From Deltaproteobacteria bacterium (GTDB lineage Bacteria > Desulfobacterota > Binatia > HRBIN30 > JACQVA1), in assembly GCA_016178705.1 (NCBI GenBank), contig JACOST010000015.1:1-64000 (forward strand): a stretch of 64,000 bases of DNA. The letters run 5' to 3'. The notes beneath the pieces were generated by a model, which ran no database searches, had not been told where the DNA came from, and was given only the letters and a program-made list of their open reading frames with translations. The stretch's first letter is position 1. Each line of letters opens with the position of its first letter. The position numbers and the translations under genes are program-made. Positions 1 through 64,000 of this stretch are shown piece after piece.

Positions 1-1
1 C

Positions 2-166
2 ACGGAATTCCGCCGCGCGTGGTGCCGCTTCGCGCGCAAGCGCACGCTGGAGGATCTGCGGGCGTTGCTTCGTCGACTCAAGGCGCTATCACGCGCGAAC
101 CCAGCGCCGCCTGCAATGCCGAGCGCCGATGCCGCCGCACTGCCACGGGATCGGACGGGCGTATGA
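2..166 (+). CDS. CHAD-domain protein, C-terminal fragment
   Basis: An open frame enters from the left edge and ends at a TGA at 164-166. The visible 54 residues are rich in Arg and Lys with heptad-like leucines (motifs FRRAWCRFARKRTLEDLR and LLRRLKALSRANP), then a Pro/Ala tail. This resembles the last helix of CHAD domains, which are helical, basic, polyphosphate-binding proteins. The stop overlaps the next start as ATGA, so the pair is probably translationally coupled. CHAD and SixA-type phosphatases are often neighbours, and a polyphosphate-related protein fits beside the pho/pst genes. Most of the gene lies outside the window, so the family call rests on a short tail and on context. Confidence 0.6.
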   Translation, partial: TEFRRAWCRFARKRTLEDLRALLRRLKALSRANPAPPAMPSADAAALPRDRTGV

Positions 167-678
167 ATAGATACCTCTACCTCGTGCGTCATGGCATCGC
201 GGAGACCGAATCCGCCACTCGGCACGACGCGGATCGCTGCCTCACCGAAGCCGGCAGCCAGCGCATGCGCCGCGCTGCCGCCGGGCTGAAGCGACTCGGC
301 GTGATCCCCGATGCCGTGCTCACCAGCCCGTTGCGGCGCGCAGAACAGACCGCGCTCATCTTGGTCGAGACGCTGGCGCCACATCTGCAACTCGAAACGA
401 TGGTGCCACTCGCGCCAGGGCATGAACCCAAAGACGTGTTGCGCGGCTTGGGTGCCTACCGGCACGCACGCGCGGTCATGCTCGTCGGCCATGAACCGAG
501 TCTTGGCCAGTTCGCGTCACATCTACTGACCGGATCGGCGGCGATCCTCTCGCTGGAATTCAAGAAGGGCGCGGTGATCGCAATTGCGGTGGCCACGCTA
601 CCGCCGCACGCCGCTGGTACATTGGAGTGGTTTCTGACGCCGAAGCAATTGCGCGCTGTTGCGCGCCGTGGACGGTAG
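163..678 (+). CDS. sixA: SixA-type phosphohistidine phosphatase (histidine phosphatase superfamily)
   Basis: 171 residues. The protein begins MNRYLYLVRHGIAE, with the catalytic RHG motif at residues 9-11, then LTSPLRRAEQTA and VGHEPSL, the other active-site motifs of the branch 2/SixA family. These enzymes remove phosphate from phosphohistidine (in E. coli, on the PTSNtr or ArcB relay); the substrate here is unknown. The start at 163 was chosen because the ATG overlaps the upstream CHAD stop (ATGA) and because the family begins directly with this beta strand; an open frame continues upstream but only shadows CHAD. It converges with phoR, 36 bp away. Confidence 0.9.
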   Translation: MNRYLYLVRHGIAETESATRHDADRCLTEAGSQRMRRAAAGLKRLGVIPDAVLTSPLRRAEQTALILVETLAPHLQLETMVPLAPGHEPKDVLRGLGAYRHARAVMLVGHEPSLGQFASHLLTGSAAILSLEFKKGAVIAIAVATLPPHAAGTLEWFLTPKQLRAVARRGR

Positions 679-714
679 CACTCCGGGTGGCGGAGGTCGC
701 GCGCGCCCGCCTTG

Positions 715-2526
715 TCAGGCACAACTCGAACCGTCACCGTCCTCGGCGACCGGCAGAGCGATGAACACCGACGTGCCGACGCCCAGCTCGCTCTCAATCC
801 GCAACGTGCCGCCGTGGGCTTGGACGATGTGCTTGACGATGGCCAGACCGAGGCCGGTGCCGCCGAGCTCGCGCGAGCGGGCTTTGTCGACGCGATAGAA
901 GCGCTCGGTGAGGCGTGGCAAGTCCTGTGACGGAATGCCGACGCCGGCATCGCGCACGCAGACCTCCACCGTTTGCGAATCGGCAACGGGGTACGCACTG
1001 ACGGTGACACTGTCTCCGGCGAGGGTGTACTTGACCGCGTTGTCGATGAGATTGACCAGCACTTGCTCGATGCGATCCGGGTCGGCGGAAACCAACGGCA
1101 GATCGGCGGCGACGTCGCTGCGCAGTTCCACCTTGCCATCGGCGGCTTTCTTCGCCACCGCATCGATCGCGGCGGTAACGGTTGGTGCCAGCGGCATCGC
1201 CAGGCGCTGCAACTCGGTGCGGCCCAGCTCGAGATCGGAGAGCGTGAGCAGGTCGTCAGTGAGTCGACTCAGCCGCTCGGAGTGGCGCTCAATCACGCCG
1301 ACGAACTTACGGGCGAGGTCGGGGTTGTCGATCGCGCCCGCTTGCAGCGTCTCCGCGTAGCCGCGAATCGCGGTCAGCGGCGTGCGCAGCTCGTGCGAGA
1401 CGTTGGCGACGAAGTCACGCCGCGCCGATTCCAATTTCTTCATCTCCGTGACGTCGTGAAACACGAGAATGAACAAGTTGGGTAGACCGTCCGCCGTGAC
1501 GATCGACGTGGCCGTGACCTGCAGGTATTCCTGCCGCGCCCCGTTCAATGCGATCTCACGGGTCAGGTGTTGGTCCGCTGGACCAGCCATGATCGCGCGG
1601 GCAAGCTCTTGAAGATCCGGGTCGCGTGAAACGTTGATGAGATGCTGACCGAGCAACGTCGAGTTGCCAAAGACTTCCTCCGCGCGCTGATTGGCGAGTT
1701 GGATGACGCCGCCGCGATCGATGACCAGCACACCTTCAACCATCCCACTGAGCACCGCCGCTAACTTGGCTTGCTCGGTGCGCGCTCCGTGCAACTGGGC
1801 GCGCAGGCTGTTGGCCATGGCGAGCAAATTGGCTTCCAACTGACCGATGATGTCGTCGGCCTCGGGGCGCAACGGCGGCGCGGTCTCCCCAGCGGCCACG
1901 GCGGTCGAAAACTCAGTGAGCCGTCCGACGCGGGCAGAGAGCCGCCGTGATGCCGTGAGTGTCAGCGCCAGGGCCGCCAACGCGGCAACCGCAACGCTGC
2001 TCCAGATGGCGGCGCGAATGCGATGGCGCGCATCGTCGATAGTGGCAATCGGCACACTCAGACGAACGATCCGCTGTTGACTATCCGGCGCGTCTCCCAG
2101 AGTCTGCCGCCAGGCGCGGTAGAAGAGCGGCTGCTTGACGCTCGCGCTCACGCGCACCGCTTGGCCATCGCCGTCGGCGAGGGCGGCACGAACTTCGGGG
2201 CGGTCGTGGTGATTCTCCAACGTCGCCGACGGCGCTTCGGAGTCGCCCAAGACTGTCCCGTCAGGTGCGATGATGGTCACCCGCGCCTTGGCCTTCACGG
2301 CGACCGCCGCACACTGTCGGTCCATCGCTTCGCCGCGCAAATTCCACGGCAGCAACTCGCCCGCGAGTTCTGCCTCGCGCGCGACTCCAGCGGCGAGCGT
2401 GTCGAGATATAGCCGCTCGATCACGCGATCGCCGTACGCGTACAAGCTCGCGGCGACCGCCAGCAAGGCGATGAGATACGGCGCCAGGAGCCGCGCCAGT
2501 AGGCTACGGTGTGAGCGGACGTTCAT
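715..2526 (-). CDS. phoR: Phosphate-regulon sensor histidine kinase PhoR
   Basis: 603 residues. A membrane segment at about 10-31 is followed by a sizeable periplasmic region (about 32-180), a second membrane segment (about 186-206), HAMP, a PAS domain (LVIDRGGVIQLANQRAEEVFG region), HisKA with SHELRTP (His378 is the predicted phosphorylation site) and HATPase_c with NLIDNAVKYT and GGTGLGLAIVKHI. The extracytoplasmic domain resembles the Gram-positive or deltaproteobacterial PhoR layout rather than the short enterobacterial form. It senses phosphate status with PstSCAB and PhoU and phosphorylates PhoB. The ATG at 2526 overlaps phoB by 23 bp; the longer upstream frame only shadows phoB. It is the last gene of the porin-pst-pho series. 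Confidence 0.95.
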   Translation of the reverse strand: MNVRSHRSLLARLLAPYLIALLAVAASLYAYGDRVIERLYLDTLAAGVAREAELAGELLPWNLRGEAMDRQCAAVAVKAKARVTIIAPDGTVLGDSEAPSATLENHHDRPEVRAALADGDGQAVRVSASVKQPLFYRAWRQTLGDAPDSQQRIVRLSVPIATIDDARHRIRAAIWSSVAVAALAALALTLTASRRLSARVGRLTEFSTAVAAGETAPPLRPEADDIIGQLEANLLAMANSLRAQLHGARTEQAKLAAVLSGMVEGVLVIDRGGVIQLANQRAEEVFGNSTLLGQHLINVSRDPDLQELARAIMAGPADQHLTREIALNGARQEYLQVTATSIVTADGLPNLFILVFHDVTEMKKLESARRDFVANVSHELRTPLTAIRGYAETLQAGAIDNPDLARKFVGVIERHSERLSRLTDDLLTLSDLELGRTELQRLAMPLAPTVTAAIDAVAKKAADGKVELRSDVAADLPLVSADPDRIEQVLVNLIDNAVKYTLAGDSVTVSAYPVADSQTVEVCVRDAGVGIPSQDLPRLTERFYRVDKARSRELGGTGLGLAIVKHIVQAHGGTLRIESELGVGTSVFIALPVAEDGDGSSCA

Positions 2527-3250
2527 CAAACTTGTAGCCGACGCCGCGCACAGTGACGATGAGCTCAGGGTTCGCGTCGTCGCGCTCGATGCGCGCACGC
2601 AGGCGACGGACATGGACGTCGACCGTGCGCGGCTCCACGTAGGTGTCTTGGCCCCAGACCAGATCGAGAATCTGCAGCCGATCGAACACGCGATTGGGCG
2701 AGCGCACAAAGAAGCGGAGCAGCTCGAACTCACGCAGGGAGAGGTCGATCTTCTTGCCGTCGAGCACGACCTCGTAGGTGTCGAAATCGATGCGCAGCCG
2801 GCCGCGGTCGTACACTTCGTGCGGGCGCTGCATGTCGGCGCCGTAGGAGCGCCGCAACACGGCGCGGACACGCGCCACCAACTCGCGCGGACTGAACGGC
2901 TTGGTGACGTAGTCGTCGGCGCCCATCTCGAGCCCGACGATACGGTCGGATTCGGCGGCACGCGCCGTCAACATGACGATTGGCAACCGCACCGTGGCTT
3001 CATCGTTGCGCAGCCGCCGGCACACTTCCAGACCGGCGATGCCGGGCAACATGAGGTCGAGGATGACGAGCGCGGGCCGTAGCTTGCGGATGGCGTCGAG
3101 ACCTTTCTCGCCGTCGTCCGCGAGCGAAACCGCAAAGCCTTCCTGCTCGAGGTTGAAGCGGATCAGCTCGGCAATGTCCGGCTCGTCTTCGACGACAAGC
3201 AGCACCTTCTTGTCTCCGCTGAGAGCGGGAATGCCACTCGCCGAGGTCAT
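2504..3250 (-). CDS. phoB: Phosphate-regulon response regulator PhoB (OmpR family)
   Basis: 248 residues. The receiver domain (about 15-130) has the acidic pair E21/D22, phospho-acceptor Asp65 in VILDLMLPG, and TKPFSPREL with the conserved Lys. The C-terminal winged helix (about 150-245) ends DVHVRRLRARIE...TVRGVGYKF, as in OmpR/PhoB proteins. It binds Pho boxes as a dimer, and candidate boxes in this window lie before six transcription units. The start overlaps the phoU stop by 4 bp (ATGA). No sign of degeneration. Confidence 0.95.
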   Translation of the reverse strand: MTSASGIPALSGDKKVLLVVEDEPDIAELIRFNLEQEGFAVSLADDGEKGLDAIRKLRPALVILDLMLPGIAGLEVCRRLRNDEATVRLPIVMLTARAAESDRIVGLEMGADDYVTKPFSPRELVARVRAVLRRSYGADMQRPHEVYDRGRLRIDFDTYEVVLDGKKIDLSLREFELLRFFVRSPNRVFDRLQILDLVWGQDTYVEPRTVDVHVRRLRARIERDDANPELIVTVRGVGYKFDERPLTP

Positions 3251-3936
3251 ACGGATGGCGGCACCTGATCGAGATGGCGGATGCTCTTGCCCTTGACCAT
3301 GAACACCACCATCTCGGCGATGTTGGTGGCGTGATCGGCGATGCGTTCGAGATACTTGGCGATGAAGAGCAAGCGGATGGCGCGCGTGATCGTCTGCGGC
3401 GATTCGATCATGAACGAACTCAGCTCGCGGAAGAGCTGTTCGGTCAGCAAGTCGATCACATCGTCCTCGCGGCAGACCTTGAGGGCGAGGTCGACGTCTT
3501 CGCGCACGAACGCGTCGAGACTCTCGCGCAGCATGGTGCCGGCGATCTCCGCCATGCGTGGGATGTCGATGAGCGGCTTGAGCTGCGCTTCCTGATTCAG
3601 TTCGAGGGCCCGTTCGCAGATGTTCACCGCCATGTCGCCGATCCGTTCGAGATCAGTGGTGATCTTGAGTCCGGTGGTGATCAGGCGCAGATCGCGGGCG
3701 GCCGGCTGATGCAACGCCAGGAGGCGGATGCAGAGGTCGTCGATCTCGACATCCAAACGGTTGACGGTGTGATCGGCTGCGATCGTCACGCGCGCCTGTT
3801 CGTCATCGCGATTGACGAGCGCGGCGATGGCGTTGGCGATCTGTTTCTCGACCAGTCCGCCCATGCCGAGGATCTTGAGGTGGAGCTCGTTGAGCTCCGC
3901 CTCGTATTGTGGATCGCTATGTTGGCGTGCCTCCAC
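3247..3936 (-). CDS. phoU: Phosphate-transport system regulator PhoU
   Basis: 229 residues, all helical, with the two repeated PhoU three-helix bundles. Motifs include DLRLITTGLKITTDLERIGD and the second-repeat equivalent AIRLLFIAKYLERIADHATNIAE, each carrying the E/DxxxD metal-binding signature. PhoU links Pst transport activity to PhoR and prevents signalling when phosphate is plentiful. The start is GTG at 3936, supported by AAGGAG about 7 nt upstream inside the 13-nt gap after pstB. The stop overlaps phoB by ATGA. Confidence 0.95.
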   Translation of the reverse strand: MEARQHSDPQYEAELNELHLKILGMGGLVEKQIANAIAALVNRDDEQARVTIAADHTVNRLDVEIDDLCIRLLALHQPAARDLRLITTGLKITTDLERIGDMAVNICERALELNQEAQLKPLIDIPRMAEIAGTMLRESLDAFVREDVDLALKVCREDDVIDLLTEQLFRELSSFMIESPQTITRAIRLLFIAKYLERIADHATNIAEMVVFMVKGKSIRHLDQVPPSV

Positions 3937-3949
3937 TGGGGTCTCCTTC

Positions 3950-4711
3950 TCAGCCGAAGCGACCGGTGATGTAGTCCTCGGTCTCCTTTTTCTCCGGCGT
4001 GGTGAAGAGCTTCTCGGTTGGGCCGAATTCCACCAGAGAGCCCAAATACAAGAAAGCCGTGAAATTAGATACGCGCGCCGCTTGCTGCATGCTGTGAGTC
4101 ACGATGACGATGGTGTAGCGCTCTCGCAGTTCGTGAATCAGCGATTCGATCTTGGTGGTGGCGATCGGATCGAGCGCAGAGCACGGCTCGTCCATCAAGA
4201 TGACCTCGGGCTCCACCGCCAGCGCGCGCGCGATGCACAAGCGTTGCTGTTGCCCGCCGGAGATGCTGATGCCGGAGGCGTCGAGCGAATCCTTCACCTC
4301 GTCCCACAGCGCGGCCTGTCGCAAGCTATGCTCGACGATTGCGGCGAGCTCACGCCGGGAGCGGCCGCCACCGTTGAGACGGAGACCGGCGGTGACGTTG
4401 TCGAAGATCGACATCGTCGGAAACGGATTAGGGCGCTGGAACACCATGCCGATCTTGGCACGCACCTGCACCGGATCGACCCCGCTTGCGTAGATGTCCT
4501 CCGCGTCGAGCCGCACGCTGCCGCTGACGCGTGTGCCCGGCACGACCTCGTGCATCCGGTTGAGGCAACGAATGAAGGTCGACTTGCCGCACCCGGACGG
4601 GCCGATGATCGCGGTTACCGCGCTGTCGGGAATACTCAGGCTGACGTCATCCAACGCTTGGTGACTGCCAAACCACGCGTTGAGGTTGGCGACTTCGAGT
4701 TTGTTGGCCAT
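3950..4711 (-). CDS. pstB: Phosphate ABC transporter ATP-binding protein PstB
   Basis: 253 residues, typical PstB length. Walker [10 protein letters not shown] (about 37-45), Q-loop in [17 protein letters not shown], signature [14 protein letters not shown], Walker [14 protein letters not shown] and the switch His in [15 protein letters not shown] is characteristic of PstB. It powers high-affinity phosphate import with PstC/PstA. A 217-bp gap carrying a palindromic MITE-like element separates it from pstA, unusual inside a pst operon. No good Shine-Dalgarno is visible before the ATG at 4711. Confidence 0.96.
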
Positions 4712-4800
4712 GACGGTTAGTCTTGTGTCTCACCCATGTCTGCGACAGAGCCCCGAGTCAGCGGCCCGCCATCCTGTTTACCACCAGATATTCCGTTCCC

Positions 4801-4884
4801 TGTAGGGGCGACGCATGCGTCGCCCGTGAATTGACGCGGTCCACTGCGGAGAAGACGGAGGGCGATGCATGCATCGCCCCTACA
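4801..4884. mobile_element. MITE-like element with nested palindromes, copy 1 (between pstA and pstB)
   Basis: An 84-bp unit bounded by terminal inverted repeats beginning TGTAGGGGCGA. Each terminal repeat contains its own perfect 20-bp palindrome: GGGCGACGCATGCGTCGCCC at 4806-4825 and GGGCGATGCATGCATCGCCC at 4860-4879. The two ends match over 25 nt with two differences, which compensate within each inner palindrome. A related unit lies at 55209-55280. It encodes no protein, so it is a non-autonomous or REP-like repeat. In the pst transcript it could form two hairpins or one long hairpin and change pstB levels relative to pstCA. Confidence 0.8.
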
Positions 4885-4928
4885 CCTCAGAGAAGACCGC
4901 ATGTTACTGATATTTGTGAGACACGACA

Positions 4929-5771
4929 CTAACGCACCGCCCCGAAGCGCCCGCGGGTGAGGAAGCGCACAGACAAGCTGGTGAGGAGAATGAGACTCAG
5001 CAGTATCAGTGCGCCGGCCCAGGCTTGCCGGTGCCAGTCGTCGAATGGCGAGATCGCGTAGGTGAAGATCTGCACCGGCAGCGACGAGATCGGTCCGCTC
5101 AGTCCGTGGTGCCAGAACTGATTGCCGAAGGCGGTAAACAGGAGTGGGGCGGTCTCTCCGGCGATGCGAGCGACGGCCAGCATGATGCCGGTGACGATGC
5201 CACCGCGCGCGGTGCGCAGCACCACCGACACAGTCGTGCGCCATGATGGGATGCCCAGTGCGAGCGAGGCTTCGCGCAACGAGGTCGGCACTAGGCGCAA
5301 CATCTCTTCGGTGGTGCGGGCGACGATCGGCAACATGATCACCGCCAAGGCGAACCCGCCAGCGTATGCCGAGAACGTCTTGGTCGGCAGAACGATCAAC
5401 GTGTACGCGAAAATCCCGATCACGATCGACGGCACGCCGTTGAGAACATCGGCGCAAAACCGAACCGCCCAGCCGAAGCGGCCATAGCCGAACTCCGCGA
5501 GGTAGACGCCAGTGAGGACGCCGACCGGGAGACCGAGCGCGCTAGCCAGGCCGATGAGCACCATGGTTCCGACGATGGCGTTGGCCATCCCACCGCCAGT
5601 TTCTCCGACCGGCTTGGGAAGCTGCGTGAAGAAGTCAAAGTTGAGCGATGTGACACCCTTCGTCAGCAGGTAGCCGAAGATCAGTAGCAGCGGAGTCAGC
5701 ACGGCGATGGTGCAGACCACGGCGAGAGCTTGGGCGGCCAAGTTGATCAGGCGACGCCGCCGGTAACGCAT
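4929..5771 (-). CDS. pstA: Phosphate ABC transporter permease PstA
   Basis: 280 residues, about six membrane helices. The EAA loop is visible as SLREASLALGIPSWRTTVSVVLRTA near residues 175-200, and the tail IAGETAPLLFTAFGN is typical of PstA. It forms the phosphate channel with PstC. The ATG at 5771 was chosen: it begins MRYRRRRLINL, lies 1 bp after the pstC stop and has G-rich sequence upstream. A TTG 36 bp further upstream would overlap pstC and is less likely. Confidence 0.94.
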   Translation of the reverse strand: MRYRRRRLINLAAQALAVVCTIAVLTPLLLIFGYLLTKGVTSLNFDFFTQLPKPVGETGGGMANAIVGTMVLIGLASALGLPVGVLTGVYLAEFGYGRFGWAVRFCADVLNGVPSIVIGIFAYTLIVLPTKTFSAYAGGFALAVIMLPIVARTTEEMLRLVPTSLREASLALGIPSWRTTVSVVLRTARGGIVTGIMLAVARIAGETAPLLFTAFGNQFWHHGLSGPISSLPVQIFTYAISPFDDWHRQAWAGALILLSLILLTSLSVRFLTRGRFGAVR

Positions 5772-5772
5772 C

Positions 5773-6786
5773 CTACGCCCCCCGCGTCCCCGCGTTGGGG
5801 CCGGCAACGCTCCAGACCAACAGGCGCGCGCAAATGTTGACGACGACAGTCACGATCAGCAGCACGAGGCCGATTTCGATCAGCGCCTGGACATACAACT
5901 CGTACGTCGCCTCGCTGAACTCATTGGCGATGACGCTGGCCATGGTACTACCCGGAGCGAACAGTGAGAGAGAAATGTCCGCGCGGTTGCCGATCACCAT
6001 GGTGACCGCCATGGTTTCGCCCAGAGCGCGACCGAGCCCAAGCATGATCGCGCCGATCAAGCCGGTGCGCCCGTAGGGCAGCACGGCGAGGCGCACCATC
6101 TCCCACTTGGTTGCGCCCAACGCGAGGGCCGCTTCGCGCTGCGGCAACGGGACGGCCTTGAAGACTTCCTGCGCCACCGAGGTGATGTACGGGATCACCA
6201 TCACCGCCAGGATGATCGACGCCGTCAGCATGCCGACTCCGTAGTTCGGACCCTGAAAGAACGGGAGGAAGCCGAGTGTCGTCGACAGCGCTGGCGCGAC
6301 GTAGGTTCGGACCCAGGGGACGAGCACGAAGATCCCCCACAGGCCGTAGACCACGCTGGGGATCGTCGCCAGCAATTCGACCAGGAACGATACTGGGCCG
6401 CGCAGCCAGTTGGGCGACATTTCACTGAGGAACAGCGCGGTGCCGATGCTCAGCGGAACCGCTTGCAGGAGCGCCAAGAACGACGAGACGATCGTGCCAT
6501 AGATGAACGGCAGCGCGCCGAATTCCTTGAAGACGGGATCCCACTTCGACGTGACGAGAAACCCCCATCCGAAAGTTTGGATGGACTCGCTGGACTGATA
6601 GACCAGCACGGCCACGATCGCACCGCCGATGGCGATCAGAACCAGCGCAAACAACGCGGTCAGACCGCGAAACAGCAAGTCGCCGACGTTCAAACGCCGC
6701 CGTAACTGCGGCGTGAGGGTCGAGGCCAGTGGCCAACCCAATTGCACGCTGGGACTATTCGAGGGGTTTGCTGAGGGATTTGCCAT
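5773..6786 (-). CDS. pstC: Phosphate ABC transporter permease PstC
   Basis: 337 residues. A polar N-terminal segment is followed by a first helix (about 36-64), a periplasmic loop containing SKWDPVFKEFGALPFIYGT (a PstC hallmark), then the permease core with the EAA-loop motif PQREAALALGATKWEMVRLAVLP and GRALGETMAVTMVIGN. It pairs with PstA. A strong Pho box lies 28-45 bp upstream of the ATG; the predicted transcript would have a leader of only about 5 nt and no obvious ribosome-binding site, so translation may be leaderless or the gene may be read mainly from the upstream pstS transcript. Confidence 0.95.
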   Translation of the reverse strand: MANPSANPSNSPSVQLGWPLASTLTPQLRRRLNVGDLLFRGLTALFALVLIAIGGAIVAVLVYQSSESIQTFGWGFLVTSKWDPVFKEFGALPFIYGTIVSSFLALLQAVPLSIGTALFLSEMSPNWLRGPVSFLVELLATIPSVVYGLWGIFVLVPWVRTYVAPALSTTLGFLPFFQGPNYGVGMLTASIILAVMVIPYITSVAQEVFKAVPLPQREAALALGATKWEMVRLAVLPYGRTGLIGAIMLGLGRALGETMAVTMVIGNRADISLSLFAPGSTMASVIANEFSEATYELYVQALIEIGLVLLIVTVVVNICARLLVWSVAGPNAGTRGA

Positions 6787-6797
6787 GAACGCGGCTG

Positions 6798-6831
6798 ACC
6801 ATAGCAGCCGATTGTTACAGGAGTGTTACAG
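6798..6831 (-). promoter_or_regulatory. PhoB box and -10 element before pstC
   Basis: On the minus strand, CTGTAAC-ACTC-CTGTAAC occupies 6831-6814: an exact 7-bp direct repeat with 11-bp period, the geometry of the Pho box (E. coli CTGTCAT-N4-CTGTCAT). After exactly 10 nt comes TATGGT (6803-6798), a plausible -10, matching the arrangement in which PhoB replaces -35 recognition. It is the cleanest of six such sites here. Binding is inferred from sequence. Confidence 0.85.
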
Positions 6832-6890
6832 TCGTGAGGCGTGACTCGTGCTCGTGGCTCGACGCGGACACGAACCACGAGCACGATTCC

Positions 6891-7937
6891 TCACTGAAGC
6901 GGCTTGCCGTCCGCTGCGGTCACACGGTGGATCGCTTGTTCTTCCTTGGCGACGACTTCTTTGGGCAGCGGCGCGTAGTGGAGAGCCGGCGCGTGCAGCT
7001 GCCCATCGTGTATCATCCAGGTGAGAAACTGGACGAGCTTCTTGCCCTTCTCGGTGTCTTTCTGCTTCTCGTAGACCAGCAGCCAGGTCAGGCTGGAGAT
7101 CGGATAGGCGTCGGTACCGGGCGCGTTGGTGATCGAGACGCGGAAGTCATCGGGCATGTTTTGCGCCAGAGCCGCGGCCGCGGCGGTCACCGATTCGAGC
7201 GAGGGTGTGACGAGAGCGCCCGCGGCGTTTTGCACGTCAGCGTAGGGCAGCTCGTTCGACGTCGCATAGATCAACTCGACGTAGCCGATGGAGAATGGTG
7301 TCTGCTTAACCAAGCCCGTGACACCTTCGTTGCCTTTACCGCCCAAGCCGACAGGCCAATTCACCGAGGTCGCTTTGCCGACCTTGTTGTTCCATTCAGA
7401 GCTGATCTTACTCAGGTAGTCGGTGAAGATGTAGCTTGTACCGCTGCCGTCGGAGCGATGGACCACGATGATGTCCCGCGGCGGCAGGTTGGCGCCGGGG
7501 TTGGGGGCAGCGATGGCCGCATCGTTCCACTTGGTGATCTTGCCGAGAAAAATCCCGGCGATCACATTGGGCGTCAGCTTCAGGCCCGAACCTAGTCCCT
7601 CGACGTTGTACGTGAGCACCGCGGCACCCATCACGGTCGGGAAGTGCAGGATCGGGCCGGGCGCAGCGCGCAACTGCTCGTCGCTCATCGGTCCATCGGT
7701 GGCGCCGAAGTCGACGGTCTGCTCGGTGATCTGTTTGATTCCGCCGCCGCTGCCGATCGACTGGTAGTTGAAGCGGACGGACGGATCGACCTGCGTGTAG
7801 AGGTTGAACCACTTCGAGTACATCGGGTACGGAAACGTCGCCCCGGCGCCATTGAGCTGCAGTTGGGCGTGCGCGCTGCCGGCGAGCGCGCCGAGACAAA
7901 TGGTGACGAGTGCCGATCTCCAGATGCATGTCCTCAT
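6891..7937 (-). CDS. pstS: Periplasmic phosphate-binding protein PstS
   Basis: 348 residues with a signal peptide (about 1-24, ending AGSAHA). Mature motifs match PstS: LNGAGATFPYPMYSKW, GSGGGIKQITEQTVDFGATDGPM and HRSDGSGTSYIFTDYLSK supply the phosphate-binding Thr, Ser, Asp and Arg residues. It delivers phosphate to PstCA. A Shine-Dalgarno GGGAGG lies about 5 nt before the ATG. The gene starts 23 nt after the porin stop, so the two are probably cotranscribed, linking outer-membrane entry to periplasmic capture. Confidence 0.95.
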   Translation of the reverse strand: MRTCIWRSALVTICLGALAGSAHAQLQLNGAGATFPYPMYSKWFNLYTQVDPSVRFNYQSIGSGGGIKQITEQTVDFGATDGPMSDEQLRAAPGPILHFPTVMGAAVLTYNVEGLGSGLKLTPNVIAGIFLGKITKWNDAAIAAPNPGANLPPRDIIVVHRSDGSGTSYIFTDYLSKISSEWNNKVGKATSVNWPVGLGGKGNEGVTGLVKQTPFSIGYVELIYATSNELPYADVQNAAGALVTPSLESVTAAAAALAQNMPDDFRVSITNAPGTDAYPISSLTWLLVYEKQKDTEKGKKLVQFLTWMIHDGQLHAPALHYAPLPKEVVAKEEQAIHRVTAADGKPLQ

Positions 7938-7960
7938 GTATTCCTCCCTTTCTCAGGCCG

Positions 7961-9424
7961 TTAGAACTTCAAGGTCGCGTCGAGCTGCGTGCGGACCAGC
8001 GTCGAGTTCCCCGAGCGTGACAGCGGTTGCCCGACCGTGGTCGTGGCGTCGTCACGATCGAGGGCGTTGATGAAGTGGACTTTCGCGGTCAGTTGGAAAT
8101 TCGGGAACAGCAAGTAGTCGCCGCGCAGGATGTGCGCCACGACGTTGCTGCCGCCCTTTTGCGTCGCGCCCGCGTTGTAGTTTCGGATGTAGTCGAAGTC
8201 GCTGTAGTTGAAGAGCGACAGCACCGCGTCCTTCTCGATCCACGCGTAATCGTACGAGACGCCCCAGTCGCCGGGATTCTTCAAGCCGTCGTGGTACCAA
8301 TCCTTGCCGGCTTTGCCGATACCCGCACCGATGGTGAAGCCAGTATTCTTGCTGTCCGCTTCTGTGTTGTACACCACATCCCCGAACACGCCGGCCGGCA
8401 GGCCGAGGCGAAATGGATCGACGAAGTTCAGTTCGCTGTTAAAGTTGATGAGGTTGAATCCGCTCAAGAAGCCGGTGACCTTCTGGTTGCCGTTGATGTC
8501 CTTGGGCGACAACGTTACCGAGTTGCTGTTCGCCAGCGAGGTGTTCTGGTTGGAGTTGGTGGTGTAGGGAGCCTTGCCGGTGAAGGCGCTCAAGTATTTC
8601 GTCGCCACCTCGTTGAGATCCTGGTAGCTGTAGTCGGCGAGTGACAGCGTCCATTTGGTCGTGTCGTTGAACGCGGTGTCGGCGACCACTTGCCCGCCGA
8701 ACATCCACGGATCACCGGCGGTAGCGACCTCGTCGACCACCCACTGCATGGTGTTGAGCTTGAGTCCGCGTAGGAAGCCCTCGCGCTGATCGACCAGGTT
8801 CAGCGATTCCGCCGCGCCCTCGGGTGACAGATCGTCGTCCCACACGATCTCCGAGACCCGATAGACGGCGCTGCTGACGCCGAACTTACCCGCGATGATC
8901 GAGAACAGGCCCGGGTCGATGCCGACCGTCTTGCCCGGCTTCACGGTCATGTACGCCCAATCGAGATTGATCGAGTTGGGAGTGAACGTCTTGGTGAAGT
9001 CTTGATTGGTGGAAATCGGATCGTTCGAGTTACCGCTAGCGAGCCGAAAGGTGGCGCCGGCTTCATCGCTCGGGTTGACGCTGAGGCCGATGCGGGCGCG
9101 CAGGCGGAAGCGATTGCGTGCATGCAGCTCGTTTTCGTAGAATCCTTCGTAACGCGTGCGCATATCGCCGAACGGCGTGATCATGTCGAGCCACTTCGGC
9201 AGCTTCGCGACGATCGCATCGCGGCGTGATTCTTCGGCCGCCGACTTCTGCTTGTCCTCTTCGCGCGCCTGCTTCAGCTCCTCCTCGGTGATCAATCCCT
9301 TTTTCAACAAAATGTCACCGAGATCTTTGGCCTGACTCATCCGTGCTGGCAGCATCACGGCATCGACCATCACTGCACCGATAGTCACGGCGCGAACCAA
9401 TGCGACGATTGCTCGTGGCATCAT
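7961..9424 (-). CDS. Outer-membrane porin (Porin_5-like), probable phosphate-limitation porin
   Basis: 487 residues. A signal peptide (about 1-32) is followed by a short helical segment DLGDILLKKGLITEEELKQARE, like the N-terminal leader of 'putative porin' (Porin_5) proteins and superficially like the start of type II secretion ATPases. The rest alternates beta strands and periplasmic turns and ends in Phe (LDATLKF), as required for BAM insertion. The family is not the OprP/OprO group, so phosphate selectivity is inferred from position (first gene before pstS) and from tandem Pho half-sites upstream. GGGAGGG lies about 8 nt before the ATG pair at 9424/9421. Confidence 0.82.
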   Translation of the reverse strand: MMPRAIVALVRAVTIGAVMVDAVMLPARMSQAKDLGDILLKKGLITEEELKQAREEDKQKSAAEESRRDAIVAKLPKWLDMITPFGDMRTRYEGFYENELHARNRFRLRARIGLSVNPSDEAGATFRLASGNSNDPISTNQDFTKTFTPNSINLDWAYMTVKPGKTVGIDPGLFSIIAGKFGVSSAVYRVSEIVWDDDLSPEGAAESLNLVDQREGFLRGLKLNTMQWVVDEVATAGDPWMFGGQVVADTAFNDTTKWTLSLADYSYQDLNEVATKYLSAFTGKAPYTTNSNQNTSLANSNSVTLSPKDINGNQKVTGFLSGFNLINFNSELNFVDPFRLGLPAGVFGDVVYNTEADSKNTGFTIGAGIGKAGKDWYHDGLKNPGDWGVSYDYAWIEKDAVLSLFNYSDFDYIRNYNAGATQKGGSNVVAHILRGDYLLFPNFQLTAKVHFINALDRDDATTTVGQPLSRSGNSTLVRTQLDATLKF

Positions 9425-9480
9425 AGCGTGCCCTCCCTTTTTTCGCCGGACTCGCGTCCGGGTTGCGGTCCCCTCTCTCT

Positions 9481-9499
9481 CTCGAATCGGTGATTCGAG
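9481..9499 (-). other. Perfect hairpin in the porin 5' leader
   Basis: CTCGAATC-GGT-GATTCGAG is an 8-bp perfect inverted repeat with a 3-nt loop. It lies about 12 nt downstream of the predicted -10 (9512-9517) and about 57 nt before the porin ATG, so it would be at or near the 5' end of the mRNA. A role in stabilising the 5' end is possible. It could also be an operator for another regulator. Confidence 0.45.
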
Positions 9500-9511
9500 C
9501 TTCCACGAACG

Positions 9512-9556
9512 CTTTTAGTACCGACAGACGACAGGACAGTAAACGTCAGGTTACAA
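9512..9556 (-). promoter_or_regulatory. Tandem PhoB half-sites and -10 before the porin-pstS operon
   Basis: Minus strand: TTGTAAC (9556-9550), CGTTTAC (9545-9539) and CTGTCGT (9534-9528) are three 7-mers in 11-bp phase, each similar to CTGTAAC/CTGTCAC. After the third, exactly 10 nt later, comes TAAAAG (9517-9512). The half-sites are individually weaker than the pstC box, but phase and spacing agree. The site faces away from the olsB Pho box about 55 bp to the right, giving a divergent Pho promoter pair. Confidence 0.65.
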
Positions 9557-9609
9557 GTTCGTGAATTCCGCGCCGGTGCAGGCAGCAGATTCTTCCTCGC
9601 TTCACACAA

Positions 9610-9643
9610 CAGTCATCCGCTTGTCACAGTCAGTCGCTATATG
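9610..9643 (+). promoter_or_regulatory. PhoB box and -10 before olsBA
   Basis: CAGTCAT-CCGC-TTGTCAC at 9610-9627 differs from the classical CTGTCAT-N4-CTGTCAC box at two positions. TATATG begins exactly 10 nt after it (9638-9643). Expected transcription starts near 9650, about 75 nt before olsB. Phosphate-limited induction of ornithine-lipid synthesis through PhoB is established in rhizobia and fits this placement. Confidence 0.72.
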
Positions 9644-9723
9644 GGTTGGCGAGCATAAGGATTGGAACTGCCCGTGTCGGCTCTGGTGGCCGGCGGTGGA
9701 GAACGGGCGAAAGCGAGGAATGA

Positions 9724-10536
9724 ATGGATGACGGTTTGGGCCGCATGACAAGTGTGGCAACGCCGCACTGGCGATCGAGCGATGGCGAAGCAACAGCGCC
9801 GGAGGGAACGTACGTAACCGAGATCGCTGGCTGCGAAGCTGACGTGCGGGCCGCCCAGCGCCTGCGTTACGAGGTCTTCGCGAACGAGCTCGGCGCGCAG
9901 ATCCCTGGTGCGGAGACAGGCCTCGATCGCGATCCATTCGATCGCTACTGCGACCATCTCTTGGTGCGCCACGGTCCTACCGGGGACGTCGTGGGTACCT
10001 ACCGCATCCTGCGCTACGAGCAGGCCAAGCGAGCCGGCGGTTTCTACTCGGCCAATGAGTTCGACCTGCGTCGGCTCACACGTCTCGGGCCGCGCGTGAT
10101 GGAGGTGGGTCGCGCGTGCGTCCATCCGGCGCATCGCGGCGGGTTGGTGGTCTCGCAGTTGTGGGCCGCCTTGTTCGATTACGTGCGGTCGACCGGTCAC
10201 GAGTACGTGATCGGCTGCGGCAGCATCAGCGTCGCCGAGTATGGTCGCCAAGCGGTGAGCATCTGCAATCGACTGAAGAAGACGCGACTGAGCCCCACCG
10301 AATTGCGTGTCTTTCCGTATCGTCCGTTTCCTTTGAGTAACCCAGCCACGGCGGATGCTGGTTCCTTGCCTCCTCTGCTCAAGGGATATCTCCGCCTCGG
10401 GGCGTCGGTGTGCGGCGACCCGGCATGGGATCCGCGCTTCGGCACCGCTGATGTCTTGATGTTGTTGCCGGTCGCGGACATCGCGCCGCGCTACGCGCGT
10501 GGCCTGCACCGGCGTGCGCAGCGAGCGTGGGGATGA
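9724..10536 (+). CDS. olsB: L-ornithine N-alpha-acyltransferase OlsB (lyso-ornithine lipid synthase)
   Basis: 270 residues, GNAT-fold family formerly annotated 'putative hemolysin'. Characteristic features: AAQRLRYEVFANELGA near residues 38-55, GLDRDPFDRYCDHLLVR, YRILR and VMEVGRACVHPAHRGG. OlsB transfers a 3-hydroxyacyl chain from ACP to the alpha-amino group of ornithine. The stop overlaps the next start by ATGA. With OlsA it makes a phosphorus-free membrane lipid, used by many bacteria when phosphate is scarce; the pst/pho neighbours and the Pho box upstream support that role. ATG 9724 is used; ATG 9745 is an alternative. Confidence 0.88.
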   Translation: MDDGLGRMTSVATPHWRSSDGEATAPEGTYVTEIAGCEADVRAAQRLRYEVFANELGAQIPGAETGLDRDPFDRYCDHLLVRHGPTGDVVGTYRILRYEQAKRAGGFYSANEFDLRRLTRLGPRVMEVGRACVHPAHRGGLVVSQLWAALFDYVRSTGHEYVIGCGSISVAEYGRQAVSICNRLKKTRLSPTELRVFPYRPFPLSNPATADAGSLPPLLKGYLRLGASVCGDPAWDPRFGTADVLMLLPVADIAPRYARGLHRRAQRAWG

Positions 10537-11399
10537 CGGGCCAATCGGTCGCACCGCGGTCGACTCCACTCGCTCGCCTGGCGCGGCTCGTGCGGTTCGC
10601 CGGACACTTCGTCCGGATGCATGGCGAAGCAGCGTGGACGTTTCCACGTCGCAGCCCGCGCGAACGACGGCGGTTGGTCGCTGATTGGGCGGCACGTACG
10701 CTCGACGTGCTCAACGTGCGCGTGCTGGTTCGCGGCGACGTTCCCTGGCGCGACGCGCCGATTCTGATCGTGGCCAATCACATCTCGTGGTTGGACGTGC
10801 ACGCGCTCAGCACCGTGAACGGTGCGCGCTTTGTCGCCAAGTCGGAAGTCCGCGACTGGCCGCTGGTGGGTGCGCTCGCTGCCCGCTGCGGAACGTTCTT
10901 CATTGCCCGTGGCAGTTGTCGCGCCGCCTGGCGCACCAAGAACGAAATCGCCACGGCGCTACAACAAGGGGATCCGGTGGTGATCTTTCCGGAAGGGACG
11001 ACCACCGATGGGCGGCGCGTCCGACCGTTCTATCCCGCGTTGCTGCAGGCAGCGGTCGACTCCCGCTGCGCGGTCCATCCGGTGACGATTCGCTATCAAA
11101 CCGCGGGTGGGAGCGGAAACGAGGCGGCTGCCTTTCTTGGCGACATGAGCTTTGCTCGCTCGCTCCTTCGCATACTGCGAGAGCCGGTGATGACAGTCGA
11201 GGTTACATTCGGCCGTCCGATCGCGGCCCGCAACCGCACCCGGCGTGAACTCGCGGCGCTGGCGCAGCTCGCGATTACGGAAACGCTCGCGCTTCCGCCG
11301 CCCGCGCGGCCAGCGCTGGAGTCCTCGCACGGAATCGATTCCTCACGGTCGCGCCCGCGCATCGGGTTGCCGCCCTCACGCGCTGCGGCGCCCGCCTGA
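10533..11399 (+). CDS. olsA: Lyso-ornithine lipid O-acyltransferase OlsA (PlsC family)
   Basis: 288 residues. PlsC-fold acyltransferase with the catalytic NHISWLD (HX4D-type) motif near residues 88-94 and the acceptor-binding FPEGTTTDG near 152-160. Next to olsB, this is most likely the second step, adding a fatty acid to the 3-hydroxyl of lyso-ornithine lipid, although acylation of lysophosphatidic acid cannot be excluded. The ATG at 10533 overlaps the olsB stop (ATGA) and is preferred over a GTG 6 bp upstream. The C-terminal 50 residues are Pro/Ser/Arg-rich and probably disordered. Confidence 0.85.
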   Translation: MTGQSVAPRSTPLARLARLVRFAGHFVRMHGEAAWTFPRRSPRERRRLVADWAARTLDVLNVRVLVRGDVPWRDAPILIVANHISWLDVHALSTVNGARFVAKSEVRDWPLVGALAARCGTFFIARGSCRAAWRTKNEIATALQQGDPVVIFPEGTTTDGRRVRPFYPALLQAAVDSRCAVHPVTIRYQTAGGSGNEAAAFLGDMSFARSLLRILREPVMTVEVTFGRPIAARNRTRRELAALAQLAITETLALPPPARPALESSHGIDSSRSRPRIGLPPSRAAAPA

Positions 11400-11418
11400 G
11401 TGTGAGGCTCTCCGAACG

Positions 11419-11772
11419 ATGGACGCCATCTTTGACTCGCAGGGCTACGTGGTGGGGTGGCTAGAGGCCGATGTCGTCTACGACAAGTACGGCGGCGCCT
11501 GCGCGTTTGTGACCGACGGCGCGGTGCATGACTCTTCCGGTGCCTACTTTGGACAATTCGACAATCGGTTGTTTTGGGACACGGACGGGTTGGCGGTTGC
11601 CTTCATGGCGGGGGCGAAAGGCGGTCCTCTGCTGCCCCGTCCCGAAGTTCCGCCGATACCGCCAATCCCCTCCGTTCCGTTAGAAGCGCCCGCCCTTCCC
11701 ACTCCGCCGGCGAATCCGACAACGGGGACGAGATGGAGCACGCGGTCGTGGGAAACGTTCTTGCACGGATGA
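11419..11772 (+). CDS. Small four-repeat (beta-flower-like) protein with Pro-rich tail
   Basis: 117 residues. The first 65 contain four roughly 16-residue repeats of the pattern (Y/F/H/W)Dxx(G)xxVxx(V/F): FDSQGYVVGW, YDKYGGACAF, HDSSGAYFGQ, WDTDGLAVAF. This resembles '4-fold beta-flower' proteins of unknown function. A Pro-rich tail follows (PPIPPIPSVPLEAPALPTPP). No signal peptide. It starts 19 bp after olsA on the same strand and is probably cotranscribed. Function unknown. Confidence 0.65.
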   Translation: MDAIFDSQGYVVGWLEADVVYDKYGGACAFVTDGAVHDSSGAYFGQFDNRLFWDTDGLAVAFMAGAKGGPLLPRPEVPPIPPIPSVPLEAPALPTPPANPTTGTRWSTRSWETFLHG

Positions 11773-11807
11773 GGCGCTGAACGACAGCGCGTGCGTCCTG
11801 TTTGCGC

Positions 11808-12263
11808 TTACGGTGGTGTCGACGCGTCGCTCGCGGTGAGCGCCGACGTCAAGGTCGCGATCGTCACCGCGCCGCCTTCGCGGGCGCGGTCCATGGCTTC
11901 CACTGCGAGTCCATAAGGTGCATCGTCGGCCGCATCGAAGAACAGAATATGATCCTCGCGCGCGGCGAACATCCGCTTCAAGCGATCGGCTAGCTCCTCG
12001 AATGGAACGGTCGTGCCGTTCACCGTGATCGTTCGATCAGCCGCCACGCGCAGGACCAACGGCGGTTCGGGATCCTTCGCGAGGTCTTCCTTCTTGATTT
12101 CTTCCTTCTCCTGCTTAGGCGTGTGGACCCAGAACTTCTTCGTCAGTAGCGGTGTCATCACCATGAAGATGATGAGCAGAACGAGCACGACATCGACCAG
12201 CGGAGTCACGTTCATGACCGGCACGGGTCCTTTGCCGGCGCCGGTGCCGACGGTCATTGCCAT
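11808..12263 (-). CDS. exbD: ExbD/TolR-family biopolymer transport protein
   Basis: 151 residues. One transmembrane helix with the essential Asp24 in NVTPLVDVVLVLLIIFMVM, then a periplasmic domain. An insertion rich in Lys and Glu (KQEKEEIKKEDLAKDPEPP) follows the helix and is longer and more charged than in the neighbouring paralogue. It is the last gene of a tonB-exbB-exbD-exbD operon; two different ExbD proteins may form a heterodimer in the ExbB pore. Starts 3 nt after the preceding exbD stop. Confidence 0.9.
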   Translation of the reverse strand: MAMTVGTGAGKGPVPVMNVTPLVDVVLVLLIIFMVMTPLLTKKFWVHTPKQEKEEIKKEDLAKDPEPPLVLRVAADRTITVNGTTVPFEELADRLKRMFAAREDHILFFDAADDAPYGLAVEAMDRAREGGAVTIATLTSALTASDASTPP

Positions 12264-12266
12264 GGT

Positions 12267-12740
12267 CTAGCCCTCCGACGCCACAGGCGCCTGCGCTGCT
12301 GCGGGTGCTGGCGCGGCGAGCGGCGCGCCCGACTTGTGGCGCTCGCCGACCAAGAACGACATGCCGGGAAAACCAACCTGCTGTGTGCGCGCGAGGATCG
12401 CCCGTACGTCGCCATAGGTGAGGCTGGCATCGGCGCGCAGCACGAGTCGCCGATAGGGGTCGACGGCGTGTTCGGCGCTGAGATACTCGATCGCGCGGTC
12501 GAGATCGTAGTGCTCGCTGCCGATGATGTATTCGCCAGCTTTCGCCACGGTGACTTTGAGCGGATCGGCGAGTTTGATTTCAGGATCGGGATTGAAAATT
12601 CCCGGCAACTCGACCTGCACGTCCTGATCGAGTCGGGGCACGACTACCATGAAGATGATCAGCAGCACGAGAACGACGTCGACGAGCGGCGTGACGTTGA
12701 TCTCAGGCTGGACCCCGGCGCTGAGTGGAGGAACTCTCAC
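12267..12740 (-). CDS. exbD: ExbD/TolR-family biopolymer transport protein
   Basis: 157 residues. The transmembrane helix carries the conserved Asp21 in NVTPLVDVVLVLLIIFMVV; the periplasmic domain contains VLRADASLTYGDVRAILARTQQVG, typical of ExbD. The tail is Ala/Pro-rich. The start overlaps the exbB stop by 4 bp (ATGA). With ExbB it converts proton flow into motion of TonB. Confidence 0.92.
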   Translation of the reverse strand: MRVPPLSAGVQPEINVTPLVDVVLVLLIIFMVVVPRLDQDVQVELPGIFNPDPEIKLADPLKVTVAKAGEYIIGSEHYDLDRAIEYLSAEHAVDPYRRLVLRADASLTYGDVRAILARTQQVGFPGMSFLVGERHKSGAPLAAPAPAAAQAPVASEG

Positions 12741-13519
12741 GCGACACCTTCCGCGCTTGCGACGGCGGCAAGTCCGGAGCGATGTTCGACGCGATCGGGA
12801 CGCGCCGGCGTTGCCGCGGTTCGCGCCCCACGGCTTGCGGTCGCGACCTTGCGCTCCGCCCAGTCCTCCAAGGTGTCGAGCAACTGCCCCGACGCGTGGT
12901 TGAGCATCAACTCATCGTGCGCGATTTGGCCCGAGAGATAGTTGAACGCCAGCACCGCCGGGATCGCGACGGCGAGGCCGAGCGCCGTTTCGATCAACGC
13001 TTCGGAGATTCCCGCCGATACGCCGGACAGCCCGCCGGAGCCCGTCGACGCGATGCCTTGGAACGCCGTGATGATCCCCAGCACGGTTCCGAGGAGGCCG
13101 ACGAACGGAGCTACTGACCCCACCGTTGCGAGCACGGCCAGTCCACGCCGCAAATCGGTTCCGATCTCTTGCATGTAGCGCTCCATGTGACGCACGGTGC
13201 GCTCGACCGGAGTCAGTCCCGTCACATCGGCGGTCTGCTCGGCGTGGCGATAGGTGGTGAGCGCCGAGCGTACCACACGCGGTAAGTGACCTTGCTGGTG
13301 CTTCTCGGCTTCGATCAACACCTCGTCGAACTCGCCGCGATCCATCTGCGATCCCACGGCGGTCGCGAACGTGCGCGAAGTTGCGCGCGAGCGGCGCAGC
13401 GTGATGACGCGCTCGGCGAACACGGTCAGCGAAGCCAGGCCCATGGTGACCAGAACCGCCGCAACCACCATCGCGGGCACGCCCATGTGCTGGAAGATTT
13501 CGATGAAATTGAATTGCAT
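12737..13519 (-). CDS. exbB: MotA/TolQ/ExbB proton-channel protein
   Basis: 260 residues with three membrane helices: about 12-35, then in VGSVAPFVGLLGTVLGIITAF and IETALGLAVAIPAVLAFNYL, both conserved ExbB channel segments. A cytoplasmic loop lies between the first two. The ATG at 13519 (MQFNFIEIFQ) has AGAGGAG about 9 nt upstream; the longer open frame upstream runs through tonB and is a shadow. It forms the pentameric motor with the ExbD proteins and drives the TonB encoded 26 bp upstream. Confidence 0.92.
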   Translation of the reverse strand: MQFNFIEIFQHMGVPAMVVAAVLVTMGLASLTVFAERVITLRRSRATSRTFATAVGSQMDRGEFDEVLIEAEKHQQGHLPRVVRSALTTYRHAEQTADVTGLTPVERTVRHMERYMQEIGTDLRRGLAVLATVGSVAPFVGLLGTVLGIITAFQGIASTGSGGLSGVSAGISEALIETALGLAVAIPAVLAFNYLSGQIAHDELMLNHASGQLLDTLEDWAERKVATASRGARTAATPARPDRVEHRSGLAAVASAEGVA

Positions 13520-13545
13520 CGTGCATTCTCCTCTGCCTGTATTCG

Positions 13546-14310
13546 TCAGGCATTCAATTTGAACGGAATCTGAATGATTCGGTACACCGTGATCGGGAGC
13601 CCTTTGTAGCGAGCCGGTTCGTACTTCCAGGTCTTCACCGCTTGCACTGCGGCGCTGACGAATGGCTCGTCGCCGCGCATCACCTGCACGTCGGCGACGC
13701 GACCGTTGGCCAGAATCACGACCTTCAAAATCACCGTCCCGGTCTGGCCATTGGCGCGCGCTTCCTGCGGGTACGCAGGCACCGCATTGCTCTTCGCCGG
13801 CAGCGGCGGCACCGCGTCCTCGGGCAACGTGATCGCGCCCACTTGGCCGCCGGCGACTCCGTCCTTCGAACCACCTTCGAGTCCGGCCGGATCGCCGTCG
13901 CCGGGCTCGCCGAACACCGCGATACCTTTGTCCTGACTCGGGTCCGCTTCCAGCGGCGCGGCTTGCGGCATCTCCTTCGGGGCGACCAGCTCTTTCGGCG
14001 GGGGCGGCTTGTCGAGTTGGCGAATCTTCTGATCGGGGCGCACCACCGGTGCGGCGGCGGGCGGGGGCTGGGGCTTCGCCTCCGCAACCGGTGGTGGGGG
14101 GGGTGGGGGTTCTTCCTTGACGATCTTCTCGACGAACGTGACGTCGACGGGTTTCTCGCTCACCAGTTCCTTGGTGCCAAATCCCAGTGCGACTGCCGCG
14201 AGGACGATCCCGGCGTAGACGCCCGATGACGTAAACAGTGCCGCGAACCACTGGCGGGGCACTCGCTCGGTGTCGCCATAGTGACCGAAGCTGACGAAGG
14301 TCTGACTCAT
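13546..14310 (-). CDS. tonB: Energy transducer TonB
   Basis: 254 residues. Cytoplasmic N-terminus, one membrane anchor (about 23-45), a Pro-rich periplasmic span (EEPPPPPPPVAEAKPQPPP and later PPPPKEL) and a C-terminal TonB domain (about 170-253) with YPQEARANGQTGTVILKVVI and VSAAVQAVKTWKYEPARYKG. It energises outer-membrane receptors; the receptor at 19826-22645 is the only one in the window and the natural partner. First gene of tonB-exbB-exbD-exbD, with a Pho-box-like site about 87-104 bp upstream. Confidence 0.93.
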   Translation of the reverse strand: MSQTFVSFGHYGDTERVPRQWFAALFTSSGVYAGIVLAAVALGFGTKELVSEKPVDVTFVEKIVKEEPPPPPPPVAEAKPQPPPAAAPVVRPDQKIRQLDKPPPPKELVAPKEMPQAAPLEADPSQDKGIAVFGEPGDGDPAGLEGGSKDGVAGGQVGAITLPEDAVPPLPAKSNAVPAYPQEARANGQTGTVILKVVILANGRVADVQVMRGDEPFVSAAVQAVKTWKYEPARYKGLPITVYRIIQIPFKLNA

Positions 14311-14380
14311 CGCGTGGCATCTCTCCAGCCGCGGCCGAGCCGAAGCTGACTTCTCTCGTTTCCGACTGCGTGCGTATGAA

Positions 14381-14414
14381 GACCTACCACCACAAGGTTA
14401 CGGCGAAGTGACGC
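14381..14414 (-). promoter_or_regulatory. Pho-box-like site and -10 before tonB-exbBDD
   Basis: Minus strand GCGTCAC-TTCG-CCGTAAC (14414-14397) has two 7-mers 11 bp apart, followed after exactly 10 nt by TAGGTC (14386-14381). The 3' half-site shares GTAAC with the pstC box and the 5' half-site shares GTCAC with the olsB box. The predicted leader is about 65 nt. Individually modest, but it has the same geometry as five other sites in the window. Confidence 0.6.
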
Positions 14415-14451
14415 CATGATGAACGTTGATAAACTGCGCTGCGCCTGACGG

Positions 14452-15036
14452 TCAGTTGTTGCTGTTGAATCCGATGAACTTGTACTGGCTGCCGACTTCG
14501 GCGATCGTGCCCGTTCGCAACTCGCGTTGCTCACCGAACTCATTGAGTACGAGCAGTCGCACATCTCCGTGCGCAGTGTACGCGGCGAACTGGCGGCTGC
14601 CCTTGGTGAAGCGTAGTTCTCGGCGCGCCAATGCGCGGCCACCGAATCCTTCGAAGAGGACTCGGGCAACGTCTTCGCTCTTCTGGTTCAACACGCGCCA
14701 GAAGAACACGCTTGGGGCGTCGGCCACTTCGCGCAGGGGTTCGCCGGGTTTGACGGTGCCGGGAATGATGATCGTGCGATACTCTTCCTCGGTCACGCGC
14801 AAGCGAGTGAGGGCGTGCTCGTCCTTGGTTTGCAGGGCAATCAGGAATTCATCCAACAGTGCGTCGATCGAGCTGGCGCCGCCGTCGAGGTGAAAGCCGG
14901 TTGGCGGTGGCGGCGCGGCGGAGTTGGTGCTGCTCAGATCGATGCGCACGGCGGCGGAGCCCGCCGAGGCGAGGCGCGCCGCGACAACGATCGTTACTGC
15001 CACTACGGTGCTGAACGATGAATGCGTGCGATGCAT
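14452..15036 (-). CDS. Secreted protein of unknown function
   Basis: 194 residues with a signal peptide (about 1-26). The mature part has a Pro-rich start, then a mixed alpha/beta domain with SIDALLDEFLIALQTKDEHALTRLRVTEEEY, which resembles the start of SnoaL/NTF2-like or 'DUF4440-type' domains but is not diagnostic. The ATG at 15036 has AAGGAGA upstream; a TTG further out is less likely. It lies downstream of two other minus-strand secreted-protein genes and may be the last gene of that operon, although a hairpin intervenes. Confidence 0.7.
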   Translation of the reverse strand: MHRTHSSFSTVVAVTIVVAARLASAGSAAVRIDLSSTNSAAPPPPTGFHLDGGASSIDALLDEFLIALQTKDEHALTRLRVTEEEYRTIIIPGTVKPGEPLREVADAPSVFFWRVLNQKSEDVARVLFEGFGGRALARRELRFTKGSRQFAAYTAHGDVRLLVLNEFGEQRELRTGTIAEVGSQYKFIGFNSNN

Positions 15037-15067
15037 GGGATCGGTCTCCTTAGTCCGCAAGAGAATC

Positions 15068-15105
15068 CCGACCGGAGACGACGGCGCAGTGTCATCTCCG
15101 GCCGG
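15068..15105 (-). terminator. Strong hairpin between two secreted-protein genes
   Basis: Inverted repeat with 15-nt arms at 15068-15082 and 15091-15105 (two non-pairing or G-T positions) and an 8-nt loop, GC-rich. It lies 50 bp past the stop of the beta-helix protein gene. No clear T-run follows on the minus strand, so it may be an intrinsic-like terminator, an RNA-stabilising structure or a dispersed palindrome. Confidence 0.5.
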
Positions 15106-15155
15106 GGGTTAGGCCGCCGTGTAGGCAGTGTTGCGGGGGAACGGCGGCACGCTGG

Positions 15156-16865
15156 TTAGTTCACGTCGAAGCTGATCCACCGATCGAAACTGTTGCTGCC
15201 AAAGCCGGTGTCCAGCCAGTTCGCTCCGGGACCACCCGCGGGATCAAACGCCCCGATGTAGTTGGTGGTATCGAAGTAGTCGCTGATCGCGTGGCAATCA
15301 GTGGCCGGCGGGAACCCGGTGGTCGCCGACGGTATCAGATTCGGAAGCGTCGCCGGGTAGCCGGCGGTGACCGTCGCGAACGTAGTCGGAATGTTCGGGA
15401 CGATCGTGCCGCCCCCCGCGGCCGGGAAGACGCTCTTGGTCGTATTCCACAGGCCGTACACTTGCGTCGCTGTGCAAGCGCCGGCAGTGGCCTGCATCAT
15501 CGAGTTCTGCGTGGTCGTCCCGTCGCCGTTGTTGTAGCAGAGCGTGTTCTCGACCAGCAAAAATGGATCGCTGGTCTTGAGTGCCGGCCCGGCGGTGCAG
15601 GCGAAGTTGGTGGTGGTATTGTCCGCGCTCCGGATGCATGACAGGCCATAGTTGGCGACGATCGCGTTGGCCACGGTGCCAGCGGTGCCGCGACGAAAGA
15701 ACAACCCGGCCTCGCTGCCGATGTTCGGGTCGTTGTCCTTGGCGCCGATCATCGTCAGGTTGCAGAACTTCGGATTCGAACGCGGCAGATCGTCGAAACC
15801 GAACTCGCTGTTGTCGGCCTCGATGCCGCGGCTCTGCTTACCGGTTTGCAGGACGGGTCCGTATTGCACTTGCAGGCCGTACTGTCTGCTGCCGGTGGTG
15901 CCGAGCTGATAATCGAAGCCGTCGTCGGCACAACCCGATGACACAAAGTACTTCAGGTTGACCGTGCCGCCGAACCACTCGATGCAATCATCGCCGCCCT
16001 GATTGGCCTGGATGTGGTGCATCAGGGTCTGATTGCCAACGCCGTTCAACGTGAGGATGTTGAGCTCGTTGTTGGGCGTGAACTCGATGCCCGAGAACTC
16101 CACCCGGGTGTAGGTCATCACGCCGCTGCTGTCGCTGGCGTCGCAGCCACCGTATGCGGCCGGGATGCCCTCTGCGGTGTTGACGCAGTTCGGACGGTTG
16201 ACAGTGGACTTGCCGTTGAGCAACACGCCACCCCAATCGCCGACGCTGCGCGATCCGACGGGCTGACCGCTGGTGAAGATGATTGGCTTCTGTGGCGTGC
16301 CCTGGGCGTCGATCTTCGAGCCGGGCAGGAAGATCAGCACGGCGGGATTGACCGTGCCGCTGCCCTTGCCTTTGACGACGGTGCCGGGCTTGACCGTGAC
16401 GACCGTGGTTGATTGCCCGACCGGGGTATCGACGAAGACGATACCCTCGATCTGAATGGTGCAGGTGTCCGGCCAGGTCTGGTTTGCGAGGATGGAGCCC
16501 GCCGCAATTTTGTGCAGCGGCTTGCCGGTGTCCGGATCCGCCCCGTCGGTACACGACACCACCGGGCCCGGACCCGTGCAGCTATCGAAGAGTGTCTTGA
16601 GGCCGGCGAGCTTCGCCACCAGATTGGTGAGGTCTTGGATGTCGATGGTGTTGTCCTTCAACACATCGCAATCCGGTTTGTTGACGCCACAGTCGCCGGC
16701 GGCGGCGATCACGCCAGCGAGCGACAGTGCGTCGGCTACGTCGACGCTGCCGTTCTTGTTCACGTCGCCGCAAGCGGCGCCGGCCACCGACGGCGCGCTC
16801 GTGAGCGCTACCGCGGTTGCTAGCCCAGCGAGCCAAGCTGGTATGGACTTCCACGTGTGAGCCAT
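15156..16865 (-). CDS. Secreted beta-helix-like protein with N-terminal dockerin-type repeats
   Basis: 569 residues. Signal peptide (about 1-31), then two calcium-loop repeats of dockerin type within about 35-90 (CGDVNKNGSVDVADALSL and DVLKDNTIDIQDLTNLVAKL). The large remainder has right-handed beta-helix character (WGGVLLNGKS, GDDCIEWFGGTVNLKYFVSSG, SEAGLFFRRGTAGTVANAIV), like surface or extracellular proteins of myxobacteria and Bacteroidetes. The ATG at 16865 is chosen because AAGGAG lies 9 nt upstream; two in-frame ATGs 18 and 27 bp further upstream are alternatives. It follows the large Cys-rich gene by about 37 bp and is probably in its operon. Ligand unknown. Confidence 0.75.
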   Translation of the reverse strand: MAHTWKSIPAWLAGLATAVALTSAPSVAGAACGDVNKNGSVDVADALSLAGVIAAAGDCGVNKPDCDVLKDNTIDIQDLTNLVAKLAGLKTLFDSCTGPGPVVSCTDGADPDTGKPLHKIAAGSILANQTWPDTCTIQIEGIVFVDTPVGQSTTVVTVKPGTVVKGKGSGTVNPAVLIFLPGSKIDAQGTPQKPIIFTSGQPVGSRSVGDWGGVLLNGKSTVNRPNCVNTAEGIPAAYGGCDASDSSGVMTYTRVEFSGIEFTPNNELNILTLNGVGNQTLMHHIQANQGGDDCIEWFGGTVNLKYFVSSGCADDGFDYQLGTTGSRQYGLQVQYGPVLQTGKQSRGIEADNSEFGFDDLPRSNPKFCNLTMIGAKDNDPNIGSEAGLFFRRGTAGTVANAIVANYGLSCIRSADNTTTNFACTAGPALKTSDPFLLVENTLCYNNGDGTTTQNSMMQATAGACTATQVYGLWNTTKSVFPAAGGGTIVPNIPTTFATVTAGYPATLPNLIPSATTGFPPATDCHAISDYFDTTNYIGAFDPAGGPGANWLDTGFGSNSFDRWISFDVN

Positions 16866-16902
16866 CGTTATCTTCTCCTTCATCCTGATCATGGGTGCCT
16901 CC

Positions 16903-19338
16903 CTAGAAGATCGTCACCGAGCAGGTGACGCCCGACACCGCGTTGTTGTTGTTGTCCGCCGCCGACTCCACCCAGCAGTGGAACTGGTCGTTGGTTGGCG
17001 CGCTGGCGCCTTGACAACTGTCGACCTGGACGCCGAAGGCGACGCCGGGGAACATCGCGCCGTTGTTGGCGATGAGCGCCGCGCGTAGCGCGTAGTTCAA
17101 GTCGTTGACGGTCGAGAAGGCATCGAACGGCACGGTCAGCCGATCTTGGACCGATTGCTCGTTGCCCGACCCCGGAATGCTGACGACGCCGTCGGGGTAC
17201 TCAACGTACACCGAGAGGCCCGCCAACTCGGTGCCTGCGGGTGCGTCGAAACTCACGAGTATGAAGCGTTGCGGCGCCACCGGTGTGCACGCGCCGACCA
17301 CGCAGTTCGCCGGGCACGCGTCGCCACTGACTGCGTTGCCGTCGTCACACGTTTCGATCGGATTGCAGACGCCGGGGCTGGTGCAATCCAAACTGCTGGC
17401 GCAGAGCTTGGCTGCGTCGTTGCTGCACGTGCCATCGATCTTGCCGTTGCCGCACAGCGGGTTGCACTGAGAGAACAGCGCGCCTTCGGATGGCGTCGCC
17501 ATACGGTTGAGGCAGTCGACTTTGAACTCGGTGATGCACTCGAGGCAATTGGCGAGATCTTGCAGGGTCTTGATTTCGCCGCGACCGTCAGTGCCGGCGC
17601 ACGACGTGGCCGCGCCGGGCACAGTCAGGTTCGGACAGGTCAGCAGATTGCCAATCGAATCCGGGGCGAGGTCGAGATCGACCGCCGCGGTGCCACCGAA
17701 CGCCTTGTCCTTCCCTGCGCAAGCCGTTCTGATGTCCTTCAACAGCTTGTTTTGCGCCGTGGTGATCTTGTCGCTCGCGGCGACATCCGGACAGGTGCCG
17801 CTGCCGGCCTTGAGTACGGCGTCTTCGCACTTCTGCAGCACGTCGCGTTTCTTGTCGAAGAAGAGGTCGACGGCCTTGGCGGTTGCTTGCTTGCAGGAAT
17901 CAATCGCCTTCTCGATCAACTTGCACTTGCCTGGTGCGGTGCAATCCGTATCGGTCGTGCAGGACTTGCCGAAGTCGGTTCCTTTGTCGCACGACTTCGC
18001 GAACGGTTTCAGATCGAGATAGGCGAGAGTGTTGACCTGATCGACCGACGCTTCGCCGTTACAGGCGAGGCAGTTGGCCACGTCGGCAGGGGAGGTGAGT
18101 GCGAAGCTGCAGCCGATCTTGCACGTTCCGGACGGGCAATCCGCTACGATAGCGCACGCCTTGCCATTGTTGCTACCGCCGTCACAGGTCTGCACGGCCG
18201 GGAGCTTGTTGTTCTCGAAGTTCGGGCAGCGATCGGCGGGCGAACAGATGCCCGCACCTGCGCGCAGGTGTGTCTCGCCCGCGGCCGCAGTGCAGAATCC
18301 GCCGGAGCAGCTTCCCACTCCGCCGCCGAGGCACGCGTCCGCCGGGGCTGCGCAGGAGCCGCCGCCGGTGCAGTCGGTTGCGGCCACCTTGCACGGGGTG
18401 CCGTCATTCGTGCCGCCCGTGCACAATTTGCCGCAGTCCGCAGCGGCGGTCGCTTGGGTACAGGAGTGGTTGATGAAGGCGCCGAGAGCGCAGATGCCGC
18501 AATCCTTGTCGGCGGCGCACAGCGCTTCCTGACAAAGGCCGGCGACGCAATCTTCGAGCTTGCCGGTGTTGCAACCGTTGTCGCAGATGCCGGCGCCGCA
18601 ATCCGATTTCGCGGAGCAGTTCTTCCCGGGGGTGGCTCCGCCGACACAGATCCCTAAGTTACCGGATGATCCACCGTCGCAGGTCGTTTTCCACGGGCAG
18701 GCTCCGCCGCCCGTTTCGCATGTGACTTTCGTTGGGTCGGTATCGCAGGCCAGACCGTTGTTCGCTCCGCCGACGCAGTTGGCGTGAACACACGCATGGT
18801 TCTGGCAGCTGGAGTTGAACGTGCAGGACTGAGTACTCTTTTCGCCACCCTGACACTGGCCGGGACACTCGGTCTCGCGTGCGCAATCTTCCCCCGGCCG
18901 ATCGCCGGCCGAACACCGCTTGGCGAGCACGGGATTTCCCGCTGCGCCGGTGCCGGCCCAGCCGATCGCCGCCAGTGCCAGATCGGCGCCATCGCCGCTC
19001 CCGCTGCCGCAGGCCTTATCGCTGCCGCAACAGTCCTTCGAGATATCGGCCTGCAATTTTGTCAATGCTTTGGTGATCGCGGGCGCGGTCGTGACCGCCT
19101 CGGTCTGGCAGTCGGTATCGGCCGCCATCTTGCCCTTGCGTTTCTTGTCTTCACATTTCTGCAGCGCCTTCAGCTTGGCGCGCTCAAAGGTTGCCGATGA
19201 TTTCGCCATGGTCTTCTTGCAGGTGAGGGCGTTGGCCGGCAGCGCGTGCGCAGGGCGCGCGCTCAGTCCCATCAGCAGTATGGCCGCCGCCACTGCGCCA
19301 TACGTCCACCTTCGACGTCTTGAATTGTCGTGATACAT
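16903..19338 (-). CDS. Large secreted cysteine-rich protein with C-terminal shared module (copy A)
   Basis: 811 residues. Signal peptide (about 1-33). Two helical Cys/Lys-rich segments (TCKKTMAKSSATFERAKLKALQKCEDKKRKG near the start and LFFDKKRDVLQKCEDAVLKA mid-protein) flank a long array of CxxGxNxGxxCxxDxDC-type repeats. After a CGNG...ETCDDGNAVSGDACPANC motif (DUF4215-like) comes a roughly 125-residue module containing LAGLSVYVEYPDG, SIPGSG, NDLNYALR and QVDSCQG, shared with four proteins of the receptor operon. The ATG at 19338 has AAGGAG 7-8 nt upstream. Many cysteines imply disulfide bonding outside the cytoplasm. A Pho-box-like site lies upstream. Function unknown. Confidence 0.75.
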   Translation of the reverse strand: MYHDNSRRRRWTYGAVAAAILLMGLSARPAHALPANALTCKKTMAKSSATFERAKLKALQKCEDKKRKGKMAADTDCQTEAVTTAPAITKALTKLQADISKDCCGSDKACGSGSGDGADLALAAIGWAGTGAAGNPVLAKRCSAGDRPGEDCARETECPGQCQGGEKSTQSCTFNSSCQNHACVHANCVGGANNGLACDTDPTKVTCETGGGACPWKTTCDGGSSGNLGICVGGATPGKNCSAKSDCGAGICDNGCNTGKLEDCVAGLCQEALCAADKDCGICALGAFINHSCTQATAAADCGKLCTGGTNDGTPCKVAATDCTGGGSCAAPADACLGGGVGSCSGGFCTAAAGETHLRAGAGICSPADRCPNFENNKLPAVQTCDGGSNNGKACAIVADCPSGTCKIGCSFALTSPADVANCLACNGEASVDQVNTLAYLDLKPFAKSCDKGTDFGKSCTTDTDCTAPGKCKLIEKAIDSCKQATAKAVDLFFDKKRDVLQKCEDAVLKAGSGTCPDVAASDKITTAQNKLLKDIRTACAGKDKAFGGTAAVDLDLAPDSIGNLLTCPNLTVPGAATSCAGTDGRGEIKTLQDLANCLECITEFKVDCLNRMATPSEGALFSQCNPLCGNGKIDGTCSNDAAKLCASSLDCTSPGVCNPIETCDDGNAVSGDACPANCVVGACTPVAPQRFILVSFDAPAGTELAGLSVYVEYPDGVVSIPGSGNEQSVQDRLTVPFDAFSTVNDLNYALRAALIANNGAMFPGVAFGVQVDSCQGASAPTNDQFHCWVESAADNNNNAVSGVTCSVTIF

Positions 19339-19586
19339 TCCGCGTCTCCTTCCGTTGTGTTGTGCGTCACGCTTGGAACGTAACGCAGCGTTTGGGGGCC
19401 CGTCGCGCATCGCTGGCGTCCAACCTCTGATGCGCGGCGGGCGATCTCTTGGTTGATCGTCCCTCCGAATTCTCTCCGTCCACCTCCGCTCGCCTCATCA
19501 TCTCTGCTTTGTCCGCACAGCGCGCTCGCGCTGCGATCGCAGTGGCTCCCTTCTCTGCGCCGTCCTGAGTTCGTGTAAACGTGCGC

Positions 19587-19620
19587 ACCTTACCAGCGAC
19601 ACGTTACGTGCAAGTGTCGG
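19587..19620 (-). promoter_or_regulatory. Pho-box-like site and -10 before the cysteine-rich gene
   Basis: Minus strand CCGACAC-TTGC-ACGTAAC (19620-19603), 11-bp period, followed after 10 nt by TAAGGT (19592-19587). It is the weakest box (the first half-site has CCGACAC instead of CTGTCAC), but it shares ACGTAAC/GTAAC and the spacing with the others. The leader to the ATG at 19338 would be about 240 nt. The 487-bp intergenic region 19339-19825 holds this site and the divergent box at 19709; I see nothing else certain in it. Confidence 0.45.
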
Positions 19621-19708
19621 CGCCGCGATGTTTGCGTGACGCGCACGGTTCGCTCGTGCGGTTGTGATCGCACCGACATCGCGGCGACATCTCAGAAGGT
19701 TCACCCGC

Positions 19709-19742
19709 GCGTAACCGCGCCGTAACTCACGCCGGGTATTTC
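19709..19742 (+). promoter_or_regulatory. Pho-box-like site and -10 before the TonB-dependent receptor
   Basis: GCGTAAC-CGCG-CCGTAAC at 19709-19726, a clear 11-bp direct repeat of CGTAAC, followed after exactly 10 nt by TATTTC (19737-19742). Predicted transcription begins near 19749, giving a leader of about 77 nt. The GTAAC core matches the pstC box; TG is replaced by CG in both half-sites. Confidence 0.6.
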
Positions 19743-19825
19743 CTGACGCGTGTTGTGGTCGGCACGCACGCCGCGCCGAGATGCTGGCGCGGTCACGACC
19801 CATCTCGAGGGGCGGCACTGTTTAG

Positions 19826-22645
19826 ATGAGGATCATGTTGCGAAGATCGGCCGAGATCGTGTGCGTGCTCCTGATGGTCTGGGTCGCACTGCGCGCTCAG
19901 GTGTCGGCGCAATCCGGTGCACCGGACCAGGGCACCATTGCCGGCAAGGTGATCGACAAGTCGACCGGCGATCCAATCATCGAGGCGGGCATAGAAGTAA
20001 CTAACACGGGCAAGCGCGTGCGCACGGACATCGATGGCAAGTACACGCTCAAGCTTCCGGCGGGGACATACGAACTGCGGGTCTTCGCACCGCTGTATCA
20101 AGGCACGCGGCTGCAGCGCGTGGTGGTGAGGGGAAACGACGTGACCCACGCCGACGCGGCGCTAGCGCCCGAGGGCCAGGCTGGCGTCGAGGTTGTCGAA
20201 GTCGTCGCCCAAGCCGACAAGGCGTCCGAGGTTACGCAGCTCGTCGAGCGCAAGAACGCGGCGGTGGTCAGTGACAACATCGGAGCGCAGACGATCACGA
20301 AGTCGCCCGACTCGAACGCCGGCGAAGTGGTCAAGCGGGTCCCCGCGGTAACGGTCCAGAACGACAAGTTCATTGTGGTGCGCGGTTTGGGCGAGCGTTA
20401 CAGCAGCGCGCTGCTCAACGGCAGCCGCTTGCCGAGCACCGATCCGAACAAGCGTGTCGTGCCGCTCGACTTATTTCCGAGCGAGTTCATCGAGTCGCTA
20501 TCGGTCGTCAAGACGTACACACCCAATCTGCCCGGCGATTTCTCCGGCGGCCTCGTCGACATCCGCTTGAAGGATTTTCCCGAGCAACTGACCGCCAATC
20601 TCGGGGTCTCCACCGGCGGCAACACCAATGCCGTGTTCCAAGAGTTCAACACCTATCACGGCAGCTCGCTCGACTACCTCGGGTTCGGGGCCGGCAATCG
20701 CGCGTTGCCCGGCGCGATCCCGAGTCAAAGCATCGGCACACCGCCACCGGCGCAGCAGCGCGCGTATGCGAGCGCATTCGAAAACGTGTGGAGTGTCGAA
20801 CCGATGACCGCGCCGCCGAACTATCGCCTCACGGGTTCGGTCGGCAATACCTTCGGTCCGATGGGGGCGGCGCTCGGTGCGGTCTACTCGACCGAATACA
20901 ACCGACACCCGGGCGAGTTCCAGCAGAACTTCACCACCAAAGGTTTGCCCGGCGAGCCGATCACGATTCTGCCGCTCGAAAACTTTACCTTCGATCGGGA
21001 CACCTTCACGACTCGAATCGGCGCCGTTCTGTCTACGGGCTACAAGCTGACGCCCACTGACAAGCTGACGCTCAAGGGGCTGGTGGATCGCAGCACGAAG
21101 GATGAAGTCGACGACGGCCAGGGGAGTGATCGCAACAACCCCGATCAGCCACTGCACCAGTGGCAGCTACAAGAGATCGAAGAGCAACTGGGCTACGGGC
21201 AACTCGCCGGCACGCACCGGTGGTCGGTGGTGGACGTCGATTGGCGCTCGGCGCTGTCGCAGACGACTCAGGACCAACCCGACACGCGTTTCGTGACCTA
21301 CAACTTGCCGACGTCATTGAACGGACTGACGGCGCCGCAGTTGGTTGCCGCCGGGGAAGGGCCGGAGTCGTTGGTGCGGCTGTACGGCAATCTCGACGAG
21401 TACCTCACCGATTCCGCGCTCGACTTCACCGTGCCGTTCAAAACCGGGTTGCCGTACACGGACGTCTGGTCGGGTCTACCGGCCAAGTTCAAGTTTGGCC
21501 CCGCCTACGCCTATCGTCATCGCAACTTCAGTCTCCGCCGTTTTCTCTACAATCGCGTGTCGACGGTGGGCGTCGATACCAGCGCGTCGCCGGAAGTCCA
21601 GCTCCAGCCCGCGAACATCCCGGAGAACTACAGCTTCAAAGAAGGGACGCGTAAGCAAGACTCCTTCGAGGCGAGTCAGGAGATCATCGGCGGGTATGGC
21701 ATGTTCGATCTGCCGCTGGTTCCGGACCGCCTGCGACTCGTCGCCGGCGTGCGGGTGGAGTACTCATACATTTCCCTCAACACCGCGGACTTCATCGGCA
21801 ACCCGGTCTCGCCAAAGATCAACGACACATCGCCGCTCCCGGGCATCAATCTGATTTACAGCCCGCGCGACGACATGAACTTCCGCTACGGCTACAGCCA
21901 GTCGGTGTCGCGGCCCGAGTTCCGCGAACTGACACCGACGATCTTTCCGGTGCCCAACGGCGCGCGTCCGGTGATCGGCAACCCCAACTTGCAGACCGCG
22001 AACATCACCAGCAACGACTGGCGCTGGGAATGGTTCTTTGCGCCGGCCGAGATCGTCTCGTTCAGCGTGTTTTACAAGCAGTTCACCAATCCGATCGAGC
22101 AAACGGTGATCGGCCTGCCCGGCGGTGAAGCGGATTCGTTCCGCAACGCCGACAACGCCGACTTGGTCGGTTTCGAGTTCGAAGGGCGGAAGAATCTTGG
22201 ATTCGTATCGCCCTACTTGGCAAACGTAAACCTGTCGACCAACGTCGCCTACATCAGCTCCAGCGTTAACGTTGGCCCGCAGCAGGGCACGGAGGTGCAA
22301 ACGTCCAGCAGCCGCTCGCTGCAAGGCCAAGCCGACTACGTGGTCAACTCGGCGCTCGAGTACGACCATCCGACGTGGGGCACCGCCCGTCTGTTGTACA
22401 ACACCGTCGGCGCGAACATCGTGGCCGCCGGCGCCAATCGACTCCCGGATATCACCCAACAGCCGACCAACGTCCTCGATCTGGTGTTGATCACCAAGAT
22501 CAATCCGTTTGGGACACCGCTCACCGCAAAGCTGAGCGCCGAGAACATGCTCGACGAGCAGGTCGTGCAGAGCCAAGGCAGCTTCGTCGCCAGCAGTTAC
22601 ACCACGGGCGTGAAATTCACCTTCGGGCTTTCGTATTCGTACTGA
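19826..22645 (+). CDS. TonB-dependent outer-membrane receptor with N-terminal carboxypeptidase-regulatory-like domain
   Basis: 939 residues. Signal peptide (about 1-30), then a beta-sandwich CarboxypepD_reg-like domain (about 36-115: GTIAGKVIDKSTGDPIIEAGIEV ... GKYTLKLPAGTYEL), a plug domain (DSNAGEVVKRVPAVTVQ, FIVVRGLGERYSSALLNG, LPGDFSGGLVDIRLKDFP) and a 22-strand-type barrel ending FTFGLSYSY. It imports an unknown ligand using TonB/ExbBD energy. It heads an operon of secreted proteins and a HEAT protein and is preceded by a Pho-box-like site, so a phosphorus-related substrate is a hypothesis. ATG 19826 or ATG 19835 could be the start; the peptide works for both. Confidence 0.92.
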   Translation: MRIMLRRSAEIVCVLLMVWVALRAQVSAQSGAPDQGTIAGKVIDKSTGDPIIEAGIEVTNTGKRVRTDIDGKYTLKLPAGTYELRVFAPLYQGTRLQRVVVRGNDVTHADAALAPEGQAGVEVVEVVAQADKASEVTQLVERKNAAVVSDNIGAQTITKSPDSNAGEVVKRVPAVTVQNDKFIVVRGLGERYSSALLNGSRLPSTDPNKRVVPLDLFPSEFIESLSVVKTYTPNLPGDFSGGLVDIRLKDFPEQLTANLGVSTGGNTNAVFQEFNTYHGSSLDYLGFGAGNRALPGAIPSQSIGTPPPAQQRAYASAFENVWSVEPMTAPPNYRLTGSVGNTFGPMGAALGAVYSTEYNRHPGEFQQNFTTKGLPGEPITILPLENFTFDRDTFTTRIGAVLSTGYKLTPTDKLTLKGLVDRSTKDEVDDGQGSDRNNPDQPLHQWQLQEIEEQLGYGQLAGTHRWSVVDVDWRSALSQTTQDQPDTRFVTYNLPTSLNGLTAPQLVAAGEGPESLVRLYGNLDEYLTDSALDFTVPFKTGLPYTDVWSGLPAKFKFGPAYAYRHRNFSLRRFLYNRVSTVGVDTSASPEVQLQPANIPENYSFKEGTRKQDSFEASQEIIGGYGMFDLPLVPDRLRLVAGVRVEYSYISLNTADFIGNPVSPKINDTSPLPGINLIYSPRDDMNFRYGYSQSVSRPEFRELTPTIFPVPNGARPVIGNPNLQTANITSNDWRWEWFFAPAEIVSFSVFYKQFTNPIEQTVIGLPGGEADSFRNADNADLVGFEFEGRKNLGFVSPYLANVNLSTNVAYISSSVNVGPQQGTEVQTSSSRSLQGQADYVVNSALEYDHPTWGTARLLYNTVGANIVAAGANRLPDITQQPTNVLDLVLITKINPFGTPLTAKLSAENMLDEQVVQSQGSFVASSYTTGVKFTFGLSYSY

Positions 22646-22661
22646 TCAGGAGGATGAACCC

Positions 22662-23474
22662 ATGACACGCATACTGTCACGTTGGTGGAGTGGCCCGTCG
22701 ATCCTACTACTCACGATCACCTGCGCCGCTGCGGTGCGTGCGCAATGCACCGGGGATTGCGACGGCAGTGGCGCGGTTACGGTCGATGAGTTGGTTGTTG
22801 GCGTGAGCATCGCGCTGGGTACGGTCACGGTCGACCACTGCCCGTCCTTCGACAGCGACCACAGCAACAGTGTGACCGTGGATGAGTTGGTCGTCGCCGT
22901 TAACGCCGCGCTCAACACCTGTCCGAGTGGGACGACGCCAACGCCGTCACCGACGGTGACGCCGACGCCGATGGGACCGCGCTGCGGCGACCACATCGTC
23001 CAATTCGACCGAGGTGAGACGTGTGACGATGGCAATACGGTCGACGGCGACAATTGTCCGGCGACCTGCGTGATTCACACCTGCGCCTCGGCAGGTACCA
23101 CGCTAGATCTCGACGTCAGCTTCACGCCGCCAGTCGGCGTGGATATCGCGGGCATCACCGTGTTCCTCCGCTATCCCGACGACCTCGTGCGCATTCCGGG
23201 GATGGCCAGCGACGCCGCCGTGCAGGATCGACTGTCGAACCTTCCCGACAATACCTTCGCCACGCCGAACGATCTCGACTATGCCCTGCGCCTGGTGATG
23301 TTGTCCCCCGACACGTCACCGATCCTGCCCGGGCTGCTGTTCTCGGTGCAGTTCGACGCCTGTCAGAGCGCGCGCGTTCCGACGGCGGCTGATTTCCGCT
23401 GTGTGGCCGAGGATGCCGCCAATACCGATCTCGATGCGGTAGCCGGTGTGACGTGTACGGTCGCGGTTCGTTGA
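22662..23474 (+). CDS. Secreted protein: dockerin-like repeats + CDDGN motif + shared module (copy B)
   Basis: 270 residues. Signal peptide (about 1-27). Two calcium-loop repeats form an EF-hand/dockerin-like pair (GDCDGSGAVTVDELVVGV and FDSDHSNSVTVDELVVAV, about 30-88). A short Thr/Pro linker follows, then CGDHIVQFDRGETCDDGNTVDGDNCPATC (DUF4215-like, about 107-135) and the roughly 120-residue shared module with IAGITVFLRYPDD, NDLDYALR and SVQFDACQS. AGGAGG lies 8 nt before the ATG; the gap to the receptor gene is 16 bp. It is the only protein here carrying both dockerin-like repeats and the shared module. Function unknown. Confidence 0.78.
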   Translation: MTRILSRWWSGPSILLLTITCAAAVRAQCTGDCDGSGAVTVDELVVGVSIALGTVTVDHCPSFDSDHSNSVTVDELVVAVNAALNTCPSGTTPTPSPTVTPTPMGPRCGDHIVQFDRGETCDDGNTVDGDNCPATCVIHTCASAGTTLDLDVSFTPPVGVDIAGITVFLRYPDDLVRIPGMASDAAVQDRLSNLPDNTFATPNDLDYALRLVMLSPDTSPILPGLLFSVQFDACQSARVPTAADFRCVAEDAANTDLDAVAGVTCTVAVR

Positions 23475-23507
23475 GCATCGCAAAGCCGATTGCGCGAGGC
23501 TGATCGA

Positions 23508-24899
23508 ATGACGCGTACCACCACCGTTCTGAGTGCGATGAGTCTCATCGTCGCATCGTTGATTGCAGGGTGCGGCGGCGACAAGAGCAGCACCAGCTCG
23601 TTCCCGCCGCCGCCGCGCTCGGTGCGTTACACGCCGAAGGCGACTTCGACGCGAGCCATCCGGACCAGCTCGCCAACCTACCCACCGTCGCGAACGCGAA
23701 CGTTCACCCTGACGCCGACGATCACGAACACGCCCGAGCCAACGGCGTCGCCGACCGCGACGAGTTCGCCCACCGGAACATTCAGCGCCACCGCGATCCC
23801 TACGGCCAGCGCTAGTGCGACCGACACCTTCACCGCAACGTTACCGAGTACGGCGACGCCGATCGCCAGTTCCACGCCAAGCTCGTCCCCGAGTCACTCC
23901 TCAACGCCGACTGCGACCTTTACGGCCACCGAATCGGTTACCGCCTCTCCAACACCGACGGTCACATTGACGCCGACCGCATCGCTGACGGCCACGGCGA
24001 CCGGTACTGCCACGATGACCCCGACAGATACGCAGACAACGACAGCGACCGCGACGCCGTCGGAAACACCGTCGGGGACGGTGACAAGTACGCGCACGGC
24101 TACGTCCACCGTCACGCAAACGAGCACGGCGATGTTCACCGCGACCGTGACGGAAACCACTACGGCGTCTCCAACCCCGTCGGTCACATCGACGCCGACC
24201 GCATCGGCGACCGCAACGAATAGCGCAACGCCGTCGGTCACGCCGACGCTGTCGTCATCACCGACCGCTACGGCAACCGCGACGATCACCAACACGCCGC
24301 TGCCGACCGGCACGCCATCGGCCACGAGTACGCAGACTGAAACCGGTACGCCGACGCAGACGCCGGAGGACACCGAAACCCCGACGGCGACGCCGACGCC
24401 GACCAGCACGCCGACGTCTGTAGCGACGTCGACCGCATCCACGGTCTGCGGCAACGGCTTCATCGAGAGCGGCGAGACCTGCACCACCTGCGCGTCCGAC
24501 TGCGTCGTGCATGCGTGTACCGCGACCACGCCGCTGCGCACTTTTGCGGTGAGGTTCACGGCGCCGACAGGGCAGGACGTGTCGGGCATCACGGTGTTGG
24601 TCGGCTACCGCAGTGGCACCGTAAGTCTGCCCGGCAGCGGCAGCGCGAGTTCAGTCGGCAGCCGCGTAAAGAACAAGCCGTCGAACGCGATCTCAGCGGT
24701 CAACGACAGCGACTACGCGCTGCGGGTGGTGTTGTCGCGCTCCGCCGCAATTCCTCCGGGCCGACTGTTTACCATCGACTTCGATAGTTGTCAGGGCGCC
24801 GCAGCGCTGGCGGTGACCGACTTCGGTTGCACGGTCGAGGGTTGCGCCAATGTCTTCGGCGCCGTGCAAGGCTGCACCTGCACGGTCGGCACGCCCTAG
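23508..24899 (+). CDS. Lipoprotein with very long Thr/Pro/Ser stalk and shared module (copy C)
   Basis: 463 residues. The N-terminus MTRTTTVLSAMSLIVASLIAG-C ends in a lipobox (LIAGC), so it is probably a lipoprotein. Residues about 25-311 are a low-complexity Thr/Pro/Ser/Ala stalk (TPTxT units) without cysteine. Then come CGNGFIESGETCTTCASDC and the shared module (VSGITVLVGYRSG, LPGSG, NDSDYALRVVLS, FTIDFDSCQG, CTVEGCAN). The design suggests a lipid-anchored stalk holding the module far from the membrane. ATG 23508 is preferred over an in-frame TTG 18 bp upstream because it starts the signal peptide correctly. Confidence 0.75.
   Translation: MTRTTTVLSAMSLIVASLIAGCGGDKSSTSSFPPPPRSVRYTPKATSTRAIRTSSPTYPPSRTRTFTLTPTITNTPEPTASPTATSSPTGTFSATAIPTASASATDTFTATLPSTATPIASSTPSSSPSHSSTPTATFTATESVTASPTPTVTLTPTASLTATATGTATMTPTDTQTTTATATPSETPSGTVTSTRTATSTVTQTSTAMFTATVTETTTASPTPSVTSTPTASATATNSATPSVTPTLSSSPTATATATITNTPLPTGTPSATSTQTETGTPTQTPEDTETPTATPTPTSTPTSVATSTASTVCGNGFIESGETCTTCASDCVVHACTATTPLRTFAVRFTAPTGQDVSGITVLVGYRSGTVSLPGSGSASSVGSRVKNKPSNAISAVNDSDYALRVVLSRSAAIPPGRLFTIDFDSCQGAAALAVTDFGCTVEGCANVFGAVQGCTCTVGTP
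23640..24440 (+). repeat. Low-complexity Thr/Pro-coding repeat tract
   Basis: A degenerate repetition of ACG/ACC/CCG codons encoding the stalk of the lipoprotein. Period is not strict; units such as ACGCCGAC recur. The complementary strand has a long open frame rich in GVxVxV, a by-product of the repetitive composition. A similar tract is at 43735-44745 in another gene. Confidence 0.75.
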
Positions 24900-24936
24900 C
24901 CGCGAATGTAGGCGCCTGAACATGGAGCTAGCTAGC

Positions 24937-25809
24937 ATGAACGTGTTCCGCTCGATCGTGTTGCCGGCGATGGTCGTGCTGCTGATGGCGCTGGGGGCTT
25001 GCGGCGGGGGTGGCAGCAGTGGTGAGAGTCCGTTTGTTCTCTGCGGCAACGGCCATCTCGACCAGGGCGAAAAGTGCGACGACGGCAACACGCTCGACAG
25101 CGATGATTGCCTGAGCACTTGTGTGCTCGCCGTCTGTGGTGATGGGTTCGTCGATCTCAACAGCGAGGAATGTGACGGCGACGCTTTGCGCGGCCGCGAC
25201 TGCTCGACCCTCGGCTATGCCGCGGGCAAGCTGATCTGCTCAGCGACGTGTCGATTCGACACCTCGCAGTGCGGGCCTGCGTTCACACCAACTCCCACAG
25301 TGCTCGCGACCGGCACTCCGACACCAACCGCAACCCCGACTCCGTTGACTCGTTGCGGCAACGGCGTGCTCGAGAGTGGCGAGACGTGTGATGCTTGTCC
25401 GGGCGACTGCTCGGTATCCGCATGCTCAGCAGTGGCTCCAGGCGTGACGGTTTCAGTGAGCTACGATTCGCCCGATGACAGTATTGCCGGGCTGACGGTG
25501 TTGGTCGGCTACCGCAGTAGCGTCGCCAACCTTCCGGGAAGCGGATCGATGGCCAGCGTAGCCGCGCGAGTGAAGAACAAACCCTCGAACGCGATCACCG
25601 CGGTCAACGATCTCGACTATGCACTGCGCGTCGTGCTGTCACGCGCGAATCCAATCCCGCTCGGCCGCATCTTCACGATCGACTTCGACGCGTGCGACAC
25701 CGCGCCGCCACCAGCCGCGGTAGACTTTGGCTGTACGGTCGAAGGCTGCGCCAACCGCTTCGGACGAGTCGACGGGTGTACGTGTGTCGTCACGGTGGGA
25801 GGACAATGA
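24937..25809 (+). CDS. Lipoprotein with cysteine-rich repeats and shared module (copy D)
   Basis: 290 residues. MNVFRSIVLPAMVVLLMALGA-C forms a lipoprotein signal (LGAC). Two CGNG/CGDG-type motifs follow (CGNGHLDQGEKCDDGNTLDSDDC and CGDGFVDLNSEECDGDALRG), the second with a GYAxGxLxCxxxCxxDxxxC extension typical of secreted myxobacterial-type proteins. A short Thr/Pro linker, CGNGVLESGETCDACPGDC and the shared module complete it (IAGLTVLVGYRSS, NDLDYALRVVLS, FTIDFDACD, CTVEGCAN). GGAG precedes ATG 24937; another ATG 15 bp upstream is possible. Its stop overlaps the next start by 1 bp. Confidence 0.77.
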   Translation: MNVFRSIVLPAMVVLLMALGACGGGGSSGESPFVLCGNGHLDQGEKCDDGNTLDSDDCLSTCVLAVCGDGFVDLNSEECDGDALRGRDCSTLGYAAGKLICSATCRFDTSQCGPAFTPTPTVLATGTPTPTATPTPLTRCGNGVLESGETCDACPGDCSVSACSAVAPGVTVSVSYDSPDDSIAGLTVLVGYRSSVANLPGSGSMASVAARVKNKPSNAITAVNDLDYALRVVLSRANPIPLGRIFTIDFDACDTAPPPAAVDFGCTVEGCANRFGRVDGCTCVVTVGGQ

Positions 25810-26336
25810 TGGACAGGCGCGGATGGATTGGGTGCGGTATCGCCACACTGCTCGTTGTTACTGCGGGCATCGCGTCCGCCATGTGCGGCAACGGGTTGCT
25901 CGACAACGGCGAGACCTGCGCGAATTGTCCCGCCGACTGCGCGGTCCAGCCGTGCGCGGCCACCACGGCGCGGCACACAGTGACGGTGAACGCGTCCGCA
26001 CCGGAGGAGCAGCACGTCGCGGGGTTTACGATCGTGGTTGGCTACCGCGGTGCAGTGCTCAGTCTCCCCGGGCAGGGCGCCGATAGCTCCGTGCGCGAGC
26101 GCGTGAAGAACACGCCCACCGAGGCCATCGTGGCGGCGTATGATCGCGACTACGCGCTGCGCGTAGTGGTGTCGCGCAGCAGCGCGATTCCTTCGGGTCG
26201 GCTGTTGACGGTCGATTTCGACGGCTGTAGCGGCGCTGCCGCTCCAACGACGGCGGATGTTTCCTGCATGGTCGAGGGCTGCGCCAATCAATTCGGCGCG
26301 GTGGTGGATTGTACGTGCTCCATCACATTGCCGTGA
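25809..26336 (+). CDS. Small secreted protein, minimal form of the shared module (copy E)
   Basis: 175 residues: a signal peptide (1-24, ending GIASA), one CGNGLLDNGETCANCPADC motif and the module only (VAGFTIVVGYRGA, LPGQG, DYALRVVVSRSS, LLTVDFDGCSG, MVEGCAN). This defines the minimal building block of the family. GGAGG lies 5-9 nt before the ATG, which overlaps the previous stop (TGATG). Probably disulfide-bonded and extracellular or periplasmic. Function unknown. Confidence 0.78.
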   Translation: MDRRGWIGCGIATLLVVTAGIASAMCGNGLLDNGETCANCPADCAVQPCAATTARHTVTVNASAPEEQHVAGFTIVVGYRGAVLSLPGQGADSSVRERVKNTPTEAIVAAYDRDYALRVVVSRSSAIPSGRLLTVDFDGCSGAAAPTTADVSCMVEGCANQFGAVVDCTCSITLP

Positions 26337-26351
26337 CGCCGGAAGGGGCCA

Positions 26352-27029
26352 GTGAAGACTATGAACGGCCGCACAGTCACAATCGCAATGACGATAGTCA
26401 GCATTACCGGAGGTGTCTGGCTCTTGCGCGGGCAGTCGACGAGCCCCACGCCGCCGCTTGCGGACCTGCACGTCGCTGGGACCTCGCCGTCCAAGCAGCT
26501 ACTCACGGCCGATCATCCCCGACCGCTCGACTTGCCCGCGAATCACAATGCCGCCATGGCGCATGGCGCGGCTGACGCGCATGAGCGGCCGGCCCCGGCA
26601 ACTCACGAGCTCAGGCTGCTGCCGCCCGCGCCTGATGCGGTCGAGGCTGACCCGGAACTGCAAGCACTTGATCAGATCGCGTCGAGCGATCCCGATCCGA
26701 TCGAGCGGGCCGCCGCGCTCAGCCGGCTGCACACCGTGACGACGCGGTCCGTGCTGCCGCTCTTGGTGCGGGCGTTCGCCGATGCGGACGCCGAGGTGCG
26801 GCGGACGGCACTCGAAGAGATCGCCTGGTCGGATGAAGAGGACATGATACGGGCGGCGCAATTGGCCGGCGTGATGACCGACCCCGATCCCGACGTGAGG
26901 ATCGCGGCGCTGCGCATTCTCGGCGAGATCGAAGACCCCGACGCGGAGCCGATGATCCGCGATGCGTTGGCGGACCCCGATGACGATGTGCAAGCGCTCG
27001 CGGCGGATCTCTTGGACAACGATTCCTGA
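26352..27029 (+). CDS. Membrane-anchored HEAT-repeat protein
   Basis: 225 residues. A short hydrophobic segment near the N-terminus (about 9-25) is followed by a Pro/His-rich linker and about four HEAT repeats (about 95-225), e.g. DPIERAAALSRLHTV, DADAEVRRTALEEIAWS, DPDVRIAALRILGEIED and DPDDDVQALAADLLDN. HEAT repeats mediate protein contacts; it could scaffold the secreted proteins encoded upstream. GTG 26352 is used because GGAAGGGG lies just upstream; ATG 26361 is the alternative. It is the last gene of the receptor operon. Confidence 0.75.
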   Translation: MKTMNGRTVTIAMTIVSITGGVWLLRGQSTSPTPPLADLHVAGTSPSKQLLTADHPRPLDLPANHNAAMAHGAADAHERPAPATHELRLLPPAPDAVEADPELQALDQIASSDPDPIERAAALSRLHTVTTRSVLPLLVRAFADADAEVRRTALEEIAWSDEEDMIRAAQLAGVMTDPDPDVRIAALRILGEIEDPDAEPMIRDALADPDDDVQALAADLLDNDS

Positions 27030-27181
27030 AACGAACACGTGATGCGTCGCGCGCCCAGCGCGGATGCGCTGGACCGCACGATCTTCATCGCGCCGTCACC
27101 GTGGCGCAACACCTCGGCTGATATCTTGCGTGCGCGTGCCGAGAGCTGAGGAGGAGTCCCCTTCTCCTCACCTCTCTCTCT

Positions 27182-27207
27182 GGGAGGAGCCCGCAGGGGC
27201 TCCTCCC
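27182..27207. terminator. Perfect GC-rich hairpin downstream of the receptor operon
   Basis: GGGAGGAGCCC-GCAG-GGGCTCCTCCC: 11-bp perfect stem, 4-nt loop, about 150 bp after the HEAT gene. No T-run follows, so Rho-independent termination is doubtful; it may be a dispersed palindrome. The stretch 27030-27769 has no convincing gene apart from the doubtful frame listed separately. Confidence 0.45.
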
Positions 27208-27306
27208 CTTCCCAACTCCGCACGGCGGCCAGACAGGCGGCAACGTCAAGAGCCAACGAATGGTCTCAGTTCTTGAATATCTTCGCATCGCTCTCGTCGA
27301 TTGAGC

Positions 27307-27645
27307 ATGGCGCAAAACGGCTCGCCGAGATTGGCAGCGATCGCGGTCGTGATGGCGGTGGTGTCGGTTGTGGCGGTACGCCCGTCGACGCGATTCGCGC
27401 GGCCCGGGCATCACGGCGTAGCGGTCCACCACCGTGCATTGTCGGCCGAGCCCTCGGAGTCGCGCGACGACGACGCACAACCGCTCTCGCAAGTTCAAGC
27501 CCAGCCGGTGAGGAACTTGCGGTTCGTTCACGAAGGGCGGACCTCTTCTGACCGCATCCCCGCGTGGGGTCCGCAGCGCCTGGCGCTGACGCTCCATCGA
27601 CTCAAATTGCCCCCGGCTCGAGACCAGTCCGATCCACCGCTGTAG
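27307..27645 (+). CDS. Doubtful small exported protein
   Basis: 112 residues beginning MAQNGSPRLAAIAVVMAVVSVVAV, which could be a signal peptide or anchor, then an Arg/Ser/Pro-rich sequence with no recognised family. No Shine-Dalgarno is evident. In GC-rich DNA such frames arise easily by chance, so this is listed only because it occupies a 740-bp stretch otherwise empty. Confidence 0.25.
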   Translation: MAQNGSPRLAAIAVVMAVVSVVAVRPSTRFARPGHHGVAVHHRALSAEPSESRDDDAQPLSQVQAQPVRNLRFVHEGRTSSDRIPAWGPQRLALTLHRLKLPPARDQSDPPL

Positions 27646-27769
27646 TCCCACATCCTCTAGCCGGATCTCAGTTGCGGCCCGGCAGCCTCTACCCGCGGAT
27701 GCTTCCCCCCCGAGGTGTCCGTGGGCGCCGGGCCGCATTTCCAATCACGCAAGACTACAGGAGCGGACT

Positions 27770-28018
27770 ATGTTGCATGCAGTCATTCGTTCAGGTCGCG
27801 ATGACGCCTTTCACTTCTTCGGCGAAGTGAGTGGCTACAATCTGCAAACGTTGCGCGATCACGTGCGCCAAACCGTGCGCGAGGATGGCCTCGTCCATTT
27901 GCGCGTGGAGATCGATCCGGCTGACCGTCCGACCTTCGATCGCTGTACCGAGAAATGGTTGTCCCATCTGACCGACGCCGGTGCCGTTGTCGAAGTGGAG
28001 GTCGTGCGGCGTCAGTAA
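27770..28018 (+). CDS. Small hypothetical protein
   Basis: 82 residues: MLHAVIRSGRDDAFHFFGEV, then a helix-rich acidic/basic sequence ending VVEVEVVRRQ. The alternation resembles a compact alpha/beta fold with strands at both ends. AGGAG lies 6 nt before the ATG, which supports translation. No family recognised, no signal peptide. It precedes the restriction-modification operon, but the 175-bp gap argues against cotranscription. Confidence 0.6.
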   Translation: MLHAVIRSGRDDAFHFFGEVSGYNLQTLRDHVRQTVREDGLVHLRVEIDPADRPTFDRCTEKWLSHLTDAGAVVEVEVVRRQ

Positions 28019-28192
28019 GCGCGGCATTCGCCGCGCAGCAGCCGAGGTGGGAACCGGACACGCTGCGCGGCGATCACGCGTTGACCTTCGGCTATCTTGT
28101 CGATGGAGCGGTGCGTCGGATCGATGGTCGCTCCCGCGGGGTGTGCGCAGCGCTACGACGGTTCAATCGAGCTGCCGATGTACGCCGCCGTG

Positions 28193-31153
28193 ATGGCGAT
28201 GCAATTTGACATCGTCAGCGATGCGCCGTTAGGCTCGCCGCCACTGCCGATGGCGAAGCCGGAACAAGAGGCGCGTGAACGCATCGATGCACTACTGAGT
28301 GATGCAGGCTGGTGCGTGCAAGACGCGGCCAAGGTGAACTTGGCTGCGGGTCGTGGGGTTGCAGTGCGCGAGTTCCCCCTCGTGCGCGGTCATGGCTTCG
28401 CGGACTATCTTCTCTACGTCGATGGTAAAGCGGCCGGTGTGATCGAAGCGAAGAAGGAAGGCGAGACCCTCACCGGCGTCGAACTGCAAGCGACGAAGTA
28501 CAGCGAGGGCGTACCGGCAACTGTGCCGGCGCACTTCCGGCCGTTGCCGTTTCTCTATCAGAGCACCGGCATCGAGACCCGCTTCACCAACGAGTTCGAT
28601 CCTGATCCGCGTAGCCGACGAGTCTTCAGCTTCCACAAACCGGAAACTCACGCCGCGTGGCTTGCGATGGCTGCAGCCGACGCGCCTGCAACCGACCTCG
28701 CAGCGGAAGCTGGCACCGCCCGTAAACCACCGACGCTGCGTACACGGCTGCAGCGGCTGCCGCCGTTGATCACGACCGGCCTGTGGCCGGCGCAGATTCG
28801 CGCGGTGAACAATCTCGAACGCTCGCTCGCTGACGATCGGCCGCGCGCGGTCATTCAAATGGCCACGGGCAGCGGCAAGACGTTCACCGCGATCAGCTCG
28901 ATCTATCGGTTGATAAAGTTCGCCGACGCGCGACGGGTGCTGTTCCTCGTCGATCGCGGCAACCTCGGACGTCAAGCGCTCAGGGAGTTCCAGTCGTACA
29001 CCACGCCCGACGACGGCCGGAAGTTCACCGAGCTGTACAACGTGCAGCTCCTCACTTCGAACAAGCTCGATCCGGTGGCGCGGGTGGTCATCACCACCAT
29101 CCAGCGGCTCTACTCGATGCTGCAAGGCAAGGATCTCGATCCCGAGTTGGAGGAGGCGTCGCAGTTCGATCAAGGCGCTGGGCTGATCCACGAGCCGGCG
29201 CCCGTCGGCTACAACCCCGCGATCCCGGTCGAGAGCTTCGACTTCGTCTTCACCGACGAGTGCCACCGTTCGATCTACAACCTGTGGCGGCAAGTGCTCG
29301 AATACTTCGACGCCTATCTCATCGGCATGACCGCGACGCCGTCGAAGCAGACGCTCGGGTTCTTCAACCAGAACCTGGTGATGGAGTACACGCACGAGCA
29401 AGCGGTGGCCGACGGCGTCAACGTCGGCTTTGACGTCTATCGCATCCGCACCCAGATCACCGAGCAGGGCTCGACGGTCGAGGCCGGGCTGTTCGTCGAC
29501 AAGCGCGATCGCGAGAGCCGGCGTGTCCGTTGGGAGAAACTCGACGAGGATCTTCAGTACGACGCCGATGCGCTCGACCGCCGCGTCGTCTCCATCGATC
29601 AGATCCGCACCGTGATCCGCACCTTCAAAGCGAAGCTGTTGACCGAGATCTTTCCCGGTCGCACCGAAGTGCCGAAGACGTTGATCTACGCCAAGGACGA
29701 CAGCCACGCCGACGATATCGTACAGATCGTGCGCGAGGAGTTTGGCAAGGGCAACGAGTTCGCGCAGAAGATCACCTACAAGACCGGCACCGCGCGCATC
29801 GTGACCAAAAAGGTCGGCCCAGACGGCCGCGAGGTCGAGGAGGTTACCTACAAGTCGAGCGGCGTGAAGCCGGAGGATCTCCTGCAGTCGTTCCGCAACA
29901 GCTACAACCCGCGCATCGTCGTCACCGTCGACATGATTGCGACCGGCACGGATATCCGGCCCCTCGAAGCGGTGATGTTCATGCGCGCGGTGCGCAGTCG
30001 CAACTTCTTCGAGCAGATGAAGGGTCGCGGCGTGCGCGTGATCAATCCGACCGATCTAATCGCAGTGACGCCCGACGCGCAGGCAAAGACCGGCTTCATG
30101 ATCGTCGACTGCGTCGGCGTATGCGAACAGGAACTCACGGATTCGCGCCCGCTGGAACGCAATCCCACCGTGCCGCTGGAGAAACTCCTGCAAGCGGTGG
30201 CCTTCGGCAGTACTGACGCCGACATTCTGTCTTCACTCGCGGGACGCCTAGCGCGGCTCGATCTCCGTCTCGGTCCGCCCGAGCGCAAAGCATTGGCGGA
30301 AGCCGCCGGCGGACTGACGTTGAAGGATCTCACCGGTCGCCTCGTGCAGGCCATCGATCCGGATCAGCAGATTGAGGCCGCCCGCGCCGCTCTGACGCGG
30401 GAGGGTGAGGCTTCCGCCGAGCCGACCACGGAGCAAGTCACTCACGCTGCGGAGCAACTCATGCGCGAAGCCGTCGTGCCAATCGCAACGAATCCCGCGC
30501 TGCGGCAGCGATTGATCGCGCTCAAGCAGCAATTCGATCAGACCATCGATGCGCTCAGCAAGGACACGGTGATCGAAGCGGCGTTCTCCGCCGCAGCGAA
30601 GGAGAAGGCGAAGGGGCTGGTCGAGTCGTTCGAGCAATTCATCCGCGAGCACAAGGACGAGATCACCGCGCTGCAAGTGCTCTACAGTCAGCCCTACGCC
30701 AAGCGCCTGCGCTTCGCCGACATCAAGGCGCTGGCTGAAGTGATCCAAGCGCCGCCGCGGCAGTGGACGTCAGAGCGGTTGTGGAAGGCGTACGAGACGC
30801 TCGATCGCACGAAAGTCCGCGGTTCGGGCGGGCAGTTGCTGAGCGACATCGTGTCGCTGGTGCGCTTTGCGTTGCATCACGACAGCGCGCTGGTGCCGTA
30901 CGCCGATCAAGTCGAAGAGCGATTCGAGAGCTGGCTGGCGCAGCAAGAGACGCACGGCCGCCGCTTCACCGACGAGCAGCGCCAGTGGCTGGAGTTGATC
31001 CGCGACCACATGGCCGGCAGCTTGCGGATAGAGATGGACGACTTCGATTTCACGCCGTTCGCCCAGCGCGGCGGCGCCGGGAAAGCGGTGCGGGTGTTCG
31101 GCGCGGAGCTGCGCGCGTTGCTCGATGAGTTGAACGAGGCGTTGGCGGCGTGA
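28193..31153 (+). CDS. hsdR: Type I restriction enzyme, R (HsdR) subunit
   Basis: 986 residues. The N-terminal nuclease domain has ADYLLYVDGKAAGVIEAKKEG (the PD-(D/E)xK core with the ExK). The SF2 helicase motor follows: QMATGSGKTFTAIS (Walker A), VFTDECHRSIY (DEXH-like), GMTATPS (motif III), VTVDMIATGTDIRPLEAVMFMR and QMKGRGVRVI (motifs V and VI). The C-terminal part is the helical HsdM/HsdS-binding region. It translocates and cuts unmethylated DNA with HsdM and HsdS. The start is uncertain: ATG 28193 is used, ATG 28199 and ATG 28250 (MAKPEQEARERID) fit as well, and none has a good ribosome site. The stop overlaps hsdS. Confidence 0.93.
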   Translation: MAMQFDIVSDAPLGSPPLPMAKPEQEARERIDALLSDAGWCVQDAAKVNLAAGRGVAVREFPLVRGHGFADYLLYVDGKAAGVIEAKKEGETLTGVELQATKYSEGVPATVPAHFRPLPFLYQSTGIETRFTNEFDPDPRSRRVFSFHKPETHAAWLAMAAADAPATDLAAEAGTARKPPTLRTRLQRLPPLITTGLWPAQIRAVNNLERSLADDRPRAVIQMATGSGKTFTAISSIYRLIKFADARRVLFLVDRGNLGRQALREFQSYTTPDDGRKFTELYNVQLLTSNKLDPVARVVITTIQRLYSMLQGKDLDPELEEASQFDQGAGLIHEPAPVGYNPAIPVESFDFVFTDECHRSIYNLWRQVLEYFDAYLIGMTATPSKQTLGFFNQNLVMEYTHEQAVADGVNVGFDVYRIRTQITEQGSTVEAGLFVDKRDRESRRVRWEKLDEDLQYDADALDRRVVSIDQIRTVIRTFKAKLLTEIFPGRTEVPKTLIYAKDDSHADDIVQIVREEFGKGNEFAQKITYKTGTARIVTKKVGPDGREVEEVTYKSSGVKPEDLLQSFRNSYNPRIVVTVDMIATGTDIRPLEAVMFMRAVRSRNFFEQMKGRGVRVINPTDLIAVTPDAQAKTGFMIVDCVGVCEQELTDSRPLERNPTVPLEKLLQAVAFGSTDADILSSLAGRLARLDLRLGPPERKALAEAAGGLTLKDLTGRLVQAIDPDQQIEAARAALTREGEASAEPTTEQVTHAAEQLMREAVVPIATNPALRQRLIALKQQFDQTIDALSKDTVIEAAFSAAAKEKAKGLVESFEQFIREHKDEITALQVLYSQPYAKRLRFADIKALAEVIQAPPRQWTSERLWKAYETLDRTKVRGSGGQLLSDIVSLVRFALHHDSALVPYADQVEERFESWLAQQETHGRRFTDEQRQWLELIRDHMAGSLRIEMDDFDFTPFAQRGGAGKAVRVFGAELRALLDELNEALAA

Positions 31154-32706
31154 CGCACAACCATCTTCCTGCCACGTGGATATGCGCTCGCCTCTGTGAG
31201 GTAGGTGAAATCATCACGGGCGGCACGCCAGCGACTTCGCGCGCAGAGTACTATGGCGGCTCAATCCCATTCATCAAACCACCTTCACTGAAAGACAGAC
31301 CGATCATGGGCACTTCAGACTCGCTCACGCCAGTCGGGGCCACTCACGCCAGGATTGTTCCGCCCCACACGATACTTGTGTCGTGCATTGGAAACCTCGG
31401 GAGAACGGGGCTAACGACTCAAGAGACTGCATTCAATCAACAGATCAATGCCATCGTGCCCACCGCGGTCTTGGATCCGCGCTTTGGCTTCTATGCGTGT
31501 CAGCTGCTCCAGTCCGCTCTCGAGGGCGTGGCGTCAGCGACCACGATCTCTATCGTCAACAAGTCCAAGTTCTCGGAGCTTACAATTCCTCTCGCTCCTT
31601 TCCCCGAGCAGCACCGCATCGTCGCCGAGATCGAGAAGCACTTCACGCGGCTCGACGCGGCGGTGGCGGCGTTGGAGCGGACGCGGGCGAATCTGAAGCG
31701 CTACCGCGCCGCCGTGCTCAAGACCGCGTGCGAGGGACGCCTGGTGCCGACCGAAGCCGAACTCGCCCGCACCGAAGGCCGCGACTACGAGCCCGCCGAC
31801 CAATTGCTCGCCCGCATCCTCAAAGAACGCCGCGCTCGCTGGGAAGCCGACCAACTCGCCAAGATGCAGGCGAAGCGCAAGACGGCGAAGGACGAGAAGT
31901 GGAAGACGAGGTACGACGAACCGCAGCTCCCGGATACCTCCGCGCTTCCGAATCTACCGGTAGGTTGGCGATGGGCAACTCTCCCGCAACTCGGCGAATT
32001 GAATCGCGGCAAGTCCAAACATCGCCCGAGGGACGATCCGCGATTGCTCGGCGGGCCGTATCCGTTCATTCAGACCGGCGAGGTGAAGCACTCGGGAGGT
32101 TTCATCCGAAGCCACAGCCAAACATACAGCGAGTTCGGACTGGCCCAGAGTCGGCTATGGCCTGCGGGCACGCTCTGCGTCACCATCGCGGCAAATATCG
32201 CTGATACCGGAATCCTCACGTACGAGGCGTGCTTTCCCGATAGCGTTGTAGGCTTCGTGTTCACCGGCGACCACGTCGTCGTCCGATACATCGAGCGCTT
32301 TTTCAGGACCATCCGCGAACGGTTGACTCACTTCGCGCCCGCCACCGCACAAAAGAACATCAACCTCGAGGTCTTGTCGGATGTCGCAATCGCACTTCCG
32401 CCCCTCGCGGAACAAAACCGCATCGTCGCCGAGGTCGAGCGCCGGCTCTCCGCGATCGACGAACTCGATGCCGTCGTCGACGCCAACCTGAAGCGCGCCG
32501 AGCGGCTGCGCCAATCGATCCTCAAGCGCGCCTTCGAAGGCAAGCTCGTCCCGCAAGACCCCAACGACGAGCCCGCCAGCGTGCTACTGGAGCGGATTCG
32601 GGCGGAGCGGGTCGCAACGCCCACTGCGCCGCGCCATCAGACCAGTAGATCTCCTCGACGACGGCGCGCCCAATCAACAACGGGAGCCACGGCGACCGAG
32701 TCGTGA
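31150..32706 (+). CDS. hsdS: Type I restriction enzyme, specificity (HsdS) subunit
   Basis: 518 residues with two target-recognition domains (about 5-165 and 265-425) and two conserved spacer helices: FPEQHRIVAEIEKHFTRLDAAVAALERTRANLKRYR (central) and LAEQNRIVAEVERRLSAIDELDAVVDANLKRAERLR (C-terminal), the near-repeat typical of HsdS. It sets the sequence specificity of both modification and cleavage. The start is GTG at 31150, overlapping the hsdR stop (GTGA). The tail is short, basic and low-complexity. The 60-bp gap afterwards leads into an unrelated gene pair rather than hsdM. Confidence 0.92.
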   Translation: MTHNHLPATWICARLCEVGEIITGGTPATSRAEYYGGSIPFIKPPSLKDRPIMGTSDSLTPVGATHARIVPPHTILVSCIGNLGRTGLTTQETAFNQQINAIVPTAVLDPRFGFYACQLLQSALEGVASATTISIVNKSKFSELTIPLAPFPEQHRIVAEIEKHFTRLDAAVAALERTRANLKRYRAAVLKTACEGRLVPTEAELARTEGRDYEPADQLLARILKERRARWEADQLAKMQAKRKTAKDEKWKTRYDEPQLPDTSALPNLPVGWRWATLPQLGELNRGKSKHRPRDDPRLLGGPYPFIQTGEVKHSGGFIRSHSQTYSEFGLAQSRLWPAGTLCVTIAANIADTGILTYEACFPDSVVGFVFTGDHVVVRYIERFFRTIRERLTHFAPATAQKNINLEVLSDVAIALPPLAEQNRIVAEVERRLSAIDELDAVVDANLKRAERLRQSILKRAFEGKLVPQDPNDEPASVLLERIRAERVATPTAPRHQTSRSPRRRRAQSTTGATATES

Positions 32707-32766
32707 TGCGTCCCGCTTGCGCACCGACAGATCTTCGCTGTATCTTCGTTACCGAATGGACCCGCA

Positions 32767-33507
32767 ATGAGTGACCGAAGCGCGATCGAATGGACGGACG
32801 CAACGTGGAACCCCGTTCGCGGCTGCGTGAAGGTCAGCCCCGGATGCAAGCACTGCTACGCGGAGACGTTTGCCGAGCGCTTTCGTGGTGTGCCCGGGCA
32901 TCCGTTCGAGCAGGGATTTGATCTCCGCCTCGTCCCCGAGAAGCTCGACGCCCCGCTGCGCTGGCGCACTCCACGGCGAATCTTCGTGAACTCGATGAGC
33001 GATCTGTTCCAGGACGGTGTGCCCGAAGAGTACATCGCTGAGGTTGGCCGGATTATGCAAGCGGCGAACTGGCACACGTACCAAGTCCTGACCAAGCGTC
33101 ACGACCGCATGCGCAAACTCCTGCGCGGATCGCTCGCCTGGCTCGCCCCGTTGCAGCATGTGTGGCTCGGCGTCAGCGTCGAGAACCGGCGCCACGGGCT
33201 GCCCCGCATCGACGCGTTGCGTAAGACGCCGGCATCGGTTCGGTTCCTGTCGATCGAGCCACTCTTGGAAGACTTGGGTCCAATAGATCTTGGAGGCATC
33301 AACTGGGTGATCGTCGGCGGTGAGAGCGGACCACGAGCCCGTCCGATGAAAGAGAATTGGGTTCTGTCAATCCGAGACCAATGCCGGGGGGCAGGGGTGC
33401 CGTTCTTCTTCAAGCAATGGGGCGGAGTGCAGAAGTCGCGAAATGGGAGAGAGTTGCACGGTCGCACATGGAATGAGTTACCTGCCACACTAGGCTTCGA
33501 GTCGTGA
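32767..33507 (+). CDS. DUF5131 / phage Gp37-Gp68-family three-Cys-motif protein (radical-SAM-like)
   Basis: 246 residues. Opens IEWTDATWNPVRGC and has three clustered cysteines at 20, 27 and 30 (CX6CX2C; GCVKVSPGCKHCYAE), the signature of this family and reminiscent of a radical SAM iron-sulfur site. Further motifs: FVNSMSDLFQDGVPE, YQVLTKRHDRM, WLGVSVENRR, FLSIEPLLEDLG, WVIVGGESGPRARPM and FFFKQWGG. The biochemical activity is not established. Its stop overlaps the next gene (GTGA), the typical pairing with TcmP. The pair sits between hsdS and hsdM, implying a role tied to defence or DNA modification. Confidence 0.88.
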   Translation: MSDRSAIEWTDATWNPVRGCVKVSPGCKHCYAETFAERFRGVPGHPFEQGFDLRLVPEKLDAPLRWRTPRRIFVNSMSDLFQDGVPEEYIAEVGRIMQAANWHTYQVLTKRHDRMRKLLRGSLAWLAPLQHVWLGVSVENRRHGLPRIDALRKTPASVRFLSIEPLLEDLGPIDLGGINWVIVGGESGPRARPMKENWVLSIRDQCRGAGVPFFFKQWGGVQKSRNGRELHGRTWNELPATLGFES

Positions 33508-34697
33508 CCGAGACGAGTCGGCCAGCTATGCAGATGCCACCTGAGTACCGCGGCCGGGAACACACCTGGCTGAAGCATCGAGTCCTGCAGCTCTATCTGG
33601 AGGCTTGGGCCCACAAGCTCGGCTCCGTTGCACGTCGGGGCACGGCACGCCTCTGGTACGTTGACTGCTTCGCGGGACCCTGGCACGCGCAGAGCGACGA
33701 TCTTCGCGACACCTCGATCCACATCGGCCTGGAGGCCCTTCAATCGGCGGCGAGAACGTGGGCGAAGGCCGGAGCCAAGATTGAGTTAGGGGCAATCTTC
33801 GTTGAAGAGAACGACGATGCGTTTGTAGAGCTTCAGCGCTTTGTGCATGAGCGTGCTGGCGGTGTTGCGGCGCACCCGTTGCATGGTTCATTCGGCAGCC
33901 AACTGAGCGAAATAAAGCGTTGCATTGGATCAGATGCGGCGTTTCTCTTTGTCGACCCGACCGGCTGGAAGGGTGCTGCAATGGAGTTCATAGCTCCGCT
34001 GGCACACCAGCCTCGCCGCGATGTGCTTGTCAACGTGATGTTCAACGACGTTAACCGATTCCGGAACGCGCCGCAGGACTTCATCAGGGCGCAGATGCGC
34101 GAGTTCTTCGGACTGGTGGACGCAGACATTCCGCCTGGTCTCGATGAGGAGCAGCTCATGAGCCTCTATCGTAAGCGACTCAAGGGAGCGTGCAGTCTTC
34201 GGTTTGCCGCCGACTTGGTTGTTCCGCACCCGTTTCAAGAGCGCACCAAGTTCCGACTCGTCGTCGGTGGCCACCACGAAGAAGTCATTCGGCTTTTCCG
34301 CGACGTGGAGCGGCGAGTAGTTGGACAGGAGGCATCCGTCGTCCGTGTCGGGGCAAAGGAGCGGAAGCAGTTCGAACGCACACACCAGCCGCTGTTGTTC
34401 GCGCCCCAAGCTCCCGACACTGATCAAAGCTACAAGGCTCTGCGCCTAGAAGGCCTTCAGGAGGTAGAGTTGTTTGTGCCCGAGTTCGTTCGGTCGCAGG
34501 GTTCGGTCTCGTATCGAAAACTGTGGCCTCCCGTTTTGGAAGCCTGCCACATCACGGAATCGGATTTGAAGAAGCGTCTTTGGGACATGGATCGGGAAGG
34601 ACGGATCGTGCTAACCAACGTTGGATCGAACGATCGCTCCGTGAAGGAGCACCACCGGATCATGCTGCCCGGTGAACCGCAGCCGGTGTTGCGCTGA
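33504..34697 (+). CDS. tcmP: Three-Cys-motif partner protein TcmP
   Basis: 397 residues. The N-terminal half has a methyltransferase-like Rossmann layout: HTWLKHRVLQLYLEAW, LWYVDCFAGPW (resembling motif I D-x-FAG-x-G) and FLFVDPTGWKG (resembling motif IV). The C-terminal half has winged-helix character (YRKLWPPVLEACHITESDLKKRLWDMDREGRI). TcmP proteins are known from their constant association with three-Cys-motif (DUF5131/Gp37-Gp68) genes. The start is GTG overlapping the previous stop. The last Gly of a usual FAGxG is Trp here, so catalytic competence is open. Confidence 0.85.
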   Translation: MTETSRPAMQMPPEYRGREHTWLKHRVLQLYLEAWAHKLGSVARRGTARLWYVDCFAGPWHAQSDDLRDTSIHIGLEALQSAARTWAKAGAKIELGAIFVEENDDAFVELQRFVHERAGGVAAHPLHGSFGSQLSEIKRCIGSDAAFLFVDPTGWKGAAMEFIAPLAHQPRRDVLVNVMFNDVNRFRNAPQDFIRAQMREFFGLVDADIPPGLDEEQLMSLYRKRLKGACSLRFAADLVVPHPFQERTKFRLVVGGHHEEVIRLFRDVERRVVGQEASVVRVGAKERKQFERTHQPLLFAPQAPDTDQSYKALRLEGLQEVELFVPEFVRSQGSVSYRKLWPPVLEACHITESDLKKRLWDMDREGRIVLTNVGSNDRSVKEHHRIMLPGEPQPVLR

Positions 34698-34715
34698 GCC
34701 GCGGAGCGAAGTGAA

Positions 34716-36212
34716 GTGAGCAACCACTCCCAACAGATCGTCCAGAAACTGTGGAGCTACTGCAACGTCCTGCGCGACGATGGGCTGTCGTACGGCGACT
34801 ACGTCGAGCAGCTCACGTGTTTGCTGTTCCTCAAGATGATGCACGAGCGGACGCTGGAGCCGTGGAATCAGCCATCGCCGATTCCGGCCAGCTTCGACTG
34901 GCCGAGCCTGCTCGCGAAAGATGGTGACGCGCTCGAGGCGCACTACCGCCACGTGCTCGAATCGCTCGGCAAGAGCAAGGGCATGCTCGGCATCATCTTT
35001 CGTAAGGCGCAGAACAAAATCCAAGATCCAGCTAAGCTCCGAAAGCTCATCGCGGATCTGATCGATCGCGAGCAGTGGACTTCGCTCGAAGCCGACGTGA
35101 AGGGCGACGCCTACGAAGGATTGCTGGAGAAGAACGCGCAAGACATCAAGGGCGGCGCCGGACAGTACTTCACGCCGCGTCCGCTGATCGCCGCGATCGT
35201 CGAAGTGGTGCGGCCGAAGCCGGGCGAGACGGTCTGCGATCCCGCCTGTGGCACCGGCGGCTTCCTGCTCGCCGCGCACGACTACATCGCCAAGCACTCG
35301 CCGAATCTCGACAAGGATCAGAAGCGCCACCTGAAACTCGAAGCGCTGCACGGTGTCGAGATCGTCGACAACGTCACCCGCTTGTGCGCGATGAATTTGT
35401 TCCTGCACGGTGTCGGTCCGAGTGGGGACGAAACGCTACCGCCCGTCCGCACTGACGACAGTCTGCGCGCCGATCCAGGCAATCGCTTCGAAGTCGTGCT
35501 CACCAACCCGCCGTTCGGCAAGAAGTCGAGCGTGCTGGTCGTCAACGAGGAAGGTGACGAGGAGCGCCAGGCGCTCACCGTCGTGCGCGACGACTTCTGG
35601 ACCTCGACGACGAACAAGCAGCTCAACTTCGTTCAGCACGTGAAGACGCTACTCAAGATCAACGGCCGCGCCGCGGTCGTCGTGCCCGACAATGTCCTGT
35701 TCGAAGGCGGCGCCGGCGAAACCGTGCGGCGCAAGTTGCTGCAAGAGTGCGACGTACACACGCTGCTGCGATTGCCGACGGGCATCTTCTACGCGCAAGG
35801 CGTGAAGGCGAACGTGCTGTTCTTCGACCGCAAGCCCGCGAGCCCCGACGCGTGGACGAAGAAACTTTGGATCTACGATCTGCGCACCAATCAACACTTC
35901 ACGTTGAAGACCAACCCGCTCAAGCGCGCCGACCTCGACGAGTTCGTGGCGTGCTATCGGCCGGAGAATCGCCACGACCGTACGCCGACATGGTCTAAGG
36001 AGAATCCCACCGGCCACTGGCGCGCGTTCGCCTACGACGAGCTGTTGCAACGCGACAAGGTCAGCCTCGACATCTTCTGGCTGAAGGACGAAAGCCTCGA
36101 AAGCTCCGACAACCTACCCAATCCCGATGTCATCGCCGCCGACATCGCCGAAGATCTGCGCGCCGCGTTGGAGCAGTTCGAGACGATCCAAGGCGAGATT
36201 TCACGTGGCTAG
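34716..36212 (+). CDS. hsdM: Type I restriction enzyme, modification (HsdM) subunit, N6-adenine methyltransferase
   Basis: 498 residues. N-terminal helical HsdM_N domain (about 5-130), then the methyltransferase domain with motif I VCDPACGTGGFLLAAHDY, AMNLFLHG and the catalytic NPPFG (motif IV, N6-adenine type), plus GQYFTPRPLI, the HsdM hallmark. With HsdS it methylates the recognition site and with HsdR completes the restriction complex. The start is GTG 34716 with GGAG about 10 nt upstream, 18 bp after tcmP. Being last, separated from hsdS by the DUF5131-tcmP pair, is unusual. Confidence 0.94.
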   Translation: MSNHSQQIVQKLWSYCNVLRDDGLSYGDYVEQLTCLLFLKMMHERTLEPWNQPSPIPASFDWPSLLAKDGDALEAHYRHVLESLGKSKGMLGIIFRKAQNKIQDPAKLRKLIADLIDREQWTSLEADVKGDAYEGLLEKNAQDIKGGAGQYFTPRPLIAAIVEVVRPKPGETVCDPACGTGGFLLAAHDYIAKHSPNLDKDQKRHLKLEALHGVEIVDNVTRLCAMNLFLHGVGPSGDETLPPVRTDDSLRADPGNRFEVVLTNPPFGKKSSVLVVNEEGDEERQALTVVRDDFWTSTTNKQLNFVQHVKTLLKINGRAAVVVPDNVLFEGGAGETVRRKLLQECDVHTLLRLPTGIFYAQGVKANVLFFDRKPASPDAWTKKLWIYDLRTNQHFTLKTNPLKRADLDEFVACYRPENRHDRTPTWSKENPTGHWRAFAYDELLQRDKVSLDIFWLKDESLESSDNLPNPDVIAADIAEDLRAALEQFETIQGEISRG

Positions 36213-36309
36213 CGAACGCGTCGGATCGCCCAATCAAGGACGGTGAGCGCTGCCAGCGTTGCGGCCCTCAATTTCTTTCACCGGAGCTTTCCGCTAAGGT
36301 GCCGCGCCA

Positions 36310-37725
36310 ATGGCGCGGACACCGGTAATTCGATCCAAGCGTGCACGGGGGCAGCACGCTAAGGCCGGACACAAGGCATGGCTCGGGCGCATGAGCGAGC
36401 CGACCGATCGGCTCGTCGATGCGTTTACGACCTCATTGGCGGTCGATCAGCGGCTGTTTCCGCAAGACATCGCCGGCAGCATTGCGCATTGTCGCATGCT
36501 CGGGCGCCAGCGCATCATTCCGGTGGCCGAGGCGCGCCGGATCGTTGCGGCGCTCGAACAGATATTTGAAGAACTGCGACGCGGTCGCTTCCGTTTCGCC
36601 CCCACCGACGAAGACATCCACATGGCCATCGAGCGGCGCTTGATCGAAAAGATCGGCGCGGTTGGCGGCAAGCTGCACACCGCTCGCAGCCGCAACGATC
36701 AGGTGGCCACCGATTTCCGCCTCTACCTGAAGGAAGCCATCGCGATCCTCGATCAGTTGCTCGGCGCACTGCAAGCGGCGCTGCGCGACTTGGCGCGGCG
36801 TCACCGCGATGTGATCATGCCCGGCTACACCCATTTGCAGCCGGCGCAACCGGTGCTGTTTGCGCATCATCTGATAGCCTACATCGAGATGCTGCGGCGC
36901 GATCGCGAACGGTTCGCCGCCTGCCGCGTCCACGTCGACGTACTGCCGCTGGGCTCGGGTGCGCTCGCGGGCACGACGTTTCCGATCGATCGGACGTTCG
37001 TCGCCAAGGAGCTAGGTTTCCGCGCGATCAGCGCCAATAGTCTCGACGCAGTGAGCGACCGCGACTTCGCGGTCGAGTTCCTCGCCGCCGCCGCCACGCT
37101 CGGCATGCACTTGAGCCGGTTCGCGGAAGAGATCGTGCTCTGGTCGGCGCAAGAATTTCGTTTCATCGAGTTGCCCGACAGCTTTGCCACCGGCAGCTCG
37201 ATGATGCCGCAGAAGAAGAATCCCGACGTTGCCGAATTGATCCGCGGCAAGACCGGCCGCCTGTACGGCAACCTGATGGCGCTGCTGACGGTGCTGAAGG
37301 GGTTGCCGCTTTCGTACAATCGTGACCTGCAGGAAGACAAAACGATCGTGTTCGACAGTTTCGACACGATTCACGACAGCCTCGAAGTGCTGACGGCGAT
37401 GGTGCCGCGGCTGCGCGTGAATGCCGATCGCATGCGCGCCGCAGCCAACGCCGGCTTTATCTTGGCGACCGAGTTGGCCGACTACCTGGCGACCAAAGGT
37501 GTGCCGTTTCGGCAAGCGCACGGCATCGTCGGCGCAGTGGTGCGCGATTGTATCGAGCGCGGCGCGACGCTGGATCAGCTCACCCTGGCTGAGCTGCGCC
37601 GCTTCTCGCCGCACTTCGATCGCGATGTGCGGCGCTGGCTGACGTTGGAGGCGGCGGTGAATCGGCGGCGCGCGCCGGGTGGAACGTCATCGCGCAACGT
37701 GCGCCGGGCGCTGCGAGAACGGTAG
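36310..37725 (+). CDS. argH: Argininosuccinate lyase
   Basis: 471 residues. Motifs: KAWLGRMSEPTDRLVDAF (equivalent of KLWGGRFSEPTD), DIHMAIERRL, LHTARSRNDQVATDFRLY, MPGYTHLQPAQPVLFAHHL and the signature GSSMMPQKKNPDVAELIR with the catalytic Ser. It cleaves argininosuccinate to arginine and fumarate, the last step of arginine synthesis. The 25 N-terminal basic residues before KAWLGR are longer than usual; an internal start would delete part of the fold, so 36310 is kept. A small lipoprotein and the dap genes follow. Confidence 0.94.
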   Translation: MARTPVIRSKRARGQHAKAGHKAWLGRMSEPTDRLVDAFTTSLAVDQRLFPQDIAGSIAHCRMLGRQRIIPVAEARRIVAALEQIFEELRRGRFRFAPTDEDIHMAIERRLIEKIGAVGGKLHTARSRNDQVATDFRLYLKEAIAILDQLLGALQAALRDLARRHRDVIMPGYTHLQPAQPVLFAHHLIAYIEMLRRDRERFAACRVHVDVLPLGSGALAGTTFPIDRTFVAKELGFRAISANSLDAVSDRDFAVEFLAAAATLGMHLSRFAEEIVLWSAQEFRFIELPDSFATGSSMMPQKKNPDVAELIRGKTGRLYGNLMALLTVLKGLPLSYNRDLQEDKTIVFDSFDTIHDSLEVLTAMVPRLRVNADRMRAAANAGFILATELADYLATKGVPFRQAHGIVGAVVRDCIERGATLDQLTLAELRRFSPHFDRDVRRWLTLEAAVNRRRAPGGTSSRNVRRALRER

Positions 37726-37744
37726 TGGTGCAAGACGCTGAGGA

Positions 37745-37763
37745 CACCGGCAAGATGCCGGTG
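37745..37763. repeat. Palindromic repeat over the start of a lipoprotein gene
   Basis: CACCGGC-AAGAT-GCCGGTG: 7-bp arms and a 5-nt spacer, within a wider sequence (GACACCGGCAAGATGCCGGT) of the kind scattered between genes in many GC-rich genomes. It lies between the argH stop and the likely start of the lipoprotein. Confidence 0.55.
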
Positions 37764-37769
37764 CCACTG

Positions 37770-38261
37770 ATGCCGCGGGCTGCTCGAGTGTGCGCGGCGG
37801 TGGTCGTTGCCGCGCTCGGAGTGATCGCGTGTGGCCGCCGAACGTTTCCCAAACCGCCCGAATTGGTCGCGCCGCAAGCGATCACGGATCTGCGCGCTGA
37901 GAATCAGCGCGATGGCGTGCTGTTGGTGTGGGGTCGTCCGGCGAAGCACGTCGACGGCGCGGTGCTGCTCGATCTCGGCAGCTTCATCGTCGAGCGCGCA
38001 CCGGGCGACGGTTCCGCGGGGTTCCAGCCGCTGACCACGATCGAACTCAACGACCGCGAGCGCTTTCGCCAAACCAAAAGCTTCCGCTATCTCGACTCCG
38101 AGCCGCAGGTCGGCCGCAGCTACCTCTATCGCGTGGTGGCGATGACCGACGATGGCTACAAGAGTGAGCCCTCGAACGCCGTGGCGCTGACGCGTGAAAT
38201 CCCGGCCGTGCCGCCGCCCCCGCACGCTCGTGGGAAATCGGCGCCCGCGCCGGCGCGCTAG
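37770..38261 (+). CDS. Small lipoprotein with fibronectin type III-like domain
   Basis: 163 residues from ATG 37770. MPRAARVCAAVVVAALGVIA-C gives a lipoprotein signal. The mature part (about 30-140) looks like one FnIII domain: PQAITDLRAENQRDGVLLVWGRP, YLDSEPQVGRSYLYRVVAMTDDGYKSEPSN. A Pro/Ala-rich tail follows. Deltaproteobacteria often have a short lipoprotein between argH and the lysine genes; the role is unknown. The frame continues upstream to 37725 through a palindromic repeat, so the upstream codons are probably not translated; no Shine-Dalgarno settles the start. Confidence 0.65.
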   Translation: MPRAARVCAAVVVAALGVIACGRRTFPKPPELVAPQAITDLRAENQRDGVLLVWGRPAKHVDGAVLLDLGSFIVERAPGDGSAGFQPLTTIELNDRERFRQTKSFRYLDSEPQVGRSYLYRVVAMTDDGYKSEPSNAVALTREIPAVPPPPHARGKSAPAPAR

Positions 38262-38315
38262 AAATTGACCCGCTGAATCCGCGCGTGGTACTGCTCTCGC
38301 GCAAGTAGCTCCTCT

Positions 38316-39158
38316 ATGGACACCCTCCGTTTCACCAAGATGCATGGACTCGGCAACGACTATGTGTACGTCGATGCGTTCGCGCAGTCAGTGCGCGATC
38401 CGGCGGCGCTGGCGCGCCGCGTCAGCCCGCGGCACACGGGGATCGGTTCGGACGGTCTCATCCTCATTTGTCCGTCGAGTGCCGCCGACTGTCGCATGGA
38501 GATGTACAACGCCGACGGCAGTCGCGGGCAGATGTGCGGCAACGGCATCCGCTGCGTCGGCAAGTACGCCTACGACCACGGTCTCGCGCGCCGCAATCCG
38601 ATGCGGATCGAAACCGACGCCGGGATCAAGGAGCTGCAACTCGAACTGCATGGTGATCGCGTGGCCAGCGTCACGGTCGATATGGGTGAGCCGATTCTCG
38701 ATGGGCCGCTGATTCCAGTGGCCGCCGAAGGCAGAGTGATCGACGCGCCGCTGACGGTTGACGGGAAGGCGTGGCGGATCACCTGCGTATCGATGGGCAA
38801 TCCGCACTGCGTGGTATTCGTCGATGACGTTGCGCCGCTGGCGCTCGCGTCGCTTGGCCCGCAGTTCGAAGGCCACGCGTTTTTCCCGAAGCGGGTCAAC
38901 ACCGAGTTCATTCAAGTAGTCAGCTCGCGCGAGTTGCGCATGCGAGTGTGGGAGCGCGGCTCGGGCGAAACCGAAGCGTGCGGCACCGGCGCGTGCGCGT
39001 CGGTGGTGGCGGCGGTGCTGAACGGGAAATGCGAACGCCGCGCCACAGTTCGGCTGCGCGGCGGCAATCTCGCCATCGAGTGGCGCGCAAGCGACGGGCA
39101 CGTCATGATGACGGGGCCGGCGACGGAAGTTTTCAGCGGGCAATTGGAGGTAGAGTAA
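38316..39158 (+). CDS. dapF: Diaminopimelate epimerase
   Basis: 280 residues. Both catalytic cysteines are present: Cys74 in MCGNGIRC and Cys222 in ETEACGTGACAS. Other motifs: MHGLGNDYVYVDA, GIGSDGLI and SMGNPHCVVFVDD. It converts LL- to meso-diaminopimelate for lysine and peptidoglycan. The stop overlaps dapA by 1 bp (TAATG). Confidence 0.96.
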   Translation: MDTLRFTKMHGLGNDYVYVDAFAQSVRDPAALARRVSPRHTGIGSDGLILICPSSAADCRMEMYNADGSRGQMCGNGIRCVGKYAYDHGLARRNPMRIETDAGIKELQLELHGDRVASVTVDMGEPILDGPLIPVAAEGRVIDAPLTVDGKAWRITCVSMGNPHCVVFVDDVAPLALASLGPQFEGHAFFPKRVNTEFIQVVSSRELRMRVWERGSGETEACGTGACASVVAAVLNGKCERRATVRLRGGNLAIEWRASDGHVMMTGPATEVFSGQLEVE

Positions 39159-40042
39159 TGGCAGCGCCGCGATTCAGTGGAACCATGACGGCGCTCGTGA
39201 CGCCGTTTCGTGATGGGCAGATCGATGCCGACGCGTTGGCACACCTGGTGGACATACAAATCGCCGCCGGTATCAGCGCGCTGGTTCCGTGCGGGAGCAC
39301 CGGCGAGTCGGCAACCTTGTCGCATGCCGAGCACACCGAGGTTGTGCGGCTGGTGGTGAAGTTTGCGAAGGGACGGGTGCCGGTGATCGCCGGCACCGGA
39401 TCGAACTCGACGAGCGAAGCGATTGCGTTGACTAAGGCTGCCAAAGAGGCCGGGGCCACCGCGGCGCTCTTGATCTCGCCCTACTACAACAGGCCGACGC
39501 AGGACGGGATCTACCAGCACTACCGCGCGATCGCCGAGGCCACGCGCTTTCCTCTGATCCCGTACAACATTCCCGCGCGCACCGGTTCGAAGATCGAGGC
39601 GGCCACGCTGGCCCGGTTGGCCGACCTCGACGAGGTCATTGGCGTGAAGGAATCGACCGGTTCGCTCGACGAAGTGCAGGAAGTCGCGCGGCTGTGCGGC
39701 GACAAGCTGGAGATCTATTCGGGCGACGACAGTCTCACGCTGCCGGTCATGGCGGTCGGCGGGTGCGGGGTGATCTCGGTGGTGTCGAACGCGTTGCCGA
39801 AGGAATCGGTGGCGATGACCAGCGCGATGCTAGCCGGCGATCTGCCGCGCGCACGCGCGTTGCACTTCAAACTCTTTCCGGCGATTCGCGCCCTGTTTCT
39901 CGAAACGAATCCGATTCCGATCAAAGCCGCGCTGGCGATGATGGGCCTGTGCCGCGACGAACTGCGCTTGCCGTTGCTGCCGATGACTGACGGCCCGCGC
40001 GCGAAACTGCGCGCCGCGTTGCAGGCGATTGGAGCGCTCTGA
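39158..40042 (+). CDS. dapA: 4-hydroxy-tetrahydrodipicolinate synthase
   Basis: 294 residues. Schiff-base Lys164 in GVKESTG, catalytic Tyr in SPYYNRPTQDG, and PCGSTGESATLSHAEH. It condenses pyruvate with aspartate semialdehyde. ATG 39158 overlaps the dapF stop and has GGAGG 7 nt upstream; the frame upstream of it shadows dapF. dapB starts 2 bp after the stop. Confidence 0.96.
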   Translation: MAAPRFSGTMTALVTPFRDGQIDADALAHLVDIQIAAGISALVPCGSTGESATLSHAEHTEVVRLVVKFAKGRVPVIAGTGSNSTSEAIALTKAAKEAGATAALLISPYYNRPTQDGIYQHYRAIAEATRFPLIPYNIPARTGSKIEAATLARLADLDEVIGVKESTGSLDEVQEVARLCGDKLEIYSGDDSLTLPVMAVGGCGVISVVSNALPKESVAMTSAMLAGDLPRARALHFKLFPAIRALFLETNPIPIKAALAMMGLCRDELRLPLLPMTDGPRAKLRAALQAIGAL

Positions 40043-40044
40043 TC

Positions 40045-40848
40045 ATGGCGGTTGGCATCATCGTGTGTGGCGCGGCCGGCCGGATGGGGCGGACGCTGAT
40101 CAACTTGGTGACGCAGTCGAGTGACCTGATGCTGGTCGGCGCGGTGGAAGCCGCGGGCTTGGCATCGGTGGGTCGCGACGCCGGGGAGAGCGCCGGGCTC
40201 GGGACGCTGCACGTGCCGATCGTTGACAGCTTGGAGAAGGTCATTCGACCTGATGCGGTCACACTCGACTTCACCAACGCGGCGGCGGCGGTGGCGCACT
40301 TGCGGACGGCGGTGAAGCACGCGGCGCCGATCGTCATCGGCTCGACCGGCTACACGCAGCCGGAGCAAGCCGAGATCGATCGCCTCGCGCCGCAGACGCG
40401 CGCGGTCGTTGCGCCGAACATGAGCGTAGGCATCAACGTGCTCCTCCAACTCGTGCGCCTGGCGGCACGGACGCTCGGTCCCGATTTCGATCCCGAGATC
40501 GTCGAGATCCATCACAAGACGAAGATCGATGCGCCGAGCGGCACCGCGCTTCAGCTCGGCCGCGCGGTGGCGTCAGCGCTCGGACGCGATTTCGAGAAAT
40601 CGGCCGTCTTCGGGCGGCAGGGGATCATCGGCCAACGCAACCCAAATGAGATCGGCATGATCACGTTGCGCGGTGGCGACGCGATCGGCGATCACACGGT
40701 GGTCTTCGCCGGGCTCGGCGAGCGGCTCGAACTCACGCACCGCGCTCAAAGTCGCGATTGCCTTGCGCGCGGCGCGTTGCGCGCGGCGACGTGGCTGATC
40801 GATCAACCAGTAGGCCGGTACAGCATGGCGGACGTACTCGGATTGTAG
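40045..40848 (+). CDS. dapB: 4-hydroxy-tetrahydrodipicolinate reductase
   Basis: 267 residues. N-terminal nucleotide-binding loop CGAAGRMGRTL, STGYTQPE, and the substrate motif EIHHKTKIDAPSGTAL with the catalytic His pair and Lys. It reduces the DapA product to tetrahydrodipicolinate, which the divergently placed DapL transaminates directly. End of the dapFAB operon. Confidence 0.96.
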   Translation: MAVGIIVCGAAGRMGRTLINLVTQSSDLMLVGAVEAAGLASVGRDAGESAGLGTLHVPIVDSLEKVIRPDAVTLDFTNAAAAVAHLRTAVKHAAPIVIGSTGYTQPEQAEIDRLAPQTRAVVAPNMSVGINVLLQLVRLAARTLGPDFDPEIVEIHHKTKIDAPSGTALQLGRAVASALGRDFEKSAVFGRQGIIGQRNPNEIGMITLRGGDAIGDHTVVFAGLGERLELTHRAQSRDCLARGALRAATWLIDQPVGRYSMADVLGL

Positions 40849-40893
40849 ATTGCGGATTGTTCGGAGGAGAATTTCCAATCCTCAATCCGCAAT
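40849..40893. terminator. Inverted repeat between convergent dapB and dapL
   Basis: ATTGCGGATTG (40849-40859) and CAATCCGCAAT (40883-40893) are perfect 11-bp arms around a 23-nt loop. It is AT-richer than the surroundings and fills the 58-bp space between the convergent genes, so a bidirectional terminator is plausible. Further short 'aatccgcaat' units make it look like a local repeat. Confidence 0.5.
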
Positions 40894-40906
40894 CCGAATT
40901 CCGCAA

Positions 40907-42073
40907 TCAGGCCATTGCTGTTCGGATTCGCTCCATCGCCTCGATGAGGCGGTCGTCTGACACGGTCAGTGAGAAGCGCACGAAGCCTTCGCCGAACTGG
41001 CCGTAGGCGGGTCCGGAGGCGACGACCACGCGCGCCTTTTCGAACAACAGCGTGGTGAATTCGAGGCTGGTCATCCCCTTCGGTACGGGTACCCATAGAT
41101 AGAAGGTCCCGCGCGCCGGGGTGTAGTCGATGCCGATCGCCTTCAGCGTATCGAGGACCAGAGCACGTCGCTTGGCGTAGAGGCCGAGCATGTGACCGAT
41201 GTTCTCGCCGCAGTGCTCGAGCGCGGCGATGCCGGCGTACTGGACCGCATTGAAGACCCCCGAGTCGGTATTCTCCTTCACCTGCGAGATCGCCGCGATC
41301 AGGTCTCTGTTGCCGACCGCCATGCCGAGTCGCCAGCCGGTCATGTTGAACGGCTTCGACAGCGAGTTGAGTTCCACGCCGACATCCTTCGCACCGTCGA
41401 CCGAGAGGAAGCTCAACGGCTTCTCGCCATCGAAGACGATTTCGATGTACGGGTTGTCGTAGCAGACAGCGATGTCGTACTGGCGGGCGAACGCCACCAG
41501 ATCGCGCAAGAACGCCGGGGTGGCCACCGCGCCGGTGGGATTGTTGGGATAGCAGACGAACATCGCCGTGGCCTTGTGCGCGACCTCGGTCGGAACATCG
41601 GCAAGCACCGGCAAGTAGCCGTGCTCGGGACGAATTGGGATGCTCACCGGCTCGCCGCCGCCAATCAGGATGCTAGCGCGGTACGCCGGATAGCCCGGGT
41701 CGGTCATCAGCACCGTCTCGCCCGGATTGACCCGCGCGAGGACGAAGTGGTGGCAGCCTTCCTTCGAACCGATCAGACCCAGTACCTCGGTAGCTGGATC
41801 GACGGTGACGCCGTAGCGCTGCGCGTACCAGGTCGCGACCGCTTGGCGGAACGCCAGCATGCCCTTCTCTTCGTCGGTCGGGTAGCGGTGGTTGGCTGGG
41901 TCGGCCCCGGCGCGGGCCAGTTCCTTCACGACCGCGTCGGGAGTGGGCTCGACCGGGTCGCCGATCGCGAGGCTGATGACGTCGATGCCGGCTGCGCGTG
42001 CCTGGCCGATTTTCTTGCGTAGCTCCATGAACGGATAGGGAGGGATCAGCTTCAAACGGTCGGCGGAACGCAT
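40907..42073 (-). CDS. dapL: LL-diaminopimelate aminotransferase (class I/II PLP aminotransferase)
   Basis: 388 residues. PLP-binding Lys240 in NSLSKPFNMTGWRLG; CYPNNPTGA, AVCYDNPYIEI and the family start LIPPYPFMELRKKIGQA. Its place next to dapFAB supports DapL, which makes LL-diaminopimelate from tetrahydrodipicolinate in one step; dapD/dapC/dapE are absent from the window. ATG 42073 with AAAGGAGT 10 nt upstream is chosen over a longer frame. Substrate specificity (versus alanine or another aminotransferase) is inferred from context. Confidence 0.87.
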   Translation of the reverse strand: MRSADRLKLIPPYPFMELRKKIGQARAAGIDVISLAIGDPVEPTPDAVVKELARAGADPANHRYPTDEEKGMLAFRQAVATWYAQRYGVTVDPATEVLGLIGSKEGCHHFVLARVNPGETVLMTDPGYPAYRASILIGGGEPVSIPIRPEHGYLPVLADVPTEVAHKATAMFVCYPNNPTGAVATPAFLRDLVAFARQYDIAVCYDNPYIEIVFDGEKPLSFLSVDGAKDVGVELNSLSKPFNMTGWRLGMAVGNRDLIAAISQVKENTDSGVFNAVQYAGIAALEHCGENIGHMLGLYAKRRALVLDTLKAIGIDYTPARGTFYLWVPVPKGMTSLEFTTLLFEKARVVVASGPAYGQFGEGFVRFSLTVSDDRLIEAMERIRTAMA

Positions 42074-42301
42074 CGGGGGAACACTCCTTTGTCGGTCGCG
42101 TGGGCAGCGACTACCATCGGGTGCGTGGCAGGGCAACACCCGCTGCCGGGCCGGCGATCAACAGTTGTAAACCCCGGTCGAAGGCGCTATGAGCGCATCT
42201 GTCACGCTCGCTGCGTGATATGTGGTGCCGTAAGTTGCGGACGGGGGCGTCGCCAGCAGATCAGGCGCTCACCGCGGGGAAGGGGAGGTTCGAACGGCGC
42301 T

Positions 42302-42799
42302 ATGCCCCATCGGGCATTCATCGGGATCGGGTCCAACCTCGGGGACCGCAAAGCCAATCACATCGACGCGTGGGATCGGATCGGCAAGCTGCCGGCTACG
42401 CGCATCGTCAAAGCGTCCTCTCTTTACGAGAGTGAACCACACGGCGACGCCAAGACTTGGTTCGTCAACGCGGTCATCGAAATCGAGACCGAATCGTCCG
42501 CGGACGAGTTGCTCAAGCGGCTCAAAGTCATCGAGAAGGTGATGGGGCGCAAGCGGGTGAAGGGCAAGCGCTGGGGCTCGCGCGTCATCGATCTCGACAT
42601 CCTGATGTTCGACAACGAGGTCGTCAACAAGCGCACGTTGCGCATCCCGCACAAGGAGCTACCGAATCGGCGCTTCGTGCTGGTGCCGATGTGCGAACTG
42701 GCTCCGCAGATGGTGCATCCCGCCCTCAGCGCGACGATCTCCGAGCTGCTATCCGCGAGCAAGGACAAGAAAAAAGTTCACCTGATGCCGCGTTCCTGA
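42302..42799 (+). CDS. folK: 2-amino-4-hydroxy-6-hydroxymethyldihydropteridine pyrophosphokinase
   Basis: 165 residues. FIGIGSNLGDR at the start, SLYESEPHGDAKTWFVNAVIEIET and RWGSRVIDLDILMFDNEV with the metal-binding Asp pair identify HPPK. It pyrophosphorylates the folate pterin precursor. ATG 42302 begins the first beta strand directly; GGGGAGG lies about 15 nt upstream. A usual PHP/H motif reads IPHKELPNRRFVLVPM. Confidence 0.94.
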   Translation: MPHRAFIGIGSNLGDRKANHIDAWDRIGKLPATRIVKASSLYESEPHGDAKTWFVNAVIEIETESSADELLKRLKVIEKVMGRKRVKGKRWGSRVIDLDILMFDNEVVNKRTLRIPHKELPNRRFVLVPMCELAPQMVHPALSATISELLSASKDKKKVHLMPRS

Positions 42800-42856
42800 G
42801 CGGCGCTGCTTTCGAGCCCGGGAAGCGTTTGCTAAACGTTGATCAGGAGAGACACC

Positions 42857-43507
42857 ATGAAGCTGTTCATCGATACCGCCGATGTCAATGAGATCCGCGA
42901 GGCCGCGAGCTGGGGCATTCTCGACGGGGTGACGACCAATCCCTCGCTGGTGGCCAAGACCGGACGCGACTTCGAGTCGGTGATCAAGGAGATCTGCGCC
43001 ATCGTCGACGGGCCGATCAACGCCGAGGTGGTTAGTACCGAAGCTCCGGGTATGGTCGAGGAAGGCGAGCGGCTCGCGCGCGTGCACCGCAACATCTACG
43101 TCAAGGTGCCGATGACGGTCGAAGGCCTCAAGGCGACCAAGATGCTGAGCGACCGCGGCATCCGGGTGAACGTGACGTTGATCTTTTCGCCCGCGCAGGC
43201 GTTGCTGGCGAGCAAGGCTGGGGCGCGGTTCCTCAGCCCGTTCGTCGGTCGGCTCGACGACGTCGGCCACGACGGCATGGCGATGGTCGCGCAGATCGTG
43301 CAGATCCTCCACAACTACGAGTTCCCCGCCGAAGTGCTCGTCGCCAGCGTGCGCACACCCGAGCACGTGATCCGCAGCGCCGAGATGGGTGCGCACATCG
43401 CGACCTGTCCGTTCTCTGTGCTGCAACAGCTCGTCAAGCATCCACTAACCGACTCGGGATTGGAGCGCTTCCTAGCCGATTGGAAGAAGGTTCCGCAACG
43501 CGCCTGA
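42857..43507 (+). CDS. tal: Transaldolase / fructose-6-phosphate aldolase family protein
   Basis: 216 residues, the short (TalC/FSA-like) class. [33 protein letters not shown], Schiff-base Lys in [14 protein letters not shown] and [11 protein letters not shown] are conserved. It acts either as transaldolase of the pentose phosphate pathway or as fructose-6-phosphate aldolase; sequence alone does not decide. AGGAGA lies 7 nt before ATG 42857. Confidence 0.92.
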
Positions 43508-43566
43508 TCCTTCGTTGACGTGTGGCGCTGGCAACCTTCGCGGGCGCGTGCCCTGGGGTCTGAGCG

Positions 43567-45885
43567 TCAATTGTTGCCGAGCAATTCCACCAACGCTGTA
43601 ACGTCGGCGGCGGAGATCCGGCCATCGTGGTTGACGTCGGCTGCCGGCGTTGCCGGGCTGCCTCCGAAGATCATGACGAACAAAACGTCGAGATCGGCCT
43701 GATCGATCACTCCGTCGCCGTTGACGTCGCCGGGGATCGGCTCCGGGGTTTTTGTTGCCACTGCTGTCATAGTGGCGGTGAGCGTTGGCATCGGTGACGC
43801 GGAAGGTGTCGCTGTTGGAATCAATGTGACGGTCGCACTCGGCGCAGCTGTTACCGACGGGGTTGTGGTTGCTGTCTCGCTCGGTGTCGGGGTGTTGGTC
43901 ACCGTTGCCGTACTCGTGGCCGTCGTGGTTGGCTGCGTCGGCGTGATGGTTGGCGTTAGCGTGATGGTTGGCGTGCTGGTGCGTGTACCGGTTCGGGTGA
44001 CCGTCGGGGTCTTGGTGGCGGTTTGAGTGATCGTCGGCGTATGCGTGCGGGTTGGGGTCGGGGTGCGCGTTGGGGTCGGCTGAGTCGGCGTAACCGTCGG
44101 CGTATTGGTGATCGTGGGCGTCGGTGTAATCGTCGGCGTGTCGGTGGGCGTGGCTGTCGGCGTGATCGTGGGCGTGTCGGTCTCGGTCCCGGACGCGGTC
44201 GCCGTCGGCGTCTCGGTGGCTGTGGTTGGTGTCGCGGTGGGTGTGGCCGTACGCGTTCGGGTTGCAGTTCGAGTCTTGGTGACCGTCGGTGTGGAGGATG
44301 GGGTGCGAGTTGACGTCGCGGTGCCCGTGCCGGTCGACGTCGGCGACGCTGTCCGCGTCTTCGTCGGCGTCAGCGTCACGGTGCCGGTTCGCGTGGCGGT
44401 TGGCTGCGTCGGTGTTGAGGTCGCCGTCGGCATGGTGGCCGTGACTGTCGGCGTGGGTCCGGTCGGCGTGATGCTCGGCGTTTGGGTGATCGACGGAGTG
44501 AGGGTGATGGTTGGCCGATGCGTGTTGGTCGGGGATGACGTTACCGTCGGGCGTAACGTCTTCGTCGGCGTTCCGGTCTCCGTTGGGGTCAGCGTCGGGC
44601 GCGGTGTCCGCGTGATTGACGGTGTCCGTGTGATGGTCGGTGTGCGCGTCGGCGTTGGGGTGAAGGTCGCGCTTGGGCTGCGGATCGGCGAGGGCGTCTT
44701 GGTGAGCGTCGGTGTCCGCGTGAACGTGGCGGTTGGGAGCGGGCCATTGGCGGTGTTCCACAACTCGGCGATCACCGTGTCGCCGACGGTCAACTCATCG
44801 ATCAAGGGGATGGCCAGCGCGAGGGCAGCACCGTCGGTGCCGCTCGCGGGGTCCGCGGCGAGCGCGGCGCAGTCGAACGGGAAACCGGTCGAAGCCGGGT
44901 CGCACGGCGCATCGCCGCACGACGACCCGAGGGCGATTGCCGAGCCTTCGCTGTCGCTCTGATCCACGATCGCCAACGAAGCCAGGCCGGTGGTGACCGG
45001 AATGATGCGCGCCACACCGTGGTCCGGATCATCCGCGGTGCACGGAACGCCGTCGGCCCCCTTCGCTGGATTAGCTGTGGAGGTCTCGCACCCATCTTCC
45101 GTTGGGGCGATGGCGGTGATGACCGAGACCGCCAAGCTCATGCGCAGGAACGCCGACCCCGGCGGCCCGTTGCCGGCCGCGATCAGATGGAGCGGCCCGT
45201 TGCACACGCCGTCGTGCAGAGAATTGCGATTGCACGCCGGCGGATTCGCCGAGTCTTCTAAACACGCATGGCTGTCGGTTGCGGCGTCCGCTGCTGCGCA
45301 CTCCGGATCGACATCGGTTGTGTTGTGATCGAGCGCCATGGCTGCGTTGATCTGCCCCAAACCACTGCAGCCGATGACTCCGGCGCCGATGTTGCCGGGA
45401 CCAAACAGGTCGCTGCGGACGCTCGGGCGCATACACACGCATACTGGACCGATTTGGATCGGTGCGAGGTTGACGCCGTCGGCTCTTATCACCAGCGGCA
45501 TGATCCCGTCGGTGCCTGGGTTGCCCGTCGTGAGGGCGATGGTGCCACTCACTCCGGGCTGACTGTCGGAGAAGAATGCGTGAATCGGAGTCTGCAATCG
45601 TACCGCGCTACGTTGCGGCGAGAAGGAGAACACCCGGGTTGTCTCGATCGTGCAGTTGGCGGCGCAGCCATCACCACCGACCGTGTTATGGTCGTCGCAC
45701 TCTTCGGTGGCGGCCTTCTTGCCGTCGCCACAAACGGCTGGGGTGGGAGAGGGCGTCTGGCTGGCGACCGGCGCCGCCCAAATTGAAAGCGCGAGCAGCC
45801 CCAACCCGAAGTAGGTAGACCGCCGCGTGCGCGGCCAGATCAGCCCCCAGAGCCGCGGCAGACTCGTTGTCGATCTCGGCATCAT
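43567..45885 (-). CDS. Large secreted protein: CDDHN Cys motif, Thr/Pro stalk and C-terminal dockerin
   Basis: 772 residues. N-terminal signal (about 25-46, ending APVASQ), [27 protein letters not shown] (DUF4215-like), then a roughly 300-residue Cys-containing domain of unknown type. A 330-residue Thr/Pro stalk (about 380-716) leads to a C-terminal dockerin with two calcium loops, [17 protein letters not shown] and [20 protein letters not shown] (about 718-770). The dockerin may dock onto a cohesin-like partner such as the modules encoded at 16.9-26.3 kb (inference). ATG 45885 is used; GTG 45894 is an alternative. Confidence 0.75.
43735..44745 (-). repeat. Low-complexity Thr/Pro-coding repeat tract
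   Basis: Degenerate short repeats (minus strand ACxCCGACxxTCACxC type) encode TPTxTxTPT units of the stalk. The plus strand carries a long GVxVGV open frame which is an artefact of this composition. Same kind of tract as 23640-24440, suggesting related architecture or recombination between stalks. Confidence 0.75.
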
Positions 45886-46095
45886 TTGCGCCACCTTCGC
45901 GCGACCTCAACCCCTCCGCACGAAGGACGCCGTCGTTTAGCACACCTACCCGGCGAGAATGAAGCGACTACTGTCCGTAGTGTCGAGCCATCGACGGACG
46001 ACGAGCGGTTGGCGCTCAGGGAGTGCCCGGAGCCGCCGCCGGCTCCTTTGTTCAGGCCGCGCCGTTGCGGAACGGATTCTGCACGATTGAGAGGC
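45886..46095. other. Gene-poor stretch upstream of the dockerin protein
   Basis: I see no convincing gene here; short frames have no family resemblance and no ribosome site. The promoter of the minus-strand dockerin gene should lie here. No Pho-box-like pair (GTAAC/GTCAC at 11 bp) was found on either strand. Together with 46096-46379 it makes a 490-bp gap. Confidence 0.5.
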
Positions 46096-46245
46096 ATGAT
46101 TGTTCGATTGCTGCCGCTGCCGGTCATCCTTGCGCTGTCCGCGCTGCTGGCGCTGCTCGTGTCAGTGCCTTCCTTCCACTAGTCGATCGATTTGCGCGCA
46201 CGCAGTTTCGACGCGCGGTACCGCTTCACGCATGACCCGCTGTAG
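46096..46245 (+). pseudogene. Possible remnant of a CHASE2-type membrane sensor
   Basis: A frame starting at ATG 46096 encodes MIVRLLPLPVILALSALLAL then LVSVPSFH, is stopped by TAG (46180-46182), and continues in the same frame as SIDLRARSFDARYRFTHDPL before another stop. A hydrophobic start followed by a 'LDLRxYDxRFR' sequence is how CHASE2 domains begin. The match is short; this may be chance. Alternatively the first 28 codons are a small membrane peptide. Confidence 0.25.
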
Positions 46246-46379
46246 CGCTTGCCATGGCAGCGCGTGCGCTGAGCGCTTTGCGCTTGTCGAGCGCTAGGTT
46301 TCTACCGCTGACACATCGCGCCGTAGATCGCTGGAGCTAGAGCGATGCGAGGCATGCATCGTGCTGTTGCTCATGCCGC

Positions 46380-47966
46380 ATGACGACCTCCCTGCGTTTC
46401 CGATTCCGCTTCCTCACCGCTGCATTCCTCGTCTTCATCTCCACTCGCGTGTTGGCCGCCGAGTACTTCGTCGCGCCGACCGGCGACGACGCGAATGCCG
46501 GGGCGGACGCCACCCCCTGGCGCACGGTTTCCCACGCAGCCAATCAGGTACAAGCCGGTGACACCGTGACGATCCACCCGGGGACGTATAGCGAATCGCC
46601 GTGGTTGGCGACTTCCGGTGCGCCGGGCGCACCGATCACGTTTACGGCCGAGCCCGGTGCCGTGTTCGAGAGTCCGGATCCGAACGCCAGCGAAGAAGCC
46701 TTCAACGTCGCTGGCGCGGGGTATGTCCGGCTGGTGGGATTCGAGGCGACCGGCGGCTTCGACGAGACCATCTTCCTCCGCCCGGGTTCGCACCACATCG
46801 AGATCTCCGATTGCAAACTCTACGGCAATCACATCGGTATCTTGATCGCCGATTCCGACACCGTGACCGTCTCGAACTGCTCGTTGCACAACAACGTGCG
46901 CGCGGGCCTGCGGGTCGCGGGGACGACCCACAATGTTCTGGTCAGTGATACCGAGAGCTTCAACAACAACGACGGGCTTGGTTGCGACGGTCAGGCGGAC
47001 GGATACACCGGCGATCGGACCGCCTCCAACATCAGTTTCGTGCGGACCAAGGCGCACGATAACGGACAAGACGGCTTCGACGTGCCGGCGACTGGCGCCT
47101 TTTTCGATCAGGTCGAAAGCGCCAACAACGCCTGTGCCGGTTTCAAAATCTGGAGTGACGCGACTCTGTCGAACTGCCTGGTTCGCGGCAATCACACCGG
47201 CATCGGCACGACCTCCGCAACCGGCAACACGACCGTGACCATCACCAATTGTACCGTAGTCGACAACGGTCTCGGCGTTGTGGCCAAGCCGCCGATGACG
47301 GCAGGCACGCGCTACAGCGTGAACCTGTTTAACAACATCCTCGTTGGACCCGATCACGTGATAGACTTCTACGACACGGTGAATCTGACCGAAGCCCGCA
47401 ACATCTTGTGGCGCGGCGATCTCACCGGCAACGTCATCCAGCAACTGACAGCCACCGGTGCCAAAAAGCGCCGCTTCAGTGGCCGCGAGGTCAACCTTGG
47501 GCGCTGGCAGCGGGTGATGAAGCAGGGCGAAGGGACGCTCGCGATCGATCCGCAACTGAACGGCGACTACGCGCCCGCCACGGTGAGCGCAGCGGTCGAT
47601 CGCGCGCGCAGCGATGTCGCGCCGCCGACTGACTACGCCGGCACCCCTCGCCCGCAAGGGAACGGCCCGGACATCGGCGCGATCGAGATTCCGGGTGGCG
47701 TCATCAACCACCAGCCGCTCGCCGACTGCGGCGCAGCCAATCGCATTGGGCGCGCGACCCGCCGGCTGCTCTTCAATGCGGCGGGTAGTCTCGACCCGGA
47801 TGGCGACGTGCTGACGTATTCGTGGGACTTCGGCGATGGATCGCCCGCTCTCCTCGGAGCGCGGGTGTTGCATGCCTTCGCGACAGCCGGCGTGTACACG
47901 GTGACCCTCACGGTGTCGGACGGGCAGCTGAGCGGGCAGCGGTCGCTGACGGTTACCGTCCTCTAG
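46380..47966 (+). CDS. Secreted right-handed beta-helix protein with C-terminal PKD domain
   Basis: 528 residues. Signal peptide (about 1-26, RVLAA), then AEYFVAPTGDDANAGADATPWRT, the classic opening of bacterial parallel beta-helix (pectate-lyase-like/NosD-type) proteins, with coils such as VTVSNCSLHNNVRAGLRV and VTITNCTVVDNGLGVV (about 60-420). The C-terminus is a PKD domain (RRLLFNAAGSLDPDGDVLTYSWDFGDGSP ... TAGVYTVTLTVSDG). Probably binds or cleaves an extracellular polysaccharide; no catalytic residues can be assigned. The 3' end overlaps the convergent phosphatase gene by 14 bp. Confidence 0.82.
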   Translation: MTTSLRFRFRFLTAAFLVFISTRVLAAEYFVAPTGDDANAGADATPWRTVSHAANQVQAGDTVTIHPGTYSESPWLATSGAPGAPITFTAEPGAVFESPDPNASEEAFNVAGAGYVRLVGFEATGGFDETIFLRPGSHHIEISDCKLYGNHIGILIADSDTVTVSNCSLHNNVRAGLRVAGTTHNVLVSDTESFNNNDGLGCDGQADGYTGDRTASNISFVRTKAHDNGQDGFDVPATGAFFDQVESANNACAGFKIWSDATLSNCLVRGNHTGIGTTSATGNTTVTITNCTVVDNGLGVVAKPPMTAGTRYSVNLFNNILVGPDHVIDFYDTVNLTEARNILWRGDLTGNVIQQLTATGAKKRRFSGREVNLGRWQRVMKQGEGTLAIDPQLNGDYAPATVSAAVDRARSDVAPPTDYAGTPRPQGNGPDIGAIEIPGGVINHQPLADCGAANRIGRATRRLLFNAAGSLDPDGDVLTYSWDFGDGSPALLGARVLHAFATAGVYTVTLTVSDGQLSGQRSLTVTVL

Positions 47967-48678
47967 CGTTCAACGCTGCGGCGATCGCAGGCGCAAGGTT
48001 CGTCCGGCGCAGCGTCCAATCGCCGCGCCGAATCTGGATCAGCTCGCCGGCGCCAAGTTCGAGACAACTGAGTTTGTTCGCGTACACCAAGCCGGTGTCC
48101 AAGCCGATCTTGTACGGCAGATCCATGAAGACCTCGCGCTGCGGCGTGTGGCCGAATAGCACGATGTACGGCAACCGATGCCGGTTGCGGATGAACTCGT
48201 CGCGAATCCAGAAGAGATCCTCGTCGAGTTGCTCAGCCAACGCCCGCAGCGGATGGATGCCGGCATGAACGCACAGGAACTCGCCGGCCGTCACGTAGTT
48301 CTGCAGGCCGAGCATGAACTCCCGATGTGCGGGGGACAATCGCGCGACAACTTGCTCTCCGGAGCAGCCCTCGAACCCGTAGCTGCGCAGCGTGGCCTTA
48401 CCGCCATTGACCAAGAACGCGTCGGGGTAGTGTCCGCCCAGGCCCATATAGGCGAGGAACATGTCTTCGTGATTGCCCTTGAGGAAGACGCAGCGTGGTC
48501 CCTCGGTGCGCAAAGCAATGAGCCGATCGACGACGCCCCGCGACGCCGGGCCGCGGTCGATGTAGTCGCCGAGGAAAATCAGCGCGTCGGTTGCGGTGAG
48601 GTGCAACCCGTCAAGCAACGCATTGAGTTCGTCGAGGCAGCCATGCAGATCGCCGACCACGAAGGTGCGCTCCGCCAT
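47953..48678 (-). CDS. Serine/threonine protein phosphatase-like metallophosphoesterase
   Basis: 241 residues. PPP-type metal motifs GDLHG (9-13), GDYIDRGPASRGVVDRL, LKGNHEDMF and the later CVHAGI and LFGHTPQRE supply the complete bimetal site. Similar to bacterial PrpA/PrpB and lambda phosphatase proteins. Substrate unknown. Convergent with the beta-helix gene, and 5 bp downstream of meaB, likely cotranscribed with it. Confidence 0.9.
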   Translation of the reverse strand: MAERTFVVGDLHGCLDELNALLDGLHLTATDALIFLGDYIDRGPASRGVVDRLIALRTEGPRCVFLKGNHEDMFLAYMGLGGHYPDAFLVNGGKATLRSYGFEGCSGEQVVARLSPAHREFMLGLQNYVTAGEFLCVHAGIHPLRALAEQLDEDLFWIRDEFIRNRHRLPYIVLFGHTPQREVFMDLPYKIGLDTGLVYANKLSCLELGAGELIQIRRGDWTLRRTNLAPAIAAALNARGR

Positions 48679-48683
48679 CGCGG

Positions 48684-49661
48684 TTACTCGCAGTCTTCTT
48701 TCGGCCGGAGCAGAGCGCGCAACACGTCTTCGTTGCCGATCAGTTCGAGCGCGGCGCGGTAGGGATCGATCTCGCCGCGCTTGACCTTCAGCAGCAGGTC
48801 GCTGAAGCGGCCGTTGTCGAGCGCGCCCTCGATCCGGCGGGCGATCTCCTCGCGAAATACGGCGACGAATTCCTCCTGCCGTCCGGCGAGGGCCCGCGCA
48901 GCCCCGTGTCCGGAGTGCGCCAGAAACTCACGGTGGCGCGTGATCTGCGCGGTTAATTCGGGGACGCCGTCACCGCTGGTGCCTTGTGTCAGCAGCACTG
49001 GCACAGTCCACTCGGTTGTGGGCCGCAACTGTAGCATCATCTCGAGTTCGCTCTGCATCTTCATCGCGCCGTCGCGATCGGCTTTGTTGACGACAAAGAT
49101 GTCGGCGATCTCCAACAACCCGGCCTTCATCGCCTGGACCGTGTCGCCGGCTTCGGGGACGAGCACCACCACGGTGGTGTCGGCCAGCCGCATGACGTCG
49201 AGCTCGGTCTGTCCGACGCCGACGGTTTCGATCAAGATGAAGTCCATGCCGAAGGCGTCGAACAAACGCGCGACATCGCGCGTCGGCCGCGCCACGCCGC
49301 CGTGACTGCCGCGGCTACTCAGACTGCGGATGAAGACGCCGTCATCCAGAAAGTGACTTTGCATGCGGATGCGGTCGCCCAGCACCGAACCGCCGGAGAA
49401 CGGACTCGACGGATCGACGGCGAGAATGCCGACGCGCTGACCCGCGGAGCGAAGCTCGCGCACGATGCGGTCGACCAGCGTCGATTTGCCGGCACCGGGC
49501 GGGCCGGTGATACCAATCGTGTACGCGTGGCCGCATCGATCGTGGATCATGCTCATGACCAACGCGGTGTCGGCCCGCCGGTTTTCGACCAGCGTCATCA
49601 ACTTCGCCAAGGCGACCTTGTCGCCAGCCAGCATGCGGTCAACGAGCTTGCGAGTAGGCAC
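48684..49661 (-). CDS. meaB: MeaB/ArgK-family G3E-like P-loop GTPase
   Basis: 325 residues. Walker A GPPGAGKSTLVDRIV, AVDPSSPFSGGSVLGDRIRM, ETVGVGQTELDVMR and NKADRDGA are hallmark MeaB motifs. MeaB protects and loads adenosylcobalamin on methylmalonyl-CoA mutase or related mutases. No mutase gene is in the window, so the partner is unknown. Start ATG 49661. Confidence 0.94.
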   Translation of the reverse strand: MPTRKLVDRMLAGDKVALAKLMTLVENRRADTALVMSMIHDRCGHAYTIGITGPPGAGKSTLVDRIVRELRSAGQRVGILAVDPSSPFSGGSVLGDRIRMQSHFLDDGVFIRSLSSRGSHGGVARPTRDVARLFDAFGMDFILIETVGVGQTELDVMRLADTTVVVLVPEAGDTVQAMKAGLLEIADIFVVNKADRDGAMKMQSELEMMLQLRPTTEWTVPVLLTQGTSGDGVPELTAQITRHREFLAHSGHGAARALAGRQEEFVAVFREEIARRIEGALDNGRFSDLLLKVKRGEIDPYRAALELIGNEDVLRALLRPKEDCE

Positions 49662-49807
49662 GAGCGAGGCTCCGATTCATGCGCGTGGCGGCGCGCGCGG
49701 CGCTGCTTCCGATGTCCGTCCTGATAGCCCACGCGTGGCAGCGTCGCAACCGCGGGCGGCGCGAACACGGCCTTGCACGGCCAACAGATGGGTGGCATAC
49801 GCACGGC

Positions 49808-50176
49808 ATGAAGCTGTTGCGGACGCCTGCCTTCGCCATCGGGTTGGTGGTTCTGGTGCTCGGCATCGGCAACTGGATCGCGGCGCGCAATCGGTTGGCG
49901 GAATATGATGACGCTGTGCCCGCGGCGACGACAGGCACGCTCGGCAACTTCGAGGAGTTCACTGAACTCGACGCACGCACCAATGCCGAGCTGCTGCGAC
50001 CACTGATGCGGGGCGTCGATCCGCAGGCCGCCGCCGACGTAAAGGTCGACTTTTACAAGGTCGTGCAAATCGGCGGGAAGCTATTTGCCTTCGTCGGCGC
50101 CGGTTTGGTGTTGTTCGCCTGTGCCGTGGTATGGCGCCGGCCGCGCGACGGCGTGCTCGCCCCCGACCCACACTAG
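49808..50176 (+). CDS. Small membrane protein of unknown function
   Basis: 122 residues with two hydrophobic segments (about 8-26 and 86-106) flanking an acidic soluble part (YDDAVPAATTGTLGNFEEFTELDARTNAELL). ATG 49808 begins MKLLRTPAFAIGLVVLVLGI; the frame is open further upstream but without signs of coding. Its last 96 bp overlap the end of the convergent C39-like gene. Confidence 0.6.
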   Translation: MKLLRTPAFAIGLVVLVLGIGNWIAARNRLAEYDDAVPAATTGTLGNFEEFTELDARTNAELLRPLMRGVDPQAAADVKVDFYKVVQIGGKLFAFVGAGLVLFACAVVWRRPRDGVLAPDPH

Positions 50177-50722
50177 CGCCCAATTGTCCGCGCGGTCCCA
50201 ACGCTTCAAGAAATCCTCCGCCGTCCATTGCGCATCCGCATCGCGGCCGGAGTAGCCGTAGAGCGCGCCACCGGCCGGGTCGTACCCGGTGACGACGACG
50301 AAGTGGTAACTGCGAATCAGCATGCCCTGACTGAGTAGTGCGACGATCGGACGTCCCGCGTCGATCTCGCGATGTAGGTCGGCGAGTGTGCCGCACCGCG
50401 CCTCGATCGGCAGGTGATGGCGCGCGCCGTAGGCGAGCATGGCGGCGGTCGAGGTACCCTCGATAGTTGGCTGGTAGATTTCGTGCGCGATTGCTTCGGG
50501 GCCCGTGGGCTGGCCGACGAAGCTCACCAGCGCGGCGAGCGCCGCCGGGCCGCACTGATGCGGATCTTGCGGAAAGAAGGGAACCCCCGCGATCAGATGC
50601 GCGCTCGCCGACGGCGGCGCGCGGTGCGCGACGCAGGCAGCAGTCGCGAACACTACGAGCAGCGCAGTCACGCCAGTGATGCGCCGGGTCACCTTGTGTC
50701 TCAGGGAGTGGTCCTTTAGCAT
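50081..50722 (-). CDS. C39-like peptidase domain lipoprotein
   Basis: 213 residues. Lipoprotein signal with lipobox TAAC (about 20-30). The domain has the catalytic Cys in HQCGPAALAALVSFVGQP and His in SYHFVVVTGYDPAGG, as in C39-like (papain-fold) proteins; the region DADAQWTAEDFLKRWDRADNWALV is also typical. Such proteins lacking an ABC transporter are of unclear substrate. ATG 50722 begins MLKDHSLRHK; a GTG lies 9 bp upstream. Its last 96 bp overlap the small membrane protein gene on the other strand. Confidence 0.8.
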   Translation of the reverse strand: MLKDHSLRHKVTRRITGVTALLVVFATAACVAHRAPPSASAHLIAGVPFFPQDPHQCGPAALAALVSFVGQPTGPEAIAHEIYQPTIEGTSTAAMLAYGARHHLPIEARCGTLADLHREIDAGRPIVALLSQGMLIRSYHFVVVTGYDPAGGALYGYSGRDADAQWTAEDFLKRWDRADNWALVWVGGEHAVARPAPYHGTGEQHQTGADEGK

Positions 50723-51560
50723 GCCCGTCACGATGGATTTGTTTCCCCGCTGTTTCTTGCTCGTGTTCGGTCAGCTCGCGGTCGGTGGCTTTCTCGCGAT
50801 GAGCATACCACCATTCCATCAGATCGAGCGCGGCTTCTTCAAGTCGAGTGCCGGTGTCTACCTGTTCGTGGGCCTGATCGCCGCCGTCGGTAAGACGGTG
50901 CTGCTGTTCGGTCCGCACGCGACCGCGAGCGCGGGCGATTGGCTCGAGGCCGTCCTGTGGTGGGCGTTCATCGTTGCGGCGACGACGTATCTCGCCAGCC
51001 TGTGGGGCGAGCGCGTCGCGTTGCGCGCGCGCGCGTTCGTGGCCACGTGGTCGACCGGCGCCCTAGCGCTAATCGTGAGTTCGCAGTTGTATCGGCTGTC
51101 GGGCGCCTTGTCGCTGGAGACGCTGCTCTATCCGGTGAGCTTCCTCGCCTCGGCGCTGCTGCTCGGTGGAGTGTTGACCGGGTTGCTGCTCGGACACTGG
51201 TATCTGATCGATCGCGACCTCCCGCTCGAACCGTTCAATGCGATGCTGCGGTTCTTCGTCGCGATGTTGGCCGTGCAAGCCGTACTCATGGTGCTGAGCG
51301 CGGGCCTGCTGGCGGTGGTTGGGGGTGCGCCGACGGCAGAGCGGGTGTCGCTGCTCTTCACGGATCACCGCGCGTTGTTGGCGGTGCGCATCGTCGTCGG
51401 CCCGTTGGCTTCTGCGGGTTTGGCGTGGATGATCTGGCAGACACTTAAGGTGCCACAGACGATGGCCGCCACCGGTCTCTTCTACATCGCCATCCTCGCC
51501 GTGCTCGTCGGCGAGTTCATGGGTCGATTCATTCTGTTTCGTACGTCGTTGCCGTTGTGA
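50721..51560 (+). CDS. Polytopic membrane protein, NrfD/DmsC-like by layout
   Basis: 279 residues, about eight predicted helices (e.g. LLVFGQLAVGGFLAMSI, VYLFVGLIAAVGKTVLLFG, LLYPVSFLASALLLGGVLTGLLLG, ATGLFYIAILAVLVGEFMGRF). The ending GEFMGRFILFRTSLPL resembles the last helix of NrfD/DmsC anchor subunits, but no quinone-site or partner enzyme is visible, so this is a weak resemblance. ATG 50721 (or ATG 50733) is the start; it overlaps the start codon of the divergent C39-like gene. Confidence 0.7.
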   Translation: MPVTMDLFPRCFLLVFGQLAVGGFLAMSIPPFHQIERGFFKSSAGVYLFVGLIAAVGKTVLLFGPHATASAGDWLEAVLWWAFIVAATTYLASLWGERVALRARAFVATWSTGALALIVSSQLYRLSGALSLETLLYPVSFLASALLLGGVLTGLLLGHWYLIDRDLPLEPFNAMLRFFVAMLAVQAVLMVLSAGLLAVVGGAPTAERVSLLFTDHRALLAVRIVVGPLASAGLAWMIWQTLKVPQTMAATGLFYIAILAVLVGEFMGRFILFRTSLPL

Positions 51561-51574
51561 GCGTGAGACGTGAA

Positions 51575-51638
51575 TCGTGACTCGTGAATCGATGGAAAGG
51601 TGTCGTAGCTCCCAGTCCTCACGACTCACGAGTCACGA
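51575..51638. terminator. Inverted repeat of the GTGACTCGTGA family between convergent genes
   Basis: TCGTGACTCGTGA (51575-51587) and its exact complement TCACGAGTCACGA (51626-51638) can form a 13-bp stem in the 80-bp gap between two convergent genes, a plausible bidirectional terminator. Related sequences occur at 6835-6890 and 53729-53766. Confidence 0.5.
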
Positions 51639-51640
51639 AC

Positions 51641-51919
51641 TCAATCCAAAACCTTCATCACGCTGACGCGCAGGCCGCGCTGGGTCCAGCTCACGTCGTA
51701 GCCGATGGCGGTGCCGACGTGCAGGTCTTCGAAGCGGCGCTTGTCGCCGAGCATGACGACGTGCTGGAAGGTGAACGGAATATCGCGGCCGCTGCGTGAA
51801 CGCACGACACCGGTCTGCCGGCCGTTAGAAAGCCGAAGAACGCGCCCGTGATAGAACTTGTCTGTTGGCAGGACCGTTTCCGGTACCTGCTCGTCGTCGT
51901 CGCTCGCCACTGCGTTCAA
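51641..51919 (-). CDS. Small cold-shock-domain-like (OB-fold) protein
   Basis: 92 residues. GRVLRLSNGRQTGVVRSRSGRDIPFTFQHV ... LHVGTAIGYDVSWTQRGLRVSVMKV has the strand order and glycine spacing of a cold-shock/OB domain, but without the classical RNP aromatic motif. The start is TTG 51919, overlapping the stop of the sulfite reductase gene as TTGA, so translational coupling is likely; GTG 51910 is possible. Function unknown. Confidence 0.6.
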   Translation of the reverse strand: MNAVASDDDEQVPETVLPTDKFYHGRVLRLSNGRQTGVVRSRSGRDIPFTFQHVVMLGDKRRFEDLHVGTAIGYDVSWTQRGLRVSVMKVLD

Positions 51920-53565
51920 TGGACCACGGCGGCGGCGCCGCGCGCCACCTCGTTGATCTGGGGCATGCCGACCCGTTGCACGAAATCGGGGAAGCGTTCG
52001 CCGCGGGTGCGGCTGCGCTGGTAGAACGCCGCCAGCGCAGCGATGACTTTGGGTGCTTCGGATTCCGGGAAGCGTCCGTTCACGCGATGCCCGATTGCGG
52101 CACTGCCTTCGCCGACGCTGCCGCCGACTAAGATCGAGTAGTGCGGATACTCGTTGCCGTCGTCACCCTTGAGCGTCATGCCGGTGAGGCCGACGTCGCC
52201 AATGTGATGTTGCCCGCACGAATTGGGGCAGCCGCTGATCTTGATGCGGAAGACACCGAGCTTCTCGACCTCGCCGTTGGTCGCCTGCAGATGCTGTTGG
52301 ATGTTGGCGGCGACACCCATCGAACGACTCATCGCCAAGCTGCAGTAGTCGGCGCCCGGGCAGGAGGTGACGTCGGTGATGTGCAACGAGTCGGCCGCCG
52401 CGAGATCGAGCGCCTGCAGTCGTTGATACACCGCCGCGACGCGATTGCCCGGTACCCACGGGATCATGATGTTCTGATCGTTGGTGGCACGCGTGACGCC
52501 GTTACCGTGATCGCGTGCGAGTGCGGCGAGGGCGCGCAGTTGCCCCGCGGTCAAATCGCCGAGCGGCAATTGCACCGTGCAGCCGAAGTAACCCTGCTGG
52601 CGCTGCGCGTAGGTGTTGGTGCGCAGCCAATGACTGAAGGTGGCATCGCTTGACGTCGGCAGCGGCGCCGGCGGATTCACCGGTTCAGGTTGCTTCGCGG
52701 CGGCGACCGCTTCTTGCAACTCCGTACGCAGGCGCGCGCCGAGTTCTGCTTCGACTTGCGCGCGCATGCGCTGCAGTTCTTCGAGGACCTTCGGCACACC
52801 CCACTTCTTGAAAACGTATTTCAACCGCGCCTTGTGGCGATTCTTGCGTTCGCCGTAGCGATGTTGAAAACGCACGACCGTTTCGGCCGCCAATAATGTT
52901 TCTTCCACCGGCACGAAATCCCAAATCTTCTGCGCCAAGTACGGCTGCGCCGCCAGACCACCGCCGGCATAGACCGAGAAGCCCGGCTGCCCGTCGCGCA
53001 TGTGCGCGAAGAAAGCGAGGTCGTTGATCGGGCCCTGCGCGCAATCGCCGTCGCAACTGGAGAAGGCGACCTTGAATTTCCGCGGCTGCGTCAGATTCAG
53101 CGGATGAAACAGGAAGTAGTCGTGTACCGCGAGCAGATACGGCGTGACGTCGAACGGCTCGTTCGGCCACGTGCCGGCGTGAATGCAGCCGGTAACATTG
53201 CGGACGCTGTCGGCGCAGGCACCTCGCGTGGTGATGCCGACTGCGTGCAGACGCTCGTACATGTCCATGATGATGCCGAGGTCGAGCCAGTGCAGTTGGA
53301 TGTCTTGTCGCGTGGTGATGTGGGCGACGCCGCGCGCGTACTCGTCGGTGAGGTCGGCCAAGCAGTCGGCTTGCGCGGCAGTCATCAGGCCGCCGGGCAA
53401 TTTGATGCGCTGCATGTGGCTGGTGTGATCGAGCTGATAGTACAGGCCGTAACTCAAGCGGATGGGCCGAAACTGATCGTCGGTGAGCCCTTGCTGGCGA
53501 TAGCGGTCAACCCGTGCGCCGTGGGCCGCCAAGCCGGCGCGGAATTCGGTATCGGTTGGTGTCAT
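51916..53565 (-). CDS. Nitrite/sulfite reductase, siroheme [4Fe-4S] family
   Basis: 549 residues with two ferredoxin-like half-domains and both siroheme halves. Siroheme/[4Fe-4S] ligands are visible as TSCPGADYC (CX5C) and SGCPNSCGQHHIGDVG (CX3C), with N-terminal GLYYQLDHTSHMQRIKLPGG and TTRQDIQLHW. It reduces sulfite to sulfide or nitrite to ammonia with ferredoxin or a flavoprotein; sequence resemblance favours the ferredoxin-type assimilatory sulfite reductase/nitrite reductase group without deciding. A helical linker of about 70 residues (ELQRMRAQVEAELGARLR) is inserted between the halves. ATG 53565. Confidence 0.88.
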   Translation of the reverse strand: MTPTDTEFRAGLAAHGARVDRYRQQGLTDDQFRPIRLSYGLYYQLDHTSHMQRIKLPGGLMTAAQADCLADLTDEYARGVAHITTRQDIQLHWLDLGIIMDMYERLHAVGITTRGACADSVRNVTGCIHAGTWPNEPFDVTPYLLAVHDYFLFHPLNLTQPRKFKVAFSSCDGDCAQGPINDLAFFAHMRDGQPGFSVYAGGGLAAQPYLAQKIWDFVPVEETLLAAETVVRFQHRYGERKNRHKARLKYVFKKWGVPKVLEELQRMRAQVEAELGARLRTELQEAVAAAKQPEPVNPPAPLPTSSDATFSHWLRTNTYAQRQQGYFGCTVQLPLGDLTAGQLRALAALARDHGNGVTRATNDQNIMIPWVPGNRVAAVYQRLQALDLAAADSLHITDVTSCPGADYCSLAMSRSMGVAANIQQHLQATNGEVEKLGVFRIKISGCPNSCGQHHIGDVGLTGMTLKGDDGNEYPHYSILVGGSVGEGSAAIGHRVNGRFPESEAPKVIAALAAFYQRSRTRGERFPDFVQRVGMPQINEVARGAAAVVH

Positions 53566-53628
53566 GATGTCTTCACTTTCCCGGATGTTCCCGGGAGCGG
53601 GTGTTTCCCTCCACGTTCATGTCGGTGA

Positions 53629-55143
<1,515 letters not shown>

Positions 55144-55208
55144 GGCGCCACATCATCTTGCGATGTCGGTTGCCGCTCGTTGGCTGCGAGTGCCGATGCG
55201 TTCCGTTC

Positions 55209-55280
55209 TAGTGGCGACGCATGCGTCGCCCTCCGTACGGTCGCGACGGGACCTGACGGGCGACGCATGCGTCGCCACTA
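55209..55280. mobile_element. MITE-like element with nested palindromes, copy 2
   Basis: 72-bp unit with perfect 23-bp terminal inverted repeats (55209-55231 and 55258-55280) starting TAGTGGCGACGCATGCGTCG. Each terminal repeat holds the 18-bp palindrome GGCGACGCATGCGTCGCC. The 26-bp centre differs completely from copy 1 at 4801-4884 (35 bp there). Located in the 160-bp gap between thrC and the CULT gene. Non-coding. Confidence 0.8.
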
Positions 55281-55303
55281 CACCGATCGACGATCGCTCC
55301 ACA

Positions 55304-55645
55304 ATGGCTGAATTCTCCGACCGTCTCATCCTCTGCCTCGGCTGCCGCCATCGTATCACCAGCGAACAGCAACGTATTCGCATCAACGACCAGCACGAAC
55401 ACCACTGCACGAACCCCGCCGGCTACCGTTTCCATATCGGTTGCTTCCGCGACGCGCCCGGTTGCATGGTCTGGGGTGCTTCGACGACGGAAGACACTTG
55501 GTTCTCCGGCTTCGCGTGGCGCTACGCCCTATGCGGCGGTTGTAGCGCGCATCTGGGCTGGCGCTTCGAAGCGATCGAATCGGGTTTCTTTGGACTGGTG
55601 CTGAACCGGCTGATCACCCAGGAGATCGAGCGTCTCGATTCGTAG
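55304..55645 (+). CDS. Bacterial CULT-domain (cereblon-type) protein
   Basis: 113 residues, a single CULT domain. The zinc site is C11, C14, C77 and C80 (CLGC...CGGC). The aromatic cage is W66, W72 and W86, spaced 6 and 14 residues exactly as W380/W386/W400 of human cereblon and as in the Magnetospirillum protein MsCI4. N37 sits at the position of cereblon N351. STTEDTWFSGFAWRYALC and HLGWRF are the family signature. In other species this cage binds thalidomide-type imides, uridine and cyclic imide degrons; the natural bacterial ligand is unclear. ATG 55304 is the first Met after the MITE-like element. Confidence 0.9.
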   Translation: MAEFSDRLILCLGCRHRITSEQQRIRINDQHEHHCTNPAGYRFHIGCFRDAPGCMVWGASTTEDTWFSGFAWRYALCGGCSAHLGWRFEAIESGFFGLVLNRLITQEIERLDS

Positions 55646-55672
55646 GGTTCGCTGCACGCACGCCGGTTCAGT

Positions 55673-56401
55673 TCAAGCCGGCCGCACCGACTCGCTACGC
55701 CGGAATGATGGCCGCTCGCTGATCTGCGCCATCCAGCGGATCAGATTCGGATAGCCTTCCGATTCGATCGGGAGTTGCACCAACGGGTACATCGCGACGC
55801 GCGGATACACGGACAGATCGGCGATGCTGAACTGGTCGCCGACGAGAAACTCGCGGTCGCTGAGCGCGCGTTCGAGGTGATCGAGGCGTTGGTAAAGCTG
55901 CGCGGAAAGCAATGCCGCTTCGTCTTCACTGACCGCGGATCCGTCGTAAACCCGGCTGACCCAATCGATGTGCGCCGTGTCGCTGGTCGAGCGCCGTACC
56001 TCGGCCATCACCTCCTCCTTCGGTCGCAAGCGATCGTAGGGGCCGATCACGCGCAGGTACATCAACGGACGGAATTCCTTCGCCATCGCTAGCTCGAACG
56101 CTTGCCACATTTTCGCTTGCGCCCGCTGCCACGGGTTCCTCGGGTACACGCCCGGCACGGGGAAGACCTCATCGAGGTACTCGGTGATGACGTTCGATTC
56201 GTAGATGACGCGGTCGCCATGCACGAGCGTCGGCACCACACCGTTGGGATTGAGCGCGAGATACTCGGGGCGCTTCTGCTCCATCTTGGTGAGGTCGACG
56301 ATGCGCGTCTCCCACTCGAGGCCCTTCTCCAGCAACACGATGCGCACGCGGCGCGCGCACGGTGAACCTTGCGTGTCGTACAGGACGATGCGATCGCTCA
56401 C
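55673..56401 (-). CDS. Glutathione S-transferase family protein
   Basis: 242 residues. N-terminal thioredoxin-like domain with YDTQGSPCARRVRIVLLEKGLEWE, ALNPNGVVPTLVHGDRVIYESNVITEYLDEVFP (GSH-site cis-Pro and ES motif), and an all-helical C-terminal domain (FLVGDQFSIADLSVYP). It could conjugate glutathione to an electrophile or act as isomerase/dehalogenase. The start is GTG 56401, overlapping the oxidoreductase stop (GTGA). Last gene of the TetR-FAH-VOC-oxidoreductase-GST series. Confidence 0.88.
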   Translation of the reverse strand: MSDRIVLYDTQGSPCARRVRIVLLEKGLEWETRIVDLTKMEQKRPEYLALNPNGVVPTLVHGDRVIYESNVITEYLDEVFPVPGVYPRNPWQRAQAKMWQAFELAMAKEFRPLMYLRVIGPYDRLRPKEEVMAEVRRSTSDTAHIDWVSRVYDGSAVSEDEAALLSAQLYQRLDHLERALSDREFLVGDQFSIADLSVYPRVAMYPLVQLPIESEGYPNLIRWMAQISERPSFRRSESVRPA

Positions 56402-57570
56402 TGGTGACACTCCTTCAGCAACGAGCCGCGATCGCTGACTACCGCGGCGATCGGGCCGAAGATCTGAAGGCGGAGGTCGTCGTCGCTGGCGGCGCGCAGC
56501 AGCGCGTCGCGATCGCGCAGATGGTGCAGCAGGTGGCGCAGGTACGTCACCGCGGTCCCGCACTCGTCGGCGCGACCCTCGACGTACGCGGCGAAGGTCG
56601 CTGCGGAGAAGTCGCGTTGCGCGAACGCTCGCTGCGCAGCGCCCGCCGCCAGGCGACCCATGCGCATGGCGAACTCGATGCCTTGGCCGGTTAGCGGCGC
56701 CAGGTAGCCGGCGGCGTCGCCGGCGAGCAACAGGCGATCGCGCGCGACCTCGGCGACGCGATAGCCGATCGGCGCCATCGCCCACACGTCGCCAATGCGC
56801 GGCTCGCGCATGATGCGCTCGCAGATCCAAGGGTCGTGTTGCTTGGCAACCGATTCGTAAAACTCGACCGGCTTGAGCCGCGTGGCTTGTTTGTCGGCGA
56901 GGTCGGTTTCGAGAATGTAGCGATAGAGTCCGGGGCGGATGCGCGAGCCGCTGATCATCGCGCCGTGATGCCCGTAGAAGTGGCGGTCCCATGTGTGCAG
57001 CGGCGTGTCGGCGAACGACTCGAAGAACACCGCGACGCCGATCTGGCTGAATTCCGGATCCTCGGACTTGAGGCCGAGGCTGCGCAGGGCAGGGGAGTGG
57101 CGGCCGCCGGCGTCAATCAACAGCGGCGCGGTGTACTCGCCGCCATCGGTGGTGCGGACCACGGCGGCATCAGGTTGGATGGCCACGTCGGAGACGCGGA
57201 CACCCCAGACCAAGCGACCGCCGACCTCGACCAGCCGGGTGCGCAAGGCCGCATTGAAGCCGCCGCGGTCGACTTGCACATACGACATGCCGTCGGGGAA
57301 CGCGTGATAGGTCCACGACAGATCCGGATAGACGTTGCGCACGCCGTGAACACGGTCGAGCAGCCACGCCGCGCTCAGATCGATGCCGAGCTGCGCGCAC
57401 TCGAACTGCGTCTGCGGTGCGAGCAATTCACCCGAAGTGATGTCCTCTCCGTCTTCGGTGGCTTTGCGTTCGAGCACCAGCACGTCGTGGCCCGCCTGCA
57501 CCAGCGGAATGGCGGCGGCGCAGCCGGCGGGGCCGGCGCCGATGACGATGACCTCCGCGTCGTACTTCAT
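56398..57570 (-). CDS. FAD-dependent oxidoreductase, geranylgeranyl-reductase/PHBH-like family
   Basis: 390 residues. FAD motif VIVIGAGPAGCAAAIPLVQAGHDVLVLER (GxGxxG), the middle-domain motif LLIDAGGRHSP, and the C-terminal DRLLLAGDAAGYLAPLTGQGIEFAM. This resembles geranylgeranyl reductases and related flavin monooxygenases. Within a gene set with a ring-cleavage-like VOC protein and an FAH hydrolase, an aromatic-hydroxylase or lipid-reductase role is possible. ATG 57570; the longer frame upstream is a shadow. 16 bp after the VOC gene. Confidence 0.84.
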   Translation of the reverse strand: MKYDAEVIVIGAGPAGCAAAIPLVQAGHDVLVLERKATEDGEDITSGELLAPQTQFECAQLGIDLSAAWLLDRVHGVRNVYPDLSWTYHAFPDGMSYVQVDRGGFNAALRTRLVEVGGRLVWGVRVSDVAIQPDAAVVRTTDGGEYTAPLLIDAGGRHSPALRSLGLKSEDPEFSQIGVAVFFESFADTPLHTWDRHFYGHHGAMISGSRIRPGLYRYILETDLADKQATRLKPVEFYESVAKQHDPWICERIMREPRIGDVWAMAPIGYRVAEVARDRLLLAGDAAGYLAPLTGQGIEFAMRMGRLAAGAAQRAFAQRDFSAATFAAYVEGRADECGTAVTYLRHLLHHLRDRDALLRAASDDDLRLQIFGPIAAVVSDRGSLLKECHQ

Positions 57571-57586
57571 GGTGCGCTCGTCGTCG

Positions 57587-58135
57587 CTACTTCGACTCAG
57601 CGACGGCGCGCGCAAACTCGTCGCGCCACTGGGCGATCGGCCGAAAGCCCGGACGATCGCGATACGCGGCCTCGGTGCCGCGGCGGATCTCGTCATCGGA
57701 TAGCGACAGATCGAGCGGATCGACGACCGGTTGTGGCACATACCACGGGCTGTGGACGTACAGTTCGATCATGTTGCCCTCGGGATCATGCGTGTACACC
57801 GACCAACTGACGCCGTGATTGATCGCGAACGTCGGCCCGATCCCCGCGCGCTCGAGTTCCGCGTGCAGGTTCCGCAAATCGGCGAGCGAGGCGACATCGA
57901 AGGAGAGTTGGTTCACGGTCGACGGACCATCGCCGCGGCCGCTGACCAGCGCGACCTGATGATGCTCGCGCGGATCGCCGCTGAGAAACACGATCTGCGG
58001 CTCGCCCGGAATCCGCAGTTGGCCGCGATCGGTCACGCGCAAGCCAAACAGGCGCGTGTAAAAGGCGACCATCGCGTCGAGGTCGCGGACGTAGATGCCG
58101 ATGTGACTGAATGAGACGCGGGGAATTGTTGCCAT
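57587..58135 (-). CDS. VOC-family (glyoxalase/extradiol dioxygenase-like) protein
   Basis: 182 residues. Two beta-alpha-beta-beta-beta modules: FSHIGIYVRDLDAMVAFYTRLFGLRVTDRG and VNQLSFDVASLADLRNLHAELERAG, then NHGVSWSVYTHDPEGNMIELYV with the metal ligand Glu. His10-type, His, Glu ligands as in catechol 2,3-dioxygenase-like enzymes. A 45-residue C-terminal extension (SLSDDEIRRGTEAAYRDRPG) follows. Probable metal-dependent ring cleavage, but glyoxalase-like chemistry is possible. ATG 58135. Confidence 0.85.
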   Translation of the reverse strand: MATIPRVSFSHIGIYVRDLDAMVAFYTRLFGLRVTDRGQLRIPGEPQIVFLSGDPREHHQVALVSGRGDGPSTVNQLSFDVASLADLRNLHAELERAGIGPTFAINHGVSWSVYTHDPEGNMIELYVHSPWYVPQPVVDPLDLSLSDDEIRRGTEAAYRDRPGFRPIAQWRDEFARAVAESK

Positions 58136-58193
58136 AGCTTCACTCCTCTTCTCTGTGCTTCGGCTTTGCACAAGAGCTTCCGGCAGTGGGTCC

Positions 58194-58259
58194 GTCATAC
58201 CGGCGAATGCCGGTATCCAGGCCGGCGTGGGGCGTGCGCCTGGATTTCGCCGGAATGAC
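58194..58259. repeat. Palindromic intergenic repeat (GTCATxCCGGCGAA family)
   Basis: GTCATACCGGCGAATGCCGG followed by TATCCAGG at the left, and CCTGGATTTCGCCGGAATGAC at the right, make a 66-bp unit with internal perfect arms ATACCGGC-GAAT-GCCGGTAT. Variants of 'GTCATTCCGGCGAAAGCCGG AATCCAGG' are widespread between proteobacterial genes. Lies in the 190-bp gap between the FAH and VOC genes. Confidence 0.65.
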
Positions 58260-58325
58260 GAGTGGAGAAGCCGCTCCATCCTTTTGTGCAAGGCCTGGTA
58301 CTCCGGTGCTCGGTTCATTCGCGGT

Positions 58326-59189
58326 TCACATGCGTGCTGTGTCGGCTGGTTCGGCAATGACGCGGTTCTCGATATGGCCGATGCGTTCGATTTCGATGCG
58401 CACGACGTCGCCGGCGACCAGGAAGCGCGGCGGCTGCATCGCGCCACCGACGCCCGACGGCGTGCCGGTGCTGATGATGTCACCCGGTTCGAGTGTGAAC
58501 GCGGTCGAGAGATGTTCAACCTGCGTGAAGCAATCAAAAATCAACTGTTTCGTGTTCGAATGCTGGCGCAACTCGCCGTTGATCCAGGTACGCAACTCGA
58601 GTGCGTGCGGGTCGCCGATCTCGTCGGGGGTGACGATCCATGGACCGATCGGGCCGTGGGTGTCGAACGATTTGCCGAGCGTCCACGTCGGCACCCGCAG
58701 TTGCCAATCGCGAACGGTGACGTCGTCGACGACGAGGTAGCCAGCGATGACTTCGTGTGCGCGCCCGCGTGGCACGTGGCGGCAGCGGCGAGCGATCACG
58801 AATCCCAACTCGCCTTCATAGTCGAGCAGCGGCGATACGCGTGGCAAATGAATCGGATCGTAGGGGCCGGTCACGCAGGTCGATTGCTTGTTGAAGAACA
58901 GCGGCAAGTGCGGCGGCTCCTGTCCGGACTCGGCGACGTGATCGGCGTAGTTGAGACCAATGGCGAGAAACTTGGGCGGGTGGAGGACGGGCGCGCGCAA
59001 GTGCACATCGGCCAAACGCAGCCGCGGCTGGGCTGCGTCGATCGCCGCCCGAGCGGCGGCCAGCGCATCGCTGCCGATGGCGAGGAAGGTCGGCATCTGC
59101 TGCGCGATGTGGCCGAGGTCGACGACTTCATCGCCGACAACGGCGCCGACGCGGGTTGATCCGTGATGACTAAACGTCGCGAGCTTCAT
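58326..59189 (-). CDS. Fumarylacetoacetate hydrolase family protein
   Basis: 287 residues. LAIGLNYADHVAESGQ, DYEGELGFVIARRCRHV, GYLVVDDVTVRDWQLR (metal-binding DE..E, D), GKSFDTHGPIGPWIV and ISTGTPSGVGGAM are the FAH-family core. Members act as hydrolases of acylpyruvates or hydratases/decarboxylases of ring-cleavage products; position next to a VOC protein suggests the latter. The start overlaps the TetR stop by ATGA. Confidence 0.9.
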   Translation of the reverse strand: MKLATFSHHGSTRVGAVVGDEVVDLGHIAQQMPTFLAIGSDALAAARAAIDAAQPRLRLADVHLRAPVLHPPKFLAIGLNYADHVAESGQEPPHLPLFFNKQSTCVTGPYDPIHLPRVSPLLDYEGELGFVIARRCRHVPRGRAHEVIAGYLVVDDVTVRDWQLRVPTWTLGKSFDTHGPIGPWIVTPDEIGDPHALELRTWINGELRQHSNTKQLIFDCFTQVEHLSTAFTLEPGDIISTGTPSGVGGAMQPPRFLVAGDVVRIEIERIGHIENRVIAEPADTARM

Positions 59190-59857
59190 GCATGTACCTC
59201 ATGAGTGATGTGCGGCCGGACTGTCACGGGCGGGAGCGGGCGCGCCGCGATCTTGCGCGCCTCGGCGGCGGGAATGCCGAGCATGCGCAGGATGCCGGCG
59301 GCGAGTTCCTCGTCCGCGTCGGCGCCGAGGGTGCCGGTGAGCTTGCCGCGCAGCGTAGCCCACACCGCGCCGCCGATCGCATAGCAGAGGAGCGATGCGC
59401 CACCGGCAGGAAAACGCCCGCGCTTCATACCGCGCCTGATGTCGCGTAGCACTCGGCGACCAAGCCCGGCTTCCATCTGCTCGTGGAACAGGGTTGCATG
59501 CACGGCGAACCACGCCCACATCGGATCATGGTCGACCATGCGCACCGTGTGGCGGATCGATACGGCCATGACCTCGGCGGCGTCATCGATCGCGGCCGTG
59601 AGCTTGTCGAGCGCACTGCCGTGCGCTTCAATTGCCTCGGCCGACGCTGCGGCAAGAATCGCGTCCTTCGAGTCGAAATAATTGTAGAAGGTGCCAAAGC
59701 CAACGTCGGCGGCCTCAGTGATATCGTTGATGGTCGCGGTGTCGACGCCCTTGCGGCTGAACACATGGTGGGCGGCAGCGATCAGCCGAGCGCGCGTCCG
59801 CAGCTTGCGCCGGTCTTGGCGCGTTGACGCGACGCTGAGAGCTGCTTGAGCGATCAT
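59186..59857 (-). CDS. TetR-family transcriptional regulator
   Basis: 223 residues. N-terminal helix-turn-helix (about 20-65: RARLIAAAHHVFSRKGVDTATINDITEAADVGFGTFYNYFDSKDAILAAA). The C-terminal ligand domain is helical and unassigned. Head of the minus-strand catabolic-looking set, coupled to FAH by ATGA, so it probably autoregulates that operon. The divergent cyclase-LuxR gene may also be controlled through the palindrome at 59862-59875. Confidence 0.92.
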   Translation of the reverse strand: MIAQAALSVASTRQDRRKLRTRARLIAAAHHVFSRKGVDTATINDITEAADVGFGTFYNYFDSKDAILAAASAEAIEAHGSALDKLTAAIDDAAEVMAVSIRHTVRMVDHDPMWAWFAVHATLFHEQMEAGLGRRVLRDIRRGMKRGRFPAGGASLLCYAIGGAVWATLRGKLTGTLGADADEELAAGILRMLGIPAAEARKIAARPLPPVTVRPHITHEVHA

Positions 59858-59861
59858 ATAC

Positions 59862-59875
59862 TGATGTCGATATCA
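59862..59875. promoter_or_regulatory. Candidate TetR operator
   Basis: TGATGTC-GATATCA, a 14-bp near-perfect palindrome (one mismatch), starts 4 bp upstream of the TetR start codon in the TetR/cyclase divergent region. Surrounding sequence is AT-rich (tatcaattaatgatgatgat), as for a promoter. Position and symmetry suggest autorepression. Confidence 0.5.
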
Positions 59876-59990
59876 ATTAATGATGATGATGTCAATTATG
59901 CCATCGCTTTGGTCGAGATCCGGACGCAGCCCAGGGAAATCAACCCTCCGGTTGATGTACTGGCGGTTTCGATCGACTACGATCTCGACC

Positions 59991-62900
59991 ATGTCGGATG
60001 CAGCAGGACACAGACCGGGCCTGCCGATGGGCATCGTCACGTTCTTGCTGACGGACGTTGAGGCTTCGACTCGACTCTGGCGCGAGGTGCCGCATGCCGC
60101 CGCGTTGATGGCCCGCCAGGCGGAGCTGATCGCCGCGGCCGTCGAGCGCCACGGTGGGGTGCGACCGATCGAGCAAGGGGAGGGCGACTCGATCGTTGCC
60201 GCCTTCGCGCGATCGAGCGACGCGTTGGCGGCGGCGCTTGAAGCGCAGCAAATGCTGCATGCCGAGCCGTGGCCCGATGGAGCGACCGTCCGCGTTCGCA
60301 TGGCCGTGCACACCGGTGAGGCGGAGTTGCGTGATGACTCCACCTACGGGGGAGAATCGATCATCCGTTGTGCGCGCATTCGCGGGCTCGCCCGCGGCGG
60401 CCATGTTCTGGTCTCAAACGCCACCGCGGCGCTGACGCAAGGACACGTGCCAGACGGGAGTACGCTGATCGAGGTGCATACCGTCACCCTCGACGGCTTC
60501 GATCTTCCCGAGCGCGTGTATCAGCTCCGCCACGCCGACCTGGCTCCGAGCGGGTCTCCCTTGCGGGTGGTGCCGCGGCAGAGTCTGCCGCTGTGGCCGA
60601 CGCCGCTCGTCGGCCGCGAGCGCGAGCGGCGCGAGGTCGCCGACCTTCTCGCGAGCGCACGGCTTGTCACCATCACCGGCGCAGGTGGATCGGGCAAGAC
60701 GCGGTTGACCCACGCAGTTGCTGAAGACCTCGCCGCCGGTTGGATCGACGGCGTCGCGTGGGTCGAGTTGGCCCGCCTGTCAGATGACACACAGGTCGCC
60801 GGCGCCGTGGCCAACGCCTGCGGTGCTCAAGAAGTTCCCGGGGCTTCGGTGGTAGACGTGCTGACTCAGCATCTGGCCACCGCCGAGATGCTGATCGTCT
60901 TCGACAACTGCGAGCACTTGCTCGCCGCCTGCGCGCATCTCGCCGACAGCATCGTGCGCGCCGCCAAGGGCGTTACGCTCCTGACCACCAGCCGCGAACC
61001 GCTCGGTGTGGCCGGCGAAGTTACGTGGCGCATTCCTTCGCTGGCCCTGCCGGCGGAAGGTGAGTGTGATGCCGCGCAACTGGCGCACTTTGACGCCATC
61101 CGCCTGTTTGTCGAGCGCGCCCATGCCGCTCGGTCTGACTTTGCACTCGATGCTACCAATGCCGTACAGGTCAGCCGCATCTGCCGGCGACTCGATGGCA
61201 TCCCGCTGGCGCTAGAGCTGGCAGCAGCCCGCGTGCGCGCACTGTCCCTCGACCGTCTCGCCGAAGGTTTAGATGATCGCTTCCGGTTGCTCACTGGCGG
61301 CGCTCGCACGGCGATGGCGCGGCAGCGCACCTTGTTGGCGTCGGTGGAGTGGAGCCACGACCTCATGGACGACGAGGAGCGCACGCTCTTCCGCCGCCTT
61401 GGCATCTTCGTCTCGTCGTTTACACTCGAAGCCGCGGAGGCGGTGGCAGCCGACGACGAACTCGACCGCCTCGTGGTCTTCGACGTCCTAGCGCGCCTGG
61501 TCGATAAGAGCCTTGTGCAGCACGCCGGCGATCGCTACCGGCTGCTCGAAACGCTGCGCCAGTATGCCCTCGAACGCGCCGCCGACGCCGGCGAGCTCGC
61601 GGAGGTTCGCGACCGTCACCTCGCGTGGTTCGTGCACCGCGCCGAGAGCTGGGCCCTCGATATGCAGCCCGCCACCATGGGCGGCCTTGAAGAGATCGCT
61701 TCCGAGGTACCCGATCTCCTCGCCGCCCTGGAGTGGTCACTCGCACCGCAACGGCGGTTGGCAGTGCCGCTGCTCTATCCGCTGCGTGAGCATTGGATCT
61801 ATCGCCGCGCGTATCAGGAGGTGCGCGCCATCGCGGGGCGAGCGCTCGGCACCTGCGCGGAGGGATCGGCGTCGTGGCTCGAGGCGCTGGCTCCGGTTGC
61901 CCTTCCCCTGGTCTTCGCCGCGGACCTTGCGTGGCTGCCTGCGGCACGTCGAGCGCTCGACGACGAAACCAAGGTGCTGCCGCCCAAGATTCGCGGTTTC
62001 ATCGAGTCGGCTGCGTCAATGTTCCCAGCCTTCGGTGGCCGGCGTGAAGGGATCGAAGGCCTACGCCGAGCGCTTGACGACGCCCGTGCCTGCGGTAGCC
62101 GGAACCTGGAGATCGGTTCCGTCGCCAACTTGGCCATGTTGCTGACGCAGATCGGCGACCGCGCCAACGCGCTGCCGCTGCTGGCCTGGTTGGAGCGCCA
62201 CTTACCGGCGGACTCTCCCATGACCTTCTTGCTTGTCGTTGCTTGCGCAGTCGCGAACACCTACGACGGCGCCTTTGATGACGCCGTAGCAGCTCTCCGT
62301 CTCCACTTCGAGAAGCCGCACGAAATCGGGATTGGCCCCGCCGCCGCCCTGGTGGCGTACCTCACTGAAGATAGAGAGCTCGCGCAGACGGCGTTGGCCG
62401 TCGTCGAGCGCAGCAATGTGACGGGAGTCTTCGAAGGGGCCAAGTGGTGGGCCGTGGCGAGCCTCGCCGTGCTCGACGGCAACGTCGCCGAGGCGCGGCG
62501 CTCCTTTCGCCGCGGTGTCGCGGTCGACCCATTGCCCAACCAGAAACTCTTCCTGCTCTGCTGCCACGCCGAGGTCGAGCTGGGCAGTGGTGATCTGGCG
62601 GCGGCCGAGGCGCTGCTCGACGAAGTGGAACGCGGCGGTGAGGGCACTGAGCTGCACATCATCATCGCCGGCTCCGGCTTGACGCGCGCCTACACTGAGC
62701 GCGAGCGCGGCAACGCGCCAGCGGCTCAGGCACGCGCGCACGCGGCACTGCAGCGCGCGGTGAAGCATGAGCTGGGCCTGGTAACGACGGACGCGCTCGA
62801 AGCGCTCACGATCCTGGCTGTCGACAGCGGAGACATGGCCTTGGCTGGCCGGCTCCTCGGTGCCGCGGAAGCGTTTCGACAGCGCACGGGCTACCGGCTG

Positions 62901-63263
62901 CGTCATGCGTACGAGCGGCGGGCGATCGAGGCGATCCGTGCACAGCTCGATCCGGCGCGCATCGAGGAAGGTGCGCGCCTGTCGCTTGAAGAGGCCGCCG
63001 AGTACGCGCAGCGCGGACGCGGTGAGCGCGGCCGCCCCGATCACGGCTGGGACAGTCTGACGCCGTCCGAGCAACGCGTCGTCGAGCTGGTCGCCGCCGG
63101 GCTGCCGAACCGCGATATCGCCGCCAAACTCTTCGTCAGTCTGGCGACGATCAAAACGCATCTCGTTCACGTCTACACCAAGCTCGACGTGCGCACGCGT
63201 ACGGAGCTTGCGGCAGCAGCGACCCGCAGAGGGCTTGGCGGCGAGGAAGGCGCGCAGCGATGA
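59991..63263 (+). CDS. Class III cyclase-like / STAND ATPase / LuxR-type regulator
   Basis: 1090 residues. Domain order: class III adenylate-cyclase-like domain (about 12-180; FLLTDVEASTRLW, VRMAVHTGEAELRD, YGG ... IIRCARIRGLARGG), STAND/NB-ARC-like ATPase (Walker A ITGAGGSGKTRLTHAV near 229; LIVFDNCEHLLAACA; LLTTSREPLG), helical TPR-like repeats (about 600-1000) and a LuxR HTH (about 1023-1080; LTPSEQRVVELVAAGLPNRDIAAKLFVSLATIKTHLVHVYTKL). In the usual YGPAVNRAARL of such cyclases the Asn is Ile here, so the cyclase domain may be a sensor only. ATG 59991 is used since the residues before it are not family-like; M50 is an alternative. The stop overlaps the P450 gene (ATGA). Confidence 0.88.
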   Translation: MSDAAGHRPGLPMGIVTFLLTDVEASTRLWREVPHAAALMARQAELIAAAVERHGGVRPIEQGEGDSIVAAFARSSDALAAALEAQQMLHAEPWPDGATVRVRMAVHTGEAELRDDSTYGGESIIRCARIRGLARGGHVLVSNATAALTQGHVPDGSTLIEVHTVTLDGFDLPERVYQLRHADLAPSGSPLRVVPRQSLPLWPTPLVGRERERREVADLLASARLVTITGAGGSGKTRLTHAVAEDLAAGWIDGVAWVELARLSDDTQVAGAVANACGAQEVPGASVVDVLTQHLATAEMLIVFDNCEHLLAACAHLADSIVRAAKGVTLLTTSREPLGVAGEVTWRIPSLALPAEGECDAAQLAHFDAIRLFVERAHAARSDFALDATNAVQVSRICRRLDGIPLALELAAARVRALSLDRLAEGLDDRFRLLTGGARTAMARQRTLLASVEWSHDLMDDEERTLFRRLGIFVSSFTLEAAEAVAADDELDRLVVFDVLARLVDKSLVQHAGDRYRLLETLRQYALERAADAGELAEVRDRHLAWFVHRAESWALDMQPATMGGLEEIASEVPDLLAALEWSLAPQRRLAVPLLYPLREHWIYRRAYQEVRAIAGRALGTCAEGSASWLEALAPVALPLVFAADLAWLPAARRALDDETKVLPPKIRGFIESAASMFPAFGGRREGIEGLRRALDDARACGSRNLEIGSVANLAMLLTQIGDRANALPLLAWLERHLPADSPMTFLLVVACAVANTYDGAFDDAVAALRLHFEKPHEIGIGPAAALVAYLTEDRELAQTALAVVERSNVTGVFEGAKWWAVASLAVLDGNVAEARRSFRRGVAVDPLPNQKLFLLCCHAEVELGSGDLAAAEALLDEVERGGEGTELHIIIAGSGLTRAYTERERGNAPAAQARAHAALQRAVKHELGLVTTDALEALTILAVDSGDMALAGRLLGAAEAFRQRTGYRLRHAYERRAIEAIRAQLDPARIEEGARLSLEEAAEYAQRGRGERGRPDHGWDSLTPSEQRVVELVAAGLPNRDIAAKLFVSLATIKTHLVHVYTKLDVRTRTELAAAATRRGLGGEEGAQR

Positions 63264-64000
63264 CTGACCAGGTTGATGCCCAAAGCGCAGCCCAACACGC
63301 GCCGATGGAGTTCGAAGGCAGCGAGCTGGATTTCTGGCAGGATCCGCACACGGCGTTGCGTGTGGCGCGCGAGCACCATCCGCTGGCGTGGCTGCGTGGA
63401 TTCTCGGCGTGGCTGGTTTTGCGCTACGGCGATGTTGAAGCGTTGCTCGGCGACCGGCGGCTGACCAGCGATTACGGCGGTCTCGCCGATGGCGCGCTTG
63501 GGCGCGTGTTCAGCGGCTTCCTCGCCAATCAGCAGGGCGCCACGCACGCCCGCTTGCGGCGTCTGGTGATCACCGCCTTCACGCCGCGGCGCATCGAAGA
63601 AGCGCGCCCGGCGATTCGTGACATTACGCAGCGGTTGCTCCGGTCCTTACCGTACGGCGAAGTCGTCGACTTTCAACGCACGGTCGCCGATGAACTAACG
63701 GTGCACGTGATCTGTCGCATCCTCGGAATTCCGGACGAGGACATCTCGCAGTTCTCCGCTTGGACCACACAGCTAACGAGCGGTTCCGCGTCGCCCGTGC
63801 CGTCGGACGAGGCGCAGCAGGCGGCAGCCAATCTGCACGAATACATCGGGGCGCTCGCCGCTCGTTGCCGATCTGCGCCACGCAACTCGCTCTTGGATGC
63901 GCTCATCGCTGCCGAGGCAGATGGACAGCGACTCACCTCCAACGAACTGGCGAACGTGGTCATGAGTCTGCTCATCGGCGGTCACGACTCGGTGCGCAGC
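63260..64000 (+). CDS. Cytochrome P450 (cut by window edge)
   Basis: The first 247 residues. AREHHPLAWLRGFSAWLVLRYGDVEALL near the start, helix C HARLRRLVITAFTPRRIEE (WxxxR-equivalent region), and the I-helix IGGHDS at the right edge. The usual (A/G)GxxT Thr is Ser here (GGHDS). The Cys heme-ligand loop lies beyond 64000. A soluble bacterial class I P450 hydroxylase is likely; substrate unknown. ATG 63260 overlaps the regulator stop by ATGA, so the pair is coupled. Confidence 0.9.
   Translation, partial: MTDQVDAQSAAQHAPMEFEGSELDFWQDPHTALRVAREHHPLAWLRGFSAWLVLRYGDVEALLGDRRLTSDYGGLADGALGRVFSGFLANQQGATHARLRRLVITAFTPRRIEEARPAIRDITQRLLRSLPYGEVVDFQRTVADELTVHVICRILGIPDEDISQFSAWTTQLTSGSASPVPSDEAQQAAANLHEYIGALAARCRSAPRNSLLDALIAAEADGQRLTSNELANVVMSLLIGGHDSVRS

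Follow-up and report, generated by a model that had tools for sequence, protein, structure and literature searches.

What is held together at a locus where a TonB-dependent receptor gene is surrounded by genes for exported proteins that share a module for which Pfam and NCBIfam scans return no family? The question arises in the window analysed here, a stretch of 64,000 nucleotides, for which an earlier note had placed a receptor gene, four genes for secreted proteins or lipoproteins and a HEAT gene in one operon (19826-27029) and had proposed an undescribed uptake system. The ORFs lie as placed, all on the + strand, and neighbouring genes overlap by 4 bases or are separated by about 15-37, according to the start codon chosen. 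A simple signal/lipobox filter agrees that two of the four products are lipoproteins and two are secreted, the latter with ordinary signal peptides. In place of strong internal terminators, just two weak 5-bp stems were found on the + strand inside the operon, and terminator-like sites are rarer than expected in the scanned region (7 against a shuffle mean of 9.7). The TonB, ExbB and two ExbD genes said to be close by were also found. The relevant features are as follows.

3247..9424, - strand: phoU, pstB, pstA, pstC, pstS and a Porin_5 porin (domain scan)
9724..11399, + strand: GNAT (Acetyltransf_5) and acyltransferase pair (domain scan), which we take to be of the ornithine-lipid type by function
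11808..14310, - strand: exbD, exbD, exbB, tonB (domain scan)
14452..15060, - strand: secreted protein of ~200 aa (homologues at other loci)
15156..16892, - strand: secreted right-handed beta-helix protein, ElpS/FII-like, with N-terminal dockerin (domain scan, model, fold searches)
16608..16769, - strand: dockerin type I domain of the beta-helix protein (Pfam Dockerin_1, paired repeat, Foldseek)
16903..19410, - strand: secreted protein of 835 aa, transcribed away from the receptor gene; cohesin-like module at the C-terminus (16912-17304)
19710..19726, + strand: Pho-box-like direct repeat of 11 bp, CGTAACCGCGCCGTAAC, in the gap between the divergent units (pattern scan)
19826..22645, + strand: TonB-dependent receptor, 939 aa (ORF; CarboxypepD_reg, Plug and TonB beta-barrel domains)
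22662..23474, + strand: adaptor-like secreted protein of 270 aa with a paired EF-hand/dockerin-like part at the N-terminus, a cysteine-rich repeat and, at the C-terminus, the cohesin-like module 23067-23465 (ORF, domain scan, signal filter)
23505..24899, + strand: lipoprotein with long T/P linker; cohesin-like module at the C-terminus (24501-24887); start codon either at 23490 or at 23505 (ORF, module profile, lipobox filter)
24937..25809, + strand: lipoprotein in which cysteine-rich repeats accompany a cohesin-like module at the C-terminus (25408-25794); start codon not certain (ORF, module profile, lipobox filter)
25806..26336, + strand: secreted protein, hardly more than a single cohesin-like module 25938-26327 (ORF, module profile, signal filter)
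26352..27029, + strand: HEAT-repeat protein with N-terminal hydrophobic anchor (HEAT repeats by domain scan)

The receptor is TIGR01782-like, with a score under that model's cut-off. Several of its neighbours recur elsewhere: tonB-exbB-exbD genes adjoin the receptor in other loci of the class too, and the 14452..15060 protein is present in 17 class loci and is a neighbour of the helix gene at five loci from Acidobacteria/Vicinamibacteria. The HEAT protein had been counted as part of the system. Among the loci compared it occurs in the window only, in a search with a single query sequence over at most ~20 kb per locus, which a distant or divergent copy would escape; the protein is probably incidental.

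The module shared by the exported proteins measures ~130 aa and is present, as had been claimed, in five copies, which are 33-42% identical to the first copy and have 25 invariant columns. Searched against the whole genome (6.1 Mb), a profile of the five matches these alone, each at E <= 3e-60, and a wider, 52-row profile finds the same five copies and none else. When an AlphaFold model of the module at 23067-23465 (pLDDT 97.1, pTM 0.89) was compared with the PDB by Foldseek, ranks 1-44 of the best 50 were entries for cohesins or for scaffoldins that bear them (E 5.7e-4 at best; query TM 0.46-0.62). The best 50 entries in VIA-align are all of cohesin type by title (2o4e is titled as the interaction module of a GH84 enzyme), the best of them being 2jh2_C (Z 10.8, 2.9 A over 112 residues). 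A search of the PDB with the module sequence profile gave four weak matches, three of them cohesins (best E 0.064, 2xdh). None of 52 modules matches Pfam Cohesin PF00963 at E <= 1, and the module is therefore filed as a divergent cohesin-like family and not as Pfam Cohesin. The predicted fold suggests that it is a cohesin-type docking domain; its interpretation as a novel substrate-binding domain was dropped once the Foldseek and VIA searches had given this fold.

A candidate partner for such a domain is encoded by the divergent unit. The Dockerin_1 model matches the beta-helix protein with 23.6 bits in the genome search (cut-off 22.9) and 19.3 bits in the protein scan. The N-terminus has the two calcium-loop-plus-helix repeats of dockerin type I, with model helices at 14-24 and 47-58, and its model resembles the double dockerin 8x39_A in Foldseek (rmsd 1.4 over 57 columns, prob 1.00, E 0.092; no match of the helix-protein model reaches E <= 0.001). 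No dockerins are among the matches listed by VIA for the whole protein, because the helix fills that list; this is no evidence against the dockerin. The beta-helix fold (VIA Z 23.4, 3.6 A over 290 residues) is visible solely through the predicted model, as a sequence search of the PDB with the family gave no match at E <= 1. This gene had no place in the earlier note: it lies on the opposite strand, outside the interval considered there. Given a module with the predicted fold of a cohesin and a dockerin on the helix protein, the proposal of a module that binds something and passes it on to the receptor is not the one to prefer.

The receptor and the beta-helix protein form a widely conserved pair. 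In the class, 22 of 25 strong receptor matches have a helix gene no more than 5.3 kb away. Receptor homologues adjoin a helix gene in other phyla also; 72 of 80 named helix loci have a receptor, at a gap of <=250 bp in 60 of the 72, and the pair is present in 18 of 20 plasmid records among the matches listed. No cohesin was detected in 78 of the 80 named loci, most of which have a receptor, and the pair thus needs no cohesins in general.

Two such pairs have been described. In Caulobacter crescentus, according to excerpts of PMC2996285, the lipoprotein ElpS (CC0170) is an exoprotein made in phosphate starvation and encoded beside the TonB-dependent receptor CC0171, with type II secretion genes as neighbours; the authors pointed out there that ElpS and CC0171 co-occur across genomes, and reported that the receptor gene is expressed equally in rich and poor medium and that its deletion did not stop ElpS production. 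In Flavobacterium johnsoniae, excerpts of PMC8115612 describe a TBDT (Fjoh_0545) and a lipoprotein, FII (Fjoh_0546), induced by phosphate depletion (PUSIV), and an ElpS/FII-type lipoprotein as the most abundant exoprotein of phosphate-starved cells. The window too has a beta-helix exoprotein of pectin-lyase fold encoded next to a receptor of the same kind, a likeness to CC0170 and Fjoh_0546 drawn from synteny and published descriptions. A Flavobacterium fontis locus (L171), with relatives of the window's receptor and helix protein, shares the Fjoh layout; Indioceanicola has relatives of both followed by T2SS 'protein N', gspD, gspE and gspF, an order similar to the Caulobacter arrangement described in the excerpts of PMC2996285. 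The receptor system is hence not undescribed, because its layout is that of known phosphate-starvation pairs of Caulobacter and Flavobacterium. The window differs from the former in a helix protein that lacks a lipobox and bears a dockerin, and in the addition of five cohesin proteins; in the Flavobacterium system the helix protein is lipid-anchored, phoBR-type genes rather than pst lie alongside, and no cohesin was found in L171. Of the 26 class helix proteins, 21 were put through the lipobox filter and none passes, as against 44 of 77 at other named loci; the window protein is therefore a relative of the ElpS/FII pair, not ElpS itself. Thus the receptor-helix pair is of a known kind, and the shared cohesin-like module is the new part.

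Within the class, the helix protein tends to carry a dockerin where the locus has cohesins. In a table of 26 helix loci (21 at first, then five more; p values ignore relatedness), the paired dockerin repeat, scored by eye and unblinded, is present in 16 of 17 loci with cohesins versus one of nine without (p 5e-5), and a Pfam dockerin at E <= 0.2 in 13 of 17 versus one of nine (p 0.003). The Pfam scores are mostly weak in the helix proteins compared: only those of L045 and L056 exceed the cut-off, L249 reaches just E 0.42, and L048 and L051 give no match. One locus, G355, is a counter-example, having kept a cohesin although its helix protein has no dockerin. This exception, the lipoprotein cohesin genes that closely follow the receptor gene, and a beta-sandwich fold that could bind many things would all fit a reading in which the cohesin-like proteins bind receptor or substrate as SusD/SusE-like accessory lipoproteins and the helix dockerin serves another partner. 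Surface lipoproteins are indeed encoded after the TonB-dependent receptor in SusC/SusD and PusC/PusD systems, but a scan of ten locus proteins found no SusD-family Pfam domain at E <= 1. Such a role is unlikely in view of the close fold match to dockerin-binding cohesins, the way in which cohesin presence follows the dockerin on the helix protein, and the paucity of cohesins at named helix loci.

Dockerins and cohesins are not rare in these genomes, and one could suppose a coincidence of two common domain types, with a receptor-helix pair that works as in Caulobacter and modules that are adhesins or linkers. Seventeen dockerins exceed the Pfam cut-off on their own in this genome, which also has two Pfam-type cohesins elsewhere; cohesins of the latter type are present in 20 of the 145 class genomes surveyed. 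In the same survey, 34 of 104 strong modules (E <= 1e-10) lie away from both receptor and helix, five of the 24 genomes with strong modules hold neither receptor nor helix, and in family f102 the modules occur in other contexts. However, the remaining 70 strong modules lie within 20 kb of a receptor or helix gene, so that the family does not occur mostly apart from the receptor, which the earlier note would have taken as a refutation, 19 of the 24 genomes also hold one or the other, and this genome's five modules are all at the locus. Six further modules, in three other genomes, adjoin phoU-pst operons, and a protein combining a paired EF-hand or dockerin-like part with a cohesin adjoins the receptor in all seven same-order loci inspected. 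Also at variance with mere coincidence is an alternation of fusions. The five dockerin-less helix proteins outside family f3 bear another N-terminal domain instead, and the same domain precedes the cohesin in the receptor-adjacent protein of related genomes (50-66% identity, four compared). For domain X, the best match by far is the receptor-adjacent cohesin protein of a same-genus species (66% over the whole domain, E 2e-108; next match E 8e-48, with shorter stretches elsewhere up to 70%). Copies of domain Y without a detected cohesin match at 61% in G355 (C295) and 58% in G349 (C270). Both domains are multi-copy in these genomes, a point in favour of coincidence for which the fusions were given up as strong evidence on their own. 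With the distribution of the modules taken into account, coincidence appears quite unlikely.

Several observations connect the locus with phosphate. The phoU-pst-porin run adjoins the same locus in the window and in G378, and the neighbours in L171 are those of the phosphate-induced Fjoh cluster. Of the Pho-like sites reported before both units, the one between the divergent units holds: 19710-19726 is a perfect direct repeat, CGTAAC-N5-CGTAAC, from which the search pattern was itself derived. An E. coli-type Pho box at 9611, close to the porin gene, matches no better than expected by chance. A relaxed form of the repeat is found in 8 of 20 stretches upstream of class receptor genes, the window being one of the eight, versus a mean of 0.81 in random stretches from the same loci (none of 300 draws reached 8). 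The neighbourhood and these Pho-box-like repeats suggest that the locus may be regulated by phosphate starvation. TonB-dependent receptors mostly serve iron or glycans, and the helix model resembles alginate epimerases, polygalacturonases and phage tailspikes in fold searches. That the system imports something other than phosphorus (iron or a glycan, for example) and stands beside pst by chance seems very unlikely, given the phosphate neighbours in two genomes and the modules beside phoU-pst in three more, the upstream repeats, and the production of the Flavobacterium relatives and of Caulobacter ElpS in phosphate starvation, as recorded in excerpts of PMC8115612 and PMC2996285.

Comparison with the cellulosome brings out what is unusual here. 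The predicted folds of the module and of the helix N-terminus recall CipA, CipC and ScaB, as does the mixture of anchored, adaptor-like and free cohesin proteins. The locus differs in its outer-membrane setting and in the want of a Pfam Cohesin match, and no glycoside hydrolase domain was found at E <= 1 in the ten proteins scanned; it is not a set of dockerin-bearing plant-cell-wall hydrolases on a scaffoldin, and identity in the fold matches is ~9-17%. A cohesin fold outside cellulosomes has parallels in Archaeoglobus (2xdh) and in the GH84C/GH33 modules of Clostridium perfringens, and the top matches by profile (2xdh) and by VIA (2jh2) belong to this non-cellulosomal group; Peer and colleagues are said to have reported in 2009 that non-cellulosomal cohesin modules are widespread. 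To our knowledge, none has a connection with TonB receptors or phosphate, and among the matches listed in a search of open-licence papers no cohesin/dockerin system was linked with TonB or phosphate starvation.

What remains of the earlier reading is a phosphate-linked TonB locus with module-sharing surface or secreted proteins, shorn of the undescribed system and of substrate hand-over. It seems probable that the locus encodes an ElpS/CC0171-type phosphate-starvation outer-membrane uptake system rebuilt around cohesin-dockerin docking. At low phosphate, a PhoB-type regulator would switch on both divergent units. The beta-helix protein would be exported with its N-terminal dockerin but no lipid anchor. 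The cohesin proteins, of which two are lipoproteins, would sit on or outside the outer membrane and grip that dockerin; the dockerin-cohesin protein encoded directly after the receptor (22662..23474) is a possible adaptor. A phosphorus-mobilising helix protein would thereby be kept at the TonB-dependent receptor, which would take up the phosphorus compound so released, powered by the adjacent TonB-ExbB-ExbD set, PstSCAB taking over in the periplasm. We are evenly divided on a further proposition, namely that one class of uncultured diderm bacteria has a cellulosome-like phosphorus scaffold in which a private cohesin/dockerin family holds receptor, beta-helix exoprotein and TonB motor together, lipoprotein cohesins acting as anchors and dockerin-cohesin proteins as adaptors in replacement of the lipid anchor of other phyla. 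If the docking proposal is true, new docking pairs would be gained, and the complex could be rebuilt from purified parts with each contact testable, making the role of ElpS/FII-type proteins with their receptor directly testable. Cohesin-dockerin assembly would then extend from plant-fibre digestion to nutrient uptake across the outer membrane.

By gene content, the window (64% GC) looks like a phosphate island, in which the following features were recognized:

3247-9424, minus strand: phoU-pstB-pstA-pstC-pstS-porin
9724-11399, plus strand: GNAT/acyltransferase pair, presumably of the ornithine-lipid type
11808-14310, minus strand: exbD-exbD-exbB-tonB
14452-15060, minus strand: secreted protein of ~200 aa, no known family
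15156-16892, minus strand: beta-helix protein
16903-19410, minus strand: 835-aa module protein
19826-22645, plus strand: TonB-dependent receptor, divergent from the 835-aa gene
from the receptor to 27029, plus strand: four module proteins, then a HEAT protein

Rereading the ORFs and domains of the window bore out the gene list of an earlier note, which had proposed the receptor operon, with its module proteins and HEAT protein, as a candidate uptake system; its inventory named these genes but omitted the beta-helix gene, which proved to be key. Downstream of the operon (28097-36212) lie restriction-modification-like genes, with helicase-like and specificity-like subunits as judged by eye.

The receptor and the helix protein form an old pair, and one already known. 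In an even draw of 145 genomes from the class of the window genome, 25 matches to the receptor were strong (E <= 1e-81; two of these are partial), and helix loci numbered 26. The helix gene lies on the same contig, at most 5.3 kb away, for 22 of the 25 receptors, the other three being those of G367 C54 (cut by the contig end), G350 C254 and G305 C547. More widely, 80 named helix loci were retained from 579 relatives; 72 have a receptor at E < 1e-10 and, by hand count, fewer than 250 bp separate the two open frames in 60 of these 72. In plasmid records, the receptor is within 1.6 kb of the helix gene in at least 18 of the 20 listed (21 in total). The order in Indioceanicola (helix, receptor, T2SS "protein N", gspD, gspE, gspF) is much like the layout of elpS, cc0171 and T2SS genes in Caulobacter, as described in PMC2996285. 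In Flavobacterium fontis (L171), the order glycosyltransferase, histidine kinase, response regulator, receptor, helix lipoprotein is that of the phosphate-induced Fjoh_0541-0546 cluster, save OprP; FI-FIII are 31-36% identical to the Caulobacter lipoprotein (PMC8115612). In Caulobacter, the PhoB regulon takes in TonB receptors as well as the type II system (PMC11208175). The gene of the ~200-aa protein occurs at 17 loci of the class and, in Acidobacteria/Vicinamibacteria, next to the helix gene at five loci; its product may be a third partner of receptor and helix.

All five copies of the module (33-42% identical to the first) lie in the window locus, and profile searches of the whole genome found no other. 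Receptor loci of related genomes, searched with iterated profiles, yielded 52 modules for an alignment. When an AlphaFold model of the module (pLDDT 97.1, pTM 0.89) was compared with the PDB, cohesins or cohesin-bearing scaffoldins occupied ranks 1-44 of the best 50 Foldseek matches (best E 5.7e-4), and the best 50 VIA-align entries were all of cohesin/scaffoldin type, headed by 2jh2_C (Z 10.8, rmsd 2.9, 112 aligned). Of the four weak PDB matches of the module profile, three are to cohesins (best E 0.064) and one is to LptE. By its predicted structure, then, the module is cohesin-like. As none of the 52 modules matches Pfam Cohesin, the family is a divergent one.

The mature N-terminus of the beta-helix protein matches Dockerin_1 with 23.6 bits in the genome search (cut-off 22.9) and 19.3 bits in a single-protein scan. 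Modelled from 18 sequences (pLDDT 85), the protein is predicted to form a right-handed beta-helix (VIA Z 23.4, 3.6 A, 290 residues). The N-terminal part of the model superposes on 57 columns of 8x39_A, a double dockerin of solved structure, with an rmsd of 1.4 A (rank 38, prob 1.00, E 0.092). In all 7 same-order loci inspected (the window, L045, L047, L052, L053, L054 and L055, out of ten that also include L056, L249 and L250), the module protein encoded next to the receptor starts with a pair of EF-hand or dockerin-like repeats; Pfam EF-hand/dockerin scores there are all under cut-off, and L047 has none. This protein is reminiscent of adaptor scaffoldins. Genome-wide, 17 Dockerin_1 matches are above cut-off on their own (L085-L113); by eye, the carriers include FG-GAP-type repeat proteins and long T/P-rich proteins, and no obvious phosphatase was seen among them. 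A further match above cut-off in the window (43588-43734, minus strand) falls in a long T/P-rich frame distant from the receptor locus. A second cohesin-dockerin neighbourhood of the same genome lies at C31:33705-38500 (L228, 3705-8500): the gene of a lipoprotein-like protein, part of which resembles a Pfam-type cohesin, stands immediately before that of an 894-aa secreted protein whose N-terminus is dockerin-like.

The cohesins are an addition to the pair that is almost confined to this class. The module occurs in only 2 of the 80 named helix loci, both from class genomes already covered; across 395 genomes of the phylum, it is matched at E <= 1e-5 in 5, of which four belong to the class and one does not (E 2e-7). 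Of the 145 class genomes, 31 have a match at E <= 1e-3. With strong modules (E <= 1e-10), 19 genomes have module and receptor or helix, 5 the module only, 7 receptor or helix only and 114 none of these (Fisher p 8e-14, uncorrected for relatedness). The earlier note had suggested testing whether the module always accompanies this receptor; 70 of 104 modules at E <= 1e-10 have a receptor or helix gene no more than 20 kb away, and the other 34 do not. Six of these 34, in G323, G344 and G350, adjoin Pfam-confirmed phoU-pst operons and one, in G336, adjoins exbB-exbD-exbD-like genes (by eye); of the remaining 27, inspected in part, sixteen belong to family f102 and G367 and have other neighbours. 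Module proteins stand beside or flank phoU-pst at L221 (G323 C19), L222 (G344 C12) and L226 (G350 C999). At L207-L210 (f102), same-family modules are next to different unknown-function genes, without receptor or helix.

Cohesins are present at 17 of the 26 class helix loci. A paired dockerin repeat was seen by eye in 16 of the 17 corresponding helix proteins versus 1 of the 9 from loci without cohesins (p 5e-5), this one being from G318, where the locus is cut by a contig end and cohesins are on another contig. Pfam at a lenient E <= 0.2 gave 13/17 versus 1/9 (p 0.003). Four helix proteins of family f3 were scored as dockerin-less; the three inspected (L059, L060, L251) have a degenerate repeat by eye, unseen by Pfam. 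With f3 and G318 removed, p is 0.0008 (by eye) and 0.012 (Pfam). G367 displays both states, one contig with dockerin and cohesins and one locus with neither. The exception is G355, with a cohesin and no dockerin; at this locus (L246, C115), the beta-helix protein is fused to an N-terminal domain, Y, and the cohesin protein is encoded divergently upstream.

A simple lipobox filter, run on 21 of the 26 class helix proteins, passes none of them; 44 of 77 other named loci, their class membership unchecked, pass it and at least 4 more have a visible lipobox. In the helix proteins of L057, L058, L061 and L064, a ~260-330-aa stretch takes the dockerin's place, G355 being a fifth case. In related genomes, the same stretch is the front part of the cohesin protein adjoining the receptor (50-58% identity for L050 and L217, 66% for L049). 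Domain-cohesin plus dockerin-helix thus alternates with domain-helix, the fused order being that expected of a docked pair. A caveat is that both domains are multi-copy in these genomes: Y has 1-11 matches in 6 of 12 genomes, and the other such domain, X, has 1-34 in 12 of 13. By E-value, X is matched best by the receptor-adjacent cohesin protein of a congeneric species (66%, E 2e-108), the second-best match having E 8e-48. The closest non-helix copy of Y in G367 and G336 is also the receptor-adjacent cohesin protein, but G355 and G349 have copies just as close on which no cohesin was detected.

Direct repeats of 11 bp are found upstream of receptors in 8 of 20 stretches versus 0.81 expected; G093, with two overlapping loci, may have been counted double. 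Cohesins and dockerins exist outside cellulosomes; paper listings of the open-licence literature yielded none combined with the receptor-helix pair. Lipoprotein cohesins would tether the dockerin-bearing beta-helix protein to the cell surface, near the receptor, perhaps with the dockerin-cohesin adaptor as intermediate; the receptor, powered by TonB-ExbB-ExbD, would import the product, and Pst would then take over. Such a chain from cohesin tether to Pst is probable, and we infer every contact in it. ElpS, to which the helix protein is likened, reportedly raises extracellular phosphatase activity (PMC2996285, PMC11208175). From this effect and the glycan-active-like fold, our guess is that the helix protein may release phosphorus from glycan-like or other polymers.
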